From: Lentzea alba
GTDB taxonomy: Bacteria > Actinomycetota > Actinomycetes > Mycobacteriales > Pseudonocardiaceae
Direction of reading: 5' to 3'
Length of the DNA stretch: 64,000 nucleotides
NCBI RefSeq assembly: GCF_011067745.1
Contig: NZ_JAAMPJ010000014.1
Coordinates: 62,001-126,000, forward strand
Positions 1-64,000 of the stretch are shown piece after piece. Both the position numbers and the translations under genes were made by a program. Numbering within the stretch: position 1 is the first letter of the stretch; each line of letters opens with the position of its first letter. Below the pieces are notes generated by a model. The model saw nothing but the letters and a program-made list of their open reading frames with translations, did no database searches and was not told the DNA's origin.

Positions 1-1164
1 GCCAACGTCGGCTACGCCAACGGTTTCCTCGTCGAACTGGTGCAGGTGATCCGCGCGCGGCAGCACCTGTCGGAGTTCGCCGACTACAAGTACTTCGCGG
101 TCTTCCGCGCCACGCTGGACGTCCTCGACCTCTCCCTGGCGTACATGCTGGTGCGCCGCCCCGAGTTCTACGGCGACGAGGAATACGCGGGCCACAACAT
201 GTGGGAGACGTGCGACAAGCTGCACGACATCGACCGCGGCGAGGACATGCGGCAGGAGTACGTCGCCATCAGCGCGGCCGAGGCGGGCGAGCTCAAACAG
301 CGCATCGACGCGACGTGGGAGAACGACATCCTGATCCACTACGTCGCCACCATCAACGGCAACCCGTTCTCCGTGGTCGGCGTCCCGCGCAAGGCGGACT
401 CCTCGGTCGGCCCGATCATGTTCACCGCCGACGGCGAGTTCGTGCCCGGCGACCTGCTGAGCCAGATCGCCGACGAACCCAACGCCGGCGCCGAGCAGGT
501 CACCCTCGACCACGCGGTCGCCGTGATGGCAGCCCTCGTCCGCTTCCACCGCGAACAGAAGAAGGACGAACTCACCGGCGGTTACGCGATTTTCCAGCAC
601 CCCAACGACGTCCTGGACATCGACTCGGCCTACGGCCTGGTGCGCTCACCGGAACCGGACGCCCCGGTGGTGCTGCCGCTGAGCGACTTCGAGGCCTACC
701 GCCTCTTCCTGCGCCTGACCATGCGGTCCGCCCGCCGCCAGGCCCAACCCGTCGACGGCCACTACTACTTCGCCGTGCTCGACTCCCTGCGCGACGCCGC
801 CGAGCCCGACAAGGCGTTCTCCCTGATCCGATGCGCGGCCGACACCTCACCGCGGTGGGAGCTGTTCCTGCGCGAGGGCGAATGGCTTCCCACAGCCAGC
901 CCGCTCACGCTCGTCACGTTGCCGATCGGCGCGGCCGAGGTGCAGCGGATCAAGGCGCACCTGGTGACCGGCATCCGCTACTTCCAGATCGTGAACGGCG
1001 AACCGGGCTTCATGGTGACCATCCGGCACACGGCGACCTCCGAGGAGACGCGCCAGCACCCGGACCTGCCGTGGCAGCCGTGCGACCTGCTCGGCCGGTG
1101 GCGGAGCGAACCGAAGTGGACGATCACCCAGCCGCCGTGGCTCGCGGAGCGGGAGAACGGGTAG
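1..1164 (+). CDS. Partial hypothetical protein with three related internal modules
   Basis: The frame is open at the left edge of the window, so the true start lies outside; the first start codon inside is GTG at 40. About 387 residues are visible, without an obvious signal peptide or membrane helix. I do not recognise the family. Three stretches look alike: YKYFAVFRATLDVLDL, YAIFQHPNDVLDIDSAYG and YYFAVLDSLRDAAEPDKA, each followed by a hydrophobic LVR/LIR step, and the first and third are followed by a second motif of the type HYVATINGNPF / RYFQIVNGEPGF. This suggests a tandem repeat of one domain of about 150 residues. The next gene starts 66 bp downstream on the same strand and may be co-transcribed. 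No function is proposed. Confidence 0.75.
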   Translation, partial: ANVGYANGFLVELVQVIRARQHLSEFADYKYFAVFRATLDVLDLSLAYMLVRRPEFYGDEEYAGHNMWETCDKLHDIDRGEDMRQEYVAISAAEAGELKQRIDATWENDILIHYVATINGNPFSVVGVPRKADSSVGPIMFTADGEFVPGDLLSQIADEPNAGAEQVTLDHAVAVMAALVRFHREQKKDELTGGYAIFQHPNDVLDIDSAYGLVRSPEPDAPVVLPLSDFEAYRLFLRLTMRSARRQAQPVDGHYYFAVLDSLRDAAEPDKAFSLIRCAADTSPRWELFLREGEWLPTASPLTLVTLPIGAAEVQRIKAHLVTGIRYFQIVNGEPGFMVTIRHTATSEETRQHPDLPWQPCDLLGRWRSEPKWTITQPPWLAERENG

Positions 1165-1230
1165 CCATTCCACCCGATCCGGCAAACCTGTGCCGGTAAC
1201 GGCAGGTGTGAGCCCTCTGATACACATCGA

Positions 1231-2271
1231 GTGACCGCCGACCAACCCGAAGACAGTTCGCCGGGCGTGCTGAACTCCGCCGCCGGCGTGGAGGCGGGTG
1301 CCGTCGTGCAGAGCGGCAGCATCGACGTGGTCAACATCCACCCGTACGACCGGCGCACGCTCTTGATGGTCCTGGGTGCGACCGTCGTGGTCATGGTCTC
1401 AGTGGTGGCGTTGGTCGTCTGGTCCGTCCGTTCCCAGCCGGACAACGCCACCACAGGCCAGGCAGCCCCGCAGTCGCTCTCGACCTCCACGTCGTCGGCA
1501 CCCCGCCCGACCACCGCGTCCCCGGCACCGAACGCACCGGAAGCGGCGAGGCAGGCTCCCGCGGTGCACGTGGACTCCGTTCAGTACATCGGCGTGCCCA
1601 ACGTCGGATCGAGTTTTGCCTTCCCCCAGGCACTTCGACTCACCGACGCTCAGGTCGCCGAGTTGAGCGACCTGTACGCAGGCGCCGGCGACTACGAGGA
1701 ACGGGCCAGAGCCATGGGTGGCGTCGGTCCCGGCAACGTCGCGGTTCAGATCGCGTTGCGCGGAGCCAGCGCCGAGACCGCGGTGATCACGAACATGCGG
1801 ACGATCGCCACCTGCGGTGCGCCGTTGACAGGGGCGCTGTTGTTCGCCCCGCCCGGAGGCCAGGACGACAGCGTCCAGATCGGGTTCAACCTCGACAACC
1901 CGTCGCCGCTGCCGCAGAACTACGAGCGCGGGGTGCTGTCGGGCAACTACTTCCTCGACCACACGGTGTCGATCAAGAAGGACGAGACGCACGCACTGGT
2001 CGTGCACGGGATCACCGCGAAGAAGCACTGCAAGTTCAAGCTGGAGATCACGGTCAACGTCGGGCTCGGCGTCGCGCCGGTGAAGCAGACGATCGACGAC
2101 CACGGCAAGGCCTTCGAGGTGACGGCGATCGCGAGCCAGGATCCGTCGTCGACGACGGGACCGGCCTTCCGGGACTACACCGAGATCTACGCCGGGGGCG
2201 TTGCCGGGCCGAAGGGCGACGCGAGGTTCGGCCGCGTCAACCCGACCACGTACACCGGGTCGGGGAGTTGA
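1231..2271 (+). CDS. Single-pass membrane protein with extracytoplasmic domain, NACHT neighbour
   Basis: A 346-residue protein starting at GTG 1231. A short cytoplasmic N-terminus carries GVEAGAVVQSGSIDVVNIHP, similar to the VVQAGSI-type motif seen in many actinobacterial conflict-system proteins (family knowledge). It is followed by one strong transmembrane helix (about residues 47-67, LLMVLGATVVVMVSVVALVV), then a Ser/Thr/Pro-rich linker (about 75-110) and an outer domain of about 230 residues that I do not recognise. Type II topology, with a large domain outside the membrane, is the inference. It ends 55 bp before the NACHT gene on the same strand, so the two are probably one transcription unit and the outer domain could sense or present a signal for the NACHT protein. 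That link is inferred from adjacency only. Confidence 0.8.
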   Translation: MTADQPEDSSPGVLNSAAGVEAGAVVQSGSIDVVNIHPYDRRTLLMVLGATVVVMVSVVALVVWSVRSQPDNATTGQAAPQSLSTSTSSAPRPTTASPAPNAPEAARQAPAVHVDSVQYIGVPNVGSSFAFPQALRLTDAQVAELSDLYAGAGDYEERARAMGGVGPGNVAVQIALRGASAETAVITNMRTIATCGAPLTGALLFAPPGGQDDSVQIGFNLDNPSPLPQNYERGVLSGNYFLDHTVSIKKDETHALVVHGITAKKHCKFKLEITVNVGLGVAPVKQTIDDHGKAFEVTAIASQDPSSTTGPAFRDYTEIYAGGVAGPKGDARFGRVNPTTYTGSGS

Positions 2272-2326
2272 GAAGGCACGCTCGCGCGATGGCGAGCACC
2301 GCGGCTCTCACGCGGAAGGACGCCCG

Positions 2327-4516
2327 GTGAGACGGGGCGGGGCGTTGCCGGCCGTCGCGGCCATCGTGGTGGCCGCGACCGCCGCCGCCTACTTCGCGCC
2401 ACTGGGCGACTTCGCGGCGGCGAACCCCCTGCCGGGCCAGCGGTGGATGCGGGAGCACACCGGGCTCGCGTTGCTGGCCTTCGCCGCGGCCGGACTGCTG
2501 GCCGGAGCGCTGGCATGGCAACGGCGCGGGCCGGCGGAGCGGTCGCACGACGGGCGAGCGGTCGATCGCGACGCCGACGGGTACCTCGACGATCTCCGGC
2601 AACAGGTGCACAAGATCTGGATCACGGGGTTCCTGGACTGCTCGCTGGAACGGATCGTGCCCGCACGGCTCGGGTTCCGGGAGCGCCGCGACGCGATTTC
2701 CGGGCCGTTGCGCAAGATCGGTGACGACGAAGGCGAGCTCGACGTCGACGTGGTCGAGCTGTTCGCCGCGCCTGAGACCGAACGCAGGCTGGTGCTGCTC
2801 GGCGCCCCCGGCGCGGGCAAGACGACGCAGCTGCTCCGGCTCGCTCAGCACCTGCTGTCCGAAGAGGACGGGCCAGTGCCGATCGTGGTCACGTTGTCGG
2901 CGAACAGCTGGCGACTGGACCTGCCCGAGTTGCAGCACGTGCTCAGCGCGGTGCGCACCGACCAGGAGGTCGACGAGGCCGTCCGGGAACGGCGGCGGCA
3001 GGCTTACCAGGCACGGGTCGAGGACGTGGAGAAGGTGCTCGACGCCACGATCGACTGGCTGGCGTGGGAGATCAGCGAGTTGTACGCGGTGCCGCAACGC
3101 AAGGTCGAGGAGTGGTTGCGGGCGGACCACAGCCCGGTGGTGCTGCTGCTCGACGGTCTCGACGAGATCCGGGACCTGGCCGACCGCAGGCGATGCGTGC
3201 GCGTGTTGTCATTGCTGCGCACCCGATTGAACACCGGCATGGTGGTGTGCAGCCGGACGGCGGAGTACTTCGAGACGAGAAGCCACCTGCGGTTCGGGGC
3301 GGCGGCCGAGATCCTGCCGTTGAGCCCGGCGAACGTCGACGAGTACCTGGAGATCGCCGGCGACGAACTGGTGTCGTTGCGCACGGCGTGTCAGCGCAAT
3401 CCCGAGCTGGCGACGTTGTTGAACACGCCGCTCGCGTTGACCGTCGCGGTGCTGACCTATCAGGGCAAGGACGTCACCGACGAGGTCGTGGCGCAGTTGC
3501 TGACCAACCGGCTCGACCACCTGTGGGAGGCGTACCTGCAGGAGGCGCTGCCGAGGCAGCGCAGCCGGACCGGCCTGCGCACCGTGAGCCACACCGACGA
3601 GGAGATCGTCGCCTACCTGCGCAAGCTCGCGCGAATGATGGAAGACGTCCAGCAGGACAGCGTCGCGGTCAACTCGCTGGACCTCACCTGGGTGTGGAGG
3701 ATCGACCCTCTGGCCGGCCGGACGGCGACGTGGCTCTACCTGGCGGCGGCGGCCGTGGCAGGGGCCGGCGTGGCGGCGGTGGCGTGGGTCCAGGCCGATT
3801 TCGCGATGGCGTGGATCAGCGTGCTGGTGCTGGCGGGGACGGCGTTCGCCAACCTGCTCGCCGCGGACCACCCGTTGCCCGGTCAGGACGGAAGGTCGCG
3901 GATGGACCTCAGCGACTTCGTGGACAGCCGCTGGGTGCTGGACGTCACCGCCGGGTGCTCGGCCCTGATCATCCCGCCGGTGACGGGCCTGTTCGCCGGT
4001 CTGTGCGTGGGCATCGTCGGCGGGGCGGAGGCGTTGCCGCTCGGGGTGCTGCCCGGCGTGCTGGCGGGCCTCACGTCCGCGGTGATCTCGTTGCCGCACC
4101 GGGCGCCCGGCGAACGACACCGCTCCGCCAGAAGTGCGGCACGAATGACGCTCTGGGTGCGTGTGCTCACCGGCGCGGTGAGTCTGGCGGTGAGCCTGTG
4201 GCTCCCGTCGCTGCTGATCACGTTCGTCTGGGACCCCGCGTGGCGGCCGACGATGTACTTCATCCTGGTGGCGAGCGGTGTCGGGATGTGGCTCGGTGGC
4301 TTCGCGATCTCGCTGAGCGGCTGGTGGAGTCACACCAGCGCGGTGCGCGCGATCGTCGCGTCGAACACGCTCCCACGGGACATCGACGGGTTCCTCGCCC
4401 ACGCGGAGGATCGCGTGATCATGCGGAAGACCGTGCTGGGCCACGCGTTCCTGCACCGCACGCTGCAGTCCCACCTCGCCTCGAACACAGCCATCAGCCG
4501 GACGTCCTCCGCCTAG
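2327..4516 (+). CDS. Membrane NACHT-domain STAND NTPase
   Basis: A 729-residue protein. The start is set at GTG 2327 because GGAAGGA lies 6 bases upstream; a longer reading frame would overlap the previous gene without such a site. Two N-terminal hydrophobic segments (about 8-28 and 46-65) precede a NACHT P-loop module: Walker A GAPGAGKTT at 159-167 and Walker B VVLLLDGLDEI with Asp at 276. The C-terminal third (about 467-664) contains some six hydrophobic helices, replacing the sensor repeats often found in STAND proteins. NACHT proteins of bacteria include anti-phage and signalling switches that bind ATP, oligomerise and fire an effector; here the membrane segments are the only candidate effector. 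The pair with the upstream membrane protein suggests a two-gene system. The trigger cannot be read from sequence. Confidence 0.87.
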   Translation: MRRGGALPAVAAIVVAATAAAYFAPLGDFAAANPLPGQRWMREHTGLALLAFAAAGLLAGALAWQRRGPAERSHDGRAVDRDADGYLDDLRQQVHKIWITGFLDCSLERIVPARLGFRERRDAISGPLRKIGDDEGELDVDVVELFAAPETERRLVLLGAPGAGKTTQLLRLAQHLLSEEDGPVPIVVTLSANSWRLDLPELQHVLSAVRTDQEVDEAVRERRRQAYQARVEDVEKVLDATIDWLAWEISELYAVPQRKVEEWLRADHSPVVLLLDGLDEIRDLADRRRCVRVLSLLRTRLNTGMVVCSRTAEYFETRSHLRFGAAAEILPLSPANVDEYLEIAGDELVSLRTACQRNPELATLLNTPLALTVAVLTYQGKDVTDEVVAQLLTNRLDHLWEAYLQEALPRQRSRTGLRTVSHTDEEIVAYLRKLARMMEDVQQDSVAVNSLDLTWVWRIDPLAGRTATWLYLAAAAVAGAGVAAVAWVQADFAMAWISVLVLAGTAFANLLAADHPLPGQDGRSRMDLSDFVDSRWVLDVTAGCSALIIPPVTGLFAGLCVGIVGGAEALPLGVLPGVLAGLTSAVISLPHRAPGERHRSARSAARMTLWVRVLTGAVSLAVSLWLPSLLITFVWDPAWRPTMYFILVASGVGMWLGGFAISLSGWWSHTSAVRAIVASNTLPRDIDGFLAHAEDRVIMRKTVLGHAFLHRTLQSHLASNTAISRTSSA

Positions 4517-4541
4517 GCCGGTGTCCTGGGCGGCCGTGTTC

Positions 4542-4555
4542 AGAAAGCGCTTTCT
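4542..4555. promoter_or_regulatory. Perfect 14-bp palindrome, LacI-type operator candidate
   Basis: AGAAAGCGCTTTCT is a perfect inverted repeat with the central CG typical of LacI-family operators. It lies 40 bp before the preferred start of the S33 peptidase gene. A LacI-type regulator gene is encoded 6 kb away, but its own promoter carries a different site, so the cognate regulator is unknown. Confidence 0.45.
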
Positions 4556-4594
4556 CTCCTAGGGTGATCACTTCCCATGAGAGCTGGAGGCGCT

Positions 4595-5989
4595 GTGCGG
4601 TCCCTGAGACGGGCACTGGCAAGTTCGATCGTCGCAACGGTTTTGGTGACGTGCGCGGGTGTCGCGAGCGCCGAACCCGCGCCGGCCATCGCGTGGGCGC
4701 CGTGCGCGGACGACCAGGAGGGCGAGTGCGGGACGTTGAGCGTGCCGCTGGACTGGGCGAAGCCCTGGGGCCAGCGCATCGATGTCGCGGTGGCGCGGCA
4801 CAAGGCGACCGATCCGGCCCGGCGGATCGGCGTGCTCATGGTCGACCCCGGTGGTCCTGGCGGTTCGGCGGCGGCGTTCGCGCTGTCCCGCCTGTTCAGC
4901 CCGGACCTTCGGGCGCGGTTTGACATCGTTGGCATCGACTCGCGGGGGACCGGCAACAGCCTGCCGATCCGCTGTGCCGACCTGATGACCGATCCGCCGT
5001 CGAGCTATCCGGCCGACGAGGCCGGGTTCACCGCGTTGGTGCAGTACAACAAGAACGTGCTCGCCAAGTGTCGTGAACGCAGCGGGCCGATCTTCGACCA
5101 CGCGGACAGCGCGAGCGTCGCACAGGACATGGACGCCGTTCGGCGGGCGCTGGGTGAGCGGAAGATCAGCTATCTCGGGCTGTCGTACGGGACGGTGTTC
5201 GGGCAGGCGTACGCCGAGAAGTTCGGTGACCGGGTCCGTGCGATGGTCCTCGACAGCGTCGTCGACCACAGCGTGGACCTGAAGCGTTTCGTGGGGGAGC
5301 GGGCCGCGGCCGTGGACGACTCGTTCGCCGAGTTCGCTCGTTGGTGCGACCGCACGGTTTCCTGCGCCCTGCACGGACAGGACGTCCACGCGGCCTGGGA
5401 GGCGGCGCTCGTCCGTGCTGACGCGGAACCGCTCGGCCGGCAGCGGCTGATCGACTCCATGTACGGCGCGCTGAGCGTTCCGGACTGGGGGTATGCCACG
5501 CACCTCATCGCCACCACCGGTGCGCAACGCCGGGCCGGCCTCTCCTTCGAACCGAACTACGAGTCGGTCCGGCTGGCCACGGTCTGTCAGGACTTCTCCC
5601 TGCGCATCAGGACCTTCTCCGAGTACTCCCGGCTGCGGGCCGAGGAGCTCCGCCGGTCACCGATCATGCGCGGCAGCCTCATCGGCCACGACGAGGCCAC
5701 CGCGTGCGCCGGTGTTCCCGGACCGCCCAGCAACCCACCACACCGGCTGAACATCAGCGACGCGCCGAAGATCCTGGTGCTCAGCGCGCGGCACGACCCG
5801 ACGACGCCGTACGCCTGGGCCGTCAACATCCACCGCCAGGCGCCGCGCAACACCGCGCTGCTGACGTACGAGGGATGGGGCCACGTGGCCTATCCCCAGA
5901 GCGCCTGCACGCGCGGTGGCGTCGACGACTACCTGCTGGACCTGAAGGTGCCGGCGGTCAGCTGTCCTGCGATCGAGCCGCCGCGATGA
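4595..5989 (+). CDS. Exported alpha/beta-hydrolase, S33 tripeptidyl-aminopeptidase-like
   Basis: About 464 residues. Start GTG 4595 is preferred because GGAGG lies 4 bases upstream; an in-frame ATG at 4577 lacks such a site. An N-terminal signal sequence (basic RSLRR, then a hydrophobic run ending near GVASAEP) sends it out of the cell. The fold is the SlpD/SlpE-like secreted peptidase family: nucleophile elbow GLSYG, oxyanion-type loop DPGGPGGSA, a C-terminal TAP-like segment with the acid Asp in SARHDPTTPYAW and the catalytic His in GWGHVAYP. Such enzymes release tripeptides or amino acids from N-termini outside the cell. The 3' end overlaps the convergent beta-glucosidase gene by 32 bp. 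The exact substrate cannot be told. Confidence 0.88.
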   Translation: MRSLRRALASSIVATVLVTCAGVASAEPAPAIAWAPCADDQEGECGTLSVPLDWAKPWGQRIDVAVARHKATDPARRIGVLMVDPGGPGGSAAAFALSRLFSPDLRARFDIVGIDSRGTGNSLPIRCADLMTDPPSSYPADEAGFTALVQYNKNVLAKCRERSGPIFDHADSASVAQDMDAVRRALGERKISYLGLSYGTVFGQAYAEKFGDRVRAMVLDSVVDHSVDLKRFVGERAAAVDDSFAEFARWCDRTVSCALHGQDVHAAWEAALVRADAEPLGRQRLIDSMYGALSVPDWGYATHLIATTGAQRRAGLSFEPNYESVRLATVCQDFSLRIRTFSEYSRLRAEELRRSPIMRGSLIGHDEATACAGVPGPPSNPPHRLNISDAPKILVLSARHDPTTPYAWAVNIHRQAPRNTALLTYEGWGHVAYPQSACTRGGVDDYLLDLKVPAVSCPAIEPPR

Positions 5990-7322
5990 ACGCGCGGTAC
6001 CAGTGGTAGCTGGCGCGCGGTGAGCGGGCCTGGCTTTCGTAGTCGACGTGGACCAGGCCGAACCGGTGCTTGTAGCCGTGCGCCCACTCGAAGTTGTCCA
6101 GCAGTGACCAGCAGAAGTAGCCGCGGAGGTCCACTCCGGCCGCCGCGGCCGCTTCGGCTGCGCCGATGTGGTCCTGCAGGAAGTTGATGCGGTCGAGGTC
6201 CGCGAACCCGTCCACGTCGGGGTAGACGCAGCCGTTCTCCGTGACGTAGACGGGCGGCAGGCCGGGGTGGCGGGCCTTGAGGTCCGTCAACGCGGTGGTG
6301 AGACCGGCGGGTTCGACCGGCCAGCCCATGCCGGTCCGGGGGACGTCCGGCAGCTGGGTCGTGTCGACGCCGATGTCGTGGGCGGTGCGCTTGGCCGGGT
6401 CCGGCTCCCGGTGCGGCGCGTCGGCGACGTGCAGCCGGTAGTAGTAGTTGAGGCCGACGTAGTCCAGCGGTTCGCCGATGATCGCCAGGTCGTCGTCGTG
6501 CCGGAACGAGAAGTCGGTGATCGCGCCGAACATCGAGGTCAGCTCGTCCGGGTAGGCCGAGCCGAACAGCGGGTCGGTGAACTGGCGGCGCAGCAGGCAG
6601 TCCTGGCGACTGGCCGCGGCGACGTCGGCGGGGGAGTCCGTCACCGGCACGGCCGGGGACTGGTTGAGCACGATGCCGAACTCCTGGCCCGGCAACCCGT
6701 TGGCGCGCATGGCCTGCACCGCCAGGCCGTGGCCCAGCAGGTGGTGGTGCGCCGCGGCCAGGGCGCCGTGGCCTTCCCGTGCCCCGGGTGCGTGGCGGCC
6801 CTCGCCGTAGCCCACGATCGAGGAGCAGTACGGCTCGTTCAGCGTGGTCCACTTGGAGACGACGTCACCGAGCGCCTCGTGCACGGTCGCCGCGTAGTCG
6901 GCGAACCAGCCGGACGTCTCGCGGACGCGCCACCCGCCCCGGTCCTCCAGCGCCTGCGGCAGGTCCCAGTGGTACAACGTGACGAAGGGCTCGATCCCGT
7001 TGTCCAGCAACGACTCGATCAGCCGCCGGTAGAAGTCGAGGCCGCGCTGCTCGACCCGCCCGTGACCGTCCGGCAGGATCCTCGACCACGAGATCGAGAA
7101 CCGGTACGCGTCCACGCCCAGGTAGGCGAGCAGCCGCACGTCCTCGGCCCAGCGGTGGTAGTGGTCCGCCGCCACGTCACCGGTGTCGCCGGACGCGACG
7201 GCACCGGGCACGGTGGCGAAGGTGTCCCAGACGGACGGGCCGCGGCCGTCGAGCGCCGCCGCCCCTTCGATCTGATAGGCCGAGGTCGCCACACCCCAGC
7301 GGAAGCCGGCCGGAAAGCTCAC
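5958..7322 (-). CDS. GH1 beta-glucosidase
   Basis: A 454-residue cytoplasmic glycoside hydrolase family 1 enzyme of normal length. The N-terminal signature FRWGVATSAYQIEGA, acid/base Glu163 in TLNEP and nucleophile Glu362 in VTENG are all intact. It hydrolyses beta-linked disaccharides or aryl glucosides with retention. It is the last gene of a four-gene operon with two sugar permeases and a binding protein, 21 bp behind the upstream permease stop, so it most likely splits the sugar imported by that transporter (for example cellobiose or another beta-glucoside). The exact sugar is inferred only. No signal peptide is visible. The 3' end overlaps the convergent S33 peptidase gene. Confidence 0.95.
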   Translation of the reverse strand: MSFPAGFRWGVATSAYQIEGAAALDGRGPSVWDTFATVPGAVASGDTGDVAADHYHRWAEDVRLLAYLGVDAYRFSISWSRILPDGHGRVEQRGLDFYRRLIESLLDNGIEPFVTLYHWDLPQALEDRGGWRVRETSGWFADYAATVHEALGDVVSKWTTLNEPYCSSIVGYGEGRHAPGAREGHGALAAAHHHLLGHGLAVQAMRANGLPGQEFGIVLNQSPAVPVTDSPADVAAASRQDCLLRRQFTDPLFGSAYPDELTSMFGAITDFSFRHDDDLAIIGEPLDYVGLNYYYRLHVADAPHREPDPAKRTAHDIGVDTTQLPDVPRTGMGWPVEPAGLTTALTDLKARHPGLPPVYVTENGCVYPDVDGFADLDRINFLQDHIGAAEAAAAAGVDLRGYFCWSLLDNFEWAHGYKHRFGLVHVDYESQARSPRASYHWYRAFIAAARSQDS

Positions 7323-7343
7323 AACAGTCTCCCAAGAACGAGG

Positions 7344-8231
7344 TCAGCCTTTGACGGCGCCGGACATGATGCCGCCGACGATCTGGCGGCCGAACAACAG
7401 GAACACGGCCAGCACGGGAACCGTGCCGATGGTCGCGGCGGTGAGCACGAGCGTGTAGTCGGTGGTGTAGCCGCTGGCCAAAGTGGACAGAGCGGTCTGC
7501 ACGGTCGGGTTCTCCGGCACCAGCACCACGAGCGGCCAGAAGAAGTCGTTCCACGCCTGCATGAACGTGAACAACCCGAGCACCGCCGCGGCCGGCCGGG
7601 CGGCGGGCAGCGCGACGTGCCAGAACAGCCGCAGCGAGTGGCACCCGTCCATCCGGCCCGCCTCGAGCAGCTCGTCCGGGATCGCCCGCTCGAAGTACTG
7701 CCGCATGAAGAACACGCCGAACGCGGTCACGAGCCCCGGCACGATCACCGCGTGGATCTCCCCGGCCCAGCCGAACTCGCTCATCATCATGTACAGCGGG
7801 ATGATGCCGAGCTCGGTCGGGATCGCCTGGGTGGCGATGATGAGCAACAGCAGCACGTTGCGGCCGCGGAACTTCATCTTGGCGAACGCGAACCCGGCCA
7901 GCGTCGAGAACAGCACCACGGACACGGTCACCGTGCTCGACACGATGATCGAGTTCATCATCGCGAGCGCGAAGTCCGTGGTGTCGAAGACGCGGGCGAT
8001 GTTCTCGAACAGGTGGCCGCCCGGTACCAGGACCGGCGGCACGCTGTCGATCGCGTCCGGTGTCTGCGAGGACACCACGAACGACCAGTACACGGGGAAG
8101 GCCGACCCGGCGAGCACGGCGATCAGTGCGGCGTACGTCCACGGTCCGGCCACGCGCCGGGCCAGCCTGCGCGCTTTCCCCGCGGGACCGGTGGGGCGCA
8201 CCGGTGCGGGACGTTCCAGCACAGCGGTCAT
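7344..8231 (-). CDS. Carbohydrate ABC transporter permease, MalG type
   Basis: A 295-residue inner-membrane permease of the CUT1 sugar importer class. An N-terminal helix (TYAALIAVLAGSAFPVYW) is followed by five further hydrophobic segments. The EAA loop that docks on the ATPase is present as EAGRMDGCHSLRLFWHVALP. No ATP-binding subunit is encoded in this operon, as is usual in actinomycetes where one shared MsiK-like ATPase serves many importers (family knowledge). It starts 4 bp after the stop of the companion permease, indicating translational coupling. Confidence 0.93.
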   Translation of the reverse strand: MTAVLERPAPVRPTGPAGKARRLARRVAGPWTYAALIAVLAGSAFPVYWSFVVSSQTPDAIDSVPPVLVPGGHLFENIARVFDTTDFALAMMNSIIVSSTVTVSVVLFSTLAGFAFAKMKFRGRNVLLLLIIATQAIPTELGIIPLYMMMSEFGWAGEIHAVIVPGLVTAFGVFFMRQYFERAIPDELLEAGRMDGCHSLRLFWHVALPAARPAAAVLGLFTFMQAWNDFFWPLVVLVPENPTVQTALSTLASGYTTDYTLVLTAATIGTVPVLAVFLLFGRQIVGGIMSGAVKG

Positions 8232-8235
8232 GGGT

Positions 8236-9171
8236 TCACTCCGTCTGGATCCGTTTGGTCACCAGGTAGCCGAGACCGGCGACGATGATCGTGGCGATCG
8301 CCAGCACGACCGCGATCGCCGAGCTGTAGCCGAAGTCGTACTTGGTGAAGCCCTGCTCGTACAGGTAGAGCGCGGCGGTCTGGAACTGCCGGTCGGACCC
8401 GCCGGTCGCGGCCGCCGCACCGGGGTTGAACAGCAGTGGTTCGGCGAGCAGGCGCATGTTGCCGGTGGTCGCGATGATCGTGGTGAAGATGATCTGTGGC
8501 CGCAGCAACGGCACCGTGATGCGCCAGAACTGCTGCCACCCGCTCGCACCGTCCAAAGTGGCCGCCTCGTACAGGCTGGGCGAGATGGCCTGCATGGACG
8601 CCAGGAAGATCAGCGCGTGGTAGCCGGTCCACCGCCACACCACCATCACGGCGATCGCGACGTGCGAGGTCGCCGTGCCCGCCTGCCAGTCGATCTGGCC
8701 GGCGCCGAACAGCTCCAGCACCCAGTTGACCAGGCCGAAGTCCCGGCCGAACAGCTGCGCGAAGATGATCGTCACCGCCGCCACCGAGGTGATGTTCGGC
8801 AGGATCACGCCCATCCGGAACAGCGTGCGGGTCCGGACCTTGCGGTTGAGCAGTGCAGCGATCCCCAGCGCGAACAGGATCTGCGGGACGGTGGTGAGCA
8901 GCCACAGGCTCATCGTGTTGCCCATGGCGTTCCAGAAGTACGGGTCCGCGAGGAGGAGCGTGTAGTTGTCGAGCCAGACCAGGTGTGCGGCGTTCTCGTC
9001 GAGCAGGTTGCGTTCCTGCAGTGAGACCCAGATGGTGTAGAGCAGGGGGAACAGCCCGAAGACACCGAAGATCAGGAAGTACGGCGCCACGTACCCGTAC
9101 GGCGCGAACCTCGTGTCCCAGCGGTGTCTCCTGGCCGCCCTGTCCACCACTCGCCGGTCGATCAGAGTCAT
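8236..9171 (-). CDS. Carbohydrate ABC transporter permease, MalF type
   Basis: A 311-residue membrane permease, partner of the downstream MalG-type subunit. Six hydrophobic segments are visible, the first in YVAPYFLIFGVFGLFPLLYT, and the EAA loop reads EAATLDGASGWQQFWRITVP. Together the two subunits form the channel of a CUT1 importer. It lies 10 bp behind the solute-binding lipoprotein gene in a tight operon ending with the GH1 enzyme. Confidence 0.93.
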   Translation of the reverse strand: MTLIDRRVVDRAARRHRWDTRFAPYGYVAPYFLIFGVFGLFPLLYTIWVSLQERNLLDENAAHLVWLDNYTLLLADPYFWNAMGNTMSLWLLTTVPQILFALGIAALLNRKVRTRTLFRMGVILPNITSVAAVTIIFAQLFGRDFGLVNWVLELFGAGQIDWQAGTATSHVAIAVMVVWRWTGYHALIFLASMQAISPSLYEAATLDGASGWQQFWRITVPLLRPQIIFTTIIATTGNMRLLAEPLLFNPGAAAATGGSDRQFQTAALYLYEQGFTKYDFGYSSAIAVVLAIATIIVAGLGYLVTKRIQTE

Positions 9172-9181
9172 GTCAGCCGCG

Positions 9182-10438
9182 TCACTTCTGGACGTCGCCG
9201 ACGAACTGGCGCCACGAGTCCTCGCCGTTCTGCTTGCCCTGCTCCACGCGCTGCATCGCGTTGCCGATCGCGGTCTGGATGTCGCCCGCCTTCGGGCCTT
9301 GGTACTGCGGGTTCAGCTTCTTCGCCGCGTCGGTGAACAGCTTGCCGATCGGGGCGTCGTTGAAGTACGGGTTCTTGTAGTCGACGATCGACGGGTCGTC
9401 GTACAGCTTCGGGATCGACGGCAGCAGCCCGGAGCTCTTGAACACCTTGGCCTGCTGCTCGGGCGCGGTCAGCCACGCCGCCAGCTCCACGGCCTTGTCG
9501 ACGTTCTTGCCCGCCTTGGGCACCGTGAGGTACGAGCCGCCCCAGTTGCCGCCCCCGCCGGGCACGGAGGTGACGTCCCACTTGCCCGCGGCCTCCGGTC
9601 CCGCCTGGTCCTTGATCTTGGCCATCTGCCAGGCCGGGCAGGTCACGGTCGCGAACTGGCCCTGCTTGAACCCGGTGTTCCAGACCGGCGTGGAGTACAG
9701 CAGCTTCGAGGACAGGCCCGCCTGCACGCCGTCGACCACGAGGTCCCAGCCGGCCTTGATCTCCTTGTTCTCGCCCACGACGATCTTGTCGGACTTGTCG
9801 TAGTAGCCGACGGAAGCCTGGCCGACGATCGCGTTGAGCACGGACGGCCCGCCGTCGAACCACTTCACGCCCTCGGGGGCCTTCTCCTGGAACTTCTTGC
9901 CCGCGGCCATGAACTCCTGCCAGGTCGGCCACAGCGCCGCGAGCTGGTCGCGGTCGGCGGGCAGTCCGGCGTTCTGCAGCAGGTCGCGGCGGTAGCAGAT
10001 GGCCAGGCCGCCGACGTCGGTGCCGTACCCGATCTGCTTGCCGTCCTTGCTGAGCGAGCCCTCCCACTTCCACGGGAGCCAGCGGTCCTTCAGTTCGGTG
10101 CCGCCCTTGGTGTTGAGGTCGACGAACTTGTCCGGGGTGGCCTTGAACTGGTTGACGTACCCGGTGTCGACGGCCTCGATGTCGGCGGCGCCGCTGTTGG
10201 TGGCGAGGTGGGCGGCGAGGTTCTTGTGGTGGTCGGAGTAGGACGCGGTGCGGTCCGTGATCTCGACGTCCGGGTGCGTGCTCGCGTACTCCTTGAGCAG
10301 CTCGGCGTACCCGAAGTTGCCGAACAACCCGATGGTCAGCTTGGTCTTCCCGCCGCCGGCGGTGTCGCTGCCGCAACCGCTGAGCACCACGGCTGTCGCC
10401 AATGCGGCGCAACCGAGGGCGAGTGCTTTGGGGCGCAT
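9182..10438 (-). CDS. Sugar-binding lipoprotein of ABC importer
   Basis: A 418-residue extracellular solute-binding protein of family 1. The signal peptide ends in lipobox LSGC with Cys22 as the lipidated residue, followed by GSDTAGGG and the typical start KLTIGLFGNFGYAELLKEY. It captures a sugar outside the membrane and hands it to the MalF/MalG-type permeases encoded directly downstream. GGAGG lies 8 bases before the ATG. As the first gene of the operon it faces the divergent LacI regulator, which probably controls it. The sugar is likely one that the GH1 enzyme can split. Confidence 0.93.
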   Translation of the reverse strand: MRPKALALGCAALATAVVLSGCGSDTAGGGKTKLTIGLFGNFGYAELLKEYASTHPDVEITDRTASYSDHHKNLAAHLATNSGAADIEAVDTGYVNQFKATPDKFVDLNTKGGTELKDRWLPWKWEGSLSKDGKQIGYGTDVGGLAICYRRDLLQNAGLPADRDQLAALWPTWQEFMAAGKKFQEKAPEGVKWFDGGPSVLNAIVGQASVGYYDKSDKIVVGENKEIKAGWDLVVDGVQAGLSSKLLYSTPVWNTGFKQGQFATVTCPAWQMAKIKDQAGPEAAGKWDVTSVPGGGGNWGGSYLTVPKAGKNVDKAVELAAWLTAPEQQAKVFKSSGLLPSIPKLYDDPSIVDYKNPYFNDAPIGKLFTDAAKKLNPQYQGPKAGDIQTAIGNAMQRVEQGKQNGEDSWRQFVGDVQK

Positions 10439-10621
10439 TTCCAGGCCTCCGTCGATCTGTGGCGTCGTTTTTTGGGCGCGCTGAAGCAGAAAAGTGTTGG
10501 TGGATCAGGTGAACCGGCGTGGTGTGGACCACCGGCCGAAGATGTGTGGCGCCTATGACAGCGGGGTTACGGCGCGCACGTCAAGTAACAAAACGATAAA
10601 CAGATCAACTCGTGCACCGGT

Positions 10622-10666
10622 TTGACTAGGTAAAGCGCTGCTCGTAGGGTCTATGTAACCGCTTAC
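10622..10666 (+). promoter_or_regulatory. lacI-family gene promoter with overlapping operator
   Basis: TTGACT (10622-10627) and TAGGGT (10645-10650) are separated by 17 bases, a good vegetative promoter for the regulator gene. Just downstream GTAACCGCTTAC (10655-10666) is a near-perfect palindrome with central CG (10 of 12 positions), the shape of a LacI-family operator, suggesting autoregulation. The remaining part of the gap from 10439 holds the leader of the divergent transporter operon, with a weaker TTGACG/TGTCAT pair on the minus strand near 10552-10583. Confidence 0.6.
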
Positions 10667-10684
10667 GGTGGAAACGGAGGCCCG

Positions 10685-11716
10685 ATGGCGACCGGGCGTG
10701 AGATCGCCCAGCTCTGCGGCGTGTCCGTGGCGACGGTGTCGCGCGTCTTCAACCAGCCGGAAACGGTCAACGAGGAAACGCGTGAACGCGTGCTGCGGGT
10801 CGCGAAAGAGCTCGGCTACCAACCCAACGAGTCCGCGCGGGCGTTGTCGACCAAGCAGTCCACGATGATCGGACTGGTCTGGGACACCGACCACCGCCGC
10901 CCCGACTGGCGGCACCCGTACCTGCAGGACCTGCTGATCGGGTTGAAGTCGGCACTCAGCGCGCACGGCTACCACCTGCTGATGCTGGCCACCAGCGGCG
11001 ACGCCCGCGAGATCGGCGCGTCCCTCGCCGATCCGGTCGGCTACGTGAACATGACCCGCCGCCACCACCTCGGCGGGCTGGTCCTGATCGACAGCGGATC
11101 CGACGCCGAGGCGTTCGAAGCCTTTGCGCAGTCCGGGGTTCCGTGCGTCGCGGTGGACGTCGCGGTCGACGGTCCCAAGGCCACCTACGTGACGTCGGAC
11201 AACGTGAGCGGCGCGCTGTCGGCCGTCCGGCACCTCGTCTCGCTCGGTCACTCGCGGATCGCCACGATCACCGGCCCGGTCGGCAACCAGCCTTCGGACG
11301 CCCGCGTTTCGGGCTACCGCAAGGGGTTGCAGGAGGCCGGGCTGCCGTTCCGGGACGAGTACGTCGTGTCCGGCGACTTCTACCGGGCGAGCGGAAACGC
11401 CGCCACGCAACGACTTCTCGCGTTGGACGAACCGCCGACCGCGGTGTTCGCGGCCAGCGACGAGATGGCGGTGGGCGCGTTGCTCGCCGCTCGTGCCGCG
11501 GGGCTGCGGGTGCCTCAGGACTTGGCGCTGGTCGGGTTCGACGACATCGAGATCGCCTCCGTCGTCGATCCGGCGCTGACCACGGTGGCGCAGGACAAGC
11601 CGGGGTTCGGGGTGGCGGCGGCGAAGGCGATCATGGCCATGATCACCGGTGGGGGCCGCGAGCAACCCGTTGTCCTGCCGACCCGGTTGGTCGTCAGGAA
11701 CTCCTGCGGATCTTGA
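10685..11716 (+). CDS. LacI-family transcriptional regulator
   Basis: A 343-residue repressor. GGAGG precedes the ATG by 4 bases. The N-terminal helix-turn-helix is clear: REIAQLCGVSVATVSRVFNQ, followed by the hinge helix region YQPNESARALS. The remaining 280 residues form a periplasmic-binding-protein-like sensor domain, with the dimer/ligand motifs ASDEMAVGAL and LVGFDDIEIASVVDPALTTV. It is divergent from the binding-protein/permease/GH1 operon and followed by an alpha-amylase gene, so it very likely represses sugar uptake until a saccharide inducer binds. Its own promoter contains a LacI-type operator. Confidence 0.93.
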   Translation: MATGREIAQLCGVSVATVSRVFNQPETVNEETRERVLRVAKELGYQPNESARALSTKQSTMIGLVWDTDHRRPDWRHPYLQDLLIGLKSALSAHGYHLLMLATSGDAREIGASLADPVGYVNMTRRHHLGGLVLIDSGSDAEAFEAFAQSGVPCVAVDVAVDGPKATYVTSDNVSGALSAVRHLVSLGHSRIATITGPVGNQPSDARVSGYRKGLQEAGLPFRDEYVVSGDFYRASGNAATQRLLALDEPPTAVFAASDEMAVGALLAARAAGLRVPQDLALVGFDDIEIASVVDPALTTVAQDKPGFGVAAAKAIMAMITGGGREQPVVLPTRLVVRNSCGS

Positions 11717-11744
11717 GACGGGCCCGCCGCGTAGCGGGCCCGTC
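11717..11744. terminator. Bidirectional hairpin between lacI-type gene and amylase
   Basis: GACGGGCCCGC and GCGGGCCCGTC form a perfect 11-bp stem around a 6-base loop (11728-11733). It starts one base after the regulator's stop and ends two bases before the amylase stop on the other strand, so it can end both transcripts. No T-run is visible. Confidence 0.8.
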
Positions 11745-11746
11745 GC

Positions 11747-13111
11747 TCAGCCTCGTGCGTTGACGTGCAGCGCGAGCGCGGTCCCCGCACCCAGGGTCGC
11801 GGTGAACCTGCCTGACGAGTCCACGGTCACACGGACGCAGCCGTTCTCCTGGACGTTGCAGTAGGTCCCGGCGGGCAGCGAGGTCTGGAACGTGCTGCTG
11901 ACCGCGAAGGTCTCCCGGTTGATCGCCACGAAACCCTTGGTGCCACGACCGAACGCGATGGCGTCGTAGCCGTTGTCCCACCAGTTGTTCACGTCGGTGC
12001 CGGCGACGGTGTTGCGGAAGGCGACCATGTTCGCGATCTGCGTCCACAGGTGCTGGCACTTCCAGCCGCTGAAGCAGACCGAGTTGCCGGGCGGGCCCGC
12101 GTCCTTGTCGCTGAACTCGTAGCCCGAGTACACCTGGGGCGCGCCGTAGTTCCACGCCAGCATGAACACGTTGGCTAGCGTGTAGGTGGAGTTGTCCCGG
12201 TAGGACAGGGTGGAGCCGTTGCGTTCGGTGTCCCAGTTGTCGACGAACGGCCGGGCCTGGCCGCTGGGCAGGAAGCCCCACGACTGGCCGAACGTGCGCA
12301 GGTACGCGAGGTTCTCGTTGGTGAAGATCCGCTTGAGGTCGTAGGCGTAGCGGAACTCGTCGACGTCACCGGAACCGGTGTACTCGCCGGGCTGCACCGC
12401 CTCGCCCGCGCCGTAGATGACCTCGTGCACCCAGAAGACGTTCGGGTTGGTCAGCCTGGCCTTGATGGCGGACATGTCGGCGGCGGCGATGTGCTTGGCG
12501 GCGTCGATCCGGAACCCGTCCACGCCCATGCCGATGAGCCGGTTGAGGTACCCGGCGATCGCGCCGCGCACGTAGTCGTTGCCGGTGTTCAGATCGGACA
12601 GGTTGACGAGCTCGCAGTTCTGGACGTTGCCGCGGTCCTGGTAGTTGTCGATCGCCGTCCGGCAGGTGTGGAAGTCCCACTCGCTGTACAGGCCGGGGTA
12701 GTTGTACTTCGAGTAGCCGGAGCCGCCGGTGCCGGTGCCGGATCCCGCGCTCATGTGGTTGATCACCGCGTCCGCGATCACCTTGACGCCCGCGTTGTGG
12801 CAGGTGGTGATCATGTTCCGGAACGCGGTCTCGTCGCCGAGGCGGCCGGCGATCCGGTAGCTGACGGGCTGGTAGGAGGTCCACCACTGGGGACCCTGGA
12901 CGTGCTCGGTGGCGGGGGAGACCTCCACGTACCCGTAGCCCTTGGGGCCCAGGACGTTGGTGCACTCCGAGGCCACGCGGGCGAACGGCCATTGGAACAG
13001 GGTGACGGTGACGTCCTTGCTGCCGGGCGGGGCCGCAAAACCTTGCACCGGTGTGCACAGGGCGACGGCGAGCACGGCGGTGAGCAGGACGCGAAGAGCC
13101 GAGGAAACCAC
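11747..13111 (-). CDS. Secreted GH13 alpha-amylase
   Basis: About 454 residues from GTG 13111, chosen because GGAG lies about 6 bases upstream and it places a signal peptide ([21 protein letters not shown]) at the N-terminus; the longer open frame adds 66 unlikely residues. Family motifs are in order: DAVINH (114-119), GFRIDAAKH with nucleophile Asp203, WVHEV with acid/base Glu230, and VDNWDTER with Asp294 in the place of the usual NHD. The C-terminal beta domain (about 370-454) ends the protein; no starch-binding domain follows. Closest in style to Streptomyces secreted alpha-amylases. It acts outside the cell on starch; the neighbouring LacI regulator may control it. Confidence 0.93.
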
Positions 13112-13375
13112 GTTGTCTCCAAGCTGCAGGGGGTTCTCTTCCAGGTCTAACAGGCCTAAGGCGGACCGGGAAGAGTTGCAAGAAGTTTCGTGCGCAATTG
13201 GTCCGCGGGGCCGTACGGACCAGTCCTCTGTGGTGCGATCAGCTGTCGCCGAAAGTGCACTATGGCTCAGACCGACGTCGTGCGGCGACGCGAGGTGTAG
13301 GCCGCACACGTGGTGCAGCCCAGTTATCGGCTCTTAACCTCGCGCTGTCCTGCCTGCAACGACGGAGGCGAGCAC
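13112..13375. promoter_or_regulatory. Divergent control region of amylase and esterase genes
   Basis: This 264-bp gap holds two features. TTGCAAGAAGTTTC followed by GTGCGCAA (13176-13197) resembles the TTGCAAG/CTTGCAA sites found before Streptomyces amylase genes (recalled, not checked). TGGTCCG (13199-13205) and CGGACCA (13216-13222) form a perfect 7-bp inverted repeat with a 10-base spacer, an operator candidate. GGAGG at 13364-13368 serves the downstream esterase gene. Confidence 0.4.
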
Positions 13376-14593
13376 ATGCGATTGAGGAAAGTGTTCCTGG
13401 CACTCGCCGCGGCCACCGGCCTGGCCGCGGCTTCTCTCTCGATCTCGACGGCCGCGGTGCCACCACCCCAGACCGGCACCCTCGGCGGGTACGACATCAC
13501 CGGCACGTACGTGAGCGGGTTGTCGTCCGGCGGCTTTCTGGCCAACCAGCTGCACGTCGCGTACTCCGGGGTGTTCCAAGGCGCGGGCATCTTCTCCGCC
13601 GGCGCGTACGACTGCGCGCAGAACAACCTGAACACCGCTCTGTACGCGTGCATGGACACCTTCCAGCCGCGCAGGACGCCGGCCGAGCTGGAGCAGCTGA
13701 CCCGCACCCGTGCGGCGGCGGGCAGTGTCGACCCGCCCCAGAACCTGTCCGGCGACCCGGTGTGGCTGTTCCACGGCACCTCTGACCAGACGGTCGACCG
13801 CGCGGTGAACGACGACCTGGCCACCTACTACCGCGACTTCGGCGCGCGGGTCGCCTACAACAACACGTCCGCGGCCGGACACGCCTGGGTCAGTCCGATC
13901 GGCCCGAACAGCTGCGGCTCCACGTCCTCGCCGTACGTCAACAACTGCGGGGCCGCCGATCCGGTGAAGGAGATGCTCACGCACCTGTTCGGCCAGGTGA
14001 GCCCGGCCGCGTCGGCGTTGTCCGGCAAGCTGGTCCAGTTCGACCAGAGCCGGTACGCGCCCGGCGGCAACGCGGCCGCGATCAGCATGGGCGGGGAGGG
14101 GTTCGCGTACGTGCCGAAGGCGTGCGAGACCGGTCCGTGCAAGCTGATGGTCACGCTGCACGGCTGCTACCAGTATTACGGTCTGGTCGGCAACGCGTTG
14201 ATGGACAAGGGATACCTCAACGAGTACGCCGACACGAACAACATGATCGTGCTCTACCCGCAGGCCACCACGATGATCGGCAACCCGCGCGGCTGCTGGG
14301 ACTGGTGGGGTTACCAGTCCGTCCAGTACGCGCTCAAGACCGGCCCGCAGATGGCCGCCGTGGTGAACATGGTCAAGGCGATGAGCGGCGACACCCCACC
14401 GCCGACGACCACCACCACGCCGGTTCCGCAGTGCATCACCGCGAGCAACTACGCCCACACCACTGCCGGCCGCGCCTACGTCACGTTGGGACAGACCTAC
14501 GCGCTCGGCTCCAACCAGGCGCTCGGCCTGTGGAACACCTTCACCACCAGCACCATCCGCCAGACGTCGCCGAACTACTGGGTGAAGTGCTGA
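13376..14593 (+). CDS. Secreted PHB-depolymerase-family esterase
   Basis: A 405-residue secreted protein; ATG 13376 follows GGAGG by 7 bases. The signal peptide (RKVFLALAAATGLAAASLS) is followed by the depolymerase fold with GLSSG nucleophile elbow (Ser50), an Asp in FHGTSDQTVD and a His in AAGHAWV. Cys-rich conserved stretches (YDCAQNNLNTALYACMD, CGSTSSPYVNNCGAADP) match secreted polyhydroxyalkanoate depolymerase-like esterases. A PPPTTTTTPVP linker near residue 345 joins a 50-residue C-terminal module (CITASNYAHTTAGRAYVTLG) seen in related enzymes. It may attack polyhydroxybutyrate or another polyester or ester; the substrate is unproven. The end overlaps the convergent dehydratase gene by 19 bp. 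Confidence 0.87.
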   Translation: MRLRKVFLALAAATGLAAASLSISTAAVPPPQTGTLGGYDITGTYVSGLSSGGFLANQLHVAYSGVFQGAGIFSAGAYDCAQNNLNTALYACMDTFQPRRTPAELEQLTRTRAAAGSVDPPQNLSGDPVWLFHGTSDQTVDRAVNDDLATYYRDFGARVAYNNTSAAGHAWVSPIGPNSCGSTSSPYVNNCGAADPVKEMLTHLFGQVSPAASALSGKLVQFDQSRYAPGGNAAAISMGGEGFAYVPKACETGPCKLMVTLHGCYQYYGLVGNALMDKGYLNEYADTNNMIVLYPQATTMIGNPRGCWDWWGYQSVQYALKTGPQMAAVVNMVKAMSGDTPPPTTTTTPVPQCITASNYAHTTAGRAYVTLGQTYALGSNQALGLWNTFTTSTIRQTSPNYWVKC

Positions 14594-15543
14594 CCGGTCC
14601 AGCGCACGACGTCGGCGAAAGTCGCGTTCCCACCGCACACCACGATCCCGAGCCGGGCCCCGGGCCCGACCCGATCGAGCACCGAGCCCGCCGCCGCGAC
14701 CAGACAGCCGGCGGCGGGCTCGGCCCACACCTTCTGCGTCTCGGCCAGCGTGATCGAGCCCCGCACGGCCTCGGCGTCGGACACCACCAGCACGTCCTCG
14801 ACCAGCGCGACCGTGTGGTCGTAGGTCAGCTGCGACACGTGGGGCGCTGAGAGCGTCGAGACGATCGACGTGGGCGTGAAGTCCACCGGTCCGCCCGCCG
14901 CCAGCGCGCGGTGCATCGCATCGGCGCCCTCGACCTCGACGCCCCACACGCGGATGCCGGGCACGAGCGCGTGGAACGCCGTCGCGACGCCGGAGATGAG
15001 CCCTCCGCCGCCGATGCTCACCAGCACGTCGGTCAGGTCGGGGGCGTCCTGAGCGAACTCCAGGCCCACGGTGCCCTGACCCGCGACCACGACCGGGTCG
15101 TCATAGGGGTGTACAAGGGTTTTGCCCGCCGCGACCAGGTCGTTCAACAGCGCGAACGCGGACGGCAGGTCGTCGGTGAGGCGCACGTCCGCACCGCAGG
15201 CGCGGGCGAGTTCGACCGAACGCGCGGGTGCCGAGGCGGGCATCACGACGGTCGCGGCCACACCCAGCGAACGAGCGACATCCGCCAGCGCGATGCCGTG
15301 GTTGCCGCCGCTGACCCCGACCACGCCCGCCGCCCGCGCCTCGTCGGACAGCGAGAGGATCTTCGCGAACGCGCCGCGCGTCTTGAACGAACCGGTGTGC
15401 TGCAACAACTCCAGCTTCACCGTCGTCGGGACGCCGAGCAGCGCGGACAGCCCGGGCGAGGGGAGCGTCGGCGTGCGCAGCACCCGTCCGTCGAGCACCT
15501 CGGCCGCGGCCCGCACGTCGCCGATGGTCACCAGTTCAGCCAT
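14575..15543 (-). CDS. PLP-dependent threonine/serine dehydratase family protein
   Basis: A 322-residue fold-type II PLP enzyme. ATG 15543 is preferred over the upstream TTG 15561 because AGGTGAGG lies 5 bases before it. The PLP lysine is in HTGSFKTRGAF and the phosphate-binding glycine loop appears late as VSIGGGGLISG. The substrate loop reads SGGNHG, as in threonine/serine dehydratases and racemase relatives. It lacks the C-terminal ACT regulatory domain of biosynthetic IlvA, fitting a catabolic dehydratase or a serine racemase-like enzyme. It probably acts alone: neighbours are a secreted esterase (convergent) and the RiPP-like locus (divergent). Confidence 0.88.
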   Translation of the reverse strand: MAELVTIGDVRAAAEVLDGRVLRTPTLPSPGLSALLGVPTTVKLELLQHTGSFKTRGAFAKILSLSDEARAAGVVGVSGGNHGIALADVARSLGVAATVVMPASAPARSVELARACGADVRLTDDLPSAFALLNDLVAAGKTLVHPYDDPVVVAGQGTVGLEFAQDAPDLTDVLVSIGGGGLISGVATAFHALVPGIRVWGVEVEGADAMHRALAAGGPVDFTPTSIVSTLSAPHVSQLTYDHTVALVEDVLVVSDAEAVRGSITLAETQKVWAEPAAGCLVAAAGSVLDRVGPGARLGIVVCGGNATFADVVRWTGQHFTQ

Positions 15544-15676
15544 GCCCCTCACCTTAGTCAATCGGCGAATCCTTTACCCGGTAAGCAAAAATCGATTTTG
15601 GAGCGTTCTTGGCGGTTTCTTGGAGAGCGCTGGCAGGCTCACTCGTGTCGGTATCCGAGCCAGAGGAGGTGCTCTC

Positions 15677-15784
15677 ATGGAGAAGACCAAGACGACGAAA
15701 ATGAAGAAGATCACGGTGCGCAAGGTGGGCCCGGTTCGCCTCACGGCGGCAGCCTGCTCGCAGTACAACGTCAAGCCGGCTTAA
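15677..15784 (+). CDS. Candidate RiPP precursor peptide, 35 residues
   Basis: A 35-codon gene with a strong ribosome site, GAGGAGGT ending 7 bases before the ATG. The first 22 residues are highly basic and free of Cys (MEKTKTTKMKK then ITVRKVGPVRLT, a plausible beta-strand for docking on a peptide recognition domain). The last 13 form a small, neutral tail: TAAACSQYNVKPA, with one Cys, one Ser, one Tyr and a C-terminal Pro-Ala. This leader/core appearance, followed by a hairpin and then by an M50 protease with a PqqD-like N-terminus, is what a ribosomally made, post-translationally modified peptide gene looks like. I do not recognise the class: no LanC-like, YcaO, radical SAM, or lasso cyclase gene is present nearby. 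Natural product assignment is inference. Confidence 0.7.
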   Translation: MEKTKTTKMKKITVRKVGPVRLTAAACSQYNVKPA

Positions 15785-15795
15785 GGCGCGGCGCG

Positions 15796-15826
15796 GATGC
15801 GCTGGGCCTCAAGCGCCCAGCGCATC
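15796..15826 (+). terminator. 12-bp perfect hairpin after precursor gene
   Basis: GATGCGCTGGGC and GCCCAGCGCATC pair perfectly around a 7-base loop, 11 bases after the precursor stop and 19 before the protease start. Without a T-run it may act as a partial terminator or RNA stabiliser, giving more precursor than enzyme mRNA, as is common in RiPP operons. Confidence 0.75.
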
Positions 15827-15845
15827 TCACCGGGGGAGGAGCGAC

Positions 15846-17051
15846 GTGACCGAGTTCGACCTGGACCGGCCGGTGCCACTGCACCCGCTGGTGTTCCTGG
15901 AGGACGGCGACGAGGTGACGATCGGCAGGGCCGACATCGACTCGTACGGCATCTTCCCCGGTGAGGGTGCCGAACTCGTGCGCAGGCTGGTCGCGGGCGA
16001 CACGCCGCGCCAGGCGGCCGACTGGTTCGAGCGGACCTACGGGGAAGGCGTCGACATCGAGGACGTCGTCGCGGGGCTGGACGAGCTCGACCTCGTCCGC
16101 AAGTCCGGCGAGCTCGTCACGCGGACCGCGCCGGTGCGCTTCAGGCGGCTCGGTGCCGCGCTGTTCTCGCCGCTGGCCTGGGTGGTCTACGCGGGTCTGG
16201 CCGCTTGGGCGTTGTTCGTCATGGTGGTCAACGCGGATCTCCGGCCGAGTTATCACAACATATTCTTCTCCGACTATTACATGCTGATCCAGGTCGGACT
16301 GTTCGCGGCCGCCATTCCGCTGCTGCTTTTGCACGAGTCCTTTCACGCGTTGGCCGGGCGCAGGCTCGGCATCACATCGCGACTGAGAATCGGGCGGCGG
16401 CTCTACTTCATCGTGCTGGAGACCTCGCTGGACGGGCTCGTGGCGGTGCCGCGCCGCCGGCGGTACCTGCCGATCGTGGCCGGCCTGCTGGCCGACGTCA
16501 TCGGAATCGCCGTGTGCACCATCGCCGCCGACCTCACGCGACACCCGGACGGCTCGCTGTCGGGTGCGGGACGGTTCCTGCTGGCCGTGGCGTTCGCCGC
16601 GCTGCTGCGGGTCATCTGGCAGTTCTTCTTCTACCTGCGCACGGACATCTACGTGCTCGTGACCACCGTGCTCGGCTGTGTCGACTTGCACGGCGCCGCC
16701 CGCCAGATCGTGCGCAACCGGTTCCGGTGGCTGTTCGGGCGCAGTGAGACGGACGAGTCGCTGCTGCACCCGATCGACCGCCAGGTGGCGCGCTGGTACT
16801 CGTGGCTCGTCGTGGTCGGGTACACGGCCAGCCTCACCACGTTCGTGCTCGCCGGTGCCCCGGTGGCATATCGGTTCGCCACCGGCGTGATCAGCCGGAT
16901 CACCGGTGATGGCGTGCCGACGCCCTTGTTGCTCGACTCGATCGTCTTCGGTGGCGTGGCGATCGTGCAGTGCGCGGTGCTCGGCTGGCTGATGGTCCGC
17001 GAACGCGTGCAGACCCGCCGGGATCACCGTCTGCAGCACGTCATCCACTGA
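15846..17051 (+). CDS. M50-type membrane metalloprotease with PqqD/RRE-like N-terminus
   Basis: A 401-residue membrane protein starting at GTG 15846 behind GGGGGAGGA. Residues 1-90 have the PqqD/RRE look (IDSYGIFPGEGAELVRRLVA, then DIEDVVAGLDELDLV), a domain that binds leader peptides. From about 105 a chain of hydrophobic helices begins; zinc motif HESFH at 163-167 lies inside a helix, and a later CVDLHGAA near 278 could supply the third ligand, as in site-2-protease-like M50 peptidases. The family is annotated as putative peptide zinc metalloprotease. Its place right after the 35-residue peptide suggests it binds and cleaves, or exports and cleaves, that peptide. Six or more membrane helices are expected. 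Confidence 0.85.
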   Translation: MTEFDLDRPVPLHPLVFLEDGDEVTIGRADIDSYGIFPGEGAELVRRLVAGDTPRQAADWFERTYGEGVDIEDVVAGLDELDLVRKSGELVTRTAPVRFRRLGAALFSPLAWVVYAGLAAWALFVMVVNADLRPSYHNIFFSDYYMLIQVGLFAAAIPLLLLHESFHALAGRRLGITSRLRIGRRLYFIVLETSLDGLVAVPRRRRYLPIVAGLLADVIGIAVCTIAADLTRHPDGSLSGAGRFLLAVAFAALLRVIWQFFFYLRTDIYVLVTTVLGCVDLHGAARQIVRNRFRWLFGRSETDESLLHPIDRQVARWYSWLVVVGYTASLTTFVLAGAPVAYRFATGVISRITGDGVPTPLLLDSIVFGGVAIVQCAVLGWLMVRERVQTRRDHRLQHVIH

Positions 17052-17076
17052 CTCGCTTCACCGAAAGGGACGCATC

Positions 17077-19152
17077 ATGGACAGCCGCTACTGGATCCGC
17101 GCCGACCGGCGACGCGACCGGACGCACGCGCTCGCCGCGCTGGACCTGCCGCCGATCTGGGCGACTGTCGACGCGCACCGGCGGCTGCGCGGGCCGTACA
17201 CCGCGGCGGGGTCGTTGCTGCGCATGGTCGCCGACGACCTGCTGGAGCGGTGCCCGGAACTGGCGGAGCGGCACAACATCGAACTGCTCACCAGCACGCC
17301 GGAACTGGCCGGGAGGGTGCCCAGCGCGTGGCACACGCTGGAATGGGAGGTGAAGGACAGCGAACGCACCCGGTACTACTCGCGGCTGCACACCCGCAAC
17401 ATCGCCAACGGCCTGGCCGAGGTGTTGCGCGACTACCTGGCCGCACTGGGCGGCGGGCCGCGCACGCTGGTGTTCGAGAACGCGCACGAGGCCGACCCGT
17501 CGGACCAGGAGCTCATCGCGGTCCTGCTCCGCCGCGGCGACCTCCCCGATCTCACCGTGGTCGTGGGCACGAGCCGGGAACCGCTGGTCGACCCGCGCGG
17601 TGAGATCGACGTGTCGCTGGCTGAGACGATCGCCGCGCACGCACAAGTGGTGGACGCGTGTGCCGGAGAACATCCGCTGCCCGACCACGCGGCACAGGCC
17701 TATGTGGACAGTGACGGCACGGACGACGACCCGCTCGTGCTCGCCGCCTACCTCGCCTTGTCGGAAGAAGCCAGAGCCGCACTGCACGACGCCCGCGCCG
17801 AGGAGCTCGCACGGTCCGCGGAGTTCTCGTTGCGCCTCGGCGCGATCCCGTACCACCTGGAGCACGGCAGCGACCCCGCCGGAGCCGGCGCGGCTGCCCT
17901 GCGCGCCGCGCTGGACCACTGCCACAAGACCGGGCTGTACCAGGCCGCCGCGGACCTCGGGCTGCGCGGCCGGGCGGTCGCGGACCGGGCGAGCGAGACC
18001 TGGTGGCACCTCACCATGCAGACCGGGATCGTGCTGGCGGCGGTAGGCCGGGCGGACGAGGCGGAGGTGCTGTACGTCGAGGGCCGCGCCGCGTCCACGG
18101 ATCCGGCCGTGCACCTGGAAATGGCGTACTCGACGGCGATGTTGCACGCGCGGCACTACCCGGAAGCCCAACGGGACTACGTGCGCGCACGGGCGTGGAT
18201 GAATTTGGCTATTGCAATGGCTTCAGTGTTGACTGATCCCAAGACCGAGGCGTTCCAGTCCGTCTTCACGCGCAACGGCCTCGCGCTCGTGGAGGTCCGG
18301 GAGAAGAAGCCGGAGGTCGCGCTCGCCCTCGTCAACGAGGGCATGGCCAGGCTGGACCGGGACCTGGAACCGCACGAACACGCACTGCATCGCCTGGTGC
18401 TGCGCTACAACCGGGCGCAGGTCTACGGCGCCATGGGCCGGTTGGACGAGGCTCTCGCCGACTACACCTACGTTCTCGAACGGGATCCGAACTTCCCCGA
18501 GCACCACTTCAACGTCGGCAACGTGCTGCGCAGGCTCGGCCGCGACGAGGAGGCGATCGCCGCCTACCGCGAGGCACTGCGCCTCTCACCGCCGTTCCCC
18601 GAGGCGTACTACAACCTCGCCGACGCACGCCTCGCTCTCGGCGACACCGAAGGGGCCCTGGCGGATTTCGGCTACGTCATCGAGCTCGACCCGCGGCACG
18701 TCGACGCCAGGATCAACCGTGCCGGACTCCTGCTCGCCGATGGTGACGTCGAGGGGGCGTGGCGTGATGTGACCGTCGCGCTCGAACTGGCGCCGGACAA
18801 CGCACACCTGTTGTGCCTCAAAGGACAGCTGCTCGTCGAACGGGAGGAGTACGCCGAGGCCTCCGTTGCACTGGCCGAAGCGGTGCAGCGCAACGAACGG
18901 CTGGCTGAAGCCTGGGCGATCCGTGGCACGATCGCGGTGGCGTCCGGCGACCTCACCGACGCGATCAGCTACCTGAGCCGGGCCATCACGCTCGACGACA
19001 ACCCGGAGGCGCGGTTCAACCGCGCGGTCGCGTACGAGGAGTCCGGGGACCTGGGTGCGGCGATCCTCGACTACGACGCCGTCCTCGCCGTCACCGACGA
19101 CGAGGACGCGCGGCACCGCAGGGAACTCTGCGCCGCGGCCACGGCCAGGTAG
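17077..19152 (+). CDS. TPR protein with degenerate AAA-like N-terminal domain
   Basis: A 691-residue cytoplasmic protein 25 bp behind the protease gene. Residues 1-300 look like a decayed AAA/STAND ATPase module: PRTLVFENAHEADPSDQELI resembles the Walker B region of LuxR-type AAA_16 domains, but no Walker A GxxxxGKT is visible, so ATP binding is doubtful. From about residue 310 to the end run tetratricopeptide repeats, clearest at LDEALADYTYVLERDPNFPE, DEEAIAAYREALRLSPPFPE and TEGALADFGYVIELDPRHVD. TPR arrays bind peptides or proteins, so a scaffold role in peptide maturation is inferred. Codons at 18202-18237 are unusually AT-rich compared with the rest of the gene. Confidence 0.85.
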   Translation: MDSRYWIRADRRRDRTHALAALDLPPIWATVDAHRRLRGPYTAAGSLLRMVADDLLERCPELAERHNIELLTSTPELAGRVPSAWHTLEWEVKDSERTRYYSRLHTRNIANGLAEVLRDYLAALGGGPRTLVFENAHEADPSDQELIAVLLRRGDLPDLTVVVGTSREPLVDPRGEIDVSLAETIAAHAQVVDACAGEHPLPDHAAQAYVDSDGTDDDPLVLAAYLALSEEARAALHDARAEELARSAEFSLRLGAIPYHLEHGSDPAGAGAAALRAALDHCHKTGLYQAAADLGLRGRAVADRASETWWHLTMQTGIVLAAVGRADEAEVLYVEGRAASTDPAVHLEMAYSTAMLHARHYPEAQRDYVRARAWMNLAIAMASVLTDPKTEAFQSVFTRNGLALVEVREKKPEVALALVNEGMARLDRDLEPHEHALHRLVLRYNRAQVYGAMGRLDEALADYTYVLERDPNFPEHHFNVGNVLRRLGRDEEAIAAYREALRLSPPFPEAYYNLADARLALGDTEGALADFGYVIELDPRHVDARINRAGLLLADGDVEGAWRDVTVALELAPDNAHLLCLKGQLLVEREEYAEASVALAEAVQRNERLAEAWAIRGTIAVASGDLTDAISYLSRAITLDDNPEARFNRAVAYEESGDLGAAILDYDAVLAVTDDEDARHRRELCAAATAR
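18221..18236 (+). repeat. TTCAG-TGTTG motif copy inside the TPR gene
   Basis: CTTCAGTGTTGACTGA matches three intergenic copies at 27836, 27991 and 32435. It sits in a run of codons (AAT TTG GCT ATT GCA ATG GCT TCA GTG TTG ACT GAT) of which eight of twelve end in A or T, in a gene where nearly all codons end in G or C. Confidence 0.6.
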
Positions 19153-19163
19153 GAGGAATCGCC

Positions 19164-19685
19164 GTGACAGCAACGGAGAACGTGGCCCCGGGGATGCCGG
19201 TGGCCACGTTCACCGACGCCATGAGCCGGCTGGTCTCCGGTCTCGCCGTGGTCACCACGCGACAGGCGAACGGACGGCCGTGCGGGTTGCTCGTCTCGTC
19301 GATCTGCTCGTACAGCGTGGATCCGCCGTCGGTGCTGGTGGTCGTCGACCACGCCTCGCGCTGCCGTGACCCTCTCGCGCACTGCGCCGAGTTCGGCGTG
19401 CACGTGCTCGGCCACACCGAGGAACGCACCGCGCGGACGTTCGCGAGCCGTGGCGTGGACAAGTTCGCCGACGTCGGGTGGGAGTGGGACGGCGCCGTGC
19501 CCCGGTTGTGCGCGGCGCCGATCTACTTGCGCTGCACTACCACCGCCGTGTTCGACCACGGCGACCACACCGTCCTGATCGGCGAGGTCACCCGCACCGC
19601 GCTGACCGAAGCCGAGCCGTTGGTGTGTTACCGGCGGCTGTTCCACTGGAGACTGAGAGGCTCGCAGGTTCGCTCAACCCTGTGA
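19164..19685 (+). CDS. Flavin reductase-domain protein
   Basis: A 173-residue protein of the flavin reductase-like FMN-binding split barrel family. Typical features are FTDAMSRLVSGLAVVTTRQ, the substrate loop GRPCGLLVSSICSYSVDPPS (a family hallmark near residue 45), and FGVHVLGHTEERTARTF. Members reduce FMN/FAD with NAD(P)H to feed an oxygenase, or use flavin directly. AGGAGG (19151-19156) overlaps the TPR gene's stop and precedes the GTG by 7 bases, so it is the last gene of the precursor-protease-TPR unit, before a strong hairpin. No flavin-dependent oxygenase is encoded nearby, so the protein may itself act on the peptide (for example on Cys or Tyr) or supply reduced flavin to a distant enzyme. 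Confidence 0.85.
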   Translation: MTATENVAPGMPVATFTDAMSRLVSGLAVVTTRQANGRPCGLLVSSICSYSVDPPSVLVVVDHASRCRDPLAHCAEFGVHVLGHTEERTARTFASRGVDKFADVGWEWDGAVPRLCAAPIYLRCTTTAVFDHGDHTVLIGEVTRTALTEAEPLVCYRRLFHWRLRGSQVRSTL

Positions 19686-19700
19686 CCCGGCTTCCTGGCG

Positions 19701-19725
19701 CTGGTAGTCCAACGTGGACTACCAG
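19701..19725 (+). terminator. Hairpin terminating the RiPP-like operon
   Basis: CTGGTAGTCC and GGACTACCAG form a perfect 10-bp stem with a 5-base loop, 15 bases after the flavin reductase stop. No T-run. The right arm enters the PfaD-like fragment. Confidence 0.7.
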
Positions 19726-19878
19726 GTGCGCTGCGGCCCTTCGACGGGCGCGTTCGACCAGGCGGTCGCCGGTACGGAGCTCGAGTCCTGGCATGCGCGC
19801 ACGGTCGAAGCCGTGGCCGACGTGCTGATGGAGGGTGCCGCGGCGCACATCACCGCCCGGCTGGCGACCTTCGGGTGA
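19714..19878 (+). pseudogene. C-terminal remnant of a PfaD-type enoyl reductase
   Basis: Fifty-four codons beginning right after an in-frame stop read VDYQVRCGPSTGAFDQAV then AGTELESWHARTVEAVADVL and MEGAAAHITARLATFG. This matches from memory the very C-terminus of PfaD/trans-AT-PKS enoyl reductases (DYQ-x-x-CGP-x-x-GAF-x-x-x-V-x-G-x-x-LE ... LM-x-GAA). The several hundred residues of FMN barrel expected upstream are absent; the flavin reductase gene of the RiPP-like unit stands there instead. It is therefore a truncated relic, not a working gene. Its end overlaps the tail of the convergent SARP gene by 29 bp. It suggests that a polyketide or polyunsaturated fatty acid cluster once lay here and was replaced or deleted. 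Confidence 0.6.
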
Positions 19879-20692
19879 CCGCCCCGGCGAGGTGCCGGTG
19901 GCCGCGGTCGAACGGGTCGTCCCCGCTCAGGATGACCTGATGCATGGCCCGCAACCGCGGCCCCGGCTCGATGCCGGCGTGGCTCGACAGCTCGCGGTAC
20001 GCCCTGGCGTACGCGGTCAGCGCGTCGGCGCGGCGGTCGGCCTGGCACAGCGCGAGCATCAGCTGCTCGTGGAACCGTTCGCGCAACGGGTAGTCGGTGC
20101 ACAGTTCCTCGAGTTCGCGCACCGCGAGGTGTCCGTCGCCGTGGCAGAGCATGACGTCGAACCGATTGCGCAGCAATTCCAGGTATTCCTTTTCCAGTCG
20201 TGAGATGTCGTGGTCGAACACGCCGGTCTCGCGGAGATCCGCCAACGGCGCGCCGCGCCACAGGCCGAGTGCCGCGGCGATCGCCTCTCGTGCGCGTGCG
20301 CAGTCGCCGACGGCTATCTCGGCCTGTGCTCGTTTGGCCAGTTCTCGGAATCTGGTGAGGTCCAGCTGGTGCGGTTCCAGGCAGAGCACGTAACCGGCAG
20401 GGCGGGTGTTCAGGATCGGGTGTGAATTCCTGGAGCTGTTCCACCCCGGCGTGAGTGCCCGCCGCACCGCGGTGACGTAGCCGTGCAGTGCGGCGATGGC
20501 CGAGCGGGGAGCGCCCCGCGTCCACAGCTGGTCCACGATGCGGCGGGTCGCCACGAACTCGTTGGCGTGCAGGGCGAGCAGTGCGAGCAAGGCCCGCTGT
20601 TTCGGTGCTGTCGGCGTGCATCTTCGATTGCCGCGGGTGATTTCGAACGTGCCCAGAACCCGGAACTGCAGTGGTTCGTCGTGAAGACTCAC
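19850..20692 (-). CDS. SARP-family transcriptional activator (AfsR/RedD type)
   Basis: About 280 residues from GTG 20692. The open frame extends upstream to GTG 20881, but those 63 extra residues show no domain, and SARPs normally begin just before the DNA-binding strand LQFRVLGTFEITRG. A winged-helix OmpR-like domain (about 5-100, with PKQRALLALLALHAN and LWTRGAPRSAIAALHGYVTAVRRAL) is followed by the bacterial transcriptional activation domain (about 110-265, LDLTRFRELAKRAQAEIA ... RERFHEQLMLALCQADRRADAL). SARPs switch on antibiotic clusters. It is convergent with the PfaD relic, so it could belong to a lost polyketide cluster or now control the neighbouring RiPP-like unit. Start is uncertain. 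Confidence 0.85.
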   Translation of the reverse strand: MSLHDEPLQFRVLGTFEITRGNRRCTPTAPKQRALLALLALHANEFVATRRIVDQLWTRGAPRSAIAALHGYVTAVRRALTPGWNSSRNSHPILNTRPAGYVLCLEPHQLDLTRFRELAKRAQAEIAVGDCARAREAIAAALGLWRGAPLADLRETGVFDHDISRLEKEYLELLRNRFDVMLCHGDGHLAVRELEELCTDYPLRERFHEQLMLALCQADRRADALTAYARAYRELSSHAGIEPGPRLRAMHQVILSGDDPFDRGHRHLAGAVTRRSPAGR

Positions 20693-20971
20693 TCGGCCAG
20701 TGTCAGTCAGTCCGCGGGCTTCGAGGTAGTGCTCGGCGCGAAACTGCCGTGCATTCGGTTCTCGGATCGGCAGATCCGTGGCGTTCAGGTGAAATTCGAT
20801 TCTGGGTCGCCGTGGAATCTCTTGTCGGATCACATGTGTCGGGTGTTCGCATTCGTCTGATGAGGCAGAAATACCACGCACGCGGGTGAGTGCGTTGGTG
20901 TGTCCGGACGCAACTCCCTAACGTCGGCGATCAGTTCCCGAACCAACCCCGCCGCTGAAGGGATCCTGCTC

Positions 20972-23296
20972 GTGCGAAGACGTTTGCCGGCGATGTTGCT
21001 GGCGACCGCGCTCGCTGGCAGCACGCTCACCGCCGCTGTCCCCGTGGTCGCCCAACCGTCCGTTTCCACGCTCACCAAGTCCGTGCAAGGCGTGTCCGAT
21101 CCCGCCGGCCACGGTGACACCGCCACCTGGGTCGTGTCGTACGCGAACGGCGCCCCCGGCGCCGCCACCATCACCGACACCATCGGCACCGGCCAGACCT
21201 ACCTGCCCGGCTCGCTGCAGGTGCCGCCCGGCTGGACCGGGACCGAAGGCAACCCGATCAGCGCGACGAATCCCGGCGTGCGCAACGGCGGCAGGGCGCT
21301 GTCCAGCCTGCTCACCCCGCCCGTGCAGGCCAGCGCGACCCCGACTGGTGGCGACGGCTTCACCCCGATCCTGCACCGCACGCCGGACGGTCGCCTGCAG
21401 GCGTGGAACGTCTACCACCACGTGGCCGCCGCGTTCCCGAAGCTGGTGTGCACCGACCTCACGACCAGCGCCCCGTGCACGGGTGGTCCGTGGCCGAAAC
21501 CGCTCAACACGACCCCCGGCCCGTTCGGCACGGGCAACACCGGCGACATCGCCAGCCCGCTGGAACCGCAGTACGTCCGCGATCCGGCGAACCCGGCCCG
21601 CGTGTACTACTCGGCGGCCACCGCGACCTCGATCGGCGTTGGCTGCCTCGACCTCGCCGCACCCGGCAACTGCGGCTACTGGCCGCTGATGACCCGCGCC
21701 GGGCAGACGACCGACCTGGGCGGACTCGTCCAGATCGGCGGAAACCTCTACGGCGTGGCGACCTCCGGTTACGTTGTCTGCTGGACGATGGCCACCCAGA
21801 GCGCGTGCGCGAACCAGCCGTACGCGCCGATCGTGCCGTTCACCAACAGCAACGGGTGGTATCTCGGCGCGCTGACCGTGGCCGCGGGCAAGCTGTTCGC
21901 GTCGTCGTCACCCTTCGGCGGTGGCGTCCCCGTGCTCGGCTGCTTCGACCCCGGCACCACAGGCGTGTGTGGTGGCTGGCCGGCCCCGAAGCCGATCGGC
22001 CCGTCCGGCAACTACACCTACAACGCCTACACCGCCTACAGCACAACGGGCGCGGAGACCGGTGCGTGCTCCAGCACGACCGGCGCCCAGAACGTCACCA
22101 CCTGCTACGCGGTCGACGGGTCGTCCCTGCCCGCTCCGACGTCCGCGGCGGGCCTGGAAGGCGGCGTCATCGTCTTCAACCCCGAGCTGATCCGCACCGG
22201 TGACCGCGTGCGCAGCTACCTCGGCGTGTGGCGCGGCCCGTACCTGGGGGCGGCGGTGTGCCACGACTGGAGCACCGGCACGTCCTGCGCCGGCCTGCCA
22301 CCGCGCATCACCCACCCCAACGTCAACGGTGGCGACACACGGGATTACGGCTACGCCTACGACGCTCCCACCGGCTGCCTGATCGGTCTGGGCGACGCCG
22401 GCGTGCTGTTCTCGATGGATCCTGACACGGGGGCGTCGCCGTGCGTACGCAGTGGCGCCTCCGTGTCGCTCACCCCGTCGCAGTTCTACTGCGACGGCAA
22501 ACCCCACGCCGTCAGCTACACCAAAGCGCGCCTGACCGGCGTGACACCTGCGAACGTGAACTTCGGCGCGTCCACCGTCTCGGTCACCGACCAGAACGGA
22601 AACCCCGTGGCCACACCGGGTTTCGCGCCTGACGGCACCGTCGACCTGAGCGGCGCCTCCGCCACCACGCTGACCGTCACGGCGTCGCTCGTGCTGAACA
22701 ACGCGTCGGACTTCGGCGGCGGCAACCAGCCGTCACTGGTCGTGGAGTTCACCGGCGACGCACCCCAGATGTGCTTCCGCACCACGATCTCCGCGGACTG
22801 CCCGGTCACGTCGATCGCCAACACCGCGGGCGGCACCGACGCGACCGGCACCCTCACCTCCAACACCGTGACCAGGCAGGTGGCACCGGGTGCGGCGTGC
22901 ATGCCGAACGTGGTGGTGAACAAGGAGATCTGCGCCTCGCACACACCCGCGCACTGCAAGGCGGGCGGCGCCGGGCCGTGGGTGAAGGAGGCCCCCGTGG
23001 GCGTCCTCGGCCTGCTGTTCGCGACCGCGTACTGGCGCGTCACCGTGACCAACAACGGCCCGATCCCGATCGCGGACGCCTACGTGGTCGACGAGGTGGA
23101 ACCGTCCTGCCAGACCGGACCGTTCGCCTTGCAACCCGGTGAGTCGAAGCAGGTGCACTGCTCGACCTACGCCCTGCTGTCGTTGTTCCCGATGACGAAC
23201 AAGGCGAAGGCGAAGTACACCCCGCCGAACGCGGCCCGCACCTACACCGACTGGTCGTCCGCCAAGGCGTGTTCCCTGCTCTGCGTGCTCAACTAA
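20972..23296 (+). CDS. Large secreted protein with Cys-pair repeats and DUF11-like tail
   Basis: About 774 residues from GTG 20972, with AAGGGA 8 bases upstream and a signal peptide (AMLLATALAGSTLTAAVPVVAQ). A DUF11-like strand-rich region follows (TKSVQGVSDPAGHGDTATWV). The middle holds at least five related units with a Cys pair and an aromatic-Pro end: CTDLTTSAPCTGGPWP, CLDLAAPGNCGYWP, CWTMATQSACANQPY, CFDPGTTGVCGGWPAP, CHDWSTGTSCAGLPP. Their spacing of about 50-80 residues suggests blades of a propeller. The last 130 residues (YWRVTVTNNGPIPIADAYV) resemble DUF11 adhesion-type domains with six Cys. No sortase signal or membrane anchor is visible, so it is probably released or wall-associated by adhesion. 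Function unknown. Confidence 0.8.
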   Translation: MRRRLPAMLLATALAGSTLTAAVPVVAQPSVSTLTKSVQGVSDPAGHGDTATWVVSYANGAPGAATITDTIGTGQTYLPGSLQVPPGWTGTEGNPISATNPGVRNGGRALSSLLTPPVQASATPTGGDGFTPILHRTPDGRLQAWNVYHHVAAAFPKLVCTDLTTSAPCTGGPWPKPLNTTPGPFGTGNTGDIASPLEPQYVRDPANPARVYYSAATATSIGVGCLDLAAPGNCGYWPLMTRAGQTTDLGGLVQIGGNLYGVATSGYVVCWTMATQSACANQPYAPIVPFTNSNGWYLGALTVAAGKLFASSSPFGGGVPVLGCFDPGTTGVCGGWPAPKPIGPSGNYTYNAYTAYSTTGAETGACSSTTGAQNVTTCYAVDGSSLPAPTSAAGLEGGVIVFNPELIRTGDRVRSYLGVWRGPYLGAAVCHDWSTGTSCAGLPPRITHPNVNGGDTRDYGYAYDAPTGCLIGLGDAGVLFSMDPDTGASPCVRSGASVSLTPSQFYCDGKPHAVSYTKARLTGVTPANVNFGASTVSVTDQNGNPVATPGFAPDGTVDLSGASATTLTVTASLVLNNASDFGGGNQPSLVVEFTGDAPQMCFRTTISADCPVTSIANTAGGTDATGTLTSNTVTRQVAPGAACMPNVVVNKEICASHTPAHCKAGGAGPWVKEAPVGVLGLLFATAYWRVTVTNNGPIPIADAYVVDEVEPSCQTGPFALQPGESKQVHCSTYALLSLFPMTNKAKAKYTPPNAARTYTDWSSAKACSLLCVLN

Positions 23297-23352
23297 TTGA
23301 TGTTCGGCATTTCCGGAGGACAGGCTCGCCTAATTCCTTTCGAATTGCGGCC

Positions 23353-23407
23353 CTCCTGCCGTGGTGGCAAGGTCCGAATCACCGAACCTTTCCCACCACG
23401 GCAGGAG
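23353..23407 (+). promoter_or_regulatory. Long hairpin that covers the DUF1540 ribosome site
   Basis: CTCCTGCCGTGGTGG (23353-23367) and CCACCACGGCAGGAG (23393-23407) are a perfect 15-bp inverted repeat; AAGGT/ACCTT inside extends it to about 20 pairs around a 12-base loop. The last four bases of the right arm, GGAG (23404-23407), are the ribosome binding site of the gene starting at 23413, so folding should hide it. It may also end transcription from the upstream gene. Confidence 0.8.
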
Positions 23408-23412
23408 CGGAC

Positions 23413-23721
23413 ATGACCACCCTCGAGAACCCGGCGATGCCCGCCGTCCACGATTGCACCGTGAGCGACTGCTCGTACAACCACGACGGCTGCCACGCGT
23501 TCGCGATCACCGTGCGCGGCGACAACGGCGCCGCCGACTGCGGCACCTTCATCCCGCTGAGCACGAAGGGCGGCCTGGAGAAGGTAGTGGCACAGGTAGG
23601 CGCCTGTTCCCGCACCGACTGCGTGCACAACTCCTCGCTGGAATGCTCGGCGCAGAGCGTGCGCATCGGTCCCGGCGTCGGCGACCACCACGCCAACTGC
23701 CTGACCTACCAACCGCGCTAG
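23413..23721 (+). CDS. DUF1540 Cys-rich small protein, two copies of the domain
   Basis: A 102-residue cytoplasmic protein with ATG 23413. Two DUF1540 units are visible: HDCTVSDCSYNHDGCHAFAI with a partner Cys in ADCGTF, and GACSRTDCVHNSSLECSA with a partner Cys in HANCLTY. Each unit has the C-x4-C-x6-C pattern of this family, which probably binds a metal ion such as zinc, although no function is established as far as I know. An unusual long hairpin masks its ribosome site, so translation may respond to metal, temperature or a factor that opens the RNA. Its stop overlaps the convergent MgtC gene by 4 bases. Confidence 0.88.
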   Translation: MTTLENPAMPAVHDCTVSDCSYNHDGCHAFAITVRGDNGAADCGTFIPLSTKGGLEKVVAQVGACSRTDCVHNSSLECSAQSVRIGPGVGDHHANCLTYQPR

Positions 23722-24146
23722 GCCTCCTCGTCCTTGCGGTCCACGGCCCGGCCCAGCTCCCGCAGCCCGACGTTGACCGCGATGATCGCCACAGTGCCGG
23801 CCACCGCCATCACGTGCATCCCGGCGCCCGCCAGCGAGCCCACCGCGGCCGCGCACCAGAGCGTGGCCGCGGTGTTGAGCCCGCGCACCGACAACCCGTC
23901 GCGCAGGATCACGCCCGCGCCGAGGAACCCGATCCCGGACACGACCTGAGCGGCCACCCGAGTGGGGTCACCGCCCTGGCCGTCGAAACCCTGCGCGGAC
24001 AGCACCACGAACAGCGCCGCCCCCACCGCCACGAGGGCGTTGGTCCGCAGGCCTGCCATCCGTGAGCGGTACTGCCGCTCAAAACCGATCAACGCGCCGA
24101 GGCCCATGCTCTCGGCAATGCGCAGCGTCATGTCGAAGACGTGCAT
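23718..24146 (-). CDS. MgtC/SapB-family membrane protein
   Basis: A 142-residue inner-membrane protein; ATG 24146 is preceded by GGGGAG 8 bases upstream. The family signature is present: LGALIGFERQYRSRMAGLRTN, then VVSGIGFLGAGVIL and GLNTAATLWCAAAVGSLAGAG. About four to five helices are predicted, the usual size of the short MgtC form without the C-terminal ACT-like domain. MgtC proteins help growth at low magnesium and modulate the F-type ATP synthase (family knowledge). A 9-bp long-range inverted repeat in the leader hints at RNA-level control. Confidence 0.9.
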   Translation of the reverse strand: MHVFDMTLRIAESMGLGALIGFERQYRSRMAGLRTNALVAVGAALFVVLSAQGFDGQGGDPTRVAAQVVSGIGFLGAGVILRDGLSVRGLNTAATLWCAAAVGSLAGAGMHVMAVAGTVAIIAVNVGLRELGRAVDRKDEEA

Positions 24147-24216
24147 CGTGTGACTCCCCTTAAGTGCAGGGGTGCGCGTCACACGCCAGAAACTGAAGCG
24201 TGCCCTGATTGGACGT

Positions 24217-24272
24217 GCGAGGTGAAAGACCTGCGCGGGCTACTGTCGCCTGGCATGTGTCGCTCACCTCGC
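24217..24272 (-). promoter_or_regulatory. Structured leader candidate upstream of mgtC-type gene
   Basis: GCGAGGTGA (24217-24225) and TCACCTCGC (24264-24272) are a perfect 9-bp inverted repeat enclosing 38 bases, 70-125 bases before the start codon on the minus strand. The rest of the 160-bp gap (24147-24305) shows no gene. It does not match the magnesium M-box as I remember it. Confidence 0.35.
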
Positions 24273-24305
24273 TTCCTCGTGTCTGGTCGGTAAGACCGGT
24301 TCACG

Positions 24306-24785
24306 TTACTGAACCGCGTGTGAGCCCCGGGTGAGAGTGGGACGGGTGTCCCAGTTGATGTGGCCGTCCTCGTAGCGGAGGAGCCGGTACACGGGGTCGT
24401 CGTTGCGCTCGAACATTCGCAGCACGTGATCGAGCATCGCGGTAACCCTGTCCCACTCACGTCCGGTTTCCTCGGTGACGACGCTGCCGTCATGGAGGTC
24501 CACGAAGAGCAGGTCTGCGTCGTCGAAGCAGTCGGCCGCGATCGGCAGCCGATCGGCGCGAGTGCGGCGACGGAGTGCGGACACGACGTCCAAGGGATGC
24601 CAGGACAGCGGGAGAAGCGGGCTCTCATCGCCCAGCACGGCGCGATCCACGCCATCGAACTCCCGCCACCACGCCGCCAGATCCGGTGGCACACCACCGA
24701 TCTCGATGCCAGAGGGCGGCAGAAAGGCCGCGTGCAGCGCTGGTGCGTGCTCACGCACCCAGGCCGCAACGCCGCTCCAGTTCAT
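24306..24785 (-). CDS. SMI1/KNR4 (SUKH)-type protein
   Basis: A 159-residue cytoplasmic protein; the start is ATG 24785, 8 bases behind the stop of the aldo/keto reductase gene; no clear ribosome site is seen, so expression may rely on coupling. The pattern GGVPPDLAAWWREFDGVD followed by LLPLSWHPLDVVSAL and ADLLFVDLHDGSVV is typical of the SUKH superfamily, whose members serve as immunity proteins against polymorphic toxins or as cell-wall signalling proteins. No toxin gene is adjacent, so it is an orphan, perhaps an immunity gene without its toxin. Confidence 0.75.
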   Translation of the reverse strand: MNWSGVAAWVREHAPALHAAFLPPSGIEIGGVPPDLAAWWREFDGVDRAVLGDESPLLPLSWHPLDVVSALRRRTRADRLPIAADCFDDADLLFVDLHDGSVVTEETGREWDRVTAMLDHVLRMFERNDDPVYRLLRYEDGHINWDTRPTLTRGSHAVQ

Positions 24786-24793
24786 GAGCCGAA

Positions 24794-25618
24794 CTAAAGC
24801 ATGGCCAGCGGTTCCGGACCGTCCGGGGGAGGAAACGCCCGATCCAAATCCGCCAGGTCCTCTGAGGACAGCCGCAGCTCCAACGCCAGAGCGTTCTCCC
24901 GCACGTGCGCCACCGTCCCCGCCTTGGGAATGGCGTTCACGTACGGCAGCCGCAGCACCCAAGCCAGCGCCACCTGAGCAGGCGTGGCCCCGTGCCGCCC
25001 AGCCACCTCCGCCAGCACCGGCGACCCCAGCAACCGCCCCTGCTCGACGGGGGAGTACGCCATGACCGGCATCCCGACCGAAGCGTGCCACGGCAGCAGA
25101 TCGTGCTCAGGCCCCCGCCGCGACAGGTTGTAGAGGATCTGGTTGGTCTGGCAGAACCCCGGCAACGCCGTGAGCTCGCGCATGTCGGCCAGGTCCAGAT
25201 TGCTCACACCCCAGTGCCGGATCTTGCCGGCCGCCACCAGTTCCGCGAACCCGTCCACGGTCTGAGCGAGCGGTACAGAGCCCCGCCAGTGCAGCAGGTA
25301 CAGATCCAGCCGGTCGGTGCCCAGACGGCGCAGGCTGGCCTCACAGGCCCGCACAGCGCCCTGCGCGGAAGCGTTGGACGGCAGCACCTTCGACACGAGG
25401 AACACCTCGTCCCGGCGCCCGGCCACGGCCTCGCCGACGAGCGACTCGGCGGCGCCCGACCCGTACATCTCCGCGGTGTCGATCAGGGTCAGGCCGAGGT
25501 CGAGGCCGGCCCGCAGCGCCGCGATCTCGGAGGCGCGCGAAGCTGGGTTCTCGGCCATCATCCAGGTGCCCATGCCGAGCGCGGGGATGGTCTCACCGGA
25601 CGGCAGCGCGACAGTCAT
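24794..25618 (-). CDS. Aldo/keto reductase
   Basis: A 274-residue TIM-barrel NAD(P)H oxidoreductase of normal length. The catalytic tetrad region is clear: [11 protein letters not shown] (Asp, Tyr), LVSKVLPSN (Lys) and DLYLLHWRG (His). The cofactor end reads [21 protein letters not shown], the AKR pattern of prokaryotic members. It reduces aldehydes or ketones; the natural substrate is unknown. Start ATG 25618 is only 30 bp from the divergent VTT-protein start, so both may be leaderless or share a compact promoter. Long open frame upstream of this ATG is antisense noise. Confidence 0.93.
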
Positions 25619-25648
25619 GCGTCCAAGCTTGCCGGGTACGTTGGTCTG

Positions 25649-26281
25649 ATGCGACGCGTGGGCCTCATTCTCCTGGTGCTGCTCGTCGTCGCACTGGCCG
25701 TCCTCGCCAACGTCATGGACATCCCGGACGGCGCGGGACTCCGTGAACTCGTCAGCCAAGCCGGAGCGGCGGCGCCGGTGGTCTTCGTGGCCGTCTGCGC
25801 GCTCGGCACGGCGGTGTTCTTCCCGAAACCGGTGCTCGCCACGGCGGCCGGGCTGTTGTTCGGCGTGGGGTGGGGGAGTGCGCTCGCGATCGCCGGGTTC
25901 ACGGCGGGTGCGCTGATCGCGTTCGGCATCGCCCGCTGGCTCGGCCGGGACGCGATCAAGGGATGGCTGGGGGAGCGGCTCAACACGCTTGAGCGGGTGT
26001 TCGCGCGCCGCGGTGTGGAGGCGACGCTCGTCATCAGGCTGCTGCCGATCCTGCCGTTCGCGCTCGCCAACTACGGCGCGGGTGTCACGGCGGTCAGGGG
26101 CAGGGACTTCGCGCTCGGCACGGCGCTCGGGCTGGTGCCGTCGACCGTGCTCGCCGCGGTGCTGGGGGACGCGCTGAGCGACCTCGGGTCGACCCGGTCG
26201 ATCGTGGCGCTGTCGATCTGGGCGGTGCTGGCGGCGGCGGGCGTGTGGTGGGGCCGCAACCTGGTGCTGCAGACCCGGTAG
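25649..26281 (+). CDS. VTT-domain (TVP38/TMEM64, DedA-like) membrane protein
   Basis: A 210-residue membrane protein with about five helices, beginning [16 protein letters not shown]. The VTT/SNARE-associated core is visible: [34 protein letters not shown] and [20 protein letters not shown], where the short re-entrant helix carries the family's conserved FALANY-like motif. Members of the DedA/TVP38 superfamily are thought to move lipids across membranes. The gene ends just before a bidirectional terminator shared with rbpA. Confidence 0.88.
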
Positions 26282-26290
26282 GCGCGCAAA

Positions 26291-26321
26291 AAGCCGCCCC
26301 GGCGGGAGACCGGGACGGCTT
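26291..26321. terminator. Rho-independent terminator of rbpA, shared with VTT gene
   Basis: AAGCCGCCCCGG and CCGGGACGGCTT pair with one mismatch. On the minus strand the hairpin is followed by TTTTT, an intrinsic terminator for rbpA; on the plus strand it closes the VTT gene 10 bases after its stop. Confidence 0.9.
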
Positions 26322-26339
26322 GAAGCGTCTGCGAATCGA

Positions 26340-26684
26340 TCAGGCCGTGCGGGTGCGGCGTCCGCGAAGCTCTTCGAGGCGCTCGTCGAGCAGCTCCTCA
26401 AGCTCGGGGATGGACCGGCGCTCCAGGAGCATGTCCCAGTGCGTGCGCGGCGGCTTGACCTTCTTCACCTCCGGCTCGACCCCGTCGATGATCTTCGACT
26501 CGGTGCCGTGGAGACGGCATTCCCAGGTCGGCGGCAACTCGGCGTCGTCGGAGAACGGGACCTCGAAGTCGTGTCCCTTCGGGCAGGCGTACCGCGCTGC
26601 CCGGCGCGGAGCGAGATCGTGATTGCGGTCGGTCTCGTAGCTGACTGCTCCGAGCCGGCTTCCACGCAAAACGCGGTCGGCCAT
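26340..26684 (-). CDS. rbpA: RNA polymerase-binding protein RbpA
   Basis: A 114-residue actinobacterial transcription factor of normal length. [20 protein letters not shown] and the zinc-ribbon-like core [20 protein letters not shown] ... TWECRLHG are diagnostic; the C-terminal [20 protein letters not shown] is the sigma-interacting helix. RbpA binds RNA polymerase with the principal sigma factors and stabilises the open complex. AAAGGA precedes the ATG by 5 to 6 bases. A SigR-like promoter candidate lies upstream, fitting the known stress control of rbpA in Streptomyces. Confidence 0.97.
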
Positions 26685-26741
26685 GGCGGTGTCCTTTCGC
26701 TCGGCTCAGGGCCGGGGCCCAGGCTTCTTGCTCACCGTGTG

Positions 26742-26769
26742 CAACGCCCGGATTGCTCCGTTTGTTTCC
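26742..26769 (-). promoter_or_regulatory. SigR-type promoter candidate of rbpA
   Basis: Read on the minus strand, GGAAAC is followed after exactly 18 bases by GTTG. The oxidative-stress sigma factor SigR uses GGGAAT-N18-GTTG, and rbpA is a known SigR target in Streptomyces. The start would fall about 50 bases before the ATG. The rest of the 238-bp gap holds the tdk terminator. Confidence 0.5.
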
Positions 26770-26894
26770 GGCTCGCTCTCATGGTCGCCCACAGTGACGT
26801 CGTTCACTCGTCAACGAAGGCTTCCTACTAATGGATGCGATCGCCACAGGATCGTGACGCGTTATCAAGCTACTGTGCGCACGCGTCACTCTAA

Positions 26895-26930
26895 TGGCCT
26901 AGCCAACCCTGTGGGTAACCGCCTAGGCCA
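26895..26930 (-). terminator. Hairpin at the end of the thymidine kinase gene
   Basis: TGGCCTAG (26895-26902) and CTAGGCCA (26923-26930) pair perfectly, with an inner ACCC-TGT-GGGT stem. The stem includes the tdk stop codon. It is followed on the minus strand by TTAGAGT only, so termination is plausible rather than certain. Confidence 0.6.
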
Positions 26931-27678
26931 GACGCAGCTGGCCACTTTGTGCGACGTCAGGGCCCAAGTCACCCAACCGGAAGTGACGCCGGCAGAGCAC
27001 TTGGTAACGGACAGTAGTTTCCGTGGTATCGGTTACACCGTTGCTCTCTGTACCCGATCGGTGCTGTTCCGTGTCCGTCGCCGTGTCCGCGACCAGAACC
27101 GTGTCTCCGGCGCGAATCACTCGTCCGGCCCGCACCCGCGCGTTGAACCGTCCCGGCACCCCGCACCAGCACAGCACCTCCACCTGAATCGCCCTCAGTT
27201 CGTCCGCCAGTTCGAACAACCGCTGCGAGCCGGGGAACATCTCGCCGCGGAAGTCCGTGGCGAGTCCGAAGCAGTAGACGTCGACCTGGACGTCGTCCGC
27301 GAGTTCGGCGAGCTGTTCCACCTGCTCGGGGGACAGGAACTGGGCCTCGTCGACGATCAGGTAGTCCACCCGCCGGCCCTCGGCCCACTCGGCGCGGACC
27401 ATCTGGCGGAGATCGTCGTCGCGGATCTCCGCGGCTTCGCGGGTGATGCCGATCCGACTGGAGATCTGCGGCTGTCCCGACCGGTCGTGCCGCACCAGCA
27501 GCAGCCCGCGACGACCCTGCCGCGAGTTGTTGTGGTCGATCTGCAGCGCGAGCGTCGACTTGCCGCAGTCCATCGGGCCGAAGAAGAACTTGACGTGCCC
27601 GACCACCGGCGTCGACCGCCGGGAACCCGCGACAGGTACAGCGGAAAGGGCGTCTGTCGGATCGGGGAGGGCGTCCAC
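26923..27678 (-). CDS. tdk: Thymidine kinase, type II
   Basis: A 251-residue salvage enzyme that phosphorylates thymidine with ATP. P-loop GPMDCGKST lies near residues 34-42, the Walker B-like DEAQF motif follows in LIVDEAQFLSPEQVEQL, and the lasso/zinc region has LCWCGVPGRFNARV and LCRRHF near the end. The start GTG 27678 gives an N-terminal extension of about 25 residues before VVGHVKFFFGPMD, and a later start is possible. The C-terminal part (TATDTEQHRSGTESNG) is a low-complexity insert. The upstream gap 27679-28068 holds motif repeats but no gene. Confidence 0.95.
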   Translation of the reverse strand: MDALPDPTDALSAVPVAGSRRSTPVVGHVKFFFGPMDCGKSTLALQIDHNNSRQGRRGLLLVRHDRSGQPQISSRIGITREAAEIRDDDLRQMVRAEWAEGRRVDYLIVDEAQFLSPEQVEQLAELADDVQVDVYCFGLATDFRGEMFPGSQRLFELADELRAIQVEVLCWCGVPGRFNARVRAGRVIRAGDTVLVADTATDTEQHRSGTESNGVTDTTETTVRYQVLCRRHFRLGDLGPDVAQSGQLRLA

Positions 27679-27828
27679 GGCGGGTCACCCTAGTGCCTGG
27701 CTCCTGATCAACAGGAATCCCCATGGCGTAACCCCGCCCATCGATCGGCCCTTCGCGTCAACGTCGCAACTGTCAGCAGGTCATAGCCGCTACGCCGATC
27801 GACTAAACATCATCTCGACTCGACTGCA

Positions 27829-27853
27829 TCGATAACTTCAGTGTTGGCTGATT
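27829..27853. repeat. TTCAG-TGTTG motif, copy in the tdk-padR gap
   Basis: TCGATAACTTCAGTGTTG (27829-27846) followed by GCTGATT. The same 18 bases recur exactly at 27984-28001. The dyad form is CTTCAG-N6-CTGATT, with the right half decayed. Confidence 0.65.
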
Positions 27854-27983
27854 TGAACGGCGTGTCGGCGCGGCGCCGCGATCGAGGACCTCGGCCAGGA
27901 CGTCCCTGCTTGGCCGCACAGGCCGTGGACAGTTCCGATCGACGTTCGAACGGCCGCGCACCGCCAACAGGAGTCTAGTTAAC

Positions 27984-28008
27984 TCGATAACTTCAGTGTT
28001 GCCTAAAA
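27984..28008. repeat. TTCAG-TGTTG motif, copy upstream of padR
   Basis: Second exact copy of TCGATAACTTCAGTGTTG, followed by CCTAAAAT. TAAAAT (28004-28009) could be the -10 element of the padR promoter, so a factor bound here would cover the promoter. Confidence 0.65.
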
Positions 28009-28021
28009 TCAGGTCACCCGA

Positions 28022-28060
28022 GATATGCGGCTTCCCGATATAGCTCGCGCCGCGATATAT
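28022..28060 (+). promoter_or_regulatory. Clustered GATAT boxes before padR
   Basis: GATATG (28022), CGATATAG (28036-28043) and CGATATAT (28053-28060) lie 8 to 47 bases before the PadR start. Such AT-rich dyad-like boxes next to a PadR gene are typical autoregulatory sites; the exact operator is not resolved. Confidence 0.4.
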
Positions 28061-28068
28061 TCAACGAC

Positions 28069-28416
28069 ATGAGTGGTCGGGTCATGTCCGAGCAGACGTT
28101 CCTCGTGCTCACCGCGCTCGCGGAGGAGCCGTTGCACGGCTACGCGATCGTGCAGGCGGTGGAGCAGCTGTCCGAAGGGCGGATGGTGCTGAGGGTGGGC
28201 ACGCTTTACGGCGTGCTGGACCGGTTGGTGGCGGACGGGTTCGCCGAGCGCGACCGCGAAGAGGTGCATCAGGGGCGGCTGCGGCGCTACTACAAGCTCA
28301 CCGACTCCGGTGTGCGGGCGTTGCAGGCGGAAGTCGCGAGGCTCAGCGCGAACGTGCGGGCGGCCTCGGCGGTGCTGAGGGGGAGGGGCGTCCAGGCATG
28401 GGCGAACAAGGCGTGA
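28069..28416 (+). CDS. PadR-family transcriptional regulator
   Basis: A 115-residue winged-helix regulator, ATG 28069 (an in-frame ATG at 28084 is an alternative). The PadR signature is complete: EQTFLVLTALAEEPLHGYAI, VLRVGTLYGVLDRLVADGF and RRYYKLTDSGVRALQAEV. PadR proteins usually repress neighbouring membrane or efflux genes until a ligand binds. It overlaps by GTGA with the first of two HAAS-domain membrane proteins, the standard PadR-HAAS arrangement, in which the membrane protein modulates the regulator. Confidence 0.93.
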   Translation: MSGRVMSEQTFLVLTALAEEPLHGYAIVQAVEQLSEGRMVLRVGTLYGVLDRLVADGFAERDREEVHQGRLRRYYKLTDSGVRALQAEVARLSANVRAASAVLRGRGVQAWANKA

Positions 28417-29285
28417 GCAACCTCGAGCGGCGGTATCGCGCGCTGCTGAAGGTCCTGCCGCGGTGGTACCGGGAGGACCGCGAGGAGGAGATGGTCGGGA
28501 TCTTCCTCGCGGACCGCACGGACGAGCTCGACCTGGAGCACAGCTGGCCGGGGTGGGGCGAGACGGCGGCGGTGCTCGGCCTGGCGGCCAGGACGCACCT
28601 GGCGGCCGGAGCGGCGCTCGCCACCGTGCCGGCCAAGGTCGTGTGGCGCGGGGAGGTCGTGCGCGCGATGGGTCTGTTCGGGCTGCTGCTGAGCGTGTAC
28701 TTCGCGGGCATGTTCATCACGAGCATGGCCTACGCCCACCGCCACCCGGAGATCGTCGGCGGGCTCACGTGGACGCGCGTGTTCGACGTGCTGCCGATCG
28801 CGGCCTTCATCGCGTTGCTGGCCGGGAAGCGGACGCCGGCCAAGGTGATGGCGGCGCTCGCGGTGTTGCCGGGTCTGGTCGCGTTGGTGGATCCGATCCG
28901 GATGGGCGTGTGGGCGCTGTACCAGCTGCCGGCACTGGTGACGTTCGCGTGTCTGTGCCTGGGTTTTCACCGGGAGGCGCCGACACCGGACGCCCGCCGG
29001 TTCGGATGGTGGGGCGGGGGAGCGTTGGTGCTCGGCCTGTTCACCGGGTTCGCGAGCGGGCTCGGGCTGGTGGTGGTCGTGCTGACGGTCGTGATCGTGC
29101 GCGTGGTGGCGTTCGTGCGCCGTGACTTCGTGCTGGGCCGGGCGCTGTCGCTGCTGGCCGTGCTGGAGGTGGGGCCGATCGCGTTCCCGCTGCTCGGGGG
29201 AGAGACCTGGGGGATCGCGCTCGGGCTGTTGGTGCTGGTCGTGATCTGCGCGCTGGCGCCGGTGCGGAAACCGCGAGTGGCGTGA
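28413..29285 (+). CDS. HAAS-domain membrane protein, first of tandem pair
   Basis: A 290-residue protein from GTG 28413, whose GTGA overlaps the PadR stop; the in-frame GTG chosen matches the start of the paralogue downstream (NLERRYRALL), so the ORF start at 28398 is unlikely. Residues 1-75 form an N-terminal HAAS-like domain (VLPRWYREDREEEMVG, ELDLEHSWPGWGETAAV), the rest some eight hydrophobic helices. HAAS domains accompany PadR regulators and are thought to relay membrane signals to them. The next gene starts inside its stop codon, so the three genes are one operon. Confidence 0.82.
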   Translation: MSNLERRYRALLKVLPRWYREDREEEMVGIFLADRTDELDLEHSWPGWGETAAVLGLAARTHLAAGAALATVPAKVVWRGEVVRAMGLFGLLLSVYFAGMFITSMAYAHRHPEIVGGLTWTRVFDVLPIAAFIALLAGKRTPAKVMAALAVLPGLVALVDPIRMGVWALYQLPALVTFACLCLGFHREAPTPDARRFGWWGGGALVLGLFTGFASGLGLVVVVLTVVIVRVVAFVRRDFVLGRALSLLAVLEVGPIAFPLLGGETWGIALGLLVLVVICALAPVRKPRVA

Positions 29286-30169
29286 ACAACCTGGAGCGCC
29301 GGTATCGCGCGCTGCTGAGGGTGTTGCCGCGGTGGTACCGGGAGGACCGCGAGGAGGAGATGGTCGGGCTGTTCCTGGTGGAGCGGACCGACGAGCTGGA
29401 CCTGGAGCACAGCTGGCCGGGCTGGGGCGAGACGTGGGCGACGCTGGCGCTGGCGGTCCGGACGCGGTTCGCGGCCGTGAGCGCGCCGGCGCGGGTGGTG
29501 CGCCAAGGCGAGGTCGTGCGGTGGCTGGGTGTGCTGGGGTTGTTGCTGGGCCTCAAGTTCATCGTGCACGCGGTCTACAGCGAGATCTTCCTGCGGGTGA
29601 CCGAGGAGTTCGTGCCGCCGCTGCAGTGGGTGGTCTTCAGCAACGTCAGTCCGCTGGTGGCGCTCGTGTTGTTGGTGCGCGGACAGCGGACGTGGGCGAA
29701 GGTCGTGGCGGGCGTGGTGTTGCTGCCGTGGCTGTTCACCGTGCTGACGGATCCGGGTCCGGCGGGGCTGGCGAGCGTGCTGTGGCAGCTGCCGGGGTTG
29801 GTGGCGTTCGTGTGCCTGTGCCTGGGTTTCCACCAGGAAGCGCCGACACCCGACGCGAAGGCGATGCTCTGGTGGGGTGGGGGAGCGGTGCTGGTGGGCG
29901 GCGCGGAACTGGGCGCGGGGTGGTTCGGCCCGATCGTGCTGCCGGCCGTGGTGCTCGCCGTCAGGCTCTGGGCCTACGCGCGCGGGGAAGTGTCCCTGGG
30001 GCGGGCGCTGTCGCTGTTCGCGGTGCTGTTCCTGCCGGACGCTGTGGCGAACTACCTGAGGCTGCCGGGGGAGTGGGCGGCGTCCGTGCTGGTGGCGGCG
30101 GCGCTGTGGGTGGTCAGCGCCGCCGCTCCGGTCAGACGAGCGTCGGTTCTGGGTTCCCGACTGCCTTGA
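29282..30169 (+). CDS. HAAS-domain membrane protein, second of tandem pair
   Basis: A 295-residue paralogue of the preceding protein, starting with GTG inside the GTGA overlap. The N-terminal domain is almost identical (NLERRYRALLRVLPRWYRED, ELDLEHSWPGWGETWATL), also at the DNA level, whereas the membrane part has diverged while keeping LPGLVAFVCLCLGFHQEAPT versus LPALVTFACLCLGFHREAPT. This marks a recent tandem duplication with different membrane sensors. The end overlaps the convergent MFS gene by 38 bp. Confidence 0.82.
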   Translation: MNNLERRYRALLRVLPRWYREDREEEMVGLFLVERTDELDLEHSWPGWGETWATLALAVRTRFAAVSAPARVVRQGEVVRWLGVLGLLLGLKFIVHAVYSEIFLRVTEEFVPPLQWVVFSNVSPLVALVLLVRGQRTWAKVVAGVVLLPWLFTVLTDPGPAGLASVLWQLPGLVAFVCLCLGFHQEAPTPDAKAMLWWGGGAVLVGGAELGAGWFGPIVLPAVVLAVRLWAYARGEVSLGRALSLFAVLFLPDAVANYLRLPGEWAASVLVAAALWVVSAAAPVRRASVLGSRLP

Positions 30170-31541
30170 TGGCCCGGCGGACGGGCACGAAGATCAGCAG
30201 GACGAAGCCGGCGACGAAGAAGATGATCAGGGCGAGGATGGCGGGGCGCAGGCTGCCGGTGGCCTGCCCGACGCCGGCGAACACCAGCGGGCCGAGCCAG
30301 CTGGTGGAGCGCTCGCCGACCTCGTAGAGCGAGAAGTACTGCGCCTCGCGGCCGGGCGGCACCATCTGGCTGAAGAGGCTGCGGGACAAGGCGTTCGTGC
30401 CGCCGAGCACGATGCCGATGCCCGCGGCGACGAAGTAGAACTGCAGCTCGTCGCCCGCGCGCACGAAGAACGCCGCGGTGATCACGACGATCCACACGAC
30501 CAGGGAACCCAGGATCGTCTTCTTGGCGCCGACGCGCTTGGCCACGAAGCCGTGCAGCAGGCCGCCGAGGAACGCGACGAACTGGACGATCAGGATCACC
30601 GTGATCAGCGTCGACTGCGAGAACTTGAGCTCGACGCTGCCGTACTGGGCGGAGACGTTCGCGACGGTGGCGATGCCGTCGGTGTAGATCAGGTAGGTGC
30701 CGAGGAACGCGAGTGTGAGCGGGAACGCCTTGGCCTGCTTGAAGGTTGTGGCGAGTTCCTTGAACCCGCCGGAGATGACCGAGGCGCCGTGTTCGCGGCC
30801 GTGCGGTGCCTGGTGCTCGGTGAGGGCGCGCAGTGGGATGATCGTGAACGCGGCCCACCAGATGCCGGAGATGACGAACGCGATGCGGGCGGAGTCGCTC
30901 CCGGTGATGCCGAGCGCGGGGGCGGACAGCGTGATGCCGAGCTGGATCGCCAGTGCCACACCGCCGCCGAGGTAGCCGAACGCCCAGCCCCGGCTGGAGA
31001 CGCCGTCGCGTTCGTCGGGTGTCGCGATCTCGGGCAGGAAGGCGTAGTAGACGACGACGCTGGAGCCGTAGCAGATGTTGGCGATGACGAAGAGCAGGAC
31101 GCCGAGCTTCCAGTTGGTGCCTTCGACGGTCGCGAGCGCGATGGTCGCGGCGGAGCCGGTGAAGGCGAAGAAGCCGAGCATCTTCTTCTTGTTCTGGGTG
31201 CGGTCGGCGATGGCGCCCATGACCGGCAGCACGAGGACCTGGATCACGGTCGCGAGGGAGAGCAGGTAGCCCCACATCGAGCCGACGGGGAACTGCAGTC
31301 CGGCGATCGCGACGTCGCAGTGGTCGAACGCGTTGTCGTTGGCGCAGGGGTTCGTGCCGTTGAGCGCGGTGTCCGCCTTGGCGGCGTTGGTCGCGACGCT
31401 CATGAGGTACAGCGAGAAGAAGACGGTGATCACGGACGTGGGGAACACGGAGTTCGCCACGTCGTACCAGACCCAGCCGCGTTGTTCCTTGCGGCGGCCG
31501 GTGGTGTTGGCGTCGGCGGCGTCGTCGCCCTTGACCTTCAT
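30132..31541 (-). CDS. MFS transporter, UMF1/Atg22-like
   Basis: A 469-residue membrane protein with about 12 helices. The first helix region WVWYDVANSVFPTSVITVFF and motif GAIADRTQNKKKMLGFFAF, then EIATPDERDGVSSRGWAFGY, are typical of the UMF1/Atg22-like family of the major facilitator superfamily. Fungal Atg22 exports amino acids from vacuoles; bacterial members are uncharacterised. The gene is 55 bp behind GDPD on the same strand and might be co-transcribed with it, suggesting export or uptake linked to lipid breakdown, which is only an inference. Confidence 0.88.
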   Translation of the reverse strand: MKVKGDDAADANTTGRRKEQRGWVWYDVANSVFPTSVITVFFSLYLMSVATNAAKADTALNGTNPCANDNAFDHCDVAIAGLQFPVGSMWGYLLSLATVIQVLVLPVMGAIADRTQNKKKMLGFFAFTGSAATIALATVEGTNWKLGVLLFVIANICYGSSVVVYYAFLPEIATPDERDGVSSRGWAFGYLGGGVALAIQLGITLSAPALGITGSDSARIAFVISGIWWAAFTIIPLRALTEHQAPHGREHGASVISGGFKELATTFKQAKAFPLTLAFLGTYLIYTDGIATVANVSAQYGSVELKFSQSTLITVILIVQFVAFLGGLLHGFVAKRVGAKKTILGSLVVWIVVITAAFFVRAGDELQFYFVAAGIGIVLGGTNALSRSLFSQMVPPGREAQYFSLYEVGERSTSWLGPLVFAGVGQATGSLRPAILALIIFFVAGFVLLIFVPVRRAIKAVGNPEPTLV

Positions 31542-31595
31542 GACGGCGGACTGTACTTGTCCGCCGACACGTCCAATGATCGACTGTCCAACCTG

Positions 31596-32357
31596 TTACC
31601 AGCTGTTGCGCGACCGGAGTACTTCGCGCAGGAGATCGGGCCGGTCGGTCACCAGTCCGTCGACGCCGAGATCGAGCAGGGCGCGCATGTCGGCCTCGTC
31701 GTCGATCGTCCACACGTGCACTTCGAGGTCCCTGCGGTGGGCTGCCTGGACGAACTTCCGGTCGACGATCTTGAGTCGGCCCTGGCTCACGGGCACCTGG
31801 GCGACCTGTCCGCGCACGGCGAGTCCGGCGAACGGGATCCGGCCGGCGGCCCAGAGCGCGCCGGCCGAGCGCGGTCCCATGGACGTCAGCAGGCCGGGTC
31901 CGCCCTGGCGGCGCAGCCGGGCGAGGCGGTTGTCCGAGAAGCTCGCGAGGCAGACCCGTTGCAGGGCCTTGGCCTTGCGCAGCAGCGTGATGATCGGTTC
32001 GACGGCGCTGTCGGCTTTGACGTCGATGTTGAAGAACGTCTCCGGGAGCTCCTCGAGGACGTCGGCGAGGCGGGCGATGGGTTCGCGGCCGCCGACGCGG
32101 GCCTGGCGCACCTCGGTCCAGGGCAGGTCGGCGACGGGACCTTGGGCGTCGGTGGTGCGGTCGAGGGTGTGGTCGTGGTGCACGACGACTTCGCCGTCGG
32201 AGGTGGCGTGCACGTCGGTCTCGATGTAGCGGTAGCCCTCCTGCACGGCGCGGCGGAACGAACTCAGCGAGTTCTCCATGCCCGTCAGATCGTCGACGTG
32301 CCAGCCGCGGTGGGCGAAGGCGCGGGGGCGCGGGCCTGCGAGGTACGGGTGGGTCAC
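31596..32357 (-). CDS. Glycerophosphodiester phosphodiesterase
   Basis: A 253-residue cytoplasmic GDPD. GTG 32357 is preferred: it is the codon just before THPYLAGPRPRAFAHRG, and the longer frame to 32456 adds a Lys-rich, unlikely leader. Catalytic residues are intact: HRG near residue 16, the metal-binding Glu in MENSLSSF, IETDVH with the second metal acid, and VVHHDHTLDRTT. It cleaves deacylated phospholipid diesters to sn-glycerol-3-phosphate and an alcohol. A TTCAG dyad in the presumed promoter spacer suggests specific repression. Confidence 0.93.
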   Translation of the reverse strand: MTHPYLAGPRPRAFAHRGWHVDDLTGMENSLSSFRRAVQEGYRYIETDVHATSDGEVVVHHDHTLDRTTDAQGPVADLPWTEVRQARVGGREPIARLADVLEELPETFFNIDVKADSAVEPIITLLRKAKALQRVCLASFSDNRLARLRRQGGPGLLTSMGPRSAGALWAAGRIPFAGLAVRGQVAQVPVSQGRLKIVDRKFVQAAHRRDLEVHVWTIDDEADMRALLDLGVDGLVTDRPDLLREVLRSRNSW

Positions 32358-32434
32358 GGCCCCGAGTCTGCCTGGCGGCGGTGGCTTCGGGGTGGACAGT
32401 GGGTGGCGAGCCACTTTCTTCTTGTTCTCTATTG

Positions 32435-32452
32435 CTTCAGTGTTGCCTGAAG
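32435..32452 (-). promoter_or_regulatory. Perfect TTCAG dyad in the GDPD promoter region
   Basis: CTTCAG-TGTTGC-CTGAAG is a perfect inverted repeat with 6-base spacer. On the minus strand TTGACT overlaps its left end and AATAGA follows 17 bases later, so the dyad lies in the promoter spacer as a repressor site would. It is the best-formed of four related copies in the window. The remaining gap to 32735 has no other gene. Confidence 0.6.
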
Positions 32453-32735
32453 TCAAGCCTCTCGGCCGTTCCGTTCACAGGTAACTCTCGAATCAACAAC
32501 GCAACGGAACCCAGGAGCACCCTTCGCCCTCGAAGGGGTCGAGGAAGCTGGGTAGGGGAGAAGTAGTTGAAAAGCGATCAATCGAGGCAGGCGCCCCGTC
32601 AATCAACGCAAAACAACGAAACCCCACCCGAAAGCAGCACCAATGGCGCTACCGGTACTGTCCGGTTCCCTACGAAGGTCGGGCTTTCTGGCGCGTCGCT
32701 GGAGACCACCCGCCGCCATTCGCTACCGTCGCGCG

Positions 32736-32753
32736 CCATGGAGCGCTCCATGG
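32736..32753. promoter_or_regulatory. Perfect 18-bp palindrome across the Zn-finger gene start
   Basis: CCATGGAGCGCTCCATGG reads identically on both strands and contains two ATGs (32738, 32750). The core TGGAGCGCTCCA resembles the CebR/LacI operator TGGGAGCGCTCCCA. TACCGT (32724-32729) 8 bases before the first ATG suggests a leaderless transcript, so a bound repressor would block the start site. Confidence 0.5.
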
Positions 32754-33079
32754 AGGCGGATGAGCCCAGGCACTGCGCGTGGTGCGGGCGGCGGTTGCCG
32801 GGGAGTGGGCGGATAGGCCGGCCGAGGCGGTACTGCGCGCAGCCGTGTCGTCAGCGTGCCTACGAGCGCAGGGCGGCGTTGCAGCGTGGCGGGCTGCCGG
32901 AGGACGCGGTGGTGTTGTCCACCGCGGAGCTGGCTGACCTGCAGGACAGGTTGTTCCAGCTGCGGTGTGCGGCGGAGGACGTGGTGACGGCGGCGCAGGA
33001 CGGGGCCGAGAACGAGGAGCTGCGGAAACTGGCCGCGGAGCTGGTGGAGTCGGCGAAAGGCTTGGAGCGGCTCAGGTGA
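32738..33079 (+). CDS. Small Cys-rich (Zn-finger-like) protein
   Basis: A 113-residue protein from ATG 32738 (or ATG 32750). The N-terminus has CAWCGRRLPGSGRIGRPRRY followed by CAQPCRQRAYERR, a C-x2-C...C-x3-C zinc-binding pattern rich in Arg, seen in many actinobacterial small proteins of unknown role, possibly DNA binding. The rest is an acidic coiled-coil-like helix (LADLQDRLFQLRCAAEDVVT). The open frame runs upstream to a TTG at 32567 with GGGGAG 9 bases before it, but the 57 extra codons are AT-rich and unlike the gene, so I reject that start with some doubt. Function unknown. Confidence 0.75.
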   Translation: MERSMEADEPRHCAWCGRRLPGSGRIGRPRRYCAQPCRQRAYERRAALQRGGLPEDAVVLSTAELADLQDRLFQLRCAAEDVVTAAQDGAENEELRKLAAELVESAKGLERLR

Positions 33080-33143
33080 GCCGTTCGTAAATCAGCGAAC
33101 TGACCGGCGTAGCGGGTTGCTTACGTCCGGTGATCGGACGATC

Positions 33144-35153
33144 ATGACGCGCGTGACCTCCTACTGCCGCACGGTGCTGGACCGAGCGGGCGTCGGCTAT
33201 GCCGTGACGGACGCGCGCGGGAACTTGCTGTGGTGCAACCGCGCGCTGGGTGCTGTGCTGGGTGTGCCGGTCGAGCAGGCGTACGGGCGGTCGTTGCCCG
33301 CGCTTCTTCCCGGTGTGCCCGAGGTGCCCGCTCCGGTGCGGGAGGTGCTGGTGCCGGGGCCGAAGTGGCTCGAGGTGCGGTGCAGCCGTCTGGGTGACGA
33401 CCTGATGTACGAGGTCGTGGACGTGTCGGCGTGGCGTGACCGCGAGCTGACGGTGACCCAGGAGGCGGACGCGTTGCGCCGGGCGCAGGCGCTGGGGCGC
33501 ATGGGGACGTGGGAGTGGTCGATCTCGGAAGACCGGGTGACCTGGTCGGACACGTTGCTGGAGATGTTCGGGTTCGCGCCGGGGACGGCGTTCGACTTCG
33601 AGCTGTACTCGCAGCTGGTGCATCCGGAGGACCTGCCGATGATCGAGGAGACGCTGGACGCGGCGCTCAAGACCGGTTCGGTGTTCACGTACACGCATCG
33701 GATGTTGCGGCCGGACGGCAAGGAGCGGGTGTTCGAGTGCTTCGGTGAGGTCGTCGTGGGTGACGACGGGGTTCCGTTGCGAGCGCTGGGGACGGCGCAC
33801 GACGTGACGCAGTCGTCGCGGGTGCACGACGAGCTGGTGCGGATGGCGGAGCAGGACCCGTTGACGGGGTTGCCGAATCGTCGTGCTCTGACGAGGGCGC
33901 TGGAGCAGGAGCTGGCGCACAACGGTTCGGGTGCGTTGCTGGTGCTGGACCTGGACAACTTCAAGGACGTCAACGATCTGCGCGGGCACGCGGTGGGTGA
34001 CCGGGTGATGCGGATGCTGGCGTCGGCGTTGCAGTCGCGGTTGTCGGACCGGTTGATCGCGCGGCTGGGTGGTGACGAGTTCGCGGTGGTGTTGCCGGGT
34101 GCGTCGTTGAAGGACGCGTCGGAGGTCGCGGACACGTTGAAGGAGGCGGTGGCGAGTTTCCCGCTGGCGGGGATCGGTACGCCGGCGCGGATCACGGTGA
34201 GCACGGGGCTGGCGGAGTTCGGTCCGGGTGATTCGTGGGAGCTGGTGCTGGCGAACGCGGATCTGGCGTTGTACGCGTCGAAGGCGGCGGGCCGGGATCG
34301 GGTGACGGTGTACGAGCCGAACCACTACGCGGACACGGTGAAGCGGGTCAGTGTGCTGGACCGGTTGCGGGCGGCGTTGGCCGGTGGTGGTCTGGCGTTG
34401 TACGGCATGCCGATGGTGGAGCTGACGACGGGGCAGACGCTCGGGCACGAGTTGTTGTTGCGGTTGGAGGATCAGCAGGAGCCGTATCTGGGGCCGGCGG
34501 ATTTCCTGCCGGTGGCGGAGCGGTCGAACCTGATTCTGGAGGTCGACCGGTGGGTGTTGTCGACGGCGATCGACGCGTTGGTGGCGGAGCCGGATTCGCG
34601 GTTGCGGTTCAACGTCAACGTGTCGGGCCGGACGTTGGAGGATCCGGACTTCGGTGATTTCGTGCTGGAGAAGCTGGGGTCCGCTGGGGTGGCGCCGGGC
34701 CGGTTGGGGTTGGAGATCACGGAGACGGCGGCGGTGACCAATTTGGATGCCGCGGTGACGCTGGCGACGCAGCTGCGGAGTTTCGGGTGCCGGATCACGC
34801 TGGACGATTTCGGTTCGGGGTTCGGGTCGTTCGTGCACTTGAAGCATCTGCCGATCACGGGGATCAAGATCGACGGTGAGTTCGTGAAGGGCATCGAGAC
34901 CAACGAAGCGGACGCGGTGCTGGTGTCGGGGATCGTGCAGATTGCGAACGGGCTGGGGTTGTCGTCGGTGGCGGAGTGGGTGGAGCGGCCGTCCCAGGTG
35001 GAGGCGTTGCGGCGGCTGGGGGTGCGGGTGGGGCAGGGGTTCCACCTGGGCAAGCCGGTGCCGTTGCGTGACGTGGTGAACGCGGAGCGCATGCCGCCGA
35101 ATGGCGCATTGTCGTCTCGGGTGGTTGGCGCAGAGGATGGTGCGCGCTCCTGA
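33144..35153 (+). CDS. PAS-GGDEF-EAL c-di-GMP turnover protein
   Basis: A 669-residue cytoplasmic protein from ATG 33144. One degenerate PAS region (about 5-95), a second PAS/PAC (about 110-230, MGTWEWSISEDRVTWSD ... LRALGTAHDVTQSS), a GGDEF domain with intact ARLGGDEFAVVLPG, and an EAL domain with HELLLR in place of EALLR but with key residues kept: NVNVSGRTL, LEITET, TLDDFGSGFGSF, IKIDGEFV, and Glu in VAEWVERP. The inhibitory RxxD is shifted by one residue and may not work. It could both make and break cyclic di-GMP, the messenger that controls development in actinomycetes. No membrane segment, so it likely senses a cytosolic signal. Confidence 0.92.
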   Translation: MTRVTSYCRTVLDRAGVGYAVTDARGNLLWCNRALGAVLGVPVEQAYGRSLPALLPGVPEVPAPVREVLVPGPKWLEVRCSRLGDDLMYEVVDVSAWRDRELTVTQEADALRRAQALGRMGTWEWSISEDRVTWSDTLLEMFGFAPGTAFDFELYSQLVHPEDLPMIEETLDAALKTGSVFTYTHRMLRPDGKERVFECFGEVVVGDDGVPLRALGTAHDVTQSSRVHDELVRMAEQDPLTGLPNRRALTRALEQELAHNGSGALLVLDLDNFKDVNDLRGHAVGDRVMRMLASALQSRLSDRLIARLGGDEFAVVLPGASLKDASEVADTLKEAVASFPLAGIGTPARITVSTGLAEFGPGDSWELVLANADLALYASKAAGRDRVTVYEPNHYADTVKRVSVLDRLRAALAGGGLALYGMPMVELTTGQTLGHELLLRLEDQQEPYLGPADFLPVAERSNLILEVDRWVLSTAIDALVAEPDSRLRFNVNVSGRTLEDPDFGDFVLEKLGSAGVAPGRLGLEITETAAVTNLDAAVTLATQLRSFGCRITLDDFGSGFGSFVHLKHLPITGIKIDGEFVKGIETNEADAVLVSGIVQIANGLGLSSVAEWVERPSQVEALRRLGVRVGQGFHLGKPVPLRDVVNAERMPPNGALSSRVVGAEDGARS

Positions 35154-35174
35154 TCCCCGCCTGATGGGTTGCCC

Positions 35175-35819
35175 GTGTCGTCTTGTGGTGTGCGTCGTCT
35201 TGAGTTGAGCGTTGCCGAGCCTGAGTTGTCGGTGGACTTCTTCGCCGGTGTTCTCGGTTGGACGGTGATAGCGGAGACCGGCGGTTCGTTCACGGGGTGG
35301 GTGGGTGACAGACTCGTCGCTCAGGTTGTTGCGGGGCAACAGGGTTGGCGGGTGTTCTTCGACGGTGACGAGCCGCGGGAGCTCGTCGGTAACTCCTCTG
35401 TGGACAGTGGCAGGGTGTTGCACGGTCCGTGGGCTCCGGCGCCGCGTGATGGTGAGCCGTGCTGGGTGGAGTTGATGACCGGTGAGCCGGATGACGAGTA
35501 CTGGGCGCGGGAGCTGGGCTGGGAGGCCGAGTCGGGTGCCGCGGAGGGCTTCGTGTTGTTCACGTCGGCGCGGCATGGTGATGTTCGGCGGGTCGCGGGC
35601 CGGTTGAGGACGGACCGCGCGGAGGGCTGGCAGGTGTATTTCGCGGTGGGTGACGTGGGTGAGGCGTGCCGGAGGGTGTCCGAGTTGGACGGCCGGGTGC
35701 TGGTGGAGCCCACGACCGTGCCAACCGGACTCGTCGCGTCGGTGGAGGGGCCGCACGGTGGTGCGTGTGTGTTGCTGGAGCAGCCGAAGGGCTGGGGCGG
35801 TACCTGGTCGGTCCAGTGA
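35175..35819 (+). CDS. VOC/glyoxalase-like protein, two domains
   Basis: About 214 residues; GTG 35175 or TTG 35169 could be the start. Two VOC units are recognisable: VRRLELSVAEPELSVDFFAG near the N-terminus, and GWQVYFAVGDVGEACRRVSE ... GLVASVEGPHGGACVLLEQP at the end. VOC proteins include bleomycin-resistance and dioxygenase-like members; a ligand cannot be named. The gene follows the c-di-GMP protein by 21 bp. Confidence 0.8.
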   Translation: MSSCGVRRLELSVAEPELSVDFFAGVLGWTVIAETGGSFTGWVGDRLVAQVVAGQQGWRVFFDGDEPRELVGNSSVDSGRVLHGPWAPAPRDGEPCWVELMTGEPDDEYWARELGWEAESGAAEGFVLFTSARHGDVRRVAGRLRTDRAEGWQVYFAVGDVGEACRRVSELDGRVLVEPTTVPTGLVASVEGPHGGACVLLEQPKGWGGTWSVQ

Positions 35820-35832
35820 CTGGCTGAGTTGC

Positions 35833-36309
35833 TCAGGCGTCGAGTTCGGGTGGGAAGCCGCCGGTGGCGATGGGGCCCCAGCTGTCGATGGTGATGCGGA
35901 TGAGGGATTTGCCCTGGCGCAGCATGGCGGCGCGGTATTCGTCCCAGTCGGGGTGTTCGCCTGCGATGCAGCGGTAGTACTCGACGAAGTCTTCGAGGGC
36001 GTCGGGCAGGTCGAGGACTTCGGCGGTGCCGTCGATCTGGACGTAGGGGCCGTCGAAGTCGTCGGAGAGCACGCACATCGTGACGGACGGGGTGCGGCGG
36101 GCGTTGCGGGCTTTGGCGCGTTGTGGGTAGGTGGACACGACGATGCGGCCTTGGGTGTCGATGCCGCAGGAGACGGGGGAGACCTGCAGTCCGTCGGTGG
36201 TGGAGCGGTGGGTGATCAGGACGCCGTGGTGGCGGGTGCGGAGGAAGTCGAGCAGCTGCGGCCGGTCGACGAGGTCGGCGGTGGCGATCTTCGGCATGAT
36301 GTGCAGCAT
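35833..36309 (-). CDS. PPOX-class F420/FMN-dependent oxidoreductase
   Basis: A 158-residue split-barrel protein (start ATG 36309 or ATG 36297). TADLVDRPQLLDFLRTRHHG, QVSPVSCGIDTQGRIVVST, RAKARNARRTPSVTMCVL and GPYVQIDGTAEVL are the pattern of the Rv1155-like pyridoxamine-phosphate-oxidase-like family, most of which bind cofactor F420 in actinomycetes and reduce small molecules. Its 5' end meets the divergent hydrolase gene, with start codons that overlap or lie 10 bp apart, so both share one tiny promoter region. Confidence 0.87.
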   Translation of the reverse strand: MLHIMPKIATADLVDRPQLLDFLRTRHHGVLITHRSTTDGLQVSPVSCGIDTQGRIVVSTYPQRAKARNARRTPSVTMCVLSDDFDGPYVQIDGTAEVLDLPDALEDFVEYYRCIAGEHPDWDEYRAAMLRQGKSLIRITIDSWGPIATGGFPPELDA

Positions 36310-37150
36310 GGCACGCTTCTCCTCGTTCGACGGCACGGAACTCGCGTATCGGGAAGCTGGTGAGGGCTCCCCTCTCGTCGTGCTGGCCGGTGGTCCGGGC
36401 AGGGCGTCGGAGTACTTGGAGACGTTGGGTGGCCTGGACGGGTTCCGGCGGTTGATCGTGCTGGACAACCGGGGTACGGGGGCGTCGGACGAGCCGGCGG
36501 ATCCGTTCACCTACCGGCGGGACATGCTGGTGCGGGACGTGGAGATGTTGCGTCGTCACCTGGGGCTGGAGCGGGTGGACGTGCTGGGGCACTCGGCGGG
36601 TGCCGGGATCGCGATGGGGTATGCGGCGGACTTCCCGGAGCGGGTGGGCAAGTTGGTGCTGCTGACGCCGGCGTTGCGGTCGGTGGGGTTGTCGCCGGAG
36701 CAGAGTGACTGGGACGCGTTCCTGGCTGCTCGTGCGGGTGAGTCGTGGTTCGAGAGTGCGACGACGGCGCTTCGGCGCACGGCGGCGGGTGATGTGTCGG
36801 TGCGGAACCGGGTGGCGGCGTCGCCGTTGTTGTACGCGCGGTGGGACGAGCGCGCCCAGGCGCATGCGAATGCGGAGCTGGGGCAGTGGAAGTACCTGGT
36901 GGCGTTGGGCTACAACGCCGATGGCGCGTTCGTGCCGGGTGTGTTGCGGCGGGCGTTGACGGACTTCGACCATCCGGTGCTGGTGTACGCGTGCACGGAG
37001 GACCCGATCTCACCGGTCCGCCGCTGCGTGGAGCTCGCCGATCTGTTCCCGGACTCGACCCTCTACGTGCACGAGGGCGTGGGCCACTACCCGTGGGTAG
37101 AAGCCCCGGACCAGGTCTCCCACCAGCTCGCCACGTTCCTGGACGCCTAA
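36308..37150 (+). CDS. Alpha/beta-hydrolase, proline iminopeptidase-like
   Basis: About 280 residues from ATG 36308 (ATGs at 36296 and 36299 are in-frame alternatives). Motifs: LAGGPGRASEYLETL (oxyanion HGGPG-like), nucleophile elbow LGHSAGAGIAMGYA, Asp in VYACTEDPISPV, and His in HEGVGHYPWVEAPDQV. It is a cytosolic alpha/beta-hydrolase resembling proline iminopeptidases or small-molecule esterases. Convergent with the membrane diguanylate cyclase; two GC-rich palindromes lie between. Confidence 0.85.
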   Translation: MARFSSFDGTELAYREAGEGSPLVVLAGGPGRASEYLETLGGLDGFRRLIVLDNRGTGASDEPADPFTYRRDMLVRDVEMLRRHLGLERVDVLGHSAGAGIAMGYAADFPERVGKLVLLTPALRSVGLSPEQSDWDAFLAARAGESWFESATTALRRTAAGDVSVRNRVAASPLLYARWDERAQAHANAELGQWKYLVALGYNADGAFVPGVLRRALTDFDHPVLVYACTEDPISPVRRCVELADLFPDSTLYVHEGVGHYPWVEAPDQVSHQLATFLDA

Positions 37151-37190
37151 GTCCACTCACCGTGTCACCCACCCGTGTTGCCGGTGGGCA

Positions 37191-37235
37191 CGCGGGGGCC
37201 CCGCGTTTCCTAGAAGGGCGCGCGGGGGCCCCGCG
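37191..37235. repeat. Two GC-rich palindromes 30 bp apart
   Basis: CGCGGGGGCCCCGCG occurs at 37191-37205 and again at 37221-37235. Each folds on itself with 7-bp arms. They lie between two convergent genes and may act as a double terminator or a repeat element. Rest of the gap 37151-37314 shows nothing else. Confidence 0.55.
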
Positions 37236-37314
37236 TGCCGGGAAATGGGGCTGGTGGGGGGCGTGTGGGTGAAGGGGTGCCGCTCGGTGCCGGTGCTGGT
37301 GGACGGAGCGGGTG

Positions 37315-38574
37315 CTAGTGGACCTGGGCGGTCGCGACGCGGTCGCGGCCGTTGCTCTTGGCCTGGTAGAGGGCTTCGTCGGCGGCCAGCAGCAGCGGGC
37401 TGAGCGCGGTGTCGGTGTCGGGGAACACCGCGGCGCCGACTGAGGCGGTCAGGCCGGAGATGACGCGGTCCTCGCCGAGGCGGTCGACGACGGCGATGTG
37501 CAGGCTGGCGATTTCGAGGCGGATGCGTTCGGCGGTGGCGCGGACCTCGTCGGTGCTGACGCCGGGCAGCAGGACGGCGAACTCCTCACCGCCGAATCTG
37601 CCCACGAGGTCGTAGGAGCGCACGGAGTGTTTCAGCGCGTCGGCGACGGCGCGCAGCACGCGGTCGCCGGCGAGGTGTCCGTACTGGTCGTTGATGAGTT
37701 TGAAGTGGTCGAGGTCCAGGATCAGGATGCCGACGGTGGACAGCAGGCGGCGGGCGCGTTCGATCTCGCGGCCGGCGACGTCGTGCCAGAAGGTGGCGTC
37801 GACCAGGCCGGTCTTGGAGTCGGTGCGGGCGGCGACGCGGAACTGCGGCAGCAGCAGGCCCATGTGCAGGGCGAGCACGGTCAGCAGGAGCATCGGGGTG
37901 AGCCACGGCCGGCTGGTCATCATGATCGCCAGCACGGAGCCCAGGCCGATGGAGGCCAGGATGATGAGCTGGTCGGAGGCGTTGCCCAGGGCGGCGCGGG
38001 CGGGCTGGTCGCGGTTGGTCATGACGATGGCGGCGACCACGAGGGCGTAGTTGACGAGCCAGTACACGGCGCCGGCGCCGGCGAGGGCGATCAGGCCGAT
38101 GGGGCCGTCAACGTCAAGAGGCCGGTTCGAGAAGAATCGTAGAACCAGTTGCGCCGCGGCACAGGCGAGTACGACAGTGGCCGCGGAGAACACCTTGCGG
38201 AACAGGACCGCCCGCCGCTTGTAGACCCGAAGCCACGCGTGCAGGTAGCTGATGGCGATCAGCGCGACCAGCAGGGGCATCGGTAGTACGAGCACGCCCG
38301 CGAACAGCCACACCGATTGCATGTGGGCGTGTGGTGAGCCCTCGCGTGAGATTTCGCGGATCCGCTCGATGCCCTGTGCCGCTTCGAGGTGCAGCACCGC
38401 GCCGCCGGCGAGCAGCAGGAACAACGGCCAGGACGAGGCGAAGGCCTCGGCAGGGGTACGCCATGCGGTGGCGAGCGTGACGAGGGACGCCAAAACGTCC
38501 GCCGTCACGACATAGGCCAGCACCACAGGAGGAATGGACCATAACCTCCATCGGCGCGGGTCGAGCCAAGGCAC
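37315..38574 (-). CDS. Membrane diguanylate cyclase (GGEEF)
   Basis: A 419-residue membrane protein. The N-terminal half has about six to seven hydrophobic segments (VVLAYVVTADVLASLVTL, WPLFLLLAGGAVLHL, VWLFAGVLVLPMPLLVAL, and others). The C-terminal GGDEF domain (about 255-415) keeps the active site GRFGGEEFAVLLPG and, five residues before it, RSYD, a matching inhibitory RxxD site. It should make cyclic di-GMP at the membrane, with product inhibition. GTG 38574 is the start. It is the second c-di-GMP gene in 5 kb, convergent with the alpha/beta-hydrolase gene and 170 bp away from the MFS gene. Confidence 0.92.
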   Translation of the reverse strand: MPWLDPRRWRLWSIPPVVLAYVVTADVLASLVTLATAWRTPAEAFASSWPLFLLLAGGAVLHLEAAQGIERIREISREGSPHAHMQSVWLFAGVLVLPMPLLVALIAISYLHAWLRVYKRRAVLFRKVFSAATVVLACAAAQLVLRFFSNRPLDVDGPIGLIALAGAGAVYWLVNYALVVAAIVMTNRDQPARAALGNASDQLIILASIGLGSVLAIMMTSRPWLTPMLLLTVLALHMGLLLPQFRVAARTDSKTGLVDATFWHDVAGREIERARRLLSTVGILILDLDHFKLINDQYGHLAGDRVLRAVADALKHSVRSYDLVGRFGGEEFAVLLPGVSTDEVRATAERIRLEIASLHIAVVDRLGEDRVISGLTASVGAAVFPDTDTALSPLLLAADEALYQAKSNGRDRVATAQVH

Positions 38575-38744
38575 GCTGCCACCCCCACACCACCGTCAGG
38601 AACAAACAACTGTAGCTACCGGGTAACTCAAAGTCGTGGCTCCATGTGGGGGACCTCACCCTGAGTAGTGCTCACCATTTCCGCACCCCTTGTGAACCCC
38701 CTTTTTTCTGAAAACCCCCTCGGAATACCTCCTGAAGGAGATTG

Positions 38745-40019
38745 TCATGATCGTCCGTGCGTCCTCCCCGCGTCCGGTTCGCCCGAACGACTGGTTCCGT
38801 CCGAACGACTGGGCACGTCCGAACGACTGGCGTTCGAGCGAGACCCGCTGATCCACCAGAGGATCGCCGCACCGCCTGCCGCGAGCACCCCGAGTGCTCC
38901 GGCGGCGGCGACGACGAGGTGCACCGCGATCCGTTCGGCGGCCACTCCCGCGACGGCCACGCCGAGGCCTTGCGACACCCGCAACGCGGTGATGGCCAGG
39001 CCGAACGCCTGCCCGCGCGAGGAGTCCGGGACCGCGCGCACGAACGTCGTGTTCGCGACCAGGTGATAGGCACTGGCCGCTCCGGACAGCGCGAACAACC
39101 CCACACTGACAGTCAGTCCCGGCCCGGTCGCGGCCGGGACGAGAACGGCGCACGCGGCGATCGCCAGCCACGGCATGACCCGCCGCTGCCGCTGTTCGCC
39201 CAGCCGTGCCACGAGCAGCATGCCGACCGCCGCGCCCGCGGCGTAGGCGGCGAAGATCAGTCCGACGCCGGCGGCTCCGGCTCCCAGGTGCGTCGCGTAC
39301 GGGACCGCGAGTGCTTCGCCGGCGATGTAGAAGCCCGAGACGCAGGCGAGCGCGACCAGTGACCGCAGCCGTCGGTCGTCCCAGACGAGCCTGGCGCCGC
39401 CGATCAGGTCGGCGGGCCACGCCCGTACGTGGGGGCTGTGTGGTGCGGGCCGGTCGAGCAGGAACACCCCCACGAGGAACGCCGAGACGCCGAACGTGAC
39501 GGCGTCGGTGATCAGCACCAGTGCCGGGCCGAGCCAGGCGACGAGCGCGCCGCCGGTGAGGAACCCGGCGACCTGGGCGGCTTGGGTGACGGTGCTGAGC
39601 ACGGCCTGGCCCATCGGGTAGCGCTCGTCGGGCAGGATCTGCGGCAGCAGAGCGGCTCGTGCCGCCCCGTGCGGTGCCCCGGCGAACTGCACCAGCACCA
39701 GCAGGGCCGACAGCGCCCACAACGGCATCCCCGGTACCGCCATGAACAACAGCAGCGCCACCCGGACCAGGTCGGCGGCCACCATGACTTCTTTGCGCGC
39801 GAACCGGTCGGCGAGCCCGGACAACAGCGGCCCGCCGACCAGGTCCGGCAGGAACGTCAGCGCGTAGGTCAGCGCGGTCAGGCCGGCGCTGGCGGTGCGG
39901 TCGTAGACGTGCACCGTCAGCGCGACCCTGGCGAACTGGTCCCCGGCCACCGATACCACGTGGGCCACGAGCACGGCGCGGAACTCGCCGTCGCGGGCCA
40001 ATTCGCGGTAGCCGGGCAT
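38745..40019 (-). CDS. MFS exporter
   Basis: A 424-residue transporter with 12 helices (first: AVLVAHVVSVAGDQFARVALTV; last: VVAAAGALGVLAAGGAAIL). It belongs to the MFS_3/enterobactin-exporter-like group of drug and metabolite efflux pumps. Its C-terminal 34 residues, after the last helix, are a low-complexity Ser/Arg tail (SRSNASRSDVPSRSDGTSRS) which is antisense to three 18-bp repeats and to the peptide ORF at 38747. The tail could be passive read-through. It is the last gene of a run in the same direction as two carboxylesterases (40023-43009), 3 bp behind the first. Confidence 0.9.
   Translation of the reverse strand: MPGYRELARDGEFRAVLVAHVVSVAGDQFARVALTVHVYDRTASAGLTALTYALTFLPDLVGGPLLSGLADRFARKEVMVAADLVRVALLLFMAVPGMPLWALSALLVLVQFAGAPHGAARAALLPQILPDERYPMGQAVLSTVTQAAQVAGFLTGGALVAWLGPALVLITDAVTFGVSAFLVGVFLLDRPAPHSPHVRAWPADLIGGARLVWDDRRLRSLVALACVSGFYIAGEALAVPYATHLGAGAAGVGLIFAAYAAGAAVGMLLVARLGEQRQRRVMPWLAIAACAVLVPAATGPGLTVSVGLFALSGAASAYHLVANTTFVRAVPDSSRGQAFGLAITALRVSQGLGVAVAGVAAERIAVHLVVAAAGALGVLAAGGAAILWWISGSRSNASRSDVPSRSDGTSRSGEPDAGRTHGRS
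38747..38851 (+). CDS. Tiny peptide with three tandem RPNDW repeats
   Basis: A 34-codon ORF that is fully antisense to the 3' end of the MFS gene. AAGGAG (38735-38740) lies exactly 6 bases before its ATG, one of the best ribosome sites in the window. The product begins MIVRASSPRPV, then contains RPNDW-F-RPNDW-A-RPNDW, then RSSETR. The DNA repeat unit of 18 bp (CGAACGACTGG cores at 38784, 38802, 38820) keeps the frame, and codons are GC3-rich as in true genes. Tandem small motifs in a tiny peptide resemble multi-core RiPP precursors or signalling peptides. No modification enzyme is seen next to it, except an MFS exporter on the opposite strand. Expression is not proven. Confidence 0.55.
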   Translation: MIVRASSPRPVRPNDWFRPNDWARPNDWRSSETR

Positions 40020-40022
40020 ACC

Positions 40023-41513
40023 TCACAGGATGGAGGACCAGAACCCGCACTGGTGATCTCGGGCGAAATCGGTGCCGCCGATTGCTCCGGGTGCCAGGGA
40101 CTGCACCGCCGATCGCCAGCCCGGATCGCCGGTGCGCGCGAACCGGCCCCACGCGGTGATCATGTAGTCCGACACCGTGCGCTGGTGGGGCGTGAGCGGG
40201 GCGCCGAGGTCGAACAGCATCAGCAGTTCGGAGCCGTGGTAGGCCTTGTAGTCCGGGAACGGCGGCAACGGGAAGATCATCGGCACGTCGGGGTCCGCGA
40301 ACTCATAGCCCGACACCCGCGTGTGGCGTCCGAGTTGGGTGCGCGTGTCCTGTGTCGGGCACGCCCACGACCTGTCCGTCAGCACCGTCGCGATCTCGTC
40401 GCGGGCGTCGTCGTTGCCGTTGACCGGGTATCTCGCGGCGACCCGGTCGGCGTGTTGCTCGCCGAACAGCCCTGCCAGCATGGCCCGGTATCCGGCCTCA
40501 GGCAGCGGCTGCGGGAAGAACAACGGCGCGAACAACGTCATCTCGTCGTGCGTTGTGCCCACCATCGTCGGCACCCGATGCATCCGGCCCGTTCGCTGCG
40601 CCACCACCGGATCGACCGGCAGCACCGCGGTGTCGTAGGCGGGCGAGGCGAACTGGTCGTGCACCGTCAGCAGTTCGGCCACCGGCCGCGCGCGCAGACA
40701 GGCGAGATCAGCACAGCCCAGCGTGCCCAGCCCTTGCTGTTCCGCGGCCGTTCGTGGCCGCCAGACGCCGATGAACTCACCGGCGTTACCGGTGCTCGGC
40801 AGGGTGAGCCCGCACGGACCGGACTGGATGATCGCCTTGGCGAACAACCCCGCCGCCCGAGGTGAGGCCAGGTGAGCACACACGCTCAACCCACCGGCCG
40901 ACTCGCCGAACACGGTGACGTTGCGGCGGTCACCGCCGAACGCCCGTGCGTTGCGCTGCACCCACCTCAACGCGGCCTGTTGGTCGGCGATCCCGAAGGC
41001 ACCGGAGCCGGCCAGGCCGGGATAGCCGAAGTACCCGAACACGCCGAGCCGGTAGTTGATGGTCACGATCACGGCGTCGTTCTTCGTCGCCAGCCACCGC
41101 GCGTCGTACATGGACGCGGTACCGGCGGTGAACCCGCCCCCGTGGATCCACACCATCACCGGCCGCGGTTTCTTCGGCTGACCCGCCGGCGTGGTGACGT
41201 TCAAGTACAGGCAGTCCTCGACCTGTGAGCCCGGCTGCCCGAGCTGCGGGTTCTGCGCGCAGATCGGCGCGGGCGTGGTCGCGTCCCGCACGCCCTGCCA
41301 CGGTGCGACCGGCCGCGGATCACGCCACCGGTTCTCACCGACCGGCGGAGCGGCGAACGGAATGTTCCCGAACGTCCGATATGTCTCGGTGACCGTTCCC
41401 CGCACGGCACCCTTGTCGGTCCGCACCACCGCGCCGCCGATCTCCGCGGAAGCCGGACTCACCACTCCACACGACATCGCCGCGGCGACGAGCGCGGTCA
41501 GCATCCTTCTCAC
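40023..41513 (-). CDS. Secreted type-B carboxylesterase, second of tandem pair
   Basis: A 496-residue serine esterase from GTG 41513, which overlaps the stop of its paralogue by GTGA (GGGGG lies 5 bases upstream). A signal peptide (LTALVAAAMSCGVVSPASA) is followed by the carboxylesterase B fold: EDCLYLNV, IHGGGFTAGT, nucleophile FGESAGGLSV, acid Glu in GTTHDEMTLF, and His in AYHGSELLMLF. It hydrolyses esters outside the cell; the substrate is unknown. Very similar to the neighbour 41510-43009 in every motif. Confidence 0.93.
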   Translation of the reverse strand: MRRMLTALVAAAMSCGVVSPASAEIGGAVVRTDKGAVRGTVTETYRTFGNIPFAAPPVGENRWRDPRPVAPWQGVRDATTPAPICAQNPQLGQPGSQVEDCLYLNVTTPAGQPKKPRPVMVWIHGGGFTAGTASMYDARWLATKNDAVIVTINYRLGVFGYFGYPGLAGSGAFGIADQQAALRWVQRNARAFGGDRRNVTVFGESAGGLSVCAHLASPRAAGLFAKAIIQSGPCGLTLPSTGNAGEFIGVWRPRTAAEQQGLGTLGCADLACLRARPVAELLTVHDQFASPAYDTAVLPVDPVVAQRTGRMHRVPTMVGTTHDEMTLFAPLFFPQPLPEAGYRAMLAGLFGEQHADRVAARYPVNGNDDARDEIATVLTDRSWACPTQDTRTQLGRHTRVSGYEFADPDVPMIFPLPPFPDYKAYHGSELLMLFDLGAPLTPHQRTVSDYMITAWGRFARTGDPGWRSAVQSLAPGAIGGTDFARDHQCGFWSSIL

Positions 41514-43009
41514 AGCTGCCCCCAGAAGCCGCACTGGTGGTCGTCGGCGAAGTCCGCCGGCCCGACCGCGCCCGCCGCCAGCGACTGCACGTCCGCCCGC
41601 CAGCCCGGATCACCGGTGCGCGCGAACCGGCCCCACGCGGCGATCATGTAGTCCGACAGCTCCTGCTGTCCCGGCGTCAGGGTCAGCCCGAAGTCGAACA
41701 GGAACGGCAGTTCGGAGGCGTGGAACGCGCCGTAGCCGCCGGGGAACGGCGGCAGGCCGGGGAAGAACAGCGGCACGTCGCGGTCCGCGAACTCGTAGCC
41801 CGACACTCGTGCGTACCGTCCGAGTTCCTTGCGCGCGACGTGTGAGGCGCACGCCCACGACTTGTCCGTCAGCACCCTCGCGAGCTCGTCGCGGGCGTCG
41901 TTGTTGCCGTTGACCGGGTACCGGGCCGCGACCTTGTCCGCGTTCTGACCGAACAGCGCGACGAGTTGCTCCTTATAAGAGGACTCCGGTACGGGCTGAG
42001 GCCAGACCAACGGTGTGAACAACGTCATCTCGTCGTGCGTCGACCCGACCATCGTCGGCACGTGATGCACGCGCCCGGTCCGTTGCGCCACCACCGGGTC
42101 GATCGGCAGCACGGCCGTGTCGTAGGCGGGGGAGGAGAACTGCGCGTGCACCGTCAGCAGCTTCGCGACCGGTTGGGCTCGTAGGCACGCGAGGTCGGCA
42201 CAGCCGACCGTGCCCACGCCCTGCTTCTCGACGTCGGCCCGCGGCTTCCACAGGTGCACGAACTTGCCGGGCTCGGTGAACGCCGGCGAGTCCAGCCCGC
42301 ACGGCCCGGACTGGATGATCGCCTTCGCGAACAACCCCGCCGCCCGCGGTGACGTCAGCTGAGCACACACACTCAGCCCGCCCGCCGACTCGCCGAACAC
42401 CGTCACGTTGCGGGCGTCACCGCCGAACGCCCGTGCGTTGCGCTGCACCCACTTCAGTGCCGCCTGCTGGTCGGCGATCCCGAACGCCCCGGAGCCGGGC
42501 AGGCCGGGGTAGCCGAAGTACCCGAACACCCCGAGCCGGTAGTTGATGGTCACGACGACGACGTCGTTCTTCGTCGCCAGCCACCGCGCGTCGTAGAGGG
42601 AACCCGACCCGGACGTGAACGACCCGCCGTGGATCCACACCATGACCGGCCGCGGTTTCTTCGGCTGACCCGCCGGCGTGGTGACGTTCAGGTAGAGGCA
42701 GTCCTCGGTCTCCGAACCGGTGGGTTGCCCCAGGTCGGGGTTCTGCGCGCACATCGGCGCGGGCGTGGTCGCGTCCCGCACGCCCTGCCACGGTGCGACC
42801 GGCCGCGGATCCTTCCACCGGTTCTCCCCGACCGGCGGGGCGGCGAACGGGATGTTGCCGAACGTGCGATACGTGCTGGTGACCGTCCCCGCGACGGCAC
42901 CCTTGTCCGTCTTCACGACCCGCCCGTCGCCCGCGGCACCCGCTGCCGGGACCTGGACGAGGGCGAGCGCCAGCGCGGCGGTTAAGACCGCCGTCAGAAT
43001 CCTTGCCAT
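41510..43009 (-). CDS. Secreted type-B carboxylesterase, first of tandem pair
   Basis: A 499-residue paralogue from ATG 43009, AGGGG 9 bases upstream. Signal peptide (RILTAVLTAALALALVQV...), EDCLYLNV, IHGGSFTSGS, nucleophile FGESAGGLSV, acid GSTHDEMTLF and His FHASELPFLF are intact. Sequence nearly identical to the next gene over long stretches, marking a recent duplication. The two genes and the MFS gene could be one operon. It starts 146 bp from the divergent HAD gene. Confidence 0.93.
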   Translation of the reverse strand: MARILTAVLTAALALALVQVPAAGAAGDGRVVKTDKGAVAGTVTSTYRTFGNIPFAAPPVGENRWKDPRPVAPWQGVRDATTPAPMCAQNPDLGQPTGSETEDCLYLNVTTPAGQPKKPRPVMVWIHGGSFTSGSGSLYDARWLATKNDVVVVTINYRLGVFGYFGYPGLPGSGAFGIADQQAALKWVQRNARAFGGDARNVTVFGESAGGLSVCAQLTSPRAAGLFAKAIIQSGPCGLDSPAFTEPGKFVHLWKPRADVEKQGVGTVGCADLACLRAQPVAKLLTVHAQFSSPAYDTAVLPIDPVVAQRTGRVHHVPTMVGSTHDEMTLFTPLVWPQPVPESSYKEQLVALFGQNADKVAARYPVNGNNDARDELARVLTDKSWACASHVARKELGRYARVSGYEFADRDVPLFFPGLPPFPGGYGAFHASELPFLFDFGLTLTPGQQELSDYMIAAWGRFARTGDPGWRADVQSLAAGAVGPADFADDHQCGFWGQL

Positions 43010-43127
43010 GGTGGTTGACCCCCTTCGGACCTCGAACGTATCGAGGTCCGGGGGAGTCGGAAACAGCCGAAGGTGCACATGTCCCATCCACCGAAAGTCG
43101 ACGTTCCGCCTCCCCCTGTTGCCGACA

Positions 43128-43143
43128 TACCGACCGGTCGGTA
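43128..43143 (+). promoter_or_regulatory. Perfect 16-bp TetR-type palindrome before HAD-APH-ACAD operon
   Basis: TACCGACCGGTCGGTA reads the same on both strands, 11 bases before the GTG of the HAD gene. This ACCGACCGGTCGGT shape is typical of TetR-family operators of fatty acid genes in actinomycetes. No TetR gene lies in the window. Confidence 0.7.
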
Positions 43144-43154
43144 CCCTCCGTCTC

Positions 43155-43811
43155 GTGGGTGACACGACACTTCCGCAACAGCCGCTCGTCGACGCGCTCG
43201 TGTTCGACTGGGGCGGCGTCATGACGGTCTCCGTGCCCGAGTTCGTCGGCGAATGGCTGCACGCCGAGGCCGTAGACCGCGCGGTCTACCAACGCATCAT
43301 GCGCGAGTGGATGAGCCGAGACGCGCTCCCGGGCAACCCCGTCGCCCGCCTGGAGACCGGCGAGCTGACCGTGCCCGAGTTCGAACGGCTGCTGGCCGCC
43401 GAACTGATCACCACCAACGGCGCGAAGATCGACGAGAACGGCCTGCTCAAGCGCATGTTCGGTGGCGCGACGCCCGATCCGGCGATGGTCGAGCTCGTCC
43501 GCAAGGCCCGCGCCGCCGGCCTGCACACCGCGCTGCTGTCCAACAGCTGGGGCGAGGGCTACCCGAAGGAACTGCTGATCGAGCTGTTCGACACCGTCGT
43601 GATCAGCGGCCGCATCGGCCTGCGCAAACCCGACGAGCGCATCTACCGCCACACCCTCGACCAGATCGGCGTCGAGGCCTCCCGCGCCGTGTTCTTCGAC
43701 GACGCGCCCCTCAACGTCGACGCCGCCCGCGCCGTCGGCATGCACGCGTTCCGCCACACCACCGCCGACGACACCCGCGCCCACCTCGCCACCCTCGGAG
43801 TGAACCCGTGA
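43155..43811 (+). CDS. HAD-superfamily hydrolase of the ACAD10-like operon
   Basis: A 218-residue cytosolic HAD hydrolase starting at GTG 43155. Motifs in order: nucleophile Asp in LVFDWGGVMT, Ser in LLSNSWGE, Lys in GLRKPDERIY, and acids in FFDDAPLNVDAA. Capping domain fits subclass IA. Its GTGA overlap with the kinase gene and the following acyl-CoA dehydrogenase gene reproduce the domain order of animal ACAD10 (HAD-APH-ACAD). It likely removes a phosphate from an intermediate or has a repair role in that pathway. The palindrome 11 bases upstream suggests TetR control. Confidence 0.9.
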   Translation: MGDTTLPQQPLVDALVFDWGGVMTVSVPEFVGEWLHAEAVDRAVYQRIMREWMSRDALPGNPVARLETGELTVPEFERLLAAELITTNGAKIDENGLLKRMFGGATPDPAMVELVRKARAAGLHTALLSNSWGEGYPKELLIELFDTVVISGRIGLRKPDERIYRHTLDQIGVEASRAVFFDDAPLNVDAARAVGMHAFRHTTADDTRAHLATLGVNP

Positions 43812-44812
43812 CCGACCTTCCCGGCCTCGACCTGGAGGCACTGGCCGCGCACCTGGGCACCGGCCCGCTGTCGGGCGAGCTGTTCCCCGGCGGCCGCTCC
43901 AACCTCACCTACCGCGTCACCGACGGCACCCAGCGCTGGGTGCTGCGCCGCCCGCCGCTGGGCCACGTCCTCGCCACCGCGCACGACATGGCCCGCGAGT
44001 TCCGCGTCATCTCCGCGCTCGCCGACACCCACGTCCCCGTGCCGCACGCCTACCAGCTCGTCGAGGACACCGGCGTCATCGGCGCGCCGTTCTACCTCAT
44101 GGAGGAAATGCCGGGCGTGGCGCTGCGGGAACGGTCGCAGGCCCCCTGGCTCAACTCCGAGAGAGCCACCGTGCTGTCGCGCAAGCTGGTCGACGTGCTC
44201 GCCGACCTGCACTCCGTCGACCCCGCCTCCGTCGGCCTCGAGGACTTCGGCCGCCCCGACGGGTTCCTCGCCCGCCAGGTCAAGCGCTGGGGCAAGCAGC
44301 TCGACGCCTCCCGCAGCCGCGACCTGCCCGGCATCGACGAACTGCGCGACAAGCTCGCCGACACCGTGCCCGCCTCGGGCCGCGCCGCGATCATCCACGG
44401 CGACTACCGCCTCGACAACGCGCTGGTCACCCAGTCACCGCTGGCGATCAGCGCGGTGCTGGACTGGGAGATGGCCACCCTCGGCGACCCGCTCGCCGAC
44501 CTCGGCCTGCTCTACGTCTACTGGCAGGGCCTCGCCATCGAGAACGACCCGATCACCGGCAGCGTCCCGTCGATGCCCGGCTTCCTCACCGCCGACCAGC
44601 TCGTCGCCCGCTACACCGCCCGCACCGGCATCGACACCTCCGGGCTGGGCTGGTACATCGCCTTCGGCTACTTCAAGCTCGCCGTCATCGTCGAAGGCAT
44701 CCACTTCCGCTTCGCCAGCGGCAACACCGTCGGCGCCGGGTTCGAGAAGCTCGGCGCGTTCACCGTCCCCCTCGTCCGGCAGGGTCTCGCCGCCGCCCAG
44801 AAGGAGCTCTGA
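43808..44812 (+). CDS. APH-like phosphotransferase of the ACAD10-like operon
   Basis: A 334-residue kinase-fold protein; its GTG overlaps the HAD stop. ATP-binding GGRSNLTYRVTDG and KW-like WVLRRPP, catalytic HGDYRLDN, and metal-binding LDWEMATLGDPLADLG are intact. In mammalian ACAD10 and ACAD11 the homologous domain phosphorylates the 4-hydroxy group of 4-hydroxyacyl-CoA, so that the ACAD part can eliminate phosphate (recent reports, from memory). The same role is inferred here. It is 3 bp before the dehydrogenase gene. Confidence 0.9.
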   Translation: MTDLPGLDLEALAAHLGTGPLSGELFPGGRSNLTYRVTDGTQRWVLRRPPLGHVLATAHDMAREFRVISALADTHVPVPHAYQLVEDTGVIGAPFYLMEEMPGVALRERSQAPWLNSERATVLSRKLVDVLADLHSVDPASVGLEDFGRPDGFLARQVKRWGKQLDASRSRDLPGIDELRDKLADTVPASGRAAIIHGDYRLDNALVTQSPLAISAVLDWEMATLGDPLADLGLLYVYWQGLAIENDPITGSVPSMPGFLTADQLVARYTARTGIDTSGLGWYIAFGYFKLAVIVEGIHFRFASGNTVGAGFEKLGAFTVPLVRQGLAAAQKEL

Positions 44813-44815
44813 GTC

Positions 44816-46021
44816 ATGGACTTCGCCTACGACGCCAAGACCGAGGAACTGCGCGCCAAGCTGCTCGCGTTCATGGACGAGCACGTCTACCCGGCCGAGG
44901 CCGTCCTCGAACAGCAAATCCACGACGCCGCCGACCCGTGGGAACGCCAGCCCGTCCTCGAAGGACTCAAGGCCGAGGCCCGCAAGCAGGGCCTGTGGAA
45001 CCTCTTCCACCCCGAGCACAGCGACGGCGTGACGAACCTGCAGTACGCGCCGCTGGCCGAGATCACCGGCCGCAGCCCCCACCTCGCCCCCGAAGCGCTC
45101 AACTGCGCCGCGCCGGACACCGGCAACATGGAGGTGCTGACGATGTTCGGCACCGACGAGCAGAAGAAGCAGTGGCTGCAGCCGCTGCTCGACGGCGAGA
45201 TCCGCTCGGCGTTCTGCATGACCGAACCCGAGGTCGCCTCCTCCGACGCCACCAACATCGCGACCCGCATCGAACGCGACGGCGACGACTACGTCATCAA
45301 CGGCCGCAAGTGGTGGTCCTCGGGCGCCATGAACCCCAACTGCGCCATCTTCATCGTGATGGGCAAGACCGACCCCGACGCCGACCGGCACCGCCAGCAG
45401 TCGCAGATCCTCGTCCCGCGCGACACCCCCGGCATCACCGTCAAGCGCGCCATGCACGTCTTCGGCTACCAGGACTACGCCCACGGCGGCCACGCCGAGA
45501 TCGTCTTCGACAACGTCCGCGTGCCCGCGTCGAACCTGATCGCCGGCGAGGGCGAGGGCTTCGCCATCGCGCAGGCCCGCCTGGGCCCCGGCCGCATCCA
45601 CCACTGCATGCGCCTGATCGGCATGGCCGAACGCGCCCTCGAACTGCTCTGCAAGCGCGCCACCACCCGCGTGGCGTTCGGCAAGCCCCTCGCGGCCCAG
45701 GGCGTCGTGCACGAATGGATCGCCGAGTCCCGCGTCCGCATCGAACAGGCCCGGCTGCTCGTGCTCAAGACCGCGTGGCTGATGGACACCGTCGGCAACA
45801 AGGGCGCCCACACCGAGATCCAGGCCATCAAGATCGGCGTCCCCGCGATGACCGAATGGGTCATCGACAAGGCCATCCAGGCCCACGGCGGCGCCGGCGT
45901 CAGCCAGGACTTCCCGCTCGCCGAACTGTGGGCCGCCACCCGCACCCTGCGCCTGGCCGACGGCCCCGACGAGGTCCACCGCATGTCGCTGGCCAAGCGG
46001 GAGCTCAAGAAGTACCTGTAA
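44816..46021 (+). CDS. Acyl-CoA dehydrogenase, ACAD10/11-like
   Basis: A 401-residue flavoprotein of normal length. N-terminal helices are followed by [20 protein letters not shown] (FAD and substrate contacts), the middle beta domain ([13 protein letters not shown]), and C-terminal helices with [20 protein letters not shown] and [20 protein letters not shown] (FAD diphosphate region). [11 protein letters not shown] matches the ACAD11 group. As part of the HAD-APH-ACAD operon it should act on a 4-phospho- or 4-hydroxyacyl-CoA rather than simple fatty acyl-CoA. It is followed after 4 bp by a GNAT gene, possibly in the same transcript. Confidence 0.93.
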
Positions 46022-46025
46022 TGCC

Positions 46026-46532
46026 ATGGACGTGGTGAAGGGTGGACCGGCCGACGTGCCGGCGATCATGCGGATGCTCGACGACGCCCAGGACTGGCTC
46101 GCCAGCCTCGGCCGCGCCGGCCAGTGGGGCACCGATCACTGGTCGGAAAACCCGTCGGCGGTCGACCGGTTCACCCAACTCGCCACGTCCGGCACGGTCT
46201 GGCTCGGCCTCGTCCACGACGACGTCGCGGGCGTGATCATCACCTCGGTCACGCCCCCGGACTACGTGCCGCCCGCCTCCGAACCGGAGCACTACGTGTC
46301 CCTGCTGGTCACCGCACGAGCGTTCGCCGGCGCGGGCGTCGGAGCCGCACTTCTCGCCCACGCCCGCGCCGAGGCCCGCGACGCCGGGGTCGGGTTGCTG
46401 CGCGTGGACTGCTACGACGGAGACGACCACCGGCTCGTCGCCTACTACGAGAAACAGGGCTTCACCCCGGTCGCCACCTTCACCGCCAGGAACGGCACCT
46501 GGCCCGGCCGGCTGCTCGCCCAGCGCGTCTAG
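46026..46532 (+). CDS. GNAT-family acetyltransferase
   Basis: A 168-residue single-domain acetyl-CoA transferase. Features are DVPAIMRMLDDAQDWLASLG at the start, motif A ARAFAGAGVGAALLAHARAEAR (acetyl-CoA pyrophosphate loop) and the C-terminal YYEKQGFTPVATF. Substrate unknown. It begins 4 bp after the acyl-CoA dehydrogenase gene. Its stop overlaps the convergent VOC gene by 4 bases. Confidence 0.9.
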   Translation: MDVVKGGPADVPAIMRMLDDAQDWLASLGRAGQWGTDHWSENPSAVDRFTQLATSGTVWLGLVHDDVAGVIITSVTPPDYVPPASEPEHYVSLLVTARAFAGAGVGAALLAHARAEARDAGVGLLRVDCYDGDDHRLVAYYEKQGFTPVATFTARNGTWPGRLLAQRV

Positions 46533-46885
46533 TCCCGGAACAGGCAGAACGGGTGCCCGTCCGGATCGAGCAGCACCCTCACGTTCTCCTGCGGCTGCTC
46601 CCGCGCGAGCACCGCCCCGCACGCCACCGCGTGCGCCACGGCCGAGTCCAGGTCGTCGACCTCGACGTCGAGGTGCTGCGAGGCCGTCTGCTCGCCCGCC
46701 ACACTCGGCCACACCGGCCGCCGGAAATGCCGCTCGCGCTCGAACCCCACCGAGAACCCGCCCGGCACCCGCACCAGGACCCAGTCGTCCTCCGCCGTCA
46801 CCACGTCCGCGCCGAGCAGCCGGGCGTAGAACTCGGCGAGCACGCGCGGCTGGGACGTTCCGACGGTGACCGCGGTGAGACGCAT
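46529..46885 (-). CDS. VOC-family protein, single domain
   Basis: A 118-residue glyoxalase/bleomycin-resistance-like protein from ATG 46885. VTVGTSQPRVLAEFYARLLG, the middle HLDVEVDDLDSAVAHAVACG and the end VRVLLDPDGHPFCLFRD form one beta-alpha-beta pair of units. TAGCGT sits 6 bases upstream of the ATG, so the transcript is probably leaderless. It lies 10 bp behind the HSP18 regulator gene on the same strand, and may be its partner in an operon. Confidence 0.88.
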   Translation of the reverse strand: MRLTAVTVGTSQPRVLAEFYARLLGADVVTAEDDWVLVRVPGGFSVGFERERHFRRPVWPSVAGEQTASQHLDVEVDDLDSAVAHAVACGAVLAREQPQENVRVLLDPDGHPFCLFRD

Positions 46886-46895
46886 GCCCCCGACG

Positions 46896-47438
46896 CTAGC
46901 CGGACCGGCGGTTCTGCGCGTCCGAGCGCAGCTGGTCCGTCCGCATCCCGATCTGCGCGATCTGCTCCGCGAGCCCCGGATGCCCCGCCCGCAACCCCGG
47001 CCCCGCCTCGGCCAGCGGTTCGAGCAGCCCCGCCGCGTCCTCACTCCCGAGCGCCTGCTGCACCGCCGCGGCGTGCGGCCCGACCTGCGCGGCCAGCATC
47101 CGCAGCACACCCGCGTTCTCCCGCGCCCACGCCGCCACCGCCTTGTCGCCCGCCCGCCGGTCCCGCTCCGCCTGCACGCGTTCGTCGCCGGTGCCGGCCT
47201 CGCCGGTGCGCCGCACCCGCAGGTAGCGCTTCTCCGCCGCCTGCCTGCTCGCCACGCCCAGCGCCGGAGCGAGATCCGCCCAGCTCGTGCCCAGCGCACG
47301 GGCCGCCTCGATCAGCTGCGGCTCCCAGCCCGACAACTCGTCGCGCAGCTCCCGCAACAACATCAGCGCGGCCAGCACCTCGCGAGCGTCGCCAGGGGAG
47401 GCGGCGGCCGCGCGGACCGATTCGTAGTCACTCGTCAT
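46896..47438 (-). CDS. Helix-turn-helix regulator of the divergent HSP18 gene
   Basis: A 180-residue protein. The HTH region is SWADLAPALGVASRQAAEKRYLR, similar to proteins annotated as HSP18 transcriptional regulators beside small heat shock genes in Streptomyces. The rest is helical and charged, a possible thermosensor or dimer domain. It is divergent from the Hsp20 gene with a 103-bp gap that holds a 19-bp operator-like site overlapping the promoter of the chaperone gene, so it very likely represses it, and perhaps itself. Confidence 0.8.
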   Translation of the reverse strand: MTSDYESVRAAAASPGDAREVLAALMLLRELRDELSGWEPQLIEAARALGTSWADLAPALGVASRQAAEKRYLRVRRTGEAGTGDERVQAERDRRAGDKAVAAWARENAGVLRMLAAQVGPHAAAVQQALGSEDAAGLLEPLAEAGPGLRAGHPGLAEQIAQIGMRTDQLRSDAQNRRSG

Positions 47439-47463
47439 GTCGTCCTTCCGATGACTTCAGGGG

Positions 47464-47492
47464 TTGTCATCGTTACGACGACATGCTACAAC
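47464..47492 (+). promoter_or_regulatory. hsp18 promoter with embedded operator
   Basis: TTGTCA (47464-47469) and TACAAC (47487-47492) are 17 bases apart. Between them TGTCATCGTTACGACGACA (47465-47483) is a near-palindrome of 19 bp with only two mismatched pairs. A repressor bound there would cover the spacer, as in RheA/HspR-type control. Confidence 0.65.
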
Positions 47493-47541
47493 AGAGGGGC
47501 AGCGCATTGACAGTCCAACGAGGGATAACAGGAGGTGTCAG

Positions 47542-47973
47542 ATGTTGATGCGCACTGACCCGTTCCGTGAGCTCGACCGGCTGACCCAGCAGGTCTTCGG
47601 AACTCCGGGAACGTGGTCCAGGCCGACTGCGATGCCGATGGACGCCTACCGCGACGGCGACCAGTTCGTCGTGTGCTTCGACCTGCCGGGCGTCTCGCCG
47701 GACGCGATCGAACTCGACGTCGAACGCAACGTGCTGACCGTCAAGGCCGAGCGCCGGCCCATCGGCAAGGACGTCGAGATGCAGGTGTCGGAACGGCCGC
47801 TCGGCGCGTTCTCCCGCCAGCTGTTCCTCGGCGACACGCTCGACACCGACCGCATCGACGCCCAGTACGACGCGGGCGTGCTGACGCTGCGGATCCCGAT
47901 CGCCGAGCGCGCCAAGCCGCGCAAGATCGCGATCAACTCGGGTGACGAGGCCCCCAAGCAGATCGACGCGTGA
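47542..47973 (+). CDS. Small heat shock protein, Hsp20/HSP18 family
   Basis: A 143-residue alpha-crystallin chaperone; GGAGG precedes the ATG 47542 by 6 bases. The N-terminus [19 protein letters not shown] and the crystallin strands ([47 protein letters not shown]) are typical. It binds unfolded proteins without ATP during heat or other stress. The C-terminal I-x-I-type tail appears weak. Expression is likely derepressed by the divergent regulator. Confidence 0.95.
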
Positions 47974-47974
47974 T

Positions 47975-48004
47975 TCACCCGGCGGGCGGCGGCCGACCGG
48001 GTGA
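47975..48004 (+). terminator. Hairpin after hsp18
   Basis: TCACCCGG (47975-47982) and CCGGGTGA (47997-48004) form a perfect 8-bp stem around 14 bases, starting 2 bases after the stop. No T-run. Confidence 0.55.
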
Positions 48005-48027
48005 TGCCAGGTAGGCTTCCGCCCGCC

Positions 48028-48741
48028 ATGAGATCCCAGCCTCAGTGGGCGGCGTTAGACGTCTACGCGTCCAACTCCGACCTCTACGCCGATCCCCGAC
48101 TGGTGGAACGGGTGGACTACCGGCGCCGTTTCAAGCGGCACCGTCCCCGCACCCCGTCGGTCGTCCTCGCCCCGCACGGCGGCGGCATCGAGATCGGCAC
48201 CTCGGAACTGTGCCTCGCGATCGCGGGCTACCACCCCGGAACCCGCGTGCCGATCGGCCAGACGCACGACTACTGGATGTTCGAGGGCCTGCGGTCGGTC
48301 GCGAACGACGAACTGCACGTCACATCGTCCAACTGCGACGACCGCGTGGCCCGCACCCTGGTGACCGGCGCCTCGCACGCCCTGGGCCTGCACGGCTGCA
48401 CCAGCGCCGCGGCGGGCCTGGAAGACCACGACCGAGCCGTGCTCGTCGGCGGCCGCGACGCCCTGCTGCGCCTCGAACTGCTCACCCGTCTGCGCCGCGC
48501 CGGCTTCCACACCATCGACGCCGTCGACCACCCGATCCTCGGCGGCTACGACCGGGCCAACATCGCCAACCGCACCAAGTCCAAACAGGGCGGACAGCTC
48601 GAACTCACCACCCCGCTGCGCACCGCGATGTTCGCCGAGAACTCCCGCTCGGACCGCCGGCACACCACCACCGAGGTGTTCTGGGACTTCGTGCACGCCT
48701 GCCGTGCCGCCCTCACCGCCCGCGAGGCCATGAACAACTAG
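48028..48741 (+). CDS. Poly-gamma-glutamate hydrolase-like protein
   Basis: A 237-residue protein from ATG 48028; TAGGCT lies 9 bases upstream, so the transcript may be leaderless. The pattern APHGGGIEIGTSEL, then LGLHGCTSAAAGLEDHDRA and GRDALLRLELLTRLRRAGFH matches the zinc-dependent PGA hydrolase/DUF867 family of phage and bacteria, whose first His-Gly-Gly and Glu bind zinc. The family cleaves gamma-glutamyl polymers. No signal peptide, so it may act inside the cell or on small peptides. Convergent with the peptidase gene at 48802. Confidence 0.83.
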   Translation: MRSQPQWAALDVYASNSDLYADPRLVERVDYRRRFKRHRPRTPSVVLAPHGGGIEIGTSELCLAIAGYHPGTRVPIGQTHDYWMFEGLRSVANDELHVTSSNCDDRVARTLVTGASHALGLHGCTSAAAGLEDHDRAVLVGGRDALLRLELLTRLRRAGFHTIDAVDHPILGGYDRANIANRTKSKQGGQLELTTPLRTAMFAENSRSDRRHTTTEVFWDFVHACRAALTAREAMNN

Positions 48742-48801
48742 CCGAGGTAGAAGTCCCTGCGGGCGGCGGCGAACTCCTCGACCGTCAGCGGCCGCGGGAG
48801 G

Positions 48802-49650
48802 TCAGAGCACCGTCAACGTCCGCGCCTCGACGTCGAGCGCGGCCTCGACCCCCAGCGGCAGTGACCACTGGCCCGCGCAGTGTCCGAAGCCGAAGTCACC
48901 CAGGATCGGCACACCCAGCCCGGACAGGCGGTCGTGCAGCACCGACGACACGTCACCGCAGTCCGTCCACGACCCCAGCACGATCCCCGACACCGGCGCG
49001 AACCAGCCCGCCCGCAGCAACTGCGTCAGGATCCGGTCCAGCCGGTACGGCTCCTCACCGATGTCCTCCAGCAACGCGATCGCGCCCTCGATCGGCGGCG
49101 CCCACCTCGGCGCGCCCACCGACGCCGCGAGCAACGCCGCGTTCCCGCCCGTGAGCACCCCGCGGGCGGTACCCGGCACCACCGGCGTGCCGGCCGTCCA
49201 CGTCGTCACCGACCCGAACAACATCTCGCGCAGCCGCGTCTGCGCCAGCGGGTCGTCGACGAAGTCCGCCGTGCCCGGCATCGGCCCGAACACCGTCGGC
49301 AGACCGGAGGCGTTCAGCTCGGCGTGCAGCACCGTCACGTCCGACGACCCCACGAACACCCGCGGCGGCAGGTCCTTCCACGGCACCAGGTCGGCCATCC
49401 GCAGACACCCGTACCCGCCGCGCACGCAGACCACCGCGGCCACGTCCGAGCACCACGCCGCCACGAACTCCGCGGCCCGCGCCTCGTCCGACCCCGCCAG
49501 GTACGGCAACGACCACGACCCCACCACAGGTGTGGTGACCTCCAGGCCCCACGACCGCAACACCTCGGCACCCGCGGCGACCCGGGAAGCGAGCGCCGGG
49601 CCGGCCGGTGACACCAGCGCGACCCTGTCACCGGCGGACAGCAGACTCAC
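48802..49650 (-). CDS. S66 peptidase (LD-carboxypeptidase/MccF-like)
   Basis: A 282-residue serine peptidase. GDRVALVSPAGPALASRVAA at the start, nucleophile Ser in VFVGSSDVTVLHAEL, Glu in ALLEDIGEEPYRLDRIL, and His in GFGHCAGQWSLPLG complete the Ser-Glu-His set. Members trim LD bonds in peptidoglycan stem peptides or destroy microcin-type nucleotide peptides. The start ATG overlaps the S9 peptidase stop by ATGA. The 63 bp downstream contains a short open stretch ending LPRPLTVEEFAAARRDFYLG that may be a remnant. Confidence 0.9.
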   Translation of the reverse strand: MSLLSAGDRVALVSPAGPALASRVAAGAEVLRSWGLEVTTPVVGSWSLPYLAGSDEARAAEFVAAWCSDVAAVVCVRGGYGCLRMADLVPWKDLPPRVFVGSSDVTVLHAELNASGLPTVFGPMPGTADFVDDPLAQTRLREMLFGSVTTWTAGTPVVPGTARGVLTGGNAALLAASVGAPRWAPPIEGAIALLEDIGEEPYRLDRILTQLLRAGWFAPVSGIVLGSWTDCGDVSSVLHDRLSGLGVPILGDFGFGHCAGQWSLPLGVEAALDVEARTLTVL

Positions 49651-51539
49651 TCGGACAGTTCCAGCACCGGAACCCCCGGCGGGGTGAACCCGAACACCTG
49701 CCCGTAGAACGACAGCTCCGCCTCCAGCGCGATCTTGATCGTCTCGGCCTTGCGGAACCCGTGCTGCTCACCCTCGAACGTGAGGTACGCGTGCGGGATC
49801 CCCGACCCGGCCAGGTCCGCGGCGAACCGGTCCGCCTGCTCCGGCGGGCAGATCTCGTCCTCCAGGCCCTGCAGCAACAGCACCGGCCCCGACACCGACC
49901 GCGCCTTCGTCGACGGCGACCGGTCCCGATACCGGTCCGCCGCCTCCGGAAGCGTGCCGACCAGGCCCTCGACGTAGCGGGACTCGAAGTCGTGCGTCTC
50001 GCCGCCCTCCGACGTCCAGCCCGCCAGATCCAGGATCGGGAACGCCACCATCCCGCACCGGTACACATCCGTCGAGGTCAGCGACGCGGCCGAGGTCCAG
50101 CCACCCGCCGAACCACCCCGGATGCCCAGCCGCTGCGGATCCGCGGTGCCCTCCTTGGCGAGCTGCTGGGCGACGAACGCGCAGTCCTCCACGTCCACCA
50201 CACCCCACTGCTCCCGCAGCCGCTCCCGGAACGCACGGCCGTAGCCGGTGGACCCGCCGTAGTTCACCGCCACCACGCCGATGCCGCGGCTGGTGAAGTA
50301 CGCGATGTCGGTGTCGAGCTTCGGCAGCGCACGCCCGGTCGGACCGCCGTGCACGTGCACCACGTACGGCGGCAACTCACCCTCGGGCGCGGCGAAGTCC
50401 GGGTTGGACGGCGCGTAGACGTACGCGGGGATCTCGCCGAACATCCGCTCGACCGGCACCGGCAGATACGCGTCCTCCGGCGAGGACTCCCCGCCGGTCA
50501 GATAAGTCAGCTCACCGTTGGACAGGTCCAGGCGCACCACCGCGTACTCCGACGTCGGCCCCGCCGCGCCGCACACCACCACACCGTCGCGCACCGACAG
50601 GTCCGACGCCCACGTCGGCAGGTCGGTCTGCACGTCGGTCACCGTCGCACTGCGCTCGTCGAGCACCGCGAGGTGACCGCTGCGCACGACGAGGTAGCGG
50701 CCCGGCGACAGCGTCGCGAACCAGCGGTTGCCCAGCCGCCACATCGGGCCGCCCAGTTCCTCCTCGCACGGCGCGAGGTTCTTGCGCGAGGCGTCCAGGC
50801 CGACGCGGAAGAGGTTCCACCAGCCGTCCGGGTCGGTCAGCACCAGCAGGGAGTCGCCCTCCCACTCGAACTGGCACACCGCCTCGGTCGTCGACCCCGC
50901 CAGCACCCGATGCCCGGCACCCGCCGAATCGAGCTCGGCGACGCACAGCTCCGCGCCGTCCCACGGCATCTGCGGGTGGTTCCAGCCGATCCACGCGAAC
51001 TTCGTGCCGTCCGGGCTGATCTTCGGGCCGGTCATGAAGTGGTGCGAGCCGCCCAGCACCCGCACCTCACCGGACGAGGTGATCGCCACCAGGTCGCGGC
51101 GCACGTCCGTGCGGGCGTCACCGGTGATCGTCTCCCGCACGCACCACACCTCGCCGTCCGGGCCCGCGGACAGGTCGGCGTACCGGATCCCGTGGTGCCG
51201 CTCCGGTTCCGGCGTCAGCGGCGTGGGCCGCGGGTCGTCGGGGTTGAACACGTACACGCGCTGGTCGGCCCAGTGCGTGAACGCCACCCGGTCCTCGGCC
51301 AGCACCACGAACGGCCGCCCGCCGTACTCGTGCACCCGGTTGCGGGCGTTCCACGGCGCGGGCAGCACGTCCACGCCGTCCCGCACCAACGCCACCCGGC
51401 CACCCTCGGCCGGACGGCTCTCCGCCCACCACACCCGCTCACCGGACAGGTCGGCCCACTGGAACCCACCACCCGGCTTCGCCGTGTCGCCGGCACCGAT
51501 CGGCGAGGTCCACGTCCCGTACGAAGCGATCTTCACCAC
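49647..51539 (-). CDS. S9 prolyl oligopeptidase-family peptidase
   Basis: A 630-residue cytoplasmic serine peptidase. The first 380 residues form an N-terminal beta-propeller (repeats such as GVVVCGAAGPTSEYAVVRLD), the rest an alpha/beta-hydrolase domain: HVHGGPTGRAL oxyanion loop, nucleophile GIRGGSAGGWTSAASL, acid Asp in LLLQGLEDEICPPEQ, His in FEGEQHGFRKAE. It cleaves short peptides, likely with acylaminoacyl or dipeptidyl specificity. Translationally coupled with the S66 peptidase, suggesting joint breakdown of peptides or wall fragments. Confidence 0.93.
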   Translation of the reverse strand: MVKIASYGTWTSPIGAGDTAKPGGGFQWADLSGERVWWAESRPAEGGRVALVRDGVDVLPAPWNARNRVHEYGGRPFVVLAEDRVAFTHWADQRVYVFNPDDPRPTPLTPEPERHHGIRYADLSAGPDGEVWCVRETITGDARTDVRRDLVAITSSGEVRVLGGSHHFMTGPKISPDGTKFAWIGWNHPQMPWDGAELCVAELDSAGAGHRVLAGSTTEAVCQFEWEGDSLLVLTDPDGWWNLFRVGLDASRKNLAPCEEELGGPMWRLGNRWFATLSPGRYLVVRSGHLAVLDERSATVTDVQTDLPTWASDLSVRDGVVVCGAAGPTSEYAVVRLDLSNGELTYLTGGESSPEDAYLPVPVERMFGEIPAYVYAPSNPDFAAPEGELPPYVVHVHGGPTGRALPKLDTDIAYFTSRGIGVVAVNYGGSTGYGRAFRERLREQWGVVDVEDCAFVAQQLAKEGTADPQRLGIRGGSAGGWTSAASLTSTDVYRCGMVAFPILDLAGWTSEGGETHDFESRYVEGLVGTLPEAADRYRDRSPSTKARSVSGPVLLLQGLEDEICPPEQADRFAADLAGSGIPHAYLTFEGEQHGFRKAETIKIALEAELSFYGQVFGFTPPGVPVLELSE

Positions 51540-51617
51540 AACCCGACCCTATACGCGGAGTGTTTGGTGGGGGAGGACCTGCCGACGATCTCCGCGTGGC
51601 CTAGGGTCGTAGGGGCC

Positions 51618-52190
51618 ATGGCTCGTGTCATCCACGTATTCCGCGCACCCGACCGGTTCGTCGCCGGAACCGTCGGGCAGCCCGGCGACCGCACCTTCTA
51701 CCTGCAGGCCTCCGAGCAGAGCAGGCTGATCAGCGTCGCCCTGGAAAAGCAGCAGGTGCAGGTCCTCGCCGAGCGCATCGGCTCGTTGCTCGAGGAGGTG
51801 CACCGACGCTTCGGCGCCGACGTCCCCGACGACCCGCCGCCGGACGACGACAACCTCGACACCGAACCCCTCGACGTGCCCGTCGAGGAGGAGTTCCGCG
51901 TCGGCACCATGGGCCTCGGGTGGGACGCCGAGTCCAAAGCCGTCGTGATCGAACTCCTCGCGGTCTCCGAGGAGGAGGTCGACGAGGCCGTCGTGCTCGA
52001 CGACACCGAGGAAGGCCCCGACGCCGTGCGGGTCTTCCTGTCGCCTACCGCCGCCCGCGCCTTCGCCGAACGAGCCGACCGCGTCGTCAACGCCGGCCGC
52101 AAACCGTGCCCACTGTGCGCCGAACCGCTCGACCCGGACGGCCACATCTGCCCCCGGCAGAACGGCTACCGCCGCACCGAAGAAGACTGA
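51618..52190 (+). CDS. DUF3090 protein
   Basis: A 190-residue cytoplasmic actinobacterial protein of unknown function. It starts at ATG 51618 with TAGGGT 10 bases upstream (leaderless or nearly so); the very long open frame before it is antisense noise. ARVIHVFRAPDRFVAGTVGQ and YLQASEQSRLISVALEKQQV are the family start, and the end carries PCPLCAEPLDPDGHICPRQN, a likely zinc ribbon. In many actinomycetes it is adjacent to a SCO1664-type gene, as here (10 bp downstream). Confidence 0.93.
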   Translation: MARVIHVFRAPDRFVAGTVGQPGDRTFYLQASEQSRLISVALEKQQVQVLAERIGSLLEEVHRRFGADVPDDPPPDDDNLDTEPLDVPVEEEFRVGTMGLGWDAESKAVVIELLAVSEEEVDEAVVLDDTEEGPDAVRVFLSPTAARAFAERADRVVNAGRKPCPLCAEPLDPDGHICPRQNGYRRTEED

Positions 52191-52200
52191 GAAGACTGAC

Positions 52201-52989
52201 ATGGACACCTCCGCGGCCCTGGAGTTGCTGAACAACGGCCGCATCGAGGTCGAAGGCCGCCTGGTCGATGCCTCCAACGCCACCTTGTTCTGCAAGATCT
52301 CGTTGGACGGCGTCGACGCCCAGTGCGTCTACAAACCCGTGCGCGGCGAACGCCCGCTGTGGGACTTCCCCGACGGCACCCTCGCGGGCCGCGAGGTGGC
52401 CACCTACCTGATCTCCGCCGCCGCCGGCCTCGACGTCGTGCCCCCCACCGTGCTGCGCCCCGGCCCGTTCGGCACCGGCATGGTCCAACTCTGGATCGAC
52501 ACCCGCGAGGAAGACGAACTCGTCGACATCATCGGCGTCGACGACGTCAAACCCGGCTGGATCCCCGTCTTCCACGCCCACGACCGCTTCGGCGACCCCG
52601 CCGTCCTGGTGCACGCCGACCACCCGCGCATCGCCCTGATGTCCGCCTTCGACGTCGTCGTCAACAACGCCGACCGCAAAGGCGGCCACGTCCTGCACGC
52701 CCTCGACGGCGCGGTCTACGGCGTCGACCACGGCATCTGCCTGCACACCGAACCCAAACTCCGCACCGTGCTGTGGGGCTGGGCCCGCGAACCCCTGCCC
52801 GCCGAAGTGCTGGAGTCGCTGCGCCGGCTGAGATCCGCGCTGGACGGTGAGCTGGGCGAGACGCTGCACGACCACCTCACCCGCGCCGAGGTCCGGGCCG
52901 TGGGGGAGCGCACCGACAAACTCCTCGCCGCCGGCGTCTACCCCGAACCGTCCGGCGACTGGCCCGCCATCCCCTGGCCCGCGTTCTGA
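52201..52989 (+). CDS. SCO1664-family kinase-like protein
   Basis: A 262-residue cytosolic protein of the SCO1664 family, distantly related to PI3/4-kinase-like folds. AQCVYKPVRGERPLWDFPDG, LAGREVATYLISAAAGLDVV, FDVVVNNADRKGGHVL and VYGVDHGICLHTEPKLRTVL are the conserved blocks; the VNNADRK and DHG motifs stand in for catalytic and metal loops, so kinase activity is plausible. Function not established. It forms a unit with DUF3090. The following S66 gene starts 87 bp downstream. Confidence 0.92.
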   Translation: MDTSAALELLNNGRIEVEGRLVDASNATLFCKISLDGVDAQCVYKPVRGERPLWDFPDGTLAGREVATYLISAAAGLDVVPPTVLRPGPFGTGMVQLWIDTREEDELVDIIGVDDVKPGWIPVFHAHDRFGDPAVLVHADHPRIALMSAFDVVVNNADRKGGHVLHALDGAVYGVDHGICLHTEPKLRTVLWGWAREPLPAEVLESLRRLRSALDGELGETLHDHLTRAEVRAVGERTDKLLAAGVYPEPSGDWPAIPWPAF

Positions 52990-53075
52990 CCGTGCCGGGT
53001 CCACCGGCGTGGAGATCGTCACTTGCAACCCGAGGCCGCGACCTCGTCGCCTCGACGTCACTACGCTCGGCACCC

Positions 53076-54110
53076 ATGTCGTTGATCAACCCGCCCAAGC
53101 CCCAGCCGGGTGACCGTGTCGCGATCGTGTCCCCGGCCGCGGGGCTGCCCGGCCTGTTCCCCCTGCCCTACGAACTGGGCCTCAACCGACTCAAGAACGA
53201 CTTCGGCCTCGACCCCGTCGAGTACCCGGCCACCCGCAAGATGGGCTCGACCCCGCGGGAACGCGCCGACGACCTGCACGCCGCGTTCGCCGACCCCACG
53301 ATCAAGGCCGTGATCGCGACCATCGGCGGCGACGACCAGATCACCGTGCTGCCGCACCTGGACGCCGAGCTGATCATCGCGAACCCCAAGCCGTTCTTCG
53401 GGCACAGCGACAACACCAACCTGCTGGTGTGGCTCGCCAACCGCGGCATCGTCGGCTTCTCCGGCGGCAGCGTCATGGTCCAGTTCGGCCGGCCCGGCGC
53501 CATGCACCCGGCCAGCGCCGACTCGCTGCGCGCCGCCCTGTTCACGCCCGGCGAGTACCAGTTGACCGAGAGCACCGCCTACGGCGACAAGGACAGCCCC
53601 TGGGAAGACCCCGCCACCTTCGACGTCGAACCCGTGCTCGAACCCAGCGGCGGCTGGATCTGGCACCAGCCGGACCGGGTCGTGCAGGGCCGGTCGTGGG
53701 GCGGCAACCTGGAGATCCTGTCCTGGCTGATGATGGCCGACCGGGAGATCAACTCTCCCGAGCACTACGACGGCCGTGTGCTGTTCTTCGAGACCTCCGA
53801 GGAGATGCCGTCCGCGACCGAGGTCTACCGGATCCTGCGCAACATGGGCGAACGCGGCCTGCTGCGGCGATTCCCCGCCGTGCTCGTCGGCCGCGCCAAG
53901 GCCTGGTTCTTCACCAACCAGCACACCGACCGCGCCACCCACACCGCCGAGCAGCGCGCCGCCGTGATCAAGGCCTTCAGCGAGTACGCGCCCGACACGA
54001 TGATCGTGTTCGACGTCGACCTCGGCCACACCGACCCGCAGATCGTCATGCCCGTCGGCGGCACGGTGAAAGTCGACGGCCCCGGCCGCACGATCACCGT
54101 CACCTACTGA
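53076..54110 (+). CDS. S66 peptidase, MccF-like
   Basis: A 344-residue peptidase, longer than the S66 protein at 48802. ATG 53076 lies 8 bases behind TACGCT, so it is probably leaderless. GDRVAIVSPAAGLPGLFPLP, nucleophile Ser in FFGHSDNTNLLVWLANRG, Glu in LFFETSEEMPSATEVY, and His in DVDLGHTDPQIVMPVGG are present. The length and FETSEEMPS motif fit the MccF immunity subgroup, which hydrolyses microcin C-like peptidyl-nucleotides, but wall-peptide cleavage is also possible. Confidence 0.9.
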   Translation: MSLINPPKPQPGDRVAIVSPAAGLPGLFPLPYELGLNRLKNDFGLDPVEYPATRKMGSTPRERADDLHAAFADPTIKAVIATIGGDDQITVLPHLDAELIIANPKPFFGHSDNTNLLVWLANRGIVGFSGGSVMVQFGRPGAMHPASADSLRAALFTPGEYQLTESTAYGDKDSPWEDPATFDVEPVLEPSGGWIWHQPDRVVQGRSWGGNLEILSWLMMADREINSPEHYDGRVLFFETSEEMPSATEVYRILRNMGERGLLRRFPAVLVGRAKAWFFTNQHTDRATHTAEQRAAVIKAFSEYAPDTMIVFDVDLGHTDPQIVMPVGGTVKVDGPGRTITVTY

Positions 54111-54138
54111 TGCGACAACCCCGGGCCTACTCGCTAGC

Positions 54139-54861
54139 GTGAGTCAGGTGATCGACGAGGACGCCAGATCCCGGCTCATCCGACGTTTCGGCGACGACGT
54201 GACCGGGTGGATCGCCGCGCTGCCCGACCTCCTCGCCACCCTCACCGCCCGCTGGCACCTCACCATCGCCGAGCTCATGCCCGGCGGCACCGGCACCACG
54301 TTCCTGTGCACGGGTCCGGGCGGCCGCGCGGTCCTGAAGATCACCCCGGACCACGACATCGCCGCCCAGGAGGCCAGAGCGCTCACCGCGTGGGCCGGCA
54401 CGCCCGCGATGGTCGACCTGCTCGACACCGACCTCGCCCGCGGCGCGCTACTGCTCGAAGCGATCACCCCCGGCACGCCCGCCACCGACCCCGCGCTCGT
54501 CGTCCCCCCACTGCACGACGCGAACCCCGCCGGCTTCCCGCCGCTCAAGGCCCGCGTCGACGTCCTGTTCGAAACCGTGCTCACCCGCCGCACCGGCACC
54601 TACTACGCCACCGAACACCACCGTGCCCGCAAACTCGCCGAGGACAACCTCACGCCGGTGCTGCTGCACGGCGACATGCACCCCGGCAACGTCCTGCAAG
54701 GCCCGCACGGACCGAAGGCCATCGACCCGCGCGCGTGCGTCGGCGACCCGGCGTTCGACTGGATGGACTTCGTGCACGACGGCCACGACCTGCACGGCGC
54801 GGACGTCGACCTCGACCGCGTCCACGAGTGGCTCACCGCCTTCAAACCGTTCTACGGCTAG
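54139..54861 (+). CDS. Aminoglycoside/hydroxyurea-type phosphotransferase
   Basis: About 240 residues (GTG 54139; GTG 54148 is possible). It resembles APH(6)/streptomycin-kinase and hydroxyurea kinase: MPGGTGTTFLCTGPGGRAVL (ATP loop), catalytic LLHGDMHPGNVL and metal-binding IDPRACVGDPAFDWMDF. It may inactivate an antibiotic or be a small metabolite kinase; the sequence cannot decide. It lies 28 bp behind the S66 peptidase gene and 9 bp before DUF3097. Confidence 0.87.
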   Translation: MSQVIDEDARSRLIRRFGDDVTGWIAALPDLLATLTARWHLTIAELMPGGTGTTFLCTGPGGRAVLKITPDHDIAAQEARALTAWAGTPAMVDLLDTDLARGALLLEAITPGTPATDPALVVPPLHDANPAGFPPLKARVDVLFETVLTRRTGTYYATEHHRARKLAEDNLTPVLLHGDMHPGNVLQGPHGPKAIDPRACVGDPAFDWMDFVHDGHDLHGADVDLDRVHEWLTAFKPFYG

Positions 54862-54870
54862 GGTTCGCGC

Positions 54871-55671
54871 GTGCGTTCTCACGACTACGGCCGCGACATC
54901 CTCAACACCCCGAAGCGCAAGAAGGTCCCCGAGATCCCGGCCGAACCCGGCCTCGTCGTCGAGGACCCCGCCAGCGGCTTCTGCGGCGCCGTCGTGAAGT
55001 TCGAGTACGGCCAGGTCGTGCTGGAGGACCGGCACGGCCGCCACCGGCTGTTCCCGCTGCACCCCGCCGGCTTCCTCGTCGACGGCCGGCCCGTCACCCT
55101 CGTCAAACCCGCGCCACAGCCCCAGAAACCCCGCGTCAGCGCGTCCGGATCCGTGAAAGTCGAAGGCCTGCGGGCGAAAACCGCCAAGGCCAGCCGCATC
55201 TGGGTCGAGGGCAAGCACGACGCCGAGCTCGTCGAACGCGTCTGGGGCCACGACCTGCGCGTCGAAGGGATCGTCGTCGAACCGCTGGGCGGCGTCGACG
55301 AACTGCCCGGCCTCATCCGCGAGTTCGGCACGGCACCGCACCGCCGCCTCGGCGTCCTGGTCGACCACCTCGTCGCGGGCTCCAAGGAACAGCGCATCGT
55401 CGAGCAGATCCACGACGACAACGTGCTGGTCACCGGGCACCCGTACGTCGACATCTGGCAGGCCGTGAAACCGCGGGCGGTGAAGATCGAGGCCTGGCCC
55501 GTCGTGCCCCGCGACATCGGCTGGAAGGAAGGCGTCTGCGCACAGCTCGGCTGGGGCGAGACCTGGGAGGGCTGGCAGCGCGTGCTGGGCGCGGTGAGCA
55601 GCTACCGCGACATCGAGTCGGACCTGCTCGGCGCGGTCGAGCGGCTCATCGACTTCGTCACCGTCGACTGA
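54871..55671 (+). CDS. DUF3097 protein
   Basis: A 266-residue cytosolic protein from GTG 54871. RSHDYGRDILNTPKRKKVPE, VKFEYGQVVLEDRHGRHRLF and ASRIWVEGKHDAELVERVWG are typical of DUF3097, which is conserved in actinomycetes and has no known function; the middle resembles a TOPRIM-like fold (VEGKHDAELVERVWG). TAGGGT (54860-54865) 5 bases before the start suggests a leaderless mRNA. Its stop abuts the stop of the convergent lipoprotein gene. Confidence 0.9.
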   Translation: MRSHDYGRDILNTPKRKKVPEIPAEPGLVVEDPASGFCGAVVKFEYGQVVLEDRHGRHRLFPLHPAGFLVDGRPVTLVKPAPQPQKPRVSASGSVKVEGLRAKTAKASRIWVEGKHDAELVERVWGHDLRVEGIVVEPLGGVDELPGLIREFGTAPHRRLGVLVDHLVAGSKEQRIVEQIHDDNVLVTGHPYVDIWQAVKPRAVKIEAWPVVPRDIGWKEGVCAQLGWGETWEGWQRVLGAVSSYRDIESDLLGAVERLIDFVTVD

Positions 55672-55672
55672 C

Positions 55673-56197
55673 TCACAGCTCCCGCAGCACGTCGTCGCCG
55701 GCCGGGGCGCTGCGCCCGTCGCGGCACAACCGTGCGAGCTCACCGTCGCGCTGCTCGAGCACCCCCGCCGGGACCGCGACGTGGAACACCGCGACGTCGC
55801 GGCCGTCCGCCGTGGCCGGGGCGTCGCCGGTCACGCCGCGCCGGCCGAACAGGATCACCGTCGTGCCGTCCGGCAGCTCCGGCGTGCCGGGCTCGTTCCA
55901 CAACGCGAACTCCGCGGGCGGCGCCTGCCCGGACAACGTCTCGTCCGTGCGCAGCAGCAGCCCCACACCGGACGTCGGCCCCTGCACCAGCCGCGGATGG
56001 CCCGTCACCGTCACCCGCGCGACGAACAACGACTTGGCCGCGTCCGACCGCACGACCTCCTCCGTCGGTGACAGGCAGTCGGCGGGCGGAGACTGGCCGC
56101 AGCCCGCCCCCGCCACACACACCGACAACGCCACCAGCGCGGGGATCAGGTACGGGCCGCCCAGAACGGGCCGTCCTCCGAACCGATCAGCTCCCAC
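55673..56197 (-). CDS. Predicted small lipoprotein or secreted protein
   Basis: An ORF of up to 174 residues overlapping the upstream amidase gene by 52 bp; start GTG 56197, or GTG 56134 with a shorter leader. The leader LIPALVALSVCVAGAGCGQS ends in a weak lipobox AGC. Mature part CLSPTEEVVRSDAAKSLFVA, VTVTGHPRLVQGPTSGVGLL and PDGTTVILFGRRG looks like a short beta-barrel domain, unknown to me. Both termini and localisation are uncertain. It probably shares a transcript with the amidase-domain protein. Confidence 0.7.
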   Translation of the reverse strand: MGADRFGGRPVLGGPYLIPALVALSVCVAGAGCGQSPPADCLSPTEEVVRSDAAKSLFVARVTVTGHPRLVQGPTSGVGLLLRTDETLSGQAPPAEFALWNEPGTPELPDGTTVILFGRRGVTGDAPATADGRDVAVFHVAVPAGVLEQRDGELARLCRDGRSAPAGDDVLREL

Positions 56198-57456
56198 AGC
56201 GCCTTGTCCCTCCGATCCTCCGTGTGATAGCTCAGCAACGGCCAGCCGTCACTGCCCCGCCCGGTCACCATGGCGGTGTGATCCGGAATGTTCGGCGGGT
56301 CGCCATAGCCGTTGAAATCCATCTGGAAAACGTCGGACAACAGCAGATCGTCCAGATACTGCAGGAACGTGACCCGACCGCCGTAGTTGTACTCGTAGAT
56401 GCTCCAGTTCCGCGCACCGCCCCACGTGTAGGTCTTGCGGGGTGAGCAGTCGTTGCAGCGGTAATACCAGACGTCGTAATCGTCGTAGTTGAAGACGGCG
56501 TCGATCAAGGCCTCGCTGCCGCGCTCCTCGTAGCGGCCGTTCCACAGCACCCAGGAAATGAACGTCGTGCAGTCGTTCGTGTCCCGGACGTAGGGAACGT
56601 CGTTGTCCTCGGCGTAGTACCAGGCCATGTCGACCATGTACTGGTAGTTGTACGGACGCCCCTCACCGCCCTGCGCCCCGACCTGCTCGGTCGCGACACC
56701 GGCGAACGGCCGGGTGGCGGGCCTGCCCAGCCCGCTGGGCTCCGGGGTCTGCTTGCCCTGCCCCGGCTGCCGCGCGTCCGGCGTCGTGACCTGCTTGTTC
56801 GCCATCTTCGCGGCGTCGGCCGCCTTCAGCGCGGGCAGGTTCGCCTGGATGCCGTCGCGCACGGCGGAGACCCGCTCGCGGATCTTGGCCCGGCGCTGGT
56901 CGTCCGGTACCGCGAGCGCGGCCCGCATCCGGCCCTCGGAGAACTCGCTCGCGGCGTCGAGCGCGACGATGTCGGAGATCGCCCACGACCCGCCCAGCCA
57001 CTGGTAGCTGACGCGGTGCCGCGACGTGCCCGTCGTGGCACCGTCCCTGGCGCCGTCGACGGGATGACCGCTGCGTTCCACCAGCACGGCGGTGCGGCTG
57101 GTGCCGCCGCCTTCGACCGATTCGACCTTCACCTCGGTCGTCACGGTGCTGACCCGGGCGCCGGCCGCGTCCCGCGCGACCGCTCGGTCCTGGCTCAGCG
57201 CCAGCCGGGCCGCGGCCTTGTCCACTGCCGCGCCGGTCAGCGCCGGGCGGATCCCCGCGGTGGCCCTGGCCCGGTCGGAGTCGGCCAGCACCGCCGCGTT
57301 CTCGACCAGCAGCAGGTCGCGGGCAAGTGAAGCGAGGTGCTCGGGAGAAGGATTGTCCGGAACGGCCTGGGCCGTTCCGGACACGGACACCGCCACGAGG
57401 CTCGCGACGGCCAACAAGAGACTCACTCGTCTTGTTCTGCTCGTACTACTCGACAC
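56146..57456 (-). CDS. Secreted amidase-domain protein
   Basis: A 436-residue secreted protein; GTG 57456 follows GGGGGA. Signal peptide (RRVSLLLAVASLVAVSVSG). A helical middle region (residues 30-250) precedes the C-terminal putative amidase domain (PF12671-like) with catalytic Cys in NDCTTFISWVLWNG, a conserved WYYAEDNDVPYVRDT and His in NIPDHTAMVTGRG. Such proteins hydrolyse peptidoglycan amide bonds. The following 3' gene overlaps. The upstream gap to the divergent NfeD gene is 369 bp. Confidence 0.88.
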   Translation of the reverse strand: MSSSTSRTRRVSLLLAVASLVAVSVSGTAQAVPDNPSPEHLASLARDLLLVENAAVLADSDRARATAGIRPALTGAAVDKAAARLALSQDRAVARDAAGARVSTVTTEVKVESVEGGGTSRTAVLVERSGHPVDGARDGATTGTSRHRVSYQWLGGSWAISDIVALDAASEFSEGRMRAALAVPDDQRRAKIRERVSAVRDGIQANLPALKAADAAKMANKQVTTPDARQPGQGKQTPEPSGLGRPATRPFAGVATEQVGAQGGEGRPYNYQYMVDMAWYYAEDNDVPYVRDTNDCTTFISWVLWNGRYEERGSEALIDAVFNYDDYDVWYYRCNDCSPRKTYTWGGARNWSIYEYNYGGRVTFLQYLDDLLLSDVFQMDFNGYGDPPNIPDHTAMVTGRGSDGWPLLSYHTEDRRDKALWELIGSEDGPFWAART

Positions 57457-57825
57457 AATTCCCCCATAAATGGAATCGGCAGTGACGAGCCCGCAGAGGC
57501 ACTGGTGTTGTGCGTGAATGTGGTAGCCCGCCCCCACGGACCGCAGACGACCGTAGCGAAATACGCAGAAAAGGGTCAATGCGGGAAAAACGGCGCCGAA
57601 AGCCTCCGAAAAGGACGGCCCATCGGACGTGCCACCGGCAGCGGACGATGATCACGCCGGCCTGGGCGGCGGCCGCACCGGCACCGGACGCCGCCGGTCC
57701 CGCGCCCCCAGGTGAAGAGCTGACGCGGCGTCGACACCGCCGATTGATCGATTTCGGTCACGGTCCGGGTCCCAGCACGGTGAATCTTGGAGCCGGGTGG
57801 TCCCCGTTGGTGTATGTATGGGCGC
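57457..57825. other. Gap without recognisable gene
   Basis: This 369-bp divergent gap between the amidase-domain gene and nfeD is GC-rich in its left part and less so in the right. It has no ORF with convincing codon use or start, and no clear repeat. Promoters of both neighbours must lie here; I could not identify them. Confidence 0.6.
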
Positions 57826-58251
57826 ATGGCCGCGCTGATCTGGCTGATCGTCGGGATACTGCTCGTCGTCGCCGAGGTTCTCTCCGGTGACTTCGTGCTG
57901 GTCATGCTCGGCGCCGCGGCGCTGGCAGCGGCGGGCGTGTCCGCACTGGGGGCCCACGACCTGGTGAGCGTGCTCGTCTTCGCGGTGTCGTCGGTCGGCC
58001 TGATCGTCGGGGCCCGGCCGTTCGTGAAGAAGCGGCTGCAGCTCGGGATGGGCGTCAAGATGCACCACGAGGCGCTGCTGGGTGCCAGGGCCGTCGCGGC
58101 GTCCCAGGTGGACGAGCACGGCGGGCAGGTGAAGATCGGTGGCGACACCTGGAGCGCCCGCACCCTCGACGGGTCCGTGATCGAGCAGGGCGAAGCCGTC
58201 ACCGTTGTCGAGATCTCGGGGGCGACGGCCGTGGTCATCGCGGCCGTCTGA
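57826..58251 (+). CDS. NfeD-like membrane protein
   Basis: A 141-residue membrane protein. N-terminal helices (LIWLIVGILLVVAEVLSGDF, LVMLGAAALAAAGVSAL, LVFAVSSVGLIVGARP) precede a C-terminal OB-fold (ALLGARAVAASQVDEHGGQV, GDTWSARTLDG, VVEISGATAVV). NfeD-like proteins pair with SPFH proteins, encoded next, and organise flotillin-type membrane domains. The start ATG follows TATGTATG closely, so it may be leaderless. Confidence 0.92.
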   Translation: MAALIWLIVGILLVVAEVLSGDFVLVMLGAAALAAAGVSALGAHDLVSVLVFAVSSVGLIVGARPFVKKRLQLGMGVKMHHEALLGARAVAASQVDEHGGQVKIGGDTWSARTLDGSVIEQGEAVTVVEISGATAVVIAAV

Positions 58252-58288
58252 CCCAGAAGTGTGTGACCTGAGAAGGATGTGAGCCGAG

Positions 58289-59509
58289 TTGGACCCGATC
58301 ACCGCAGTGGTCGTGGCCGTCATCGCGATCTTCGTGCTGACCATCGCCGTCAAGTCGGTGCTGGTCATCCCGCAGGCGCAGGCCGCCGTCATCGAACGCC
58401 TCGGCCGCTACCGCAACACCGCGGCGCCCGGCCTGAACATCATCGTGCCGTTCATCGACAAGGTGCGGGCCCGCATCGACCTGCGCGAGCAGGTCGTGTC
58501 GTTCCCGCCGCAGCCGGTGATCACCCAGGACAACCTGACGGTCTCCATCGACACGGTCGTCTACTTCCAGGTCACCGAGCCGCGCAGCGCGGTCTACGAG
58601 ATCTCCAACTACATCGTCGGTGTCGAGCAGCTCACGATCACGACGCTGCGCAACCTCGTCGGTGGCATGAGCCTGGAGGAGACCCTCACCTCGCGCGACC
58701 ACATCAACGGTCAGCTGCGCGGTGTGCTGGACGAGGCGACCGGCCGCTGGGGCCTGCGCGTCGCCCGCGTCGAGCTGAAGTCCATCGACCCGCCACCGTC
58801 CATTCAGGACTCGATGGAGAAGCAGATGCGCGCCGACCGCGAGAAGCGCGCCATGATCCTCACCGCGGAGGGCCAGCGGGAGTCGTCGATCAAGACCGCC
58901 GAGGGTCAGAAGCAGTCGCAGATCCTCGCCGCCGAGGGCGCCAAGCAGGCCGCGATCCTCACCGCCGAGGCCGAGCGGCAGTCGCAGATCCTGCGCGCGC
59001 AGGGTGAACGCGCCGCCCGCTACCTGCAGGCACAGGGTCAGGCCAAGGCCATCGAGAAGGTCTTCGCCGCGATCAAGGACGGCCGCCCTACGCCGGAGGT
59101 GCTGGCGTACCAGTACCTGCAGACGCTGCCGCAGATGGCGCAGGGCGACGCGAACAAGGTCTGGATGATCCCGTCCGACTACGGCAAGGCCCTCGAAGGG
59201 TTCGCCCGCATGCTCGGCGCGCCCGGCGATGACGGCGTGTTCCGCTACGAGCCGCCGGCCGACACCGGCGAGCGGCCCAAACCGGAAGAGGACGACCCGG
59301 CGGTCGCCGACTGGTTCGACACCGCCCCGGACCCGAAGGTCGCCGCCGCCGTCGCCGCCGCGGAGGCCGTGGCGCGCAAGGAGGTGCCCAGCCCGCTGAG
59401 CACCACGCCGCGTCCGGTGAGCGCCGCCGCGCCGGTGCCGGAACTGACTGTGTCTGATTTTGAGGGAGAACAGCCGAGGTCGCTGCACCAGCCCGACGAA
59501 CAGGTCTGA
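58289..59509 (+). CDS. SPFH/Band-7 (stomatin/flotillin-like) protein
   Basis: A 406-residue protein from TTG 58289. One N-terminal membrane helix (AVVVAVIAIFVLTIAVKSVL) is followed by the SPFH domain (about 25-180: AAVIERLGRYRNTAAPGLN, QPVITQDNLTVSIDTVVYF) and a coiled-coil rich in Glu/Ala/Gln (AEGQKQSQILAAEGAKQAAI). The C-terminal 110 residues are a low-complexity tail. It forms oligomers that stabilise membrane domains, with NfeD as partner. The operon ends with a strong hairpin. Confidence 0.93.
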   Translation: MDPITAVVVAVIAIFVLTIAVKSVLVIPQAQAAVIERLGRYRNTAAPGLNIIVPFIDKVRARIDLREQVVSFPPQPVITQDNLTVSIDTVVYFQVTEPRSAVYEISNYIVGVEQLTITTLRNLVGGMSLEETLTSRDHINGQLRGVLDEATGRWGLRVARVELKSIDPPPSIQDSMEKQMRADREKRAMILTAEGQRESSIKTAEGQKQSQILAAEGAKQAAILTAEAERQSQILRAQGERAARYLQAQGQAKAIEKVFAAIKDGRPTPEVLAYQYLQTLPQMAQGDANKVWMIPSDYGKALEGFARMLGAPGDDGVFRYEPPADTGERPKPEEDDPAVADWFDTAPDPKVAAAVAAAEAVARKEVPSPLSTTPRPVSAAAPVPELTVSDFEGEQPRSLHQPDEQV

Positions 59510-59517
59510 GCAACGCC

Positions 59518-59556
59518 CCGAGCGGCCCATCCCGGACACCGGGGTGGGCCGCTCGG
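59518..59556 (+). terminator. 18-bp hairpin after the SPFH gene
   Basis: CCGAGCGGCCCA (59518-59529) and TGGGCCGCTCGG (59545-59556) pair perfectly, continued by CCCGG-ACA-CCGGG inside. It starts 8 bases after the stop. No T-run. Confidence 0.8.
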
Positions 59557-59602
59557 TCGTGTGAGCAGCGCAAACAGAAAGTTCGAGAAATTCTGGGGCG
59601 CG

Positions 59603-59630
59603 TGTCGATCGAACAGCGCGCCCGTTCGAC
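59603..59630 (+). promoter_or_regulatory. ECF-type promoter candidate before YCII gene
   Basis: TGTCGA (59603-59608) and CGAC (59627-59630) are separated by 18 bases, resembling the TGTCGA/CGA promoters reported for ECF42 sigma factors. It lies 57 bases before the YCII/DGPF gene, whose neighbour is such a sigma factor. Confidence 0.5.
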
Positions 59631-59687
59631 CTTGGCGTGAAAGGGTCCACAACGGACCCGCACGATCCCACTGGGGAGTGAGCACAC

Positions 59688-60110
59688 ATGAAGTTCATGC
59701 TGATCTGGCGCGTGACCTCGGACGAGGCCTGGGGCAACCTCGGCGAGATCGACTTCGACCAGATGCTGGAGACCGTCGGCCGGTTCAACGAGGAGCTGAT
59801 CGAGGCCGGCGTGCTGATCGCCGCCGAGGGCCTCGCCCCCGCCGAGGAGGGCGTGGTCGTCGACTTCTCCAGCGAACCGCCGGTCGTCACCGACGGCCCG
59901 TACGGCGAGACCAAGGAGCTGTTCAACGGCTTCTACCTGATCAACGTCCCCACCATCCAGGACGCGATCGAGTGGGCCAAGCGCACGCCGATGACCGCCG
60001 CCGGGTTCAAGACCGAGATCCGCCGTGTGCCGACGATCGACGAGTTCCCGCAGGACAACGAGTGGATCAAGAAGGAACGGGCCTGGCGCGAGTCCACCGG
60101 CCAGCTCTGA
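59688..60110 (+). CDS. YCII/DGPF-domain protein of the ECF42 pair
   Basis: A 140-residue protein. The DGPF-type motif is present as VVTDGPYGETKELFNGFYLI, with the YCII fold start MKFMLIWRVTSDEA and GRFNEELIEAGVLIAAEGLA. Such proteins are always next to ECF42 sigma factors and are their main targets, but their biochemical role is unknown. It is 26 bp before the sigma factor gene, on the same strand. The preceding ECF-type promoter candidate suggests autoregulation. Confidence 0.92.
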   Translation: MKFMLIWRVTSDEAWGNLGEIDFDQMLETVGRFNEELIEAGVLIAAEGLAPAEEGVVVDFSSEPPVVTDGPYGETKELFNGFYLINVPTIQDAIEWAKRTPMTAAGFKTEIRRVPTIDEFPQDNEWIKKERAWRESTGQL

Positions 60111-60136
60111 CCGGCCGTTTGGTTTGATCTGGACCC

Positions 60137-61417
60137 ATGAGCAGCGACCCCACGGGACGCAAGGCCGTAGCAGCGGTGTGGCGCATCGACTCCGCGAGGA
60201 TCATCGGTGCGCTGACCCGCTACACCGGTGACTTCGCGCTGGCCGAGGACCTCGCCCAGGAAGCCCTCGCCGAGGCCCTGGTGACGTGGCCGCGCGAGGG
60301 CGTGCCGGCCAACCCTGCCGGGTGGTTGCTCACGGTCGGCCGGCGCCGCGCGATCGACGCGTTCCGCCGCCGCAGCACCCGTGACGAGAAGTACGCCGCC
60401 CTGGCCCACCGCCTCAGCGAGGGCGGCGCTCTCACCGGCGCCACCGAACCCGGGCCCGCGCCCGACGACGTGCTGTGGGATCCGGACCAGATCGACGACG
60501 ACACCCTCGCGCTGATCTTCACCTCCTGCCACCCGGTGCTCTCGCGCGAGGCCGCAGTGGCGTTGACGCTGCGCGTGATCGGCGGTCTGACCAGCGACGA
60601 GATCGCGCGGGCGTTTCTGGTGCCGACCGCGACCGTGCAGGCCCGCATCACCAGGGCCAAGAAGACCCTCGGTGCCGCGAACGTGCCGTTCGAAGTGCCA
60701 CCGGTCGCGCAGCGGCCCGCACGGCTGGCCCAGGTGCTCAGCTGCATCTACCTGATCTTCACGGAGGGCTCGTCGGCGAGCTCCGGTGACGAGGTGATGC
60801 GCCTGGACCTGGCAGGGGAGGCGCAGCGGCTGGCCCGGATCCTGTCGCGGCTGATGCCCGAGGAGCACGAGGCCCACAGCCTGCTCGCCCTGCTCGAACT
60901 CACCGCCGCGCGCTTTCCCGCCCGCCGCGGTCCCGACGGCGAGACGATCCTGCTGGAGGACCAGGACCGGCGCCGCTGGGACCGTTCGGCCATCGCCCGC
61001 GGCCGGGCGGCGCTCGCGAAGGCCGCCGACATCGGCCGCGGCTTCGGCTACTACGGGTTGCAGGCCGCCATCGCCGAATGCCACGCGCTGGCCCCGTCGG
61101 TCGAGGAGACCAACTGGGACCGGATCGTCGTGCTGTACGAGGCGCTGGGCCGGCTCGCCCCGTCGCCGGTCGTCGAGCTCAACCGCGCGGTCGCCGTGTC
61201 CATGGCCCGGGGTCCCGCCGCCGCGCTGCCGATCGTGGACGACCTCGCGGGCAGTGACGCGTTCAAGGAGTCGCACCAACTACCCGGAGTACGCGGCGAG
61301 CTACTGCGGCGGCTCGGCCGGGTGGACGAGGCGCGTACCGCCTTGGAGCAGGCAATACGGCTGTGCGGCAACGAACGCGAGCGTGAGGTGCTGTCCCGCA
61401 AACTGGCGAACTTGTAG
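60137..61417 (+). CDS. ECF42-type RNA polymerase sigma factor
   Basis: A 426-residue sigma factor. Sigma-2 (LTRYTGDFALAEDLAQEALA ... PANPAGWLLTVGRRRAIDAF) and sigma-4 (ALTLRVIGGLTSDEIARAFL, VQARITRAKKTL) regions occupy the first 200 residues; a long C-terminal extension (about 210-426) contains TPR-like helices (DEARTALEQAIRLCGNEREREVL) typical of ECF42, and replaces the anti-sigma factor. It transcribes the neighbouring YCII gene. No anti-sigma gene is nearby. Confidence 0.93.
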   Translation: MSSDPTGRKAVAAVWRIDSARIIGALTRYTGDFALAEDLAQEALAEALVTWPREGVPANPAGWLLTVGRRRAIDAFRRRSTRDEKYAALAHRLSEGGALTGATEPGPAPDDVLWDPDQIDDDTLALIFTSCHPVLSREAAVALTLRVIGGLTSDEIARAFLVPTATVQARITRAKKTLGAANVPFEVPPVAQRPARLAQVLSCIYLIFTEGSSASSGDEVMRLDLAGEAQRLARILSRLMPEEHEAHSLLALLELTAARFPARRGPDGETILLEDQDRRRWDRSAIARGRAALAKAADIGRGFGYYGLQAAIAECHALAPSVEETNWDRIVVLYEALGRLAPSPVVELNRAVAVSMARGPAAALPIVDDLAGSDAFKESHQLPGVRGELLRRLGRVDEARTALEQAIRLCGNEREREVLSRKLANL

Positions 61418-61501
61418 GCGTCTGACCACGTGGGGTGAACCTTAAATCCGTTAGGGCGACATCTGTGGCACTCGACCGGGTGACGCGGGAATGATGTTGT
61501 G

Positions 61502-62584
61502 ATGGACTCGCTGCCCGCCACCGTGGCCTCCGCGCTCGTCGAGGCCGACAGTGCCGGCAGCGAGACGGACTGGCCGGCCCGATGGCAGGTGCTGACCGCC
61601 GTGTCGGTCGAGCTGCAGTCACTCCTGGTCACCGATCCCGGCCCGGACCTGGTCGCGTTGATCGAACAGATCGTCACCCAGCTGGCCGACGGAGTGGCCG
61701 GCAGCCGAAGACACCGGGTCGAACTGGCCGAGCTGGCCCACCGCGTGCTGAGCACCCACGCCCGCGCGTGCGCCGAGACCGCCCCCGACCCGGTGCGCCT
61801 GGCGGACTGGCTGCTCGACCTGCAGCTGCAGCACCCCGACGCCCCCGACGTCAGCCTCGCCGCCTACGCCGACGCGCTCGACGACGAGGGCCTCGCGCAC
61901 TACCGCGAACGCGCGGTGACGTTGTTCGAACCGCTGCCGGTGATCGGGTTCGGCGAGACCGGCCGCTACGACCGCGCCCGCTGGGCGTTGCTGCGGGTCA
62001 TGGAGGAGCTCGCCGAGTACAGCGAGGACGTCGACCTGCAACTGCTGGTGCTGTCGAAGGACCTGTCGTCGGGCTGGCACTACCTGCAGGTCGCGACCGT
62101 GCTGCGGGACAACGGCCGTTCCGAGGAGGCGCTGGACTGGGTGGAACGCGGCTTGCGTGCCGTCGGTGGCCGGGGCGCGGCGCTGCGGTTGATCGACCTG
62201 GCCGTCGAGGAACACCTGCGGCGGGGCAGCCCGCAGCGGGCGGTGGAGGTGTGCCGGGAGGCGTTCTTCGCCCGGCCGAACCTCGACGTCTACCTCAAGA
62301 TCCGCGCGCTGGTCGTGCACACCGACGACTGGCCGCCGTTGCGCGCCGAGCTGGTGAACCACCTCGTGCAGGACGGCACCCGGCTCGCGATCGAGGTCTA
62401 CCGGCGCATCGTCGAGGTCGAGCTCGCCCGGCGCGGCGTCGAGGAGCAGGAACTCGTCGTCGAATGGCTGCACCAACTACGCGGCCTGCAGCCCGACGCG
62501 TTCGCGGACTACCTGGAGCACATCAAGTCGCGCCACGTCGCCGACCGGCAACTGCTCGACGAGTTGTCCAAACGCGGACTCTGA
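61502..62584 (+). CDS. Hypothetical helical repeat protein
   Basis: About 360 residues (ATG 61502, or GTG 61499). Mostly amphipathic helices without signal peptide or Cys motif. A TPR/SEL-like stretch is visible: GWHYLQVATVLRDNGRSEEA, LDWVERGLRAVGG and EEHLRRGSPQRAVEVCREAF, similar to the C-terminal helical region that follows SWIM zinc fingers or DUF6880 in other proteins. Here no SWIM finger precedes it, so it may be a stand-alone or partial version. Function unknown. It may share a transcript with the sigma factor gene 84 bp upstream. Confidence 0.75.
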   Translation: MDSLPATVASALVEADSAGSETDWPARWQVLTAVSVELQSLLVTDPGPDLVALIEQIVTQLADGVAGSRRHRVELAELAHRVLSTHARACAETAPDPVRLADWLLDLQLQHPDAPDVSLAAYADALDDEGLAHYRERAVTLFEPLPVIGFGETGRYDRARWALLRVMEELAEYSEDVDLQLLVLSKDLSSGWHYLQVATVLRDNGRSEEALDWVERGLRAVGGRGAALRLIDLAVEEHLRRGSPQRAVEVCREAFFARPNLDVYLKIRALVVHTDDWPPLRAELVNHLVQDGTRLAIEVYRRIVEVELARRGVEEQELVVEWLHQLRGLQPDAFADYLEHIKSRHVADRQLLDELSKRGL

Positions 62585-62597
62585 CCAATACCACTTC

Positions 62598-62621
62598 GGA
62601 TAGTCCGTACTCGTACTATCC
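62598..62621. terminator. Imperfect hairpin between convergent genes
   Basis: GGATAGT (62598-62604) and ACTATCC (62615-62621) pair over 7 bp with a partly paired centre (CCGTACTCGT). It lies between the helical repeat protein and the amidase, and its last base is part of the amidase stop codon. Confidence 0.45.
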
Positions 62622-64000
62622 TATTTCGCATGACCCAGGCCTGCCGGCGTGCGGTCCGCCCACGGCCGAGCGCGCTCGAGCTGGGCGGACACCGACAGCA
62701 GCGTGCACTCGTCGTGCTGGCGGCCGACGAGCTGCACCGCGAGCGGCAGGCCGGACGACGTGCGGCCGGCGGGCACCGAGGCGGCGGGGTTGCCGACGAT
62801 GTTCCACAGCGGCAGGAACGTCGTGTAGTGCGAGGCCGCGAGCAGCGCGGTGACGACGTTGCGGTGGTCCCACTCGCCGACCCGGATCGGCGGGCGGGTC
62901 AGCGCCGGGGTCAGCAGCACGTCGACCGAGGTGAACACCCGGTTCGCGTACGCGGTGAGGGTGGCGTCGTCCTTCATCGCCCAGCGGCGGGTGGCGCGCG
63001 GGAGACGGCGGCCCAGGTCACCGACCGCGCGGGTGCGGGGCTCGACCAGGTCCGGGAACTCCATGCCGGTGCGCGCGAGGTAGGCGTTGTAGAGGTAGCG
63101 GGCGGCGAACTGCGTGGAGGCGGTGAGATCGCGCATCGGCGGGTCGAGGCGCATCACGTCGTGACCGAGGTCGGTGAGCAGCGCGGCGGTGTCCTGCACG
63201 GCGTCGCGGACCTCGTCGGCGATCGGGATGCCCGGACCCCACGGCCGCAGCGACACCCCGATCCGCAGCCGTCCGGGATCGGTCCGCGCGGCCTGCGTGA
63301 AGCTCGTGCGCGGCGGATGCGCGACGTGCGCGTCACCGGGGACGGCGCCGTGGATCTGGTCGGCGACCAACGCCCAGTCCAGCACGGTGCGGGTGATCGG
63401 GCCCGCCACCACCAAGCCGCCCCACGCCTCACGTTCGGGAGAGAGCGACACGCGGCCGCGCTGGGGCTTGAGCCCGAACAGCCCCGTGACCGCCGACGGG
63501 ATCCGGATCGACCCGGCGCCGTCGGTGCCGATCGCGGCCGCCGCCAGCCCCGCGGCCACCGCCGCGGCCGAACCGCCGCTGGAACCGCCGGGGGAGTGCG
63601 CCAGCGACCACGGGTTGCGCGTCGGACCCGCCCAGCCGCTCTCGGTGTAGGGCCACAGCCCCAGCTCGGGCATCCGGGTCCGGCCGATGATCACCGCCCC
63701 GGCCGCGCGCAGGCGCGCCACGATCGCGGAGTCGGCGGGTTCGGGCGTGCGGGCGGCGTTCGTGCCCTTGGTCGTGGGCAGGCCCTCGATCGCGATGTCC
63801 TCCTTGACCGCGATCGGCACCCCCGGCAACGGCAGGTCCTCACCGGCGGCCCGGCGCGCGTCCGCCTGCTCGGCCTCCGCCAGGGCTTTCTCGGCGAAGA
63901 CCAGCCGGAACGCGTTGAGCTGCGGATCGACGCGCTCGATGCGGCGCAGGTGCTCGGCGACGAGGTCGCGCGCGGTCACCTCGCCGGACCGCACGGCGTG
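62621..64000 (-). CDS. Amidase, partial (start beyond window)
   Basis: At least 459 residues of an amidase-signature enzyme; the frame is open to the right edge, with GTG at 63994 as the first in-window start, so a few N-terminal residues may be missing. The Ser-Ser-Lys triad is intact: Lys in GVPIAVKEDIAIEG, cis-Ser in SPGGSSGGSAAAVAAG, and nucleophile Ser in GTDGAGSIRIPSAVTGLFG. Amidases of this class hydrolyse amides, or serve as GatA-like subunits; the absence of gatB/gatC nearby favours a catabolic amidase. Substrate unknown. Convergent with the helical repeat protein. Confidence 0.92.
   Translation of the reverse strand, partial: HAVRSGEVTARDLVAEHLRRIERVDPQLNAFRLVFAEKALAEAEQADARRAAGEDLPLPGVPIAVKEDIAIEGLPTTKGTNAARTPEPADSAIVARLRAAGAVIIGRTRMPELGLWPYTESGWAGPTRNPWSLAHSPGGSSGGSAAAVAAGLAAAAIGTDGAGSIRIPSAVTGLFGLKPQRGRVSLSPEREAWGGLVVAGPITRTVLDWALVADQIHGAVPGDAHVAHPPRTSFTQAARTDPGRLRIGVSLRPWGPGIPIADEVRDAVQDTAALLTDLGHDVMRLDPPMRDLTASTQFAARYLYNAYLARTGMEFPDLVEPRTRAVGDLGRRLPRATRRWAMKDDATLTAYANRVFTSVDVLLTPALTRPPIRVGEWDHRNVVTALLAASHYTTFLPLWNIVGNPAASVPAGRTSSGLPLAVQLVGRQHDECTLLSVSAQLERARPWADRTPAGLGHAK

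Follow-up and report, generated by a model that had tools for sequence, protein, structure and literature searches.

The question raised by this locus was whether a very short reading frame in front of a candidate membrane protease gene encodes the precursor of a RiPP and, if so, which of the genes around it belong to the pathway. All coordinates refer to the window, the whole stretch of 64,000 nucleotides of Lentzea alba DNA that was analysed. Four genes follow one another on the forward strand: a putative precursor peptide gene (15677..15784), an open reading frame of 35 residues, MEKTKTTKMKKITVRKVGPVRLTAAACSQYNVKPA, with a leader reaching to about Thr23 and a core of about AAACSQYNVKPA; the gene of an M50 intramembrane metalloprotease with a predicted RRE domain (15846..17051; 401 aa, start codon GTG); the gene of a TPR protein (17077..19152; 691 aa); and a flavin reductase-like gene (19164..19685; PF01613 at 4.4e-29). 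The genes are separated by 61, 25 and 11 bp. An AGGAGGT sequence at 15664-15670 lies 6 nt 5' of the ATG of the peptide gene, and on the same strand the operon is followed by a hairpin at 19701..19725 with the stem CTGGTAGTCC/GGACTACCAG; a 60-base stretch folds here with a raw energy of -28.6 kcal/mol. The original prediction had described such a co-directional set with a strong ribosome site at the front and a hairpin at its end, and coordinates and gaps agreed with it. When the last 27 codons and the stop codon of the peptide gene were compared between the window and nine genomes of the same genus, variable sites numbered 3 at the first, 3 at the second and 12 at the third codon position, and the stop codon accounts for one of the twelve. 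We concluded from this prevalence of third-position variation that the reading frame is maintained as a protein.

To follow conservation, ten aligned M50 proteins served as the query in a scan of 84,980 species, each represented by one genome. Of 166 confirmed loci the best 80, chosen by the M50 protein alone, were analysed. By record title, all of them belong to actinomycetes, some of them metagenome assemblies, and the genera include Lentzea, Streptosporangium, Sphaerisporangium, Streptomyces, Kitasatospora, Nocardia, Micromonospora and Actinokineospora, among others. A small reading frame with the same or a closely similar leader, MKKI.VRK.G.VRLT, was found 5' of the M50 gene in 79 of the best 80 loci, 77 of them by the leader pattern and two (L061 and L104) by eye; the remaining locus, L118, lies at a contig end, with 22 bases ahead of the M50 match. 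In the control the leader pattern occurred within 1 kb upstream of the M50 gene in 73/75 cases, on the opposite strand in 1/75 and in none of 335 stretches located 3-8 kb further upstream; the counts exclude a far-downstream match in L042 and, in L068, an additional copy that is degenerate. The small reading frame before the M50 gene is therefore above chance, and the original prediction, which a lack of homologous small reading frames before the related genes would have refuted, withstood this test. The TPR gene was present 3' of the M50 gene in 80/80 of these best loci. Among 40 genomes of relatives, the M50 protein was found in 17, the peptide (at E up to 1) in 18 and both in 16. The two genomes with the peptide only (G024 and G034) gave weak matches, with E of 0.23 and 0.28, and in the one with the M50 protein only (G035) a divergent peptide gene lies just 3' of the M50 gene. 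The nearest named M50 protein, from L. atacamensis, is 87% identical to that of the window, and the one from genome G022 of the same genus is 91% identical. The same Lentzea genome carries a second copy of the system, which the original prediction had missed.

In 30 diverse peptides the leader residues R15, G18, L22 and T23 were invariant, and overall the leader was nearly fixed and the tail hypervariable. Within the peptides of the best 80 of 166 loci, the core contained a Tyr in 79/79 and a Cys in 78/79 cases, with the first Tyr seven residues beyond the leader Thr in 67 of the 79 and six residues beyond it in 7. Conservation of the leader and of Tyr and Cys was thus found as anticipated from the single peptide of the window. 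A search of the protein database gave 565 candidate peptides at E up to 1, and among the names of the 120 that were listed no mention of RiPP was found. Together with the 79 loci and further copies, these 120 yielded 172 distinct cores, of which all 172 contained Tyr and 171 contained Cys; the first Tyr was at +7 in 144, the nearest Cys lay between -3 and +7 from a Tyr, and shuffles of the pooled residues gave at most 109 cores with both residues. Since the database profile itself contains a Tyr column, the Tyr count in this larger set is biased, and the 79 loci are the fair test. The core type of the window, C-x-x-Y, was found in 37 loci, and in most others the Cys adjoins or follows the Tyr; the spacing over which a joint modification of the two residues would act is variable, from C-x-x-Y to a Tyr with the Cys up to seven residues on. 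L062, L068 and L097 each encode at least two precursors whose cores differ slightly, and the precursors of L066 share the same tail. The peptide of L104 is 20 aa long, lacks Cys and has an altered leader. Next to the peptide gene in G007, whose core ends in Cys-Cys, there is a gene for a PF02441 flavoprotein (LanD-like, 1.3e-16). The peptides beside three distant RRE-M50 relatives that have no TPR gene (L037, L038 and L039) contain no Tyr, so that Tyr constancy is tied to the TPR-linked branch and is not general to RRE-M50 pairs. In lasso precursors a Thr is found at -2 (part of PMC10885120); if a similar logic applied here, by analogy one further residue would follow the leader Thr before the cut, and the piece released would be AACSQYNVKPA, near which the original prediction had placed the core.

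The M50 protein of the window gave no Pfam match at E up to 1. When 45 aligned members were compared with Pfam at the same cut-off, PF02163 was matched by 15 and PqqD by 7. His163, Glu164, His167 and Asp267 were invariant in 45/45 members, the first three belonging to the HExxH zinc motif (HESFH, residues 163-167; 16332..16346, forward strand), so that the features of an M50/site-2 protease, an HExxH motif in a membrane helix together with a distal Asp ligand, are present. In the predicted model residues 8-86 (15867..16103, forward strand) adopt an RRE fold, with RREs of lasso pathways as the top structural matches, in line with the fold proposed earlier for this N-terminus. Residues 143-341, approximately, match RseP/S2P in the same model; the RseP row that was best by Z had an rmsd of 19.4 and the other RseP rows 4.9-5.0, and a Foldseek search with the model returned nothing at E 0.001 or better (best 0.094). 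As far as the predicted fold goes, a pathway protein with an RRE, one of the features looked for in RiPP systems, is therefore present, and its binding to the leader is putative. The general organization of a RiPP locus, an encoded precursor with a conserved leader and a variable core beside a processing gene, was likewise found.

The flavin reductase adjoins the TPR gene in just 35 of the best 80 of 166 loci, and it was therefore rejected as a core enzyme. Of these 35 genes, 33 are on the same strand and in the same slot and 2 on the other strand, and the one in L070 is a weak match (3e-6). An OYE-type flavoenzyme (PF00724; 5.5e-65 in L046) occupies the fourth slot in another 5/80 loci, and in L104 the TPR gene is followed by the gene of a PNPOx-type protein. 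The four-gene RiPP locus as originally predicted thus held for the peptide, M50 and TPR genes and failed for the flavin reductase as part of the conserved unit. Flavin genes accompanied 32/37 C-x-x-Y cores versus 8/42 other cores. In the M50 tree, 37 of the rows with a C-x-x-Y core, the window and 36 loci, fall into a single clade, and L096 stands apart; the association between flavin gene and core type is therefore mostly that of one clade and reflects few independent events. We consider it probable, with a probability of roughly 0.7, that the locus represents a compact RiPP-type pathway, probably of an undescribed class, with the peptide, the RRE-M50 protease and the TPR protein as its minimal unit. 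The candidate RiPP interpretation given to the locus earlier is supported, and modification of the core, as opposed to its mere cutting-out, is putative.

A SARP-family regulator gene (19850..20881, reverse strand; BTAD and Trans_reg_C, PF03704 at 2.2e-36) is convergent to the operon and was found in the same place and on the same strand in 9/9 full-operon loci of the genus and in G031. On the forward strand, 79 bp before the ATG of the peptide gene, three direct repeats at 15598..15626 form a putative SARP operator, with YTGG cores at 15598, 15609 and 15620 and hence a period of 11 bp. Neither this gene nor the repeats had been noted in the original prediction. The pattern YTGG-N7-YTGG-N7-YTGG was found at -160 to -50 in 18/41 rows whose locus contains a SARP-like gene and in 1/38 of those lacking one, a statistic that takes in seven close Lentzea rows, with 11 of the 18 matches outside Lentzea. 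The lone match without such a gene is L069, in which the locus ends 2.9 kb after the M50 gene. In shuffles the pattern was absent from the SARP-gene group and occurred at most once in the other. At a score of at least 12, a period of 11 was found in 22/41 SARP-gene rows, and periods of 8-10 and 12-14 in 0 to 1. Three heptamers with 4-bp spacers, thus with an 11-bp period, are known as a classical SARP-type operator (part of PMC5930380), and the direct repeats found here have the same period and lie 5' of the first gene. Together, the regulator gene and the repeats point to SARP control. Judged from sequence, the earlier description is to be corrected in that some of the loci include a SARP regulator and an operator-like repeat.

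The TPR protein was matched by TPR models in Pfam and by AAA_16 only over the stretch with a Walker-B-like half (E 0.0016). Its model (pLDDT 95.4) consists of an alpha/beta N-terminal half, degenerate and STAND/AAA-like, followed by a long TPR superhelix; structure searches with this model were dominated by TPR matches, so that no structural match was obtained for the N-terminal half. The degenerate Walker A (17188..17223, forward strand; RGPYTAAGSLLR) lacks the Lys, and in the aligned region, RLRGPYTAAGSLLR, no Lys was present at residues 39-48 in 44/44 members. A Walker-B-like stretch is retained, and the label of a decayed ATPase given to the protein before was therefore right. Named relatives are called tetratricopeptide repeat or similar among the 120 listed of 714. 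As parts of a defence system the proteins were rejected: PADLOC gave nothing at E up to 0.01 for the M50 protein or the flavin reductase, and its matches to the TPR protein were weak (best 8.9e-5).

Peptides are sensed by RRNPP-type TPR receptors, which combine an N-terminal HTH with a TPR domain. The main rival to a RiPP-type pathway is accordingly an unmodified pheromone: the M50 protease would free a peptide with Tyr and Cys, which would re-enter cells and be sensed by the TPR protein, and the signal would pass to SARP or other regulators. The protease and the TPR protein are the sole universal proteins of the system, SARP genes are frequent neighbours, and the hypervariable tails would fit specificity groups. 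The architecture of the TPR protein also resembles that of STAND/AfsR proteins; AfsR has NOD and TPR domains (part of PMC10936776), and the likeness to AfsR-type SARP/STAND-TPR regulators lies in the degenerate AAA/STAND-like half together with the TPRs. It differs from them in having no matched SARP or HTH domain and no P-loop Lys (44/44). The TPRs are thus present, but among the 25 Pfam families listed (E up to 1) no HTH or output domain was matched, which argues against a receptor of the RRNPP kind. A SARP-like gene was not seen in 38/79 rows, some of them from short loci, tandem copies that differ slightly in the core are rather a feature of RiPPs, and a pheromone would leave the flavin enzymes in 40/80 loci unexplained. 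For a pheromone it would also be unusual that the protease bears an RRE and that a Tyr is fixed, with a Cys nearby. We therefore regard a pheromone as unlikely, and the two explanations considered below are weaker still.

If the locus is a RiPP-type pathway, it could still belong to a class already described. Between 3 and 31 kb of the window 25 genes were called; they include sugar transport, hydrolase, LacI, PALP, SARP, DUF7617, DUF1540, MgtC, aldo/keto reductase, RbpA, thymidine kinase and PadR genes, among others, according to Pfam searches in which the E cut-off was in part 1e-5 and four genes had no match. No known RiPP modification enzyme, lasso cyclase or radical SAM enzyme was found among them, as had been predicted, nor a PF00465-type dehydrogenase, an aminotransferase, a methyltransferase or a lanthipeptide-dehydratase-like gene. 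The DUF7617 gene (20900-23296) was rejected as a cluster member, since G022 alone of the examined loci has it full-length beside the operon; a partial relative of it is located elsewhere in L041. In the other loci, with neighbour families judged by eye and genes called crudely, no modification enzyme recurred besides the M50 and TPR proteins, neither daptide, lasso nor pearlin enzymes, and no exporter or immunity gene was widely recurrent; no catalyst is thus assigned to a modification beyond proteolysis.

The intramembrane site-2 protease encoded in daptide clusters carries an RRE fused to its N-terminus (part of PMC10036551), and pearlin M50 proteases, TglG and TmoG, exist as well (part of PMC10885120), which would fit a divergent branch of one of these classes. 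Daptides (MpaP/DapP protease), as far as that partial source describes them, share with the present system the N-terminal RRE and site-2 protease, here in a predicted model, an adjoining short precursor with a conserved leader, and the occurrence in Actinomycetota. The protease of L037 (= G029), 28% identical to that of the window, weakly matched the profile NF041824 daptide_HExxH (E 5e-6; 25.9 bits at a cut-off of 300), but the M50 protein of the window had no daptide profile match at E up to 1. The daptide leader motif ELExMEAP and the invariant C-terminal Thr are not found here, where the leader reads MKKI.VRK.G.VRLT and a C-terminal Thr occurs in 4/172 distinct cores, and genes for DapB, DapC (oxidative decarboxylase), the aminotransferase and the methyltransferase are not found near the operon of the window. 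The present system is distinguished in turn by the conserved TPR protein and a core marked by Tyr and Cys. EpeP, the epipeptide M50 protease, is thought both to cut and to export (part of PMC10885120), and like TglG/TmoG it is a membrane M50 protease acting on RiPP precursors; in contrast to epipeptides and pearlins, no radical SAM or PEARL-like gene (lanthipeptide-dehydratase-like tRNA-dependent ligase) lies near the operon, and the cores differ. Lasso pathways provide the RRE of TbiB1 (6jx3) for comparison, but neither a lasso cyclase nor a transglutaminase-type B leader peptidase is encoded among the 25 genes. With daptide and PEARL-type enzymes missing from this neighbourhood, we hold a branch of a known RRE-M50 class to be very improbable.

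A hairpin that the original prediction did not mention lies between the peptide and M50 genes (15796..15826, forward strand; stem 15796-15807/15815-15826). The intergenic stretch of the window folds at -33.6 kcal/mol with z = -1.4; for the window and 79 loci the median z was -2.3 and z < -2 was found in 48/80, with scores from mononucleotide shuffles, which may overstate the stability, and with the start of the M50 match taken as the gene start. The hairpin is perhaps a partial terminator that sets the ratio of peptide to enzymes. The notion that the small reading frame is an attenuator leader peptide, with stalling at Tyr/Cys codons controlling the hairpin before the M50 gene, would agree with the strength of this hairpin and the near invariance of those codons and is nevertheless the least probable explanation of all, given that conservation is highest in the VRK.G.VRLT leader and variation falls mostly on third positions, as RRE binding but not attenuation would require, that the stem starts 11 nt after the stop codon, and that no Rfam match was found at 15500-15900 at E up to 0.1.

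For the RiPP-type pathway we propose the following course of events. The SARP activator would bind the three 11-bp repeats and switch the operon on, and the short precursor would be made in excess of the enzymes by means of the hairpin 3' of its gene. The RRE of the M50 protein would then bind the leader, K-I-x-V/I-R-K-x-G-x-V-R-L-T, and present the core to the zinc site embedded in the membrane, which would sever core from leader near the RLT motif. The M50 protein may also let the core out through the membrane, so that an ABC transporter would be unneeded. The TPR protein, a STAND/AfsR-like relative without the P-loop lysine, could act as a non-ATPase scaffold or as a peptide receptor, and in lineages such as that of the window a redox step may come from a flavin enzyme, either a flavin reductase or an OYE. 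The part of this mechanism that concerns the precursor and the RRE protease is well supported. Because of their constancy we hypothesize that Tyr and Cys of the core are functional residues and likely sites of modification. A more specific version is a new RiPP class across the Actinomycetota in which Tyr and Cys are joined or jointly modified (for example as a Cys-Tyr thioether macrocycle) by the RRE-site-2 protease and the TPR protein lacking a P-loop, a flavin enzyme being optional and any known RiPP modification enzyme absent; we offer this version tentatively, as possible yet on balance doubtful.

Six leader strings were absent from the open-access PMC texts searched, and the literature covered on RiPP/RRE-M50, SARP, pheromone and Tyr/Cys crosslink topics, mostly abstracts and partial open-access texts, contained no description of the peptide family. 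Nor was it described in the portions available of PMC10885120, PMC7470986, PMC12710340, PMC7794033, PMC12224297, PMC10036551, PMC12670281 and PMC5930380; the family may be present, unnamed, in the supplements of RRE-mining papers. If it is a RiPP or signal class, it would be invisible to searches keyed to known modification enzymes, because it has none of them. The peptide, the RRE-M50 protease and the TPR protein together offer a clean and testable unit, and they pose the question of what happens to the Tyr and the Cys, and by which protein.

The Lentzea alba genome that holds the window was found to contain a second copy of the peptide-M50-TPR system (G000:C22:278162-279325, corresponding to 8163-9326 of locus L035). 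Its peptide was MQKMSIRKAGTIRLTSPSYYCPCSAN, and its M50 protein was 41% identical to that of the window. This copy also included a TPR gene, after which came two large genes whose N-termini were of the SARP type. In the window a large secreted DUF7617 protein was encoded at 20900-23296 (+), divergent from the SARP gene. Among the loci examined, a full-length DUF7617 gene adjoining the operon was otherwise present only in the near relative G022.

The shortest peptide of the set, MKKIVVRKAEPIRPTSQYWQ, was located at -169 from the M50 gene in Amycolatopsis suaedae (L104). It contained the Tyr, lacked the Cys and had an altered leader; a PNPOx-type gene directly followed the TPR gene.

At L029 (genome G007) the core of the peptide MKKIAIRKNGSIKLTSSAPGYCTPCC ended in Cys-Cys, and the peptide gene was adjoined by a LanD-like flavoprotein gene (PF02441 match; about 7217-8017, minus strand). 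The start of this gene was uncertain; its longest reading ran into the peptide gene. This arrangement would fit a decarboxylation of the C-terminal Cys in the G007 lineage.

At L028 (G018), taken in the orientation that puts M50 on the plus strand, a LanM-like synthetase with a short Cys-rich precursor was seen, by eye only, on the minus strand (about 1055-4170). SARP-type genes stood between this pair and the peptide-M50-TPR genes, which were about 4 kb away.

Distant RRE-M50 relatives, 28–31% identical to the window's M50, were found at L037, L038 and L039 (G029, G035 and G037). There the TPR gene was absent and the M50 gene adjoined other short peptides, with the leader types VRRLEPVKTTA, VRKLEPIKTSA and IRKLDKIETTS. 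L037 gave a weak match to daptide_HExxH. At L038, YcaO- and TfuA-like genes (3850-5859) were also seen, by eye only, about 3 kb from the M50 gene, and they could belong to a thioamide RiPP cluster. Because these TPR-less distant relatives also adjoin short peptides, pairs of an RRE-M50 and a peptide may constitute a larger family.
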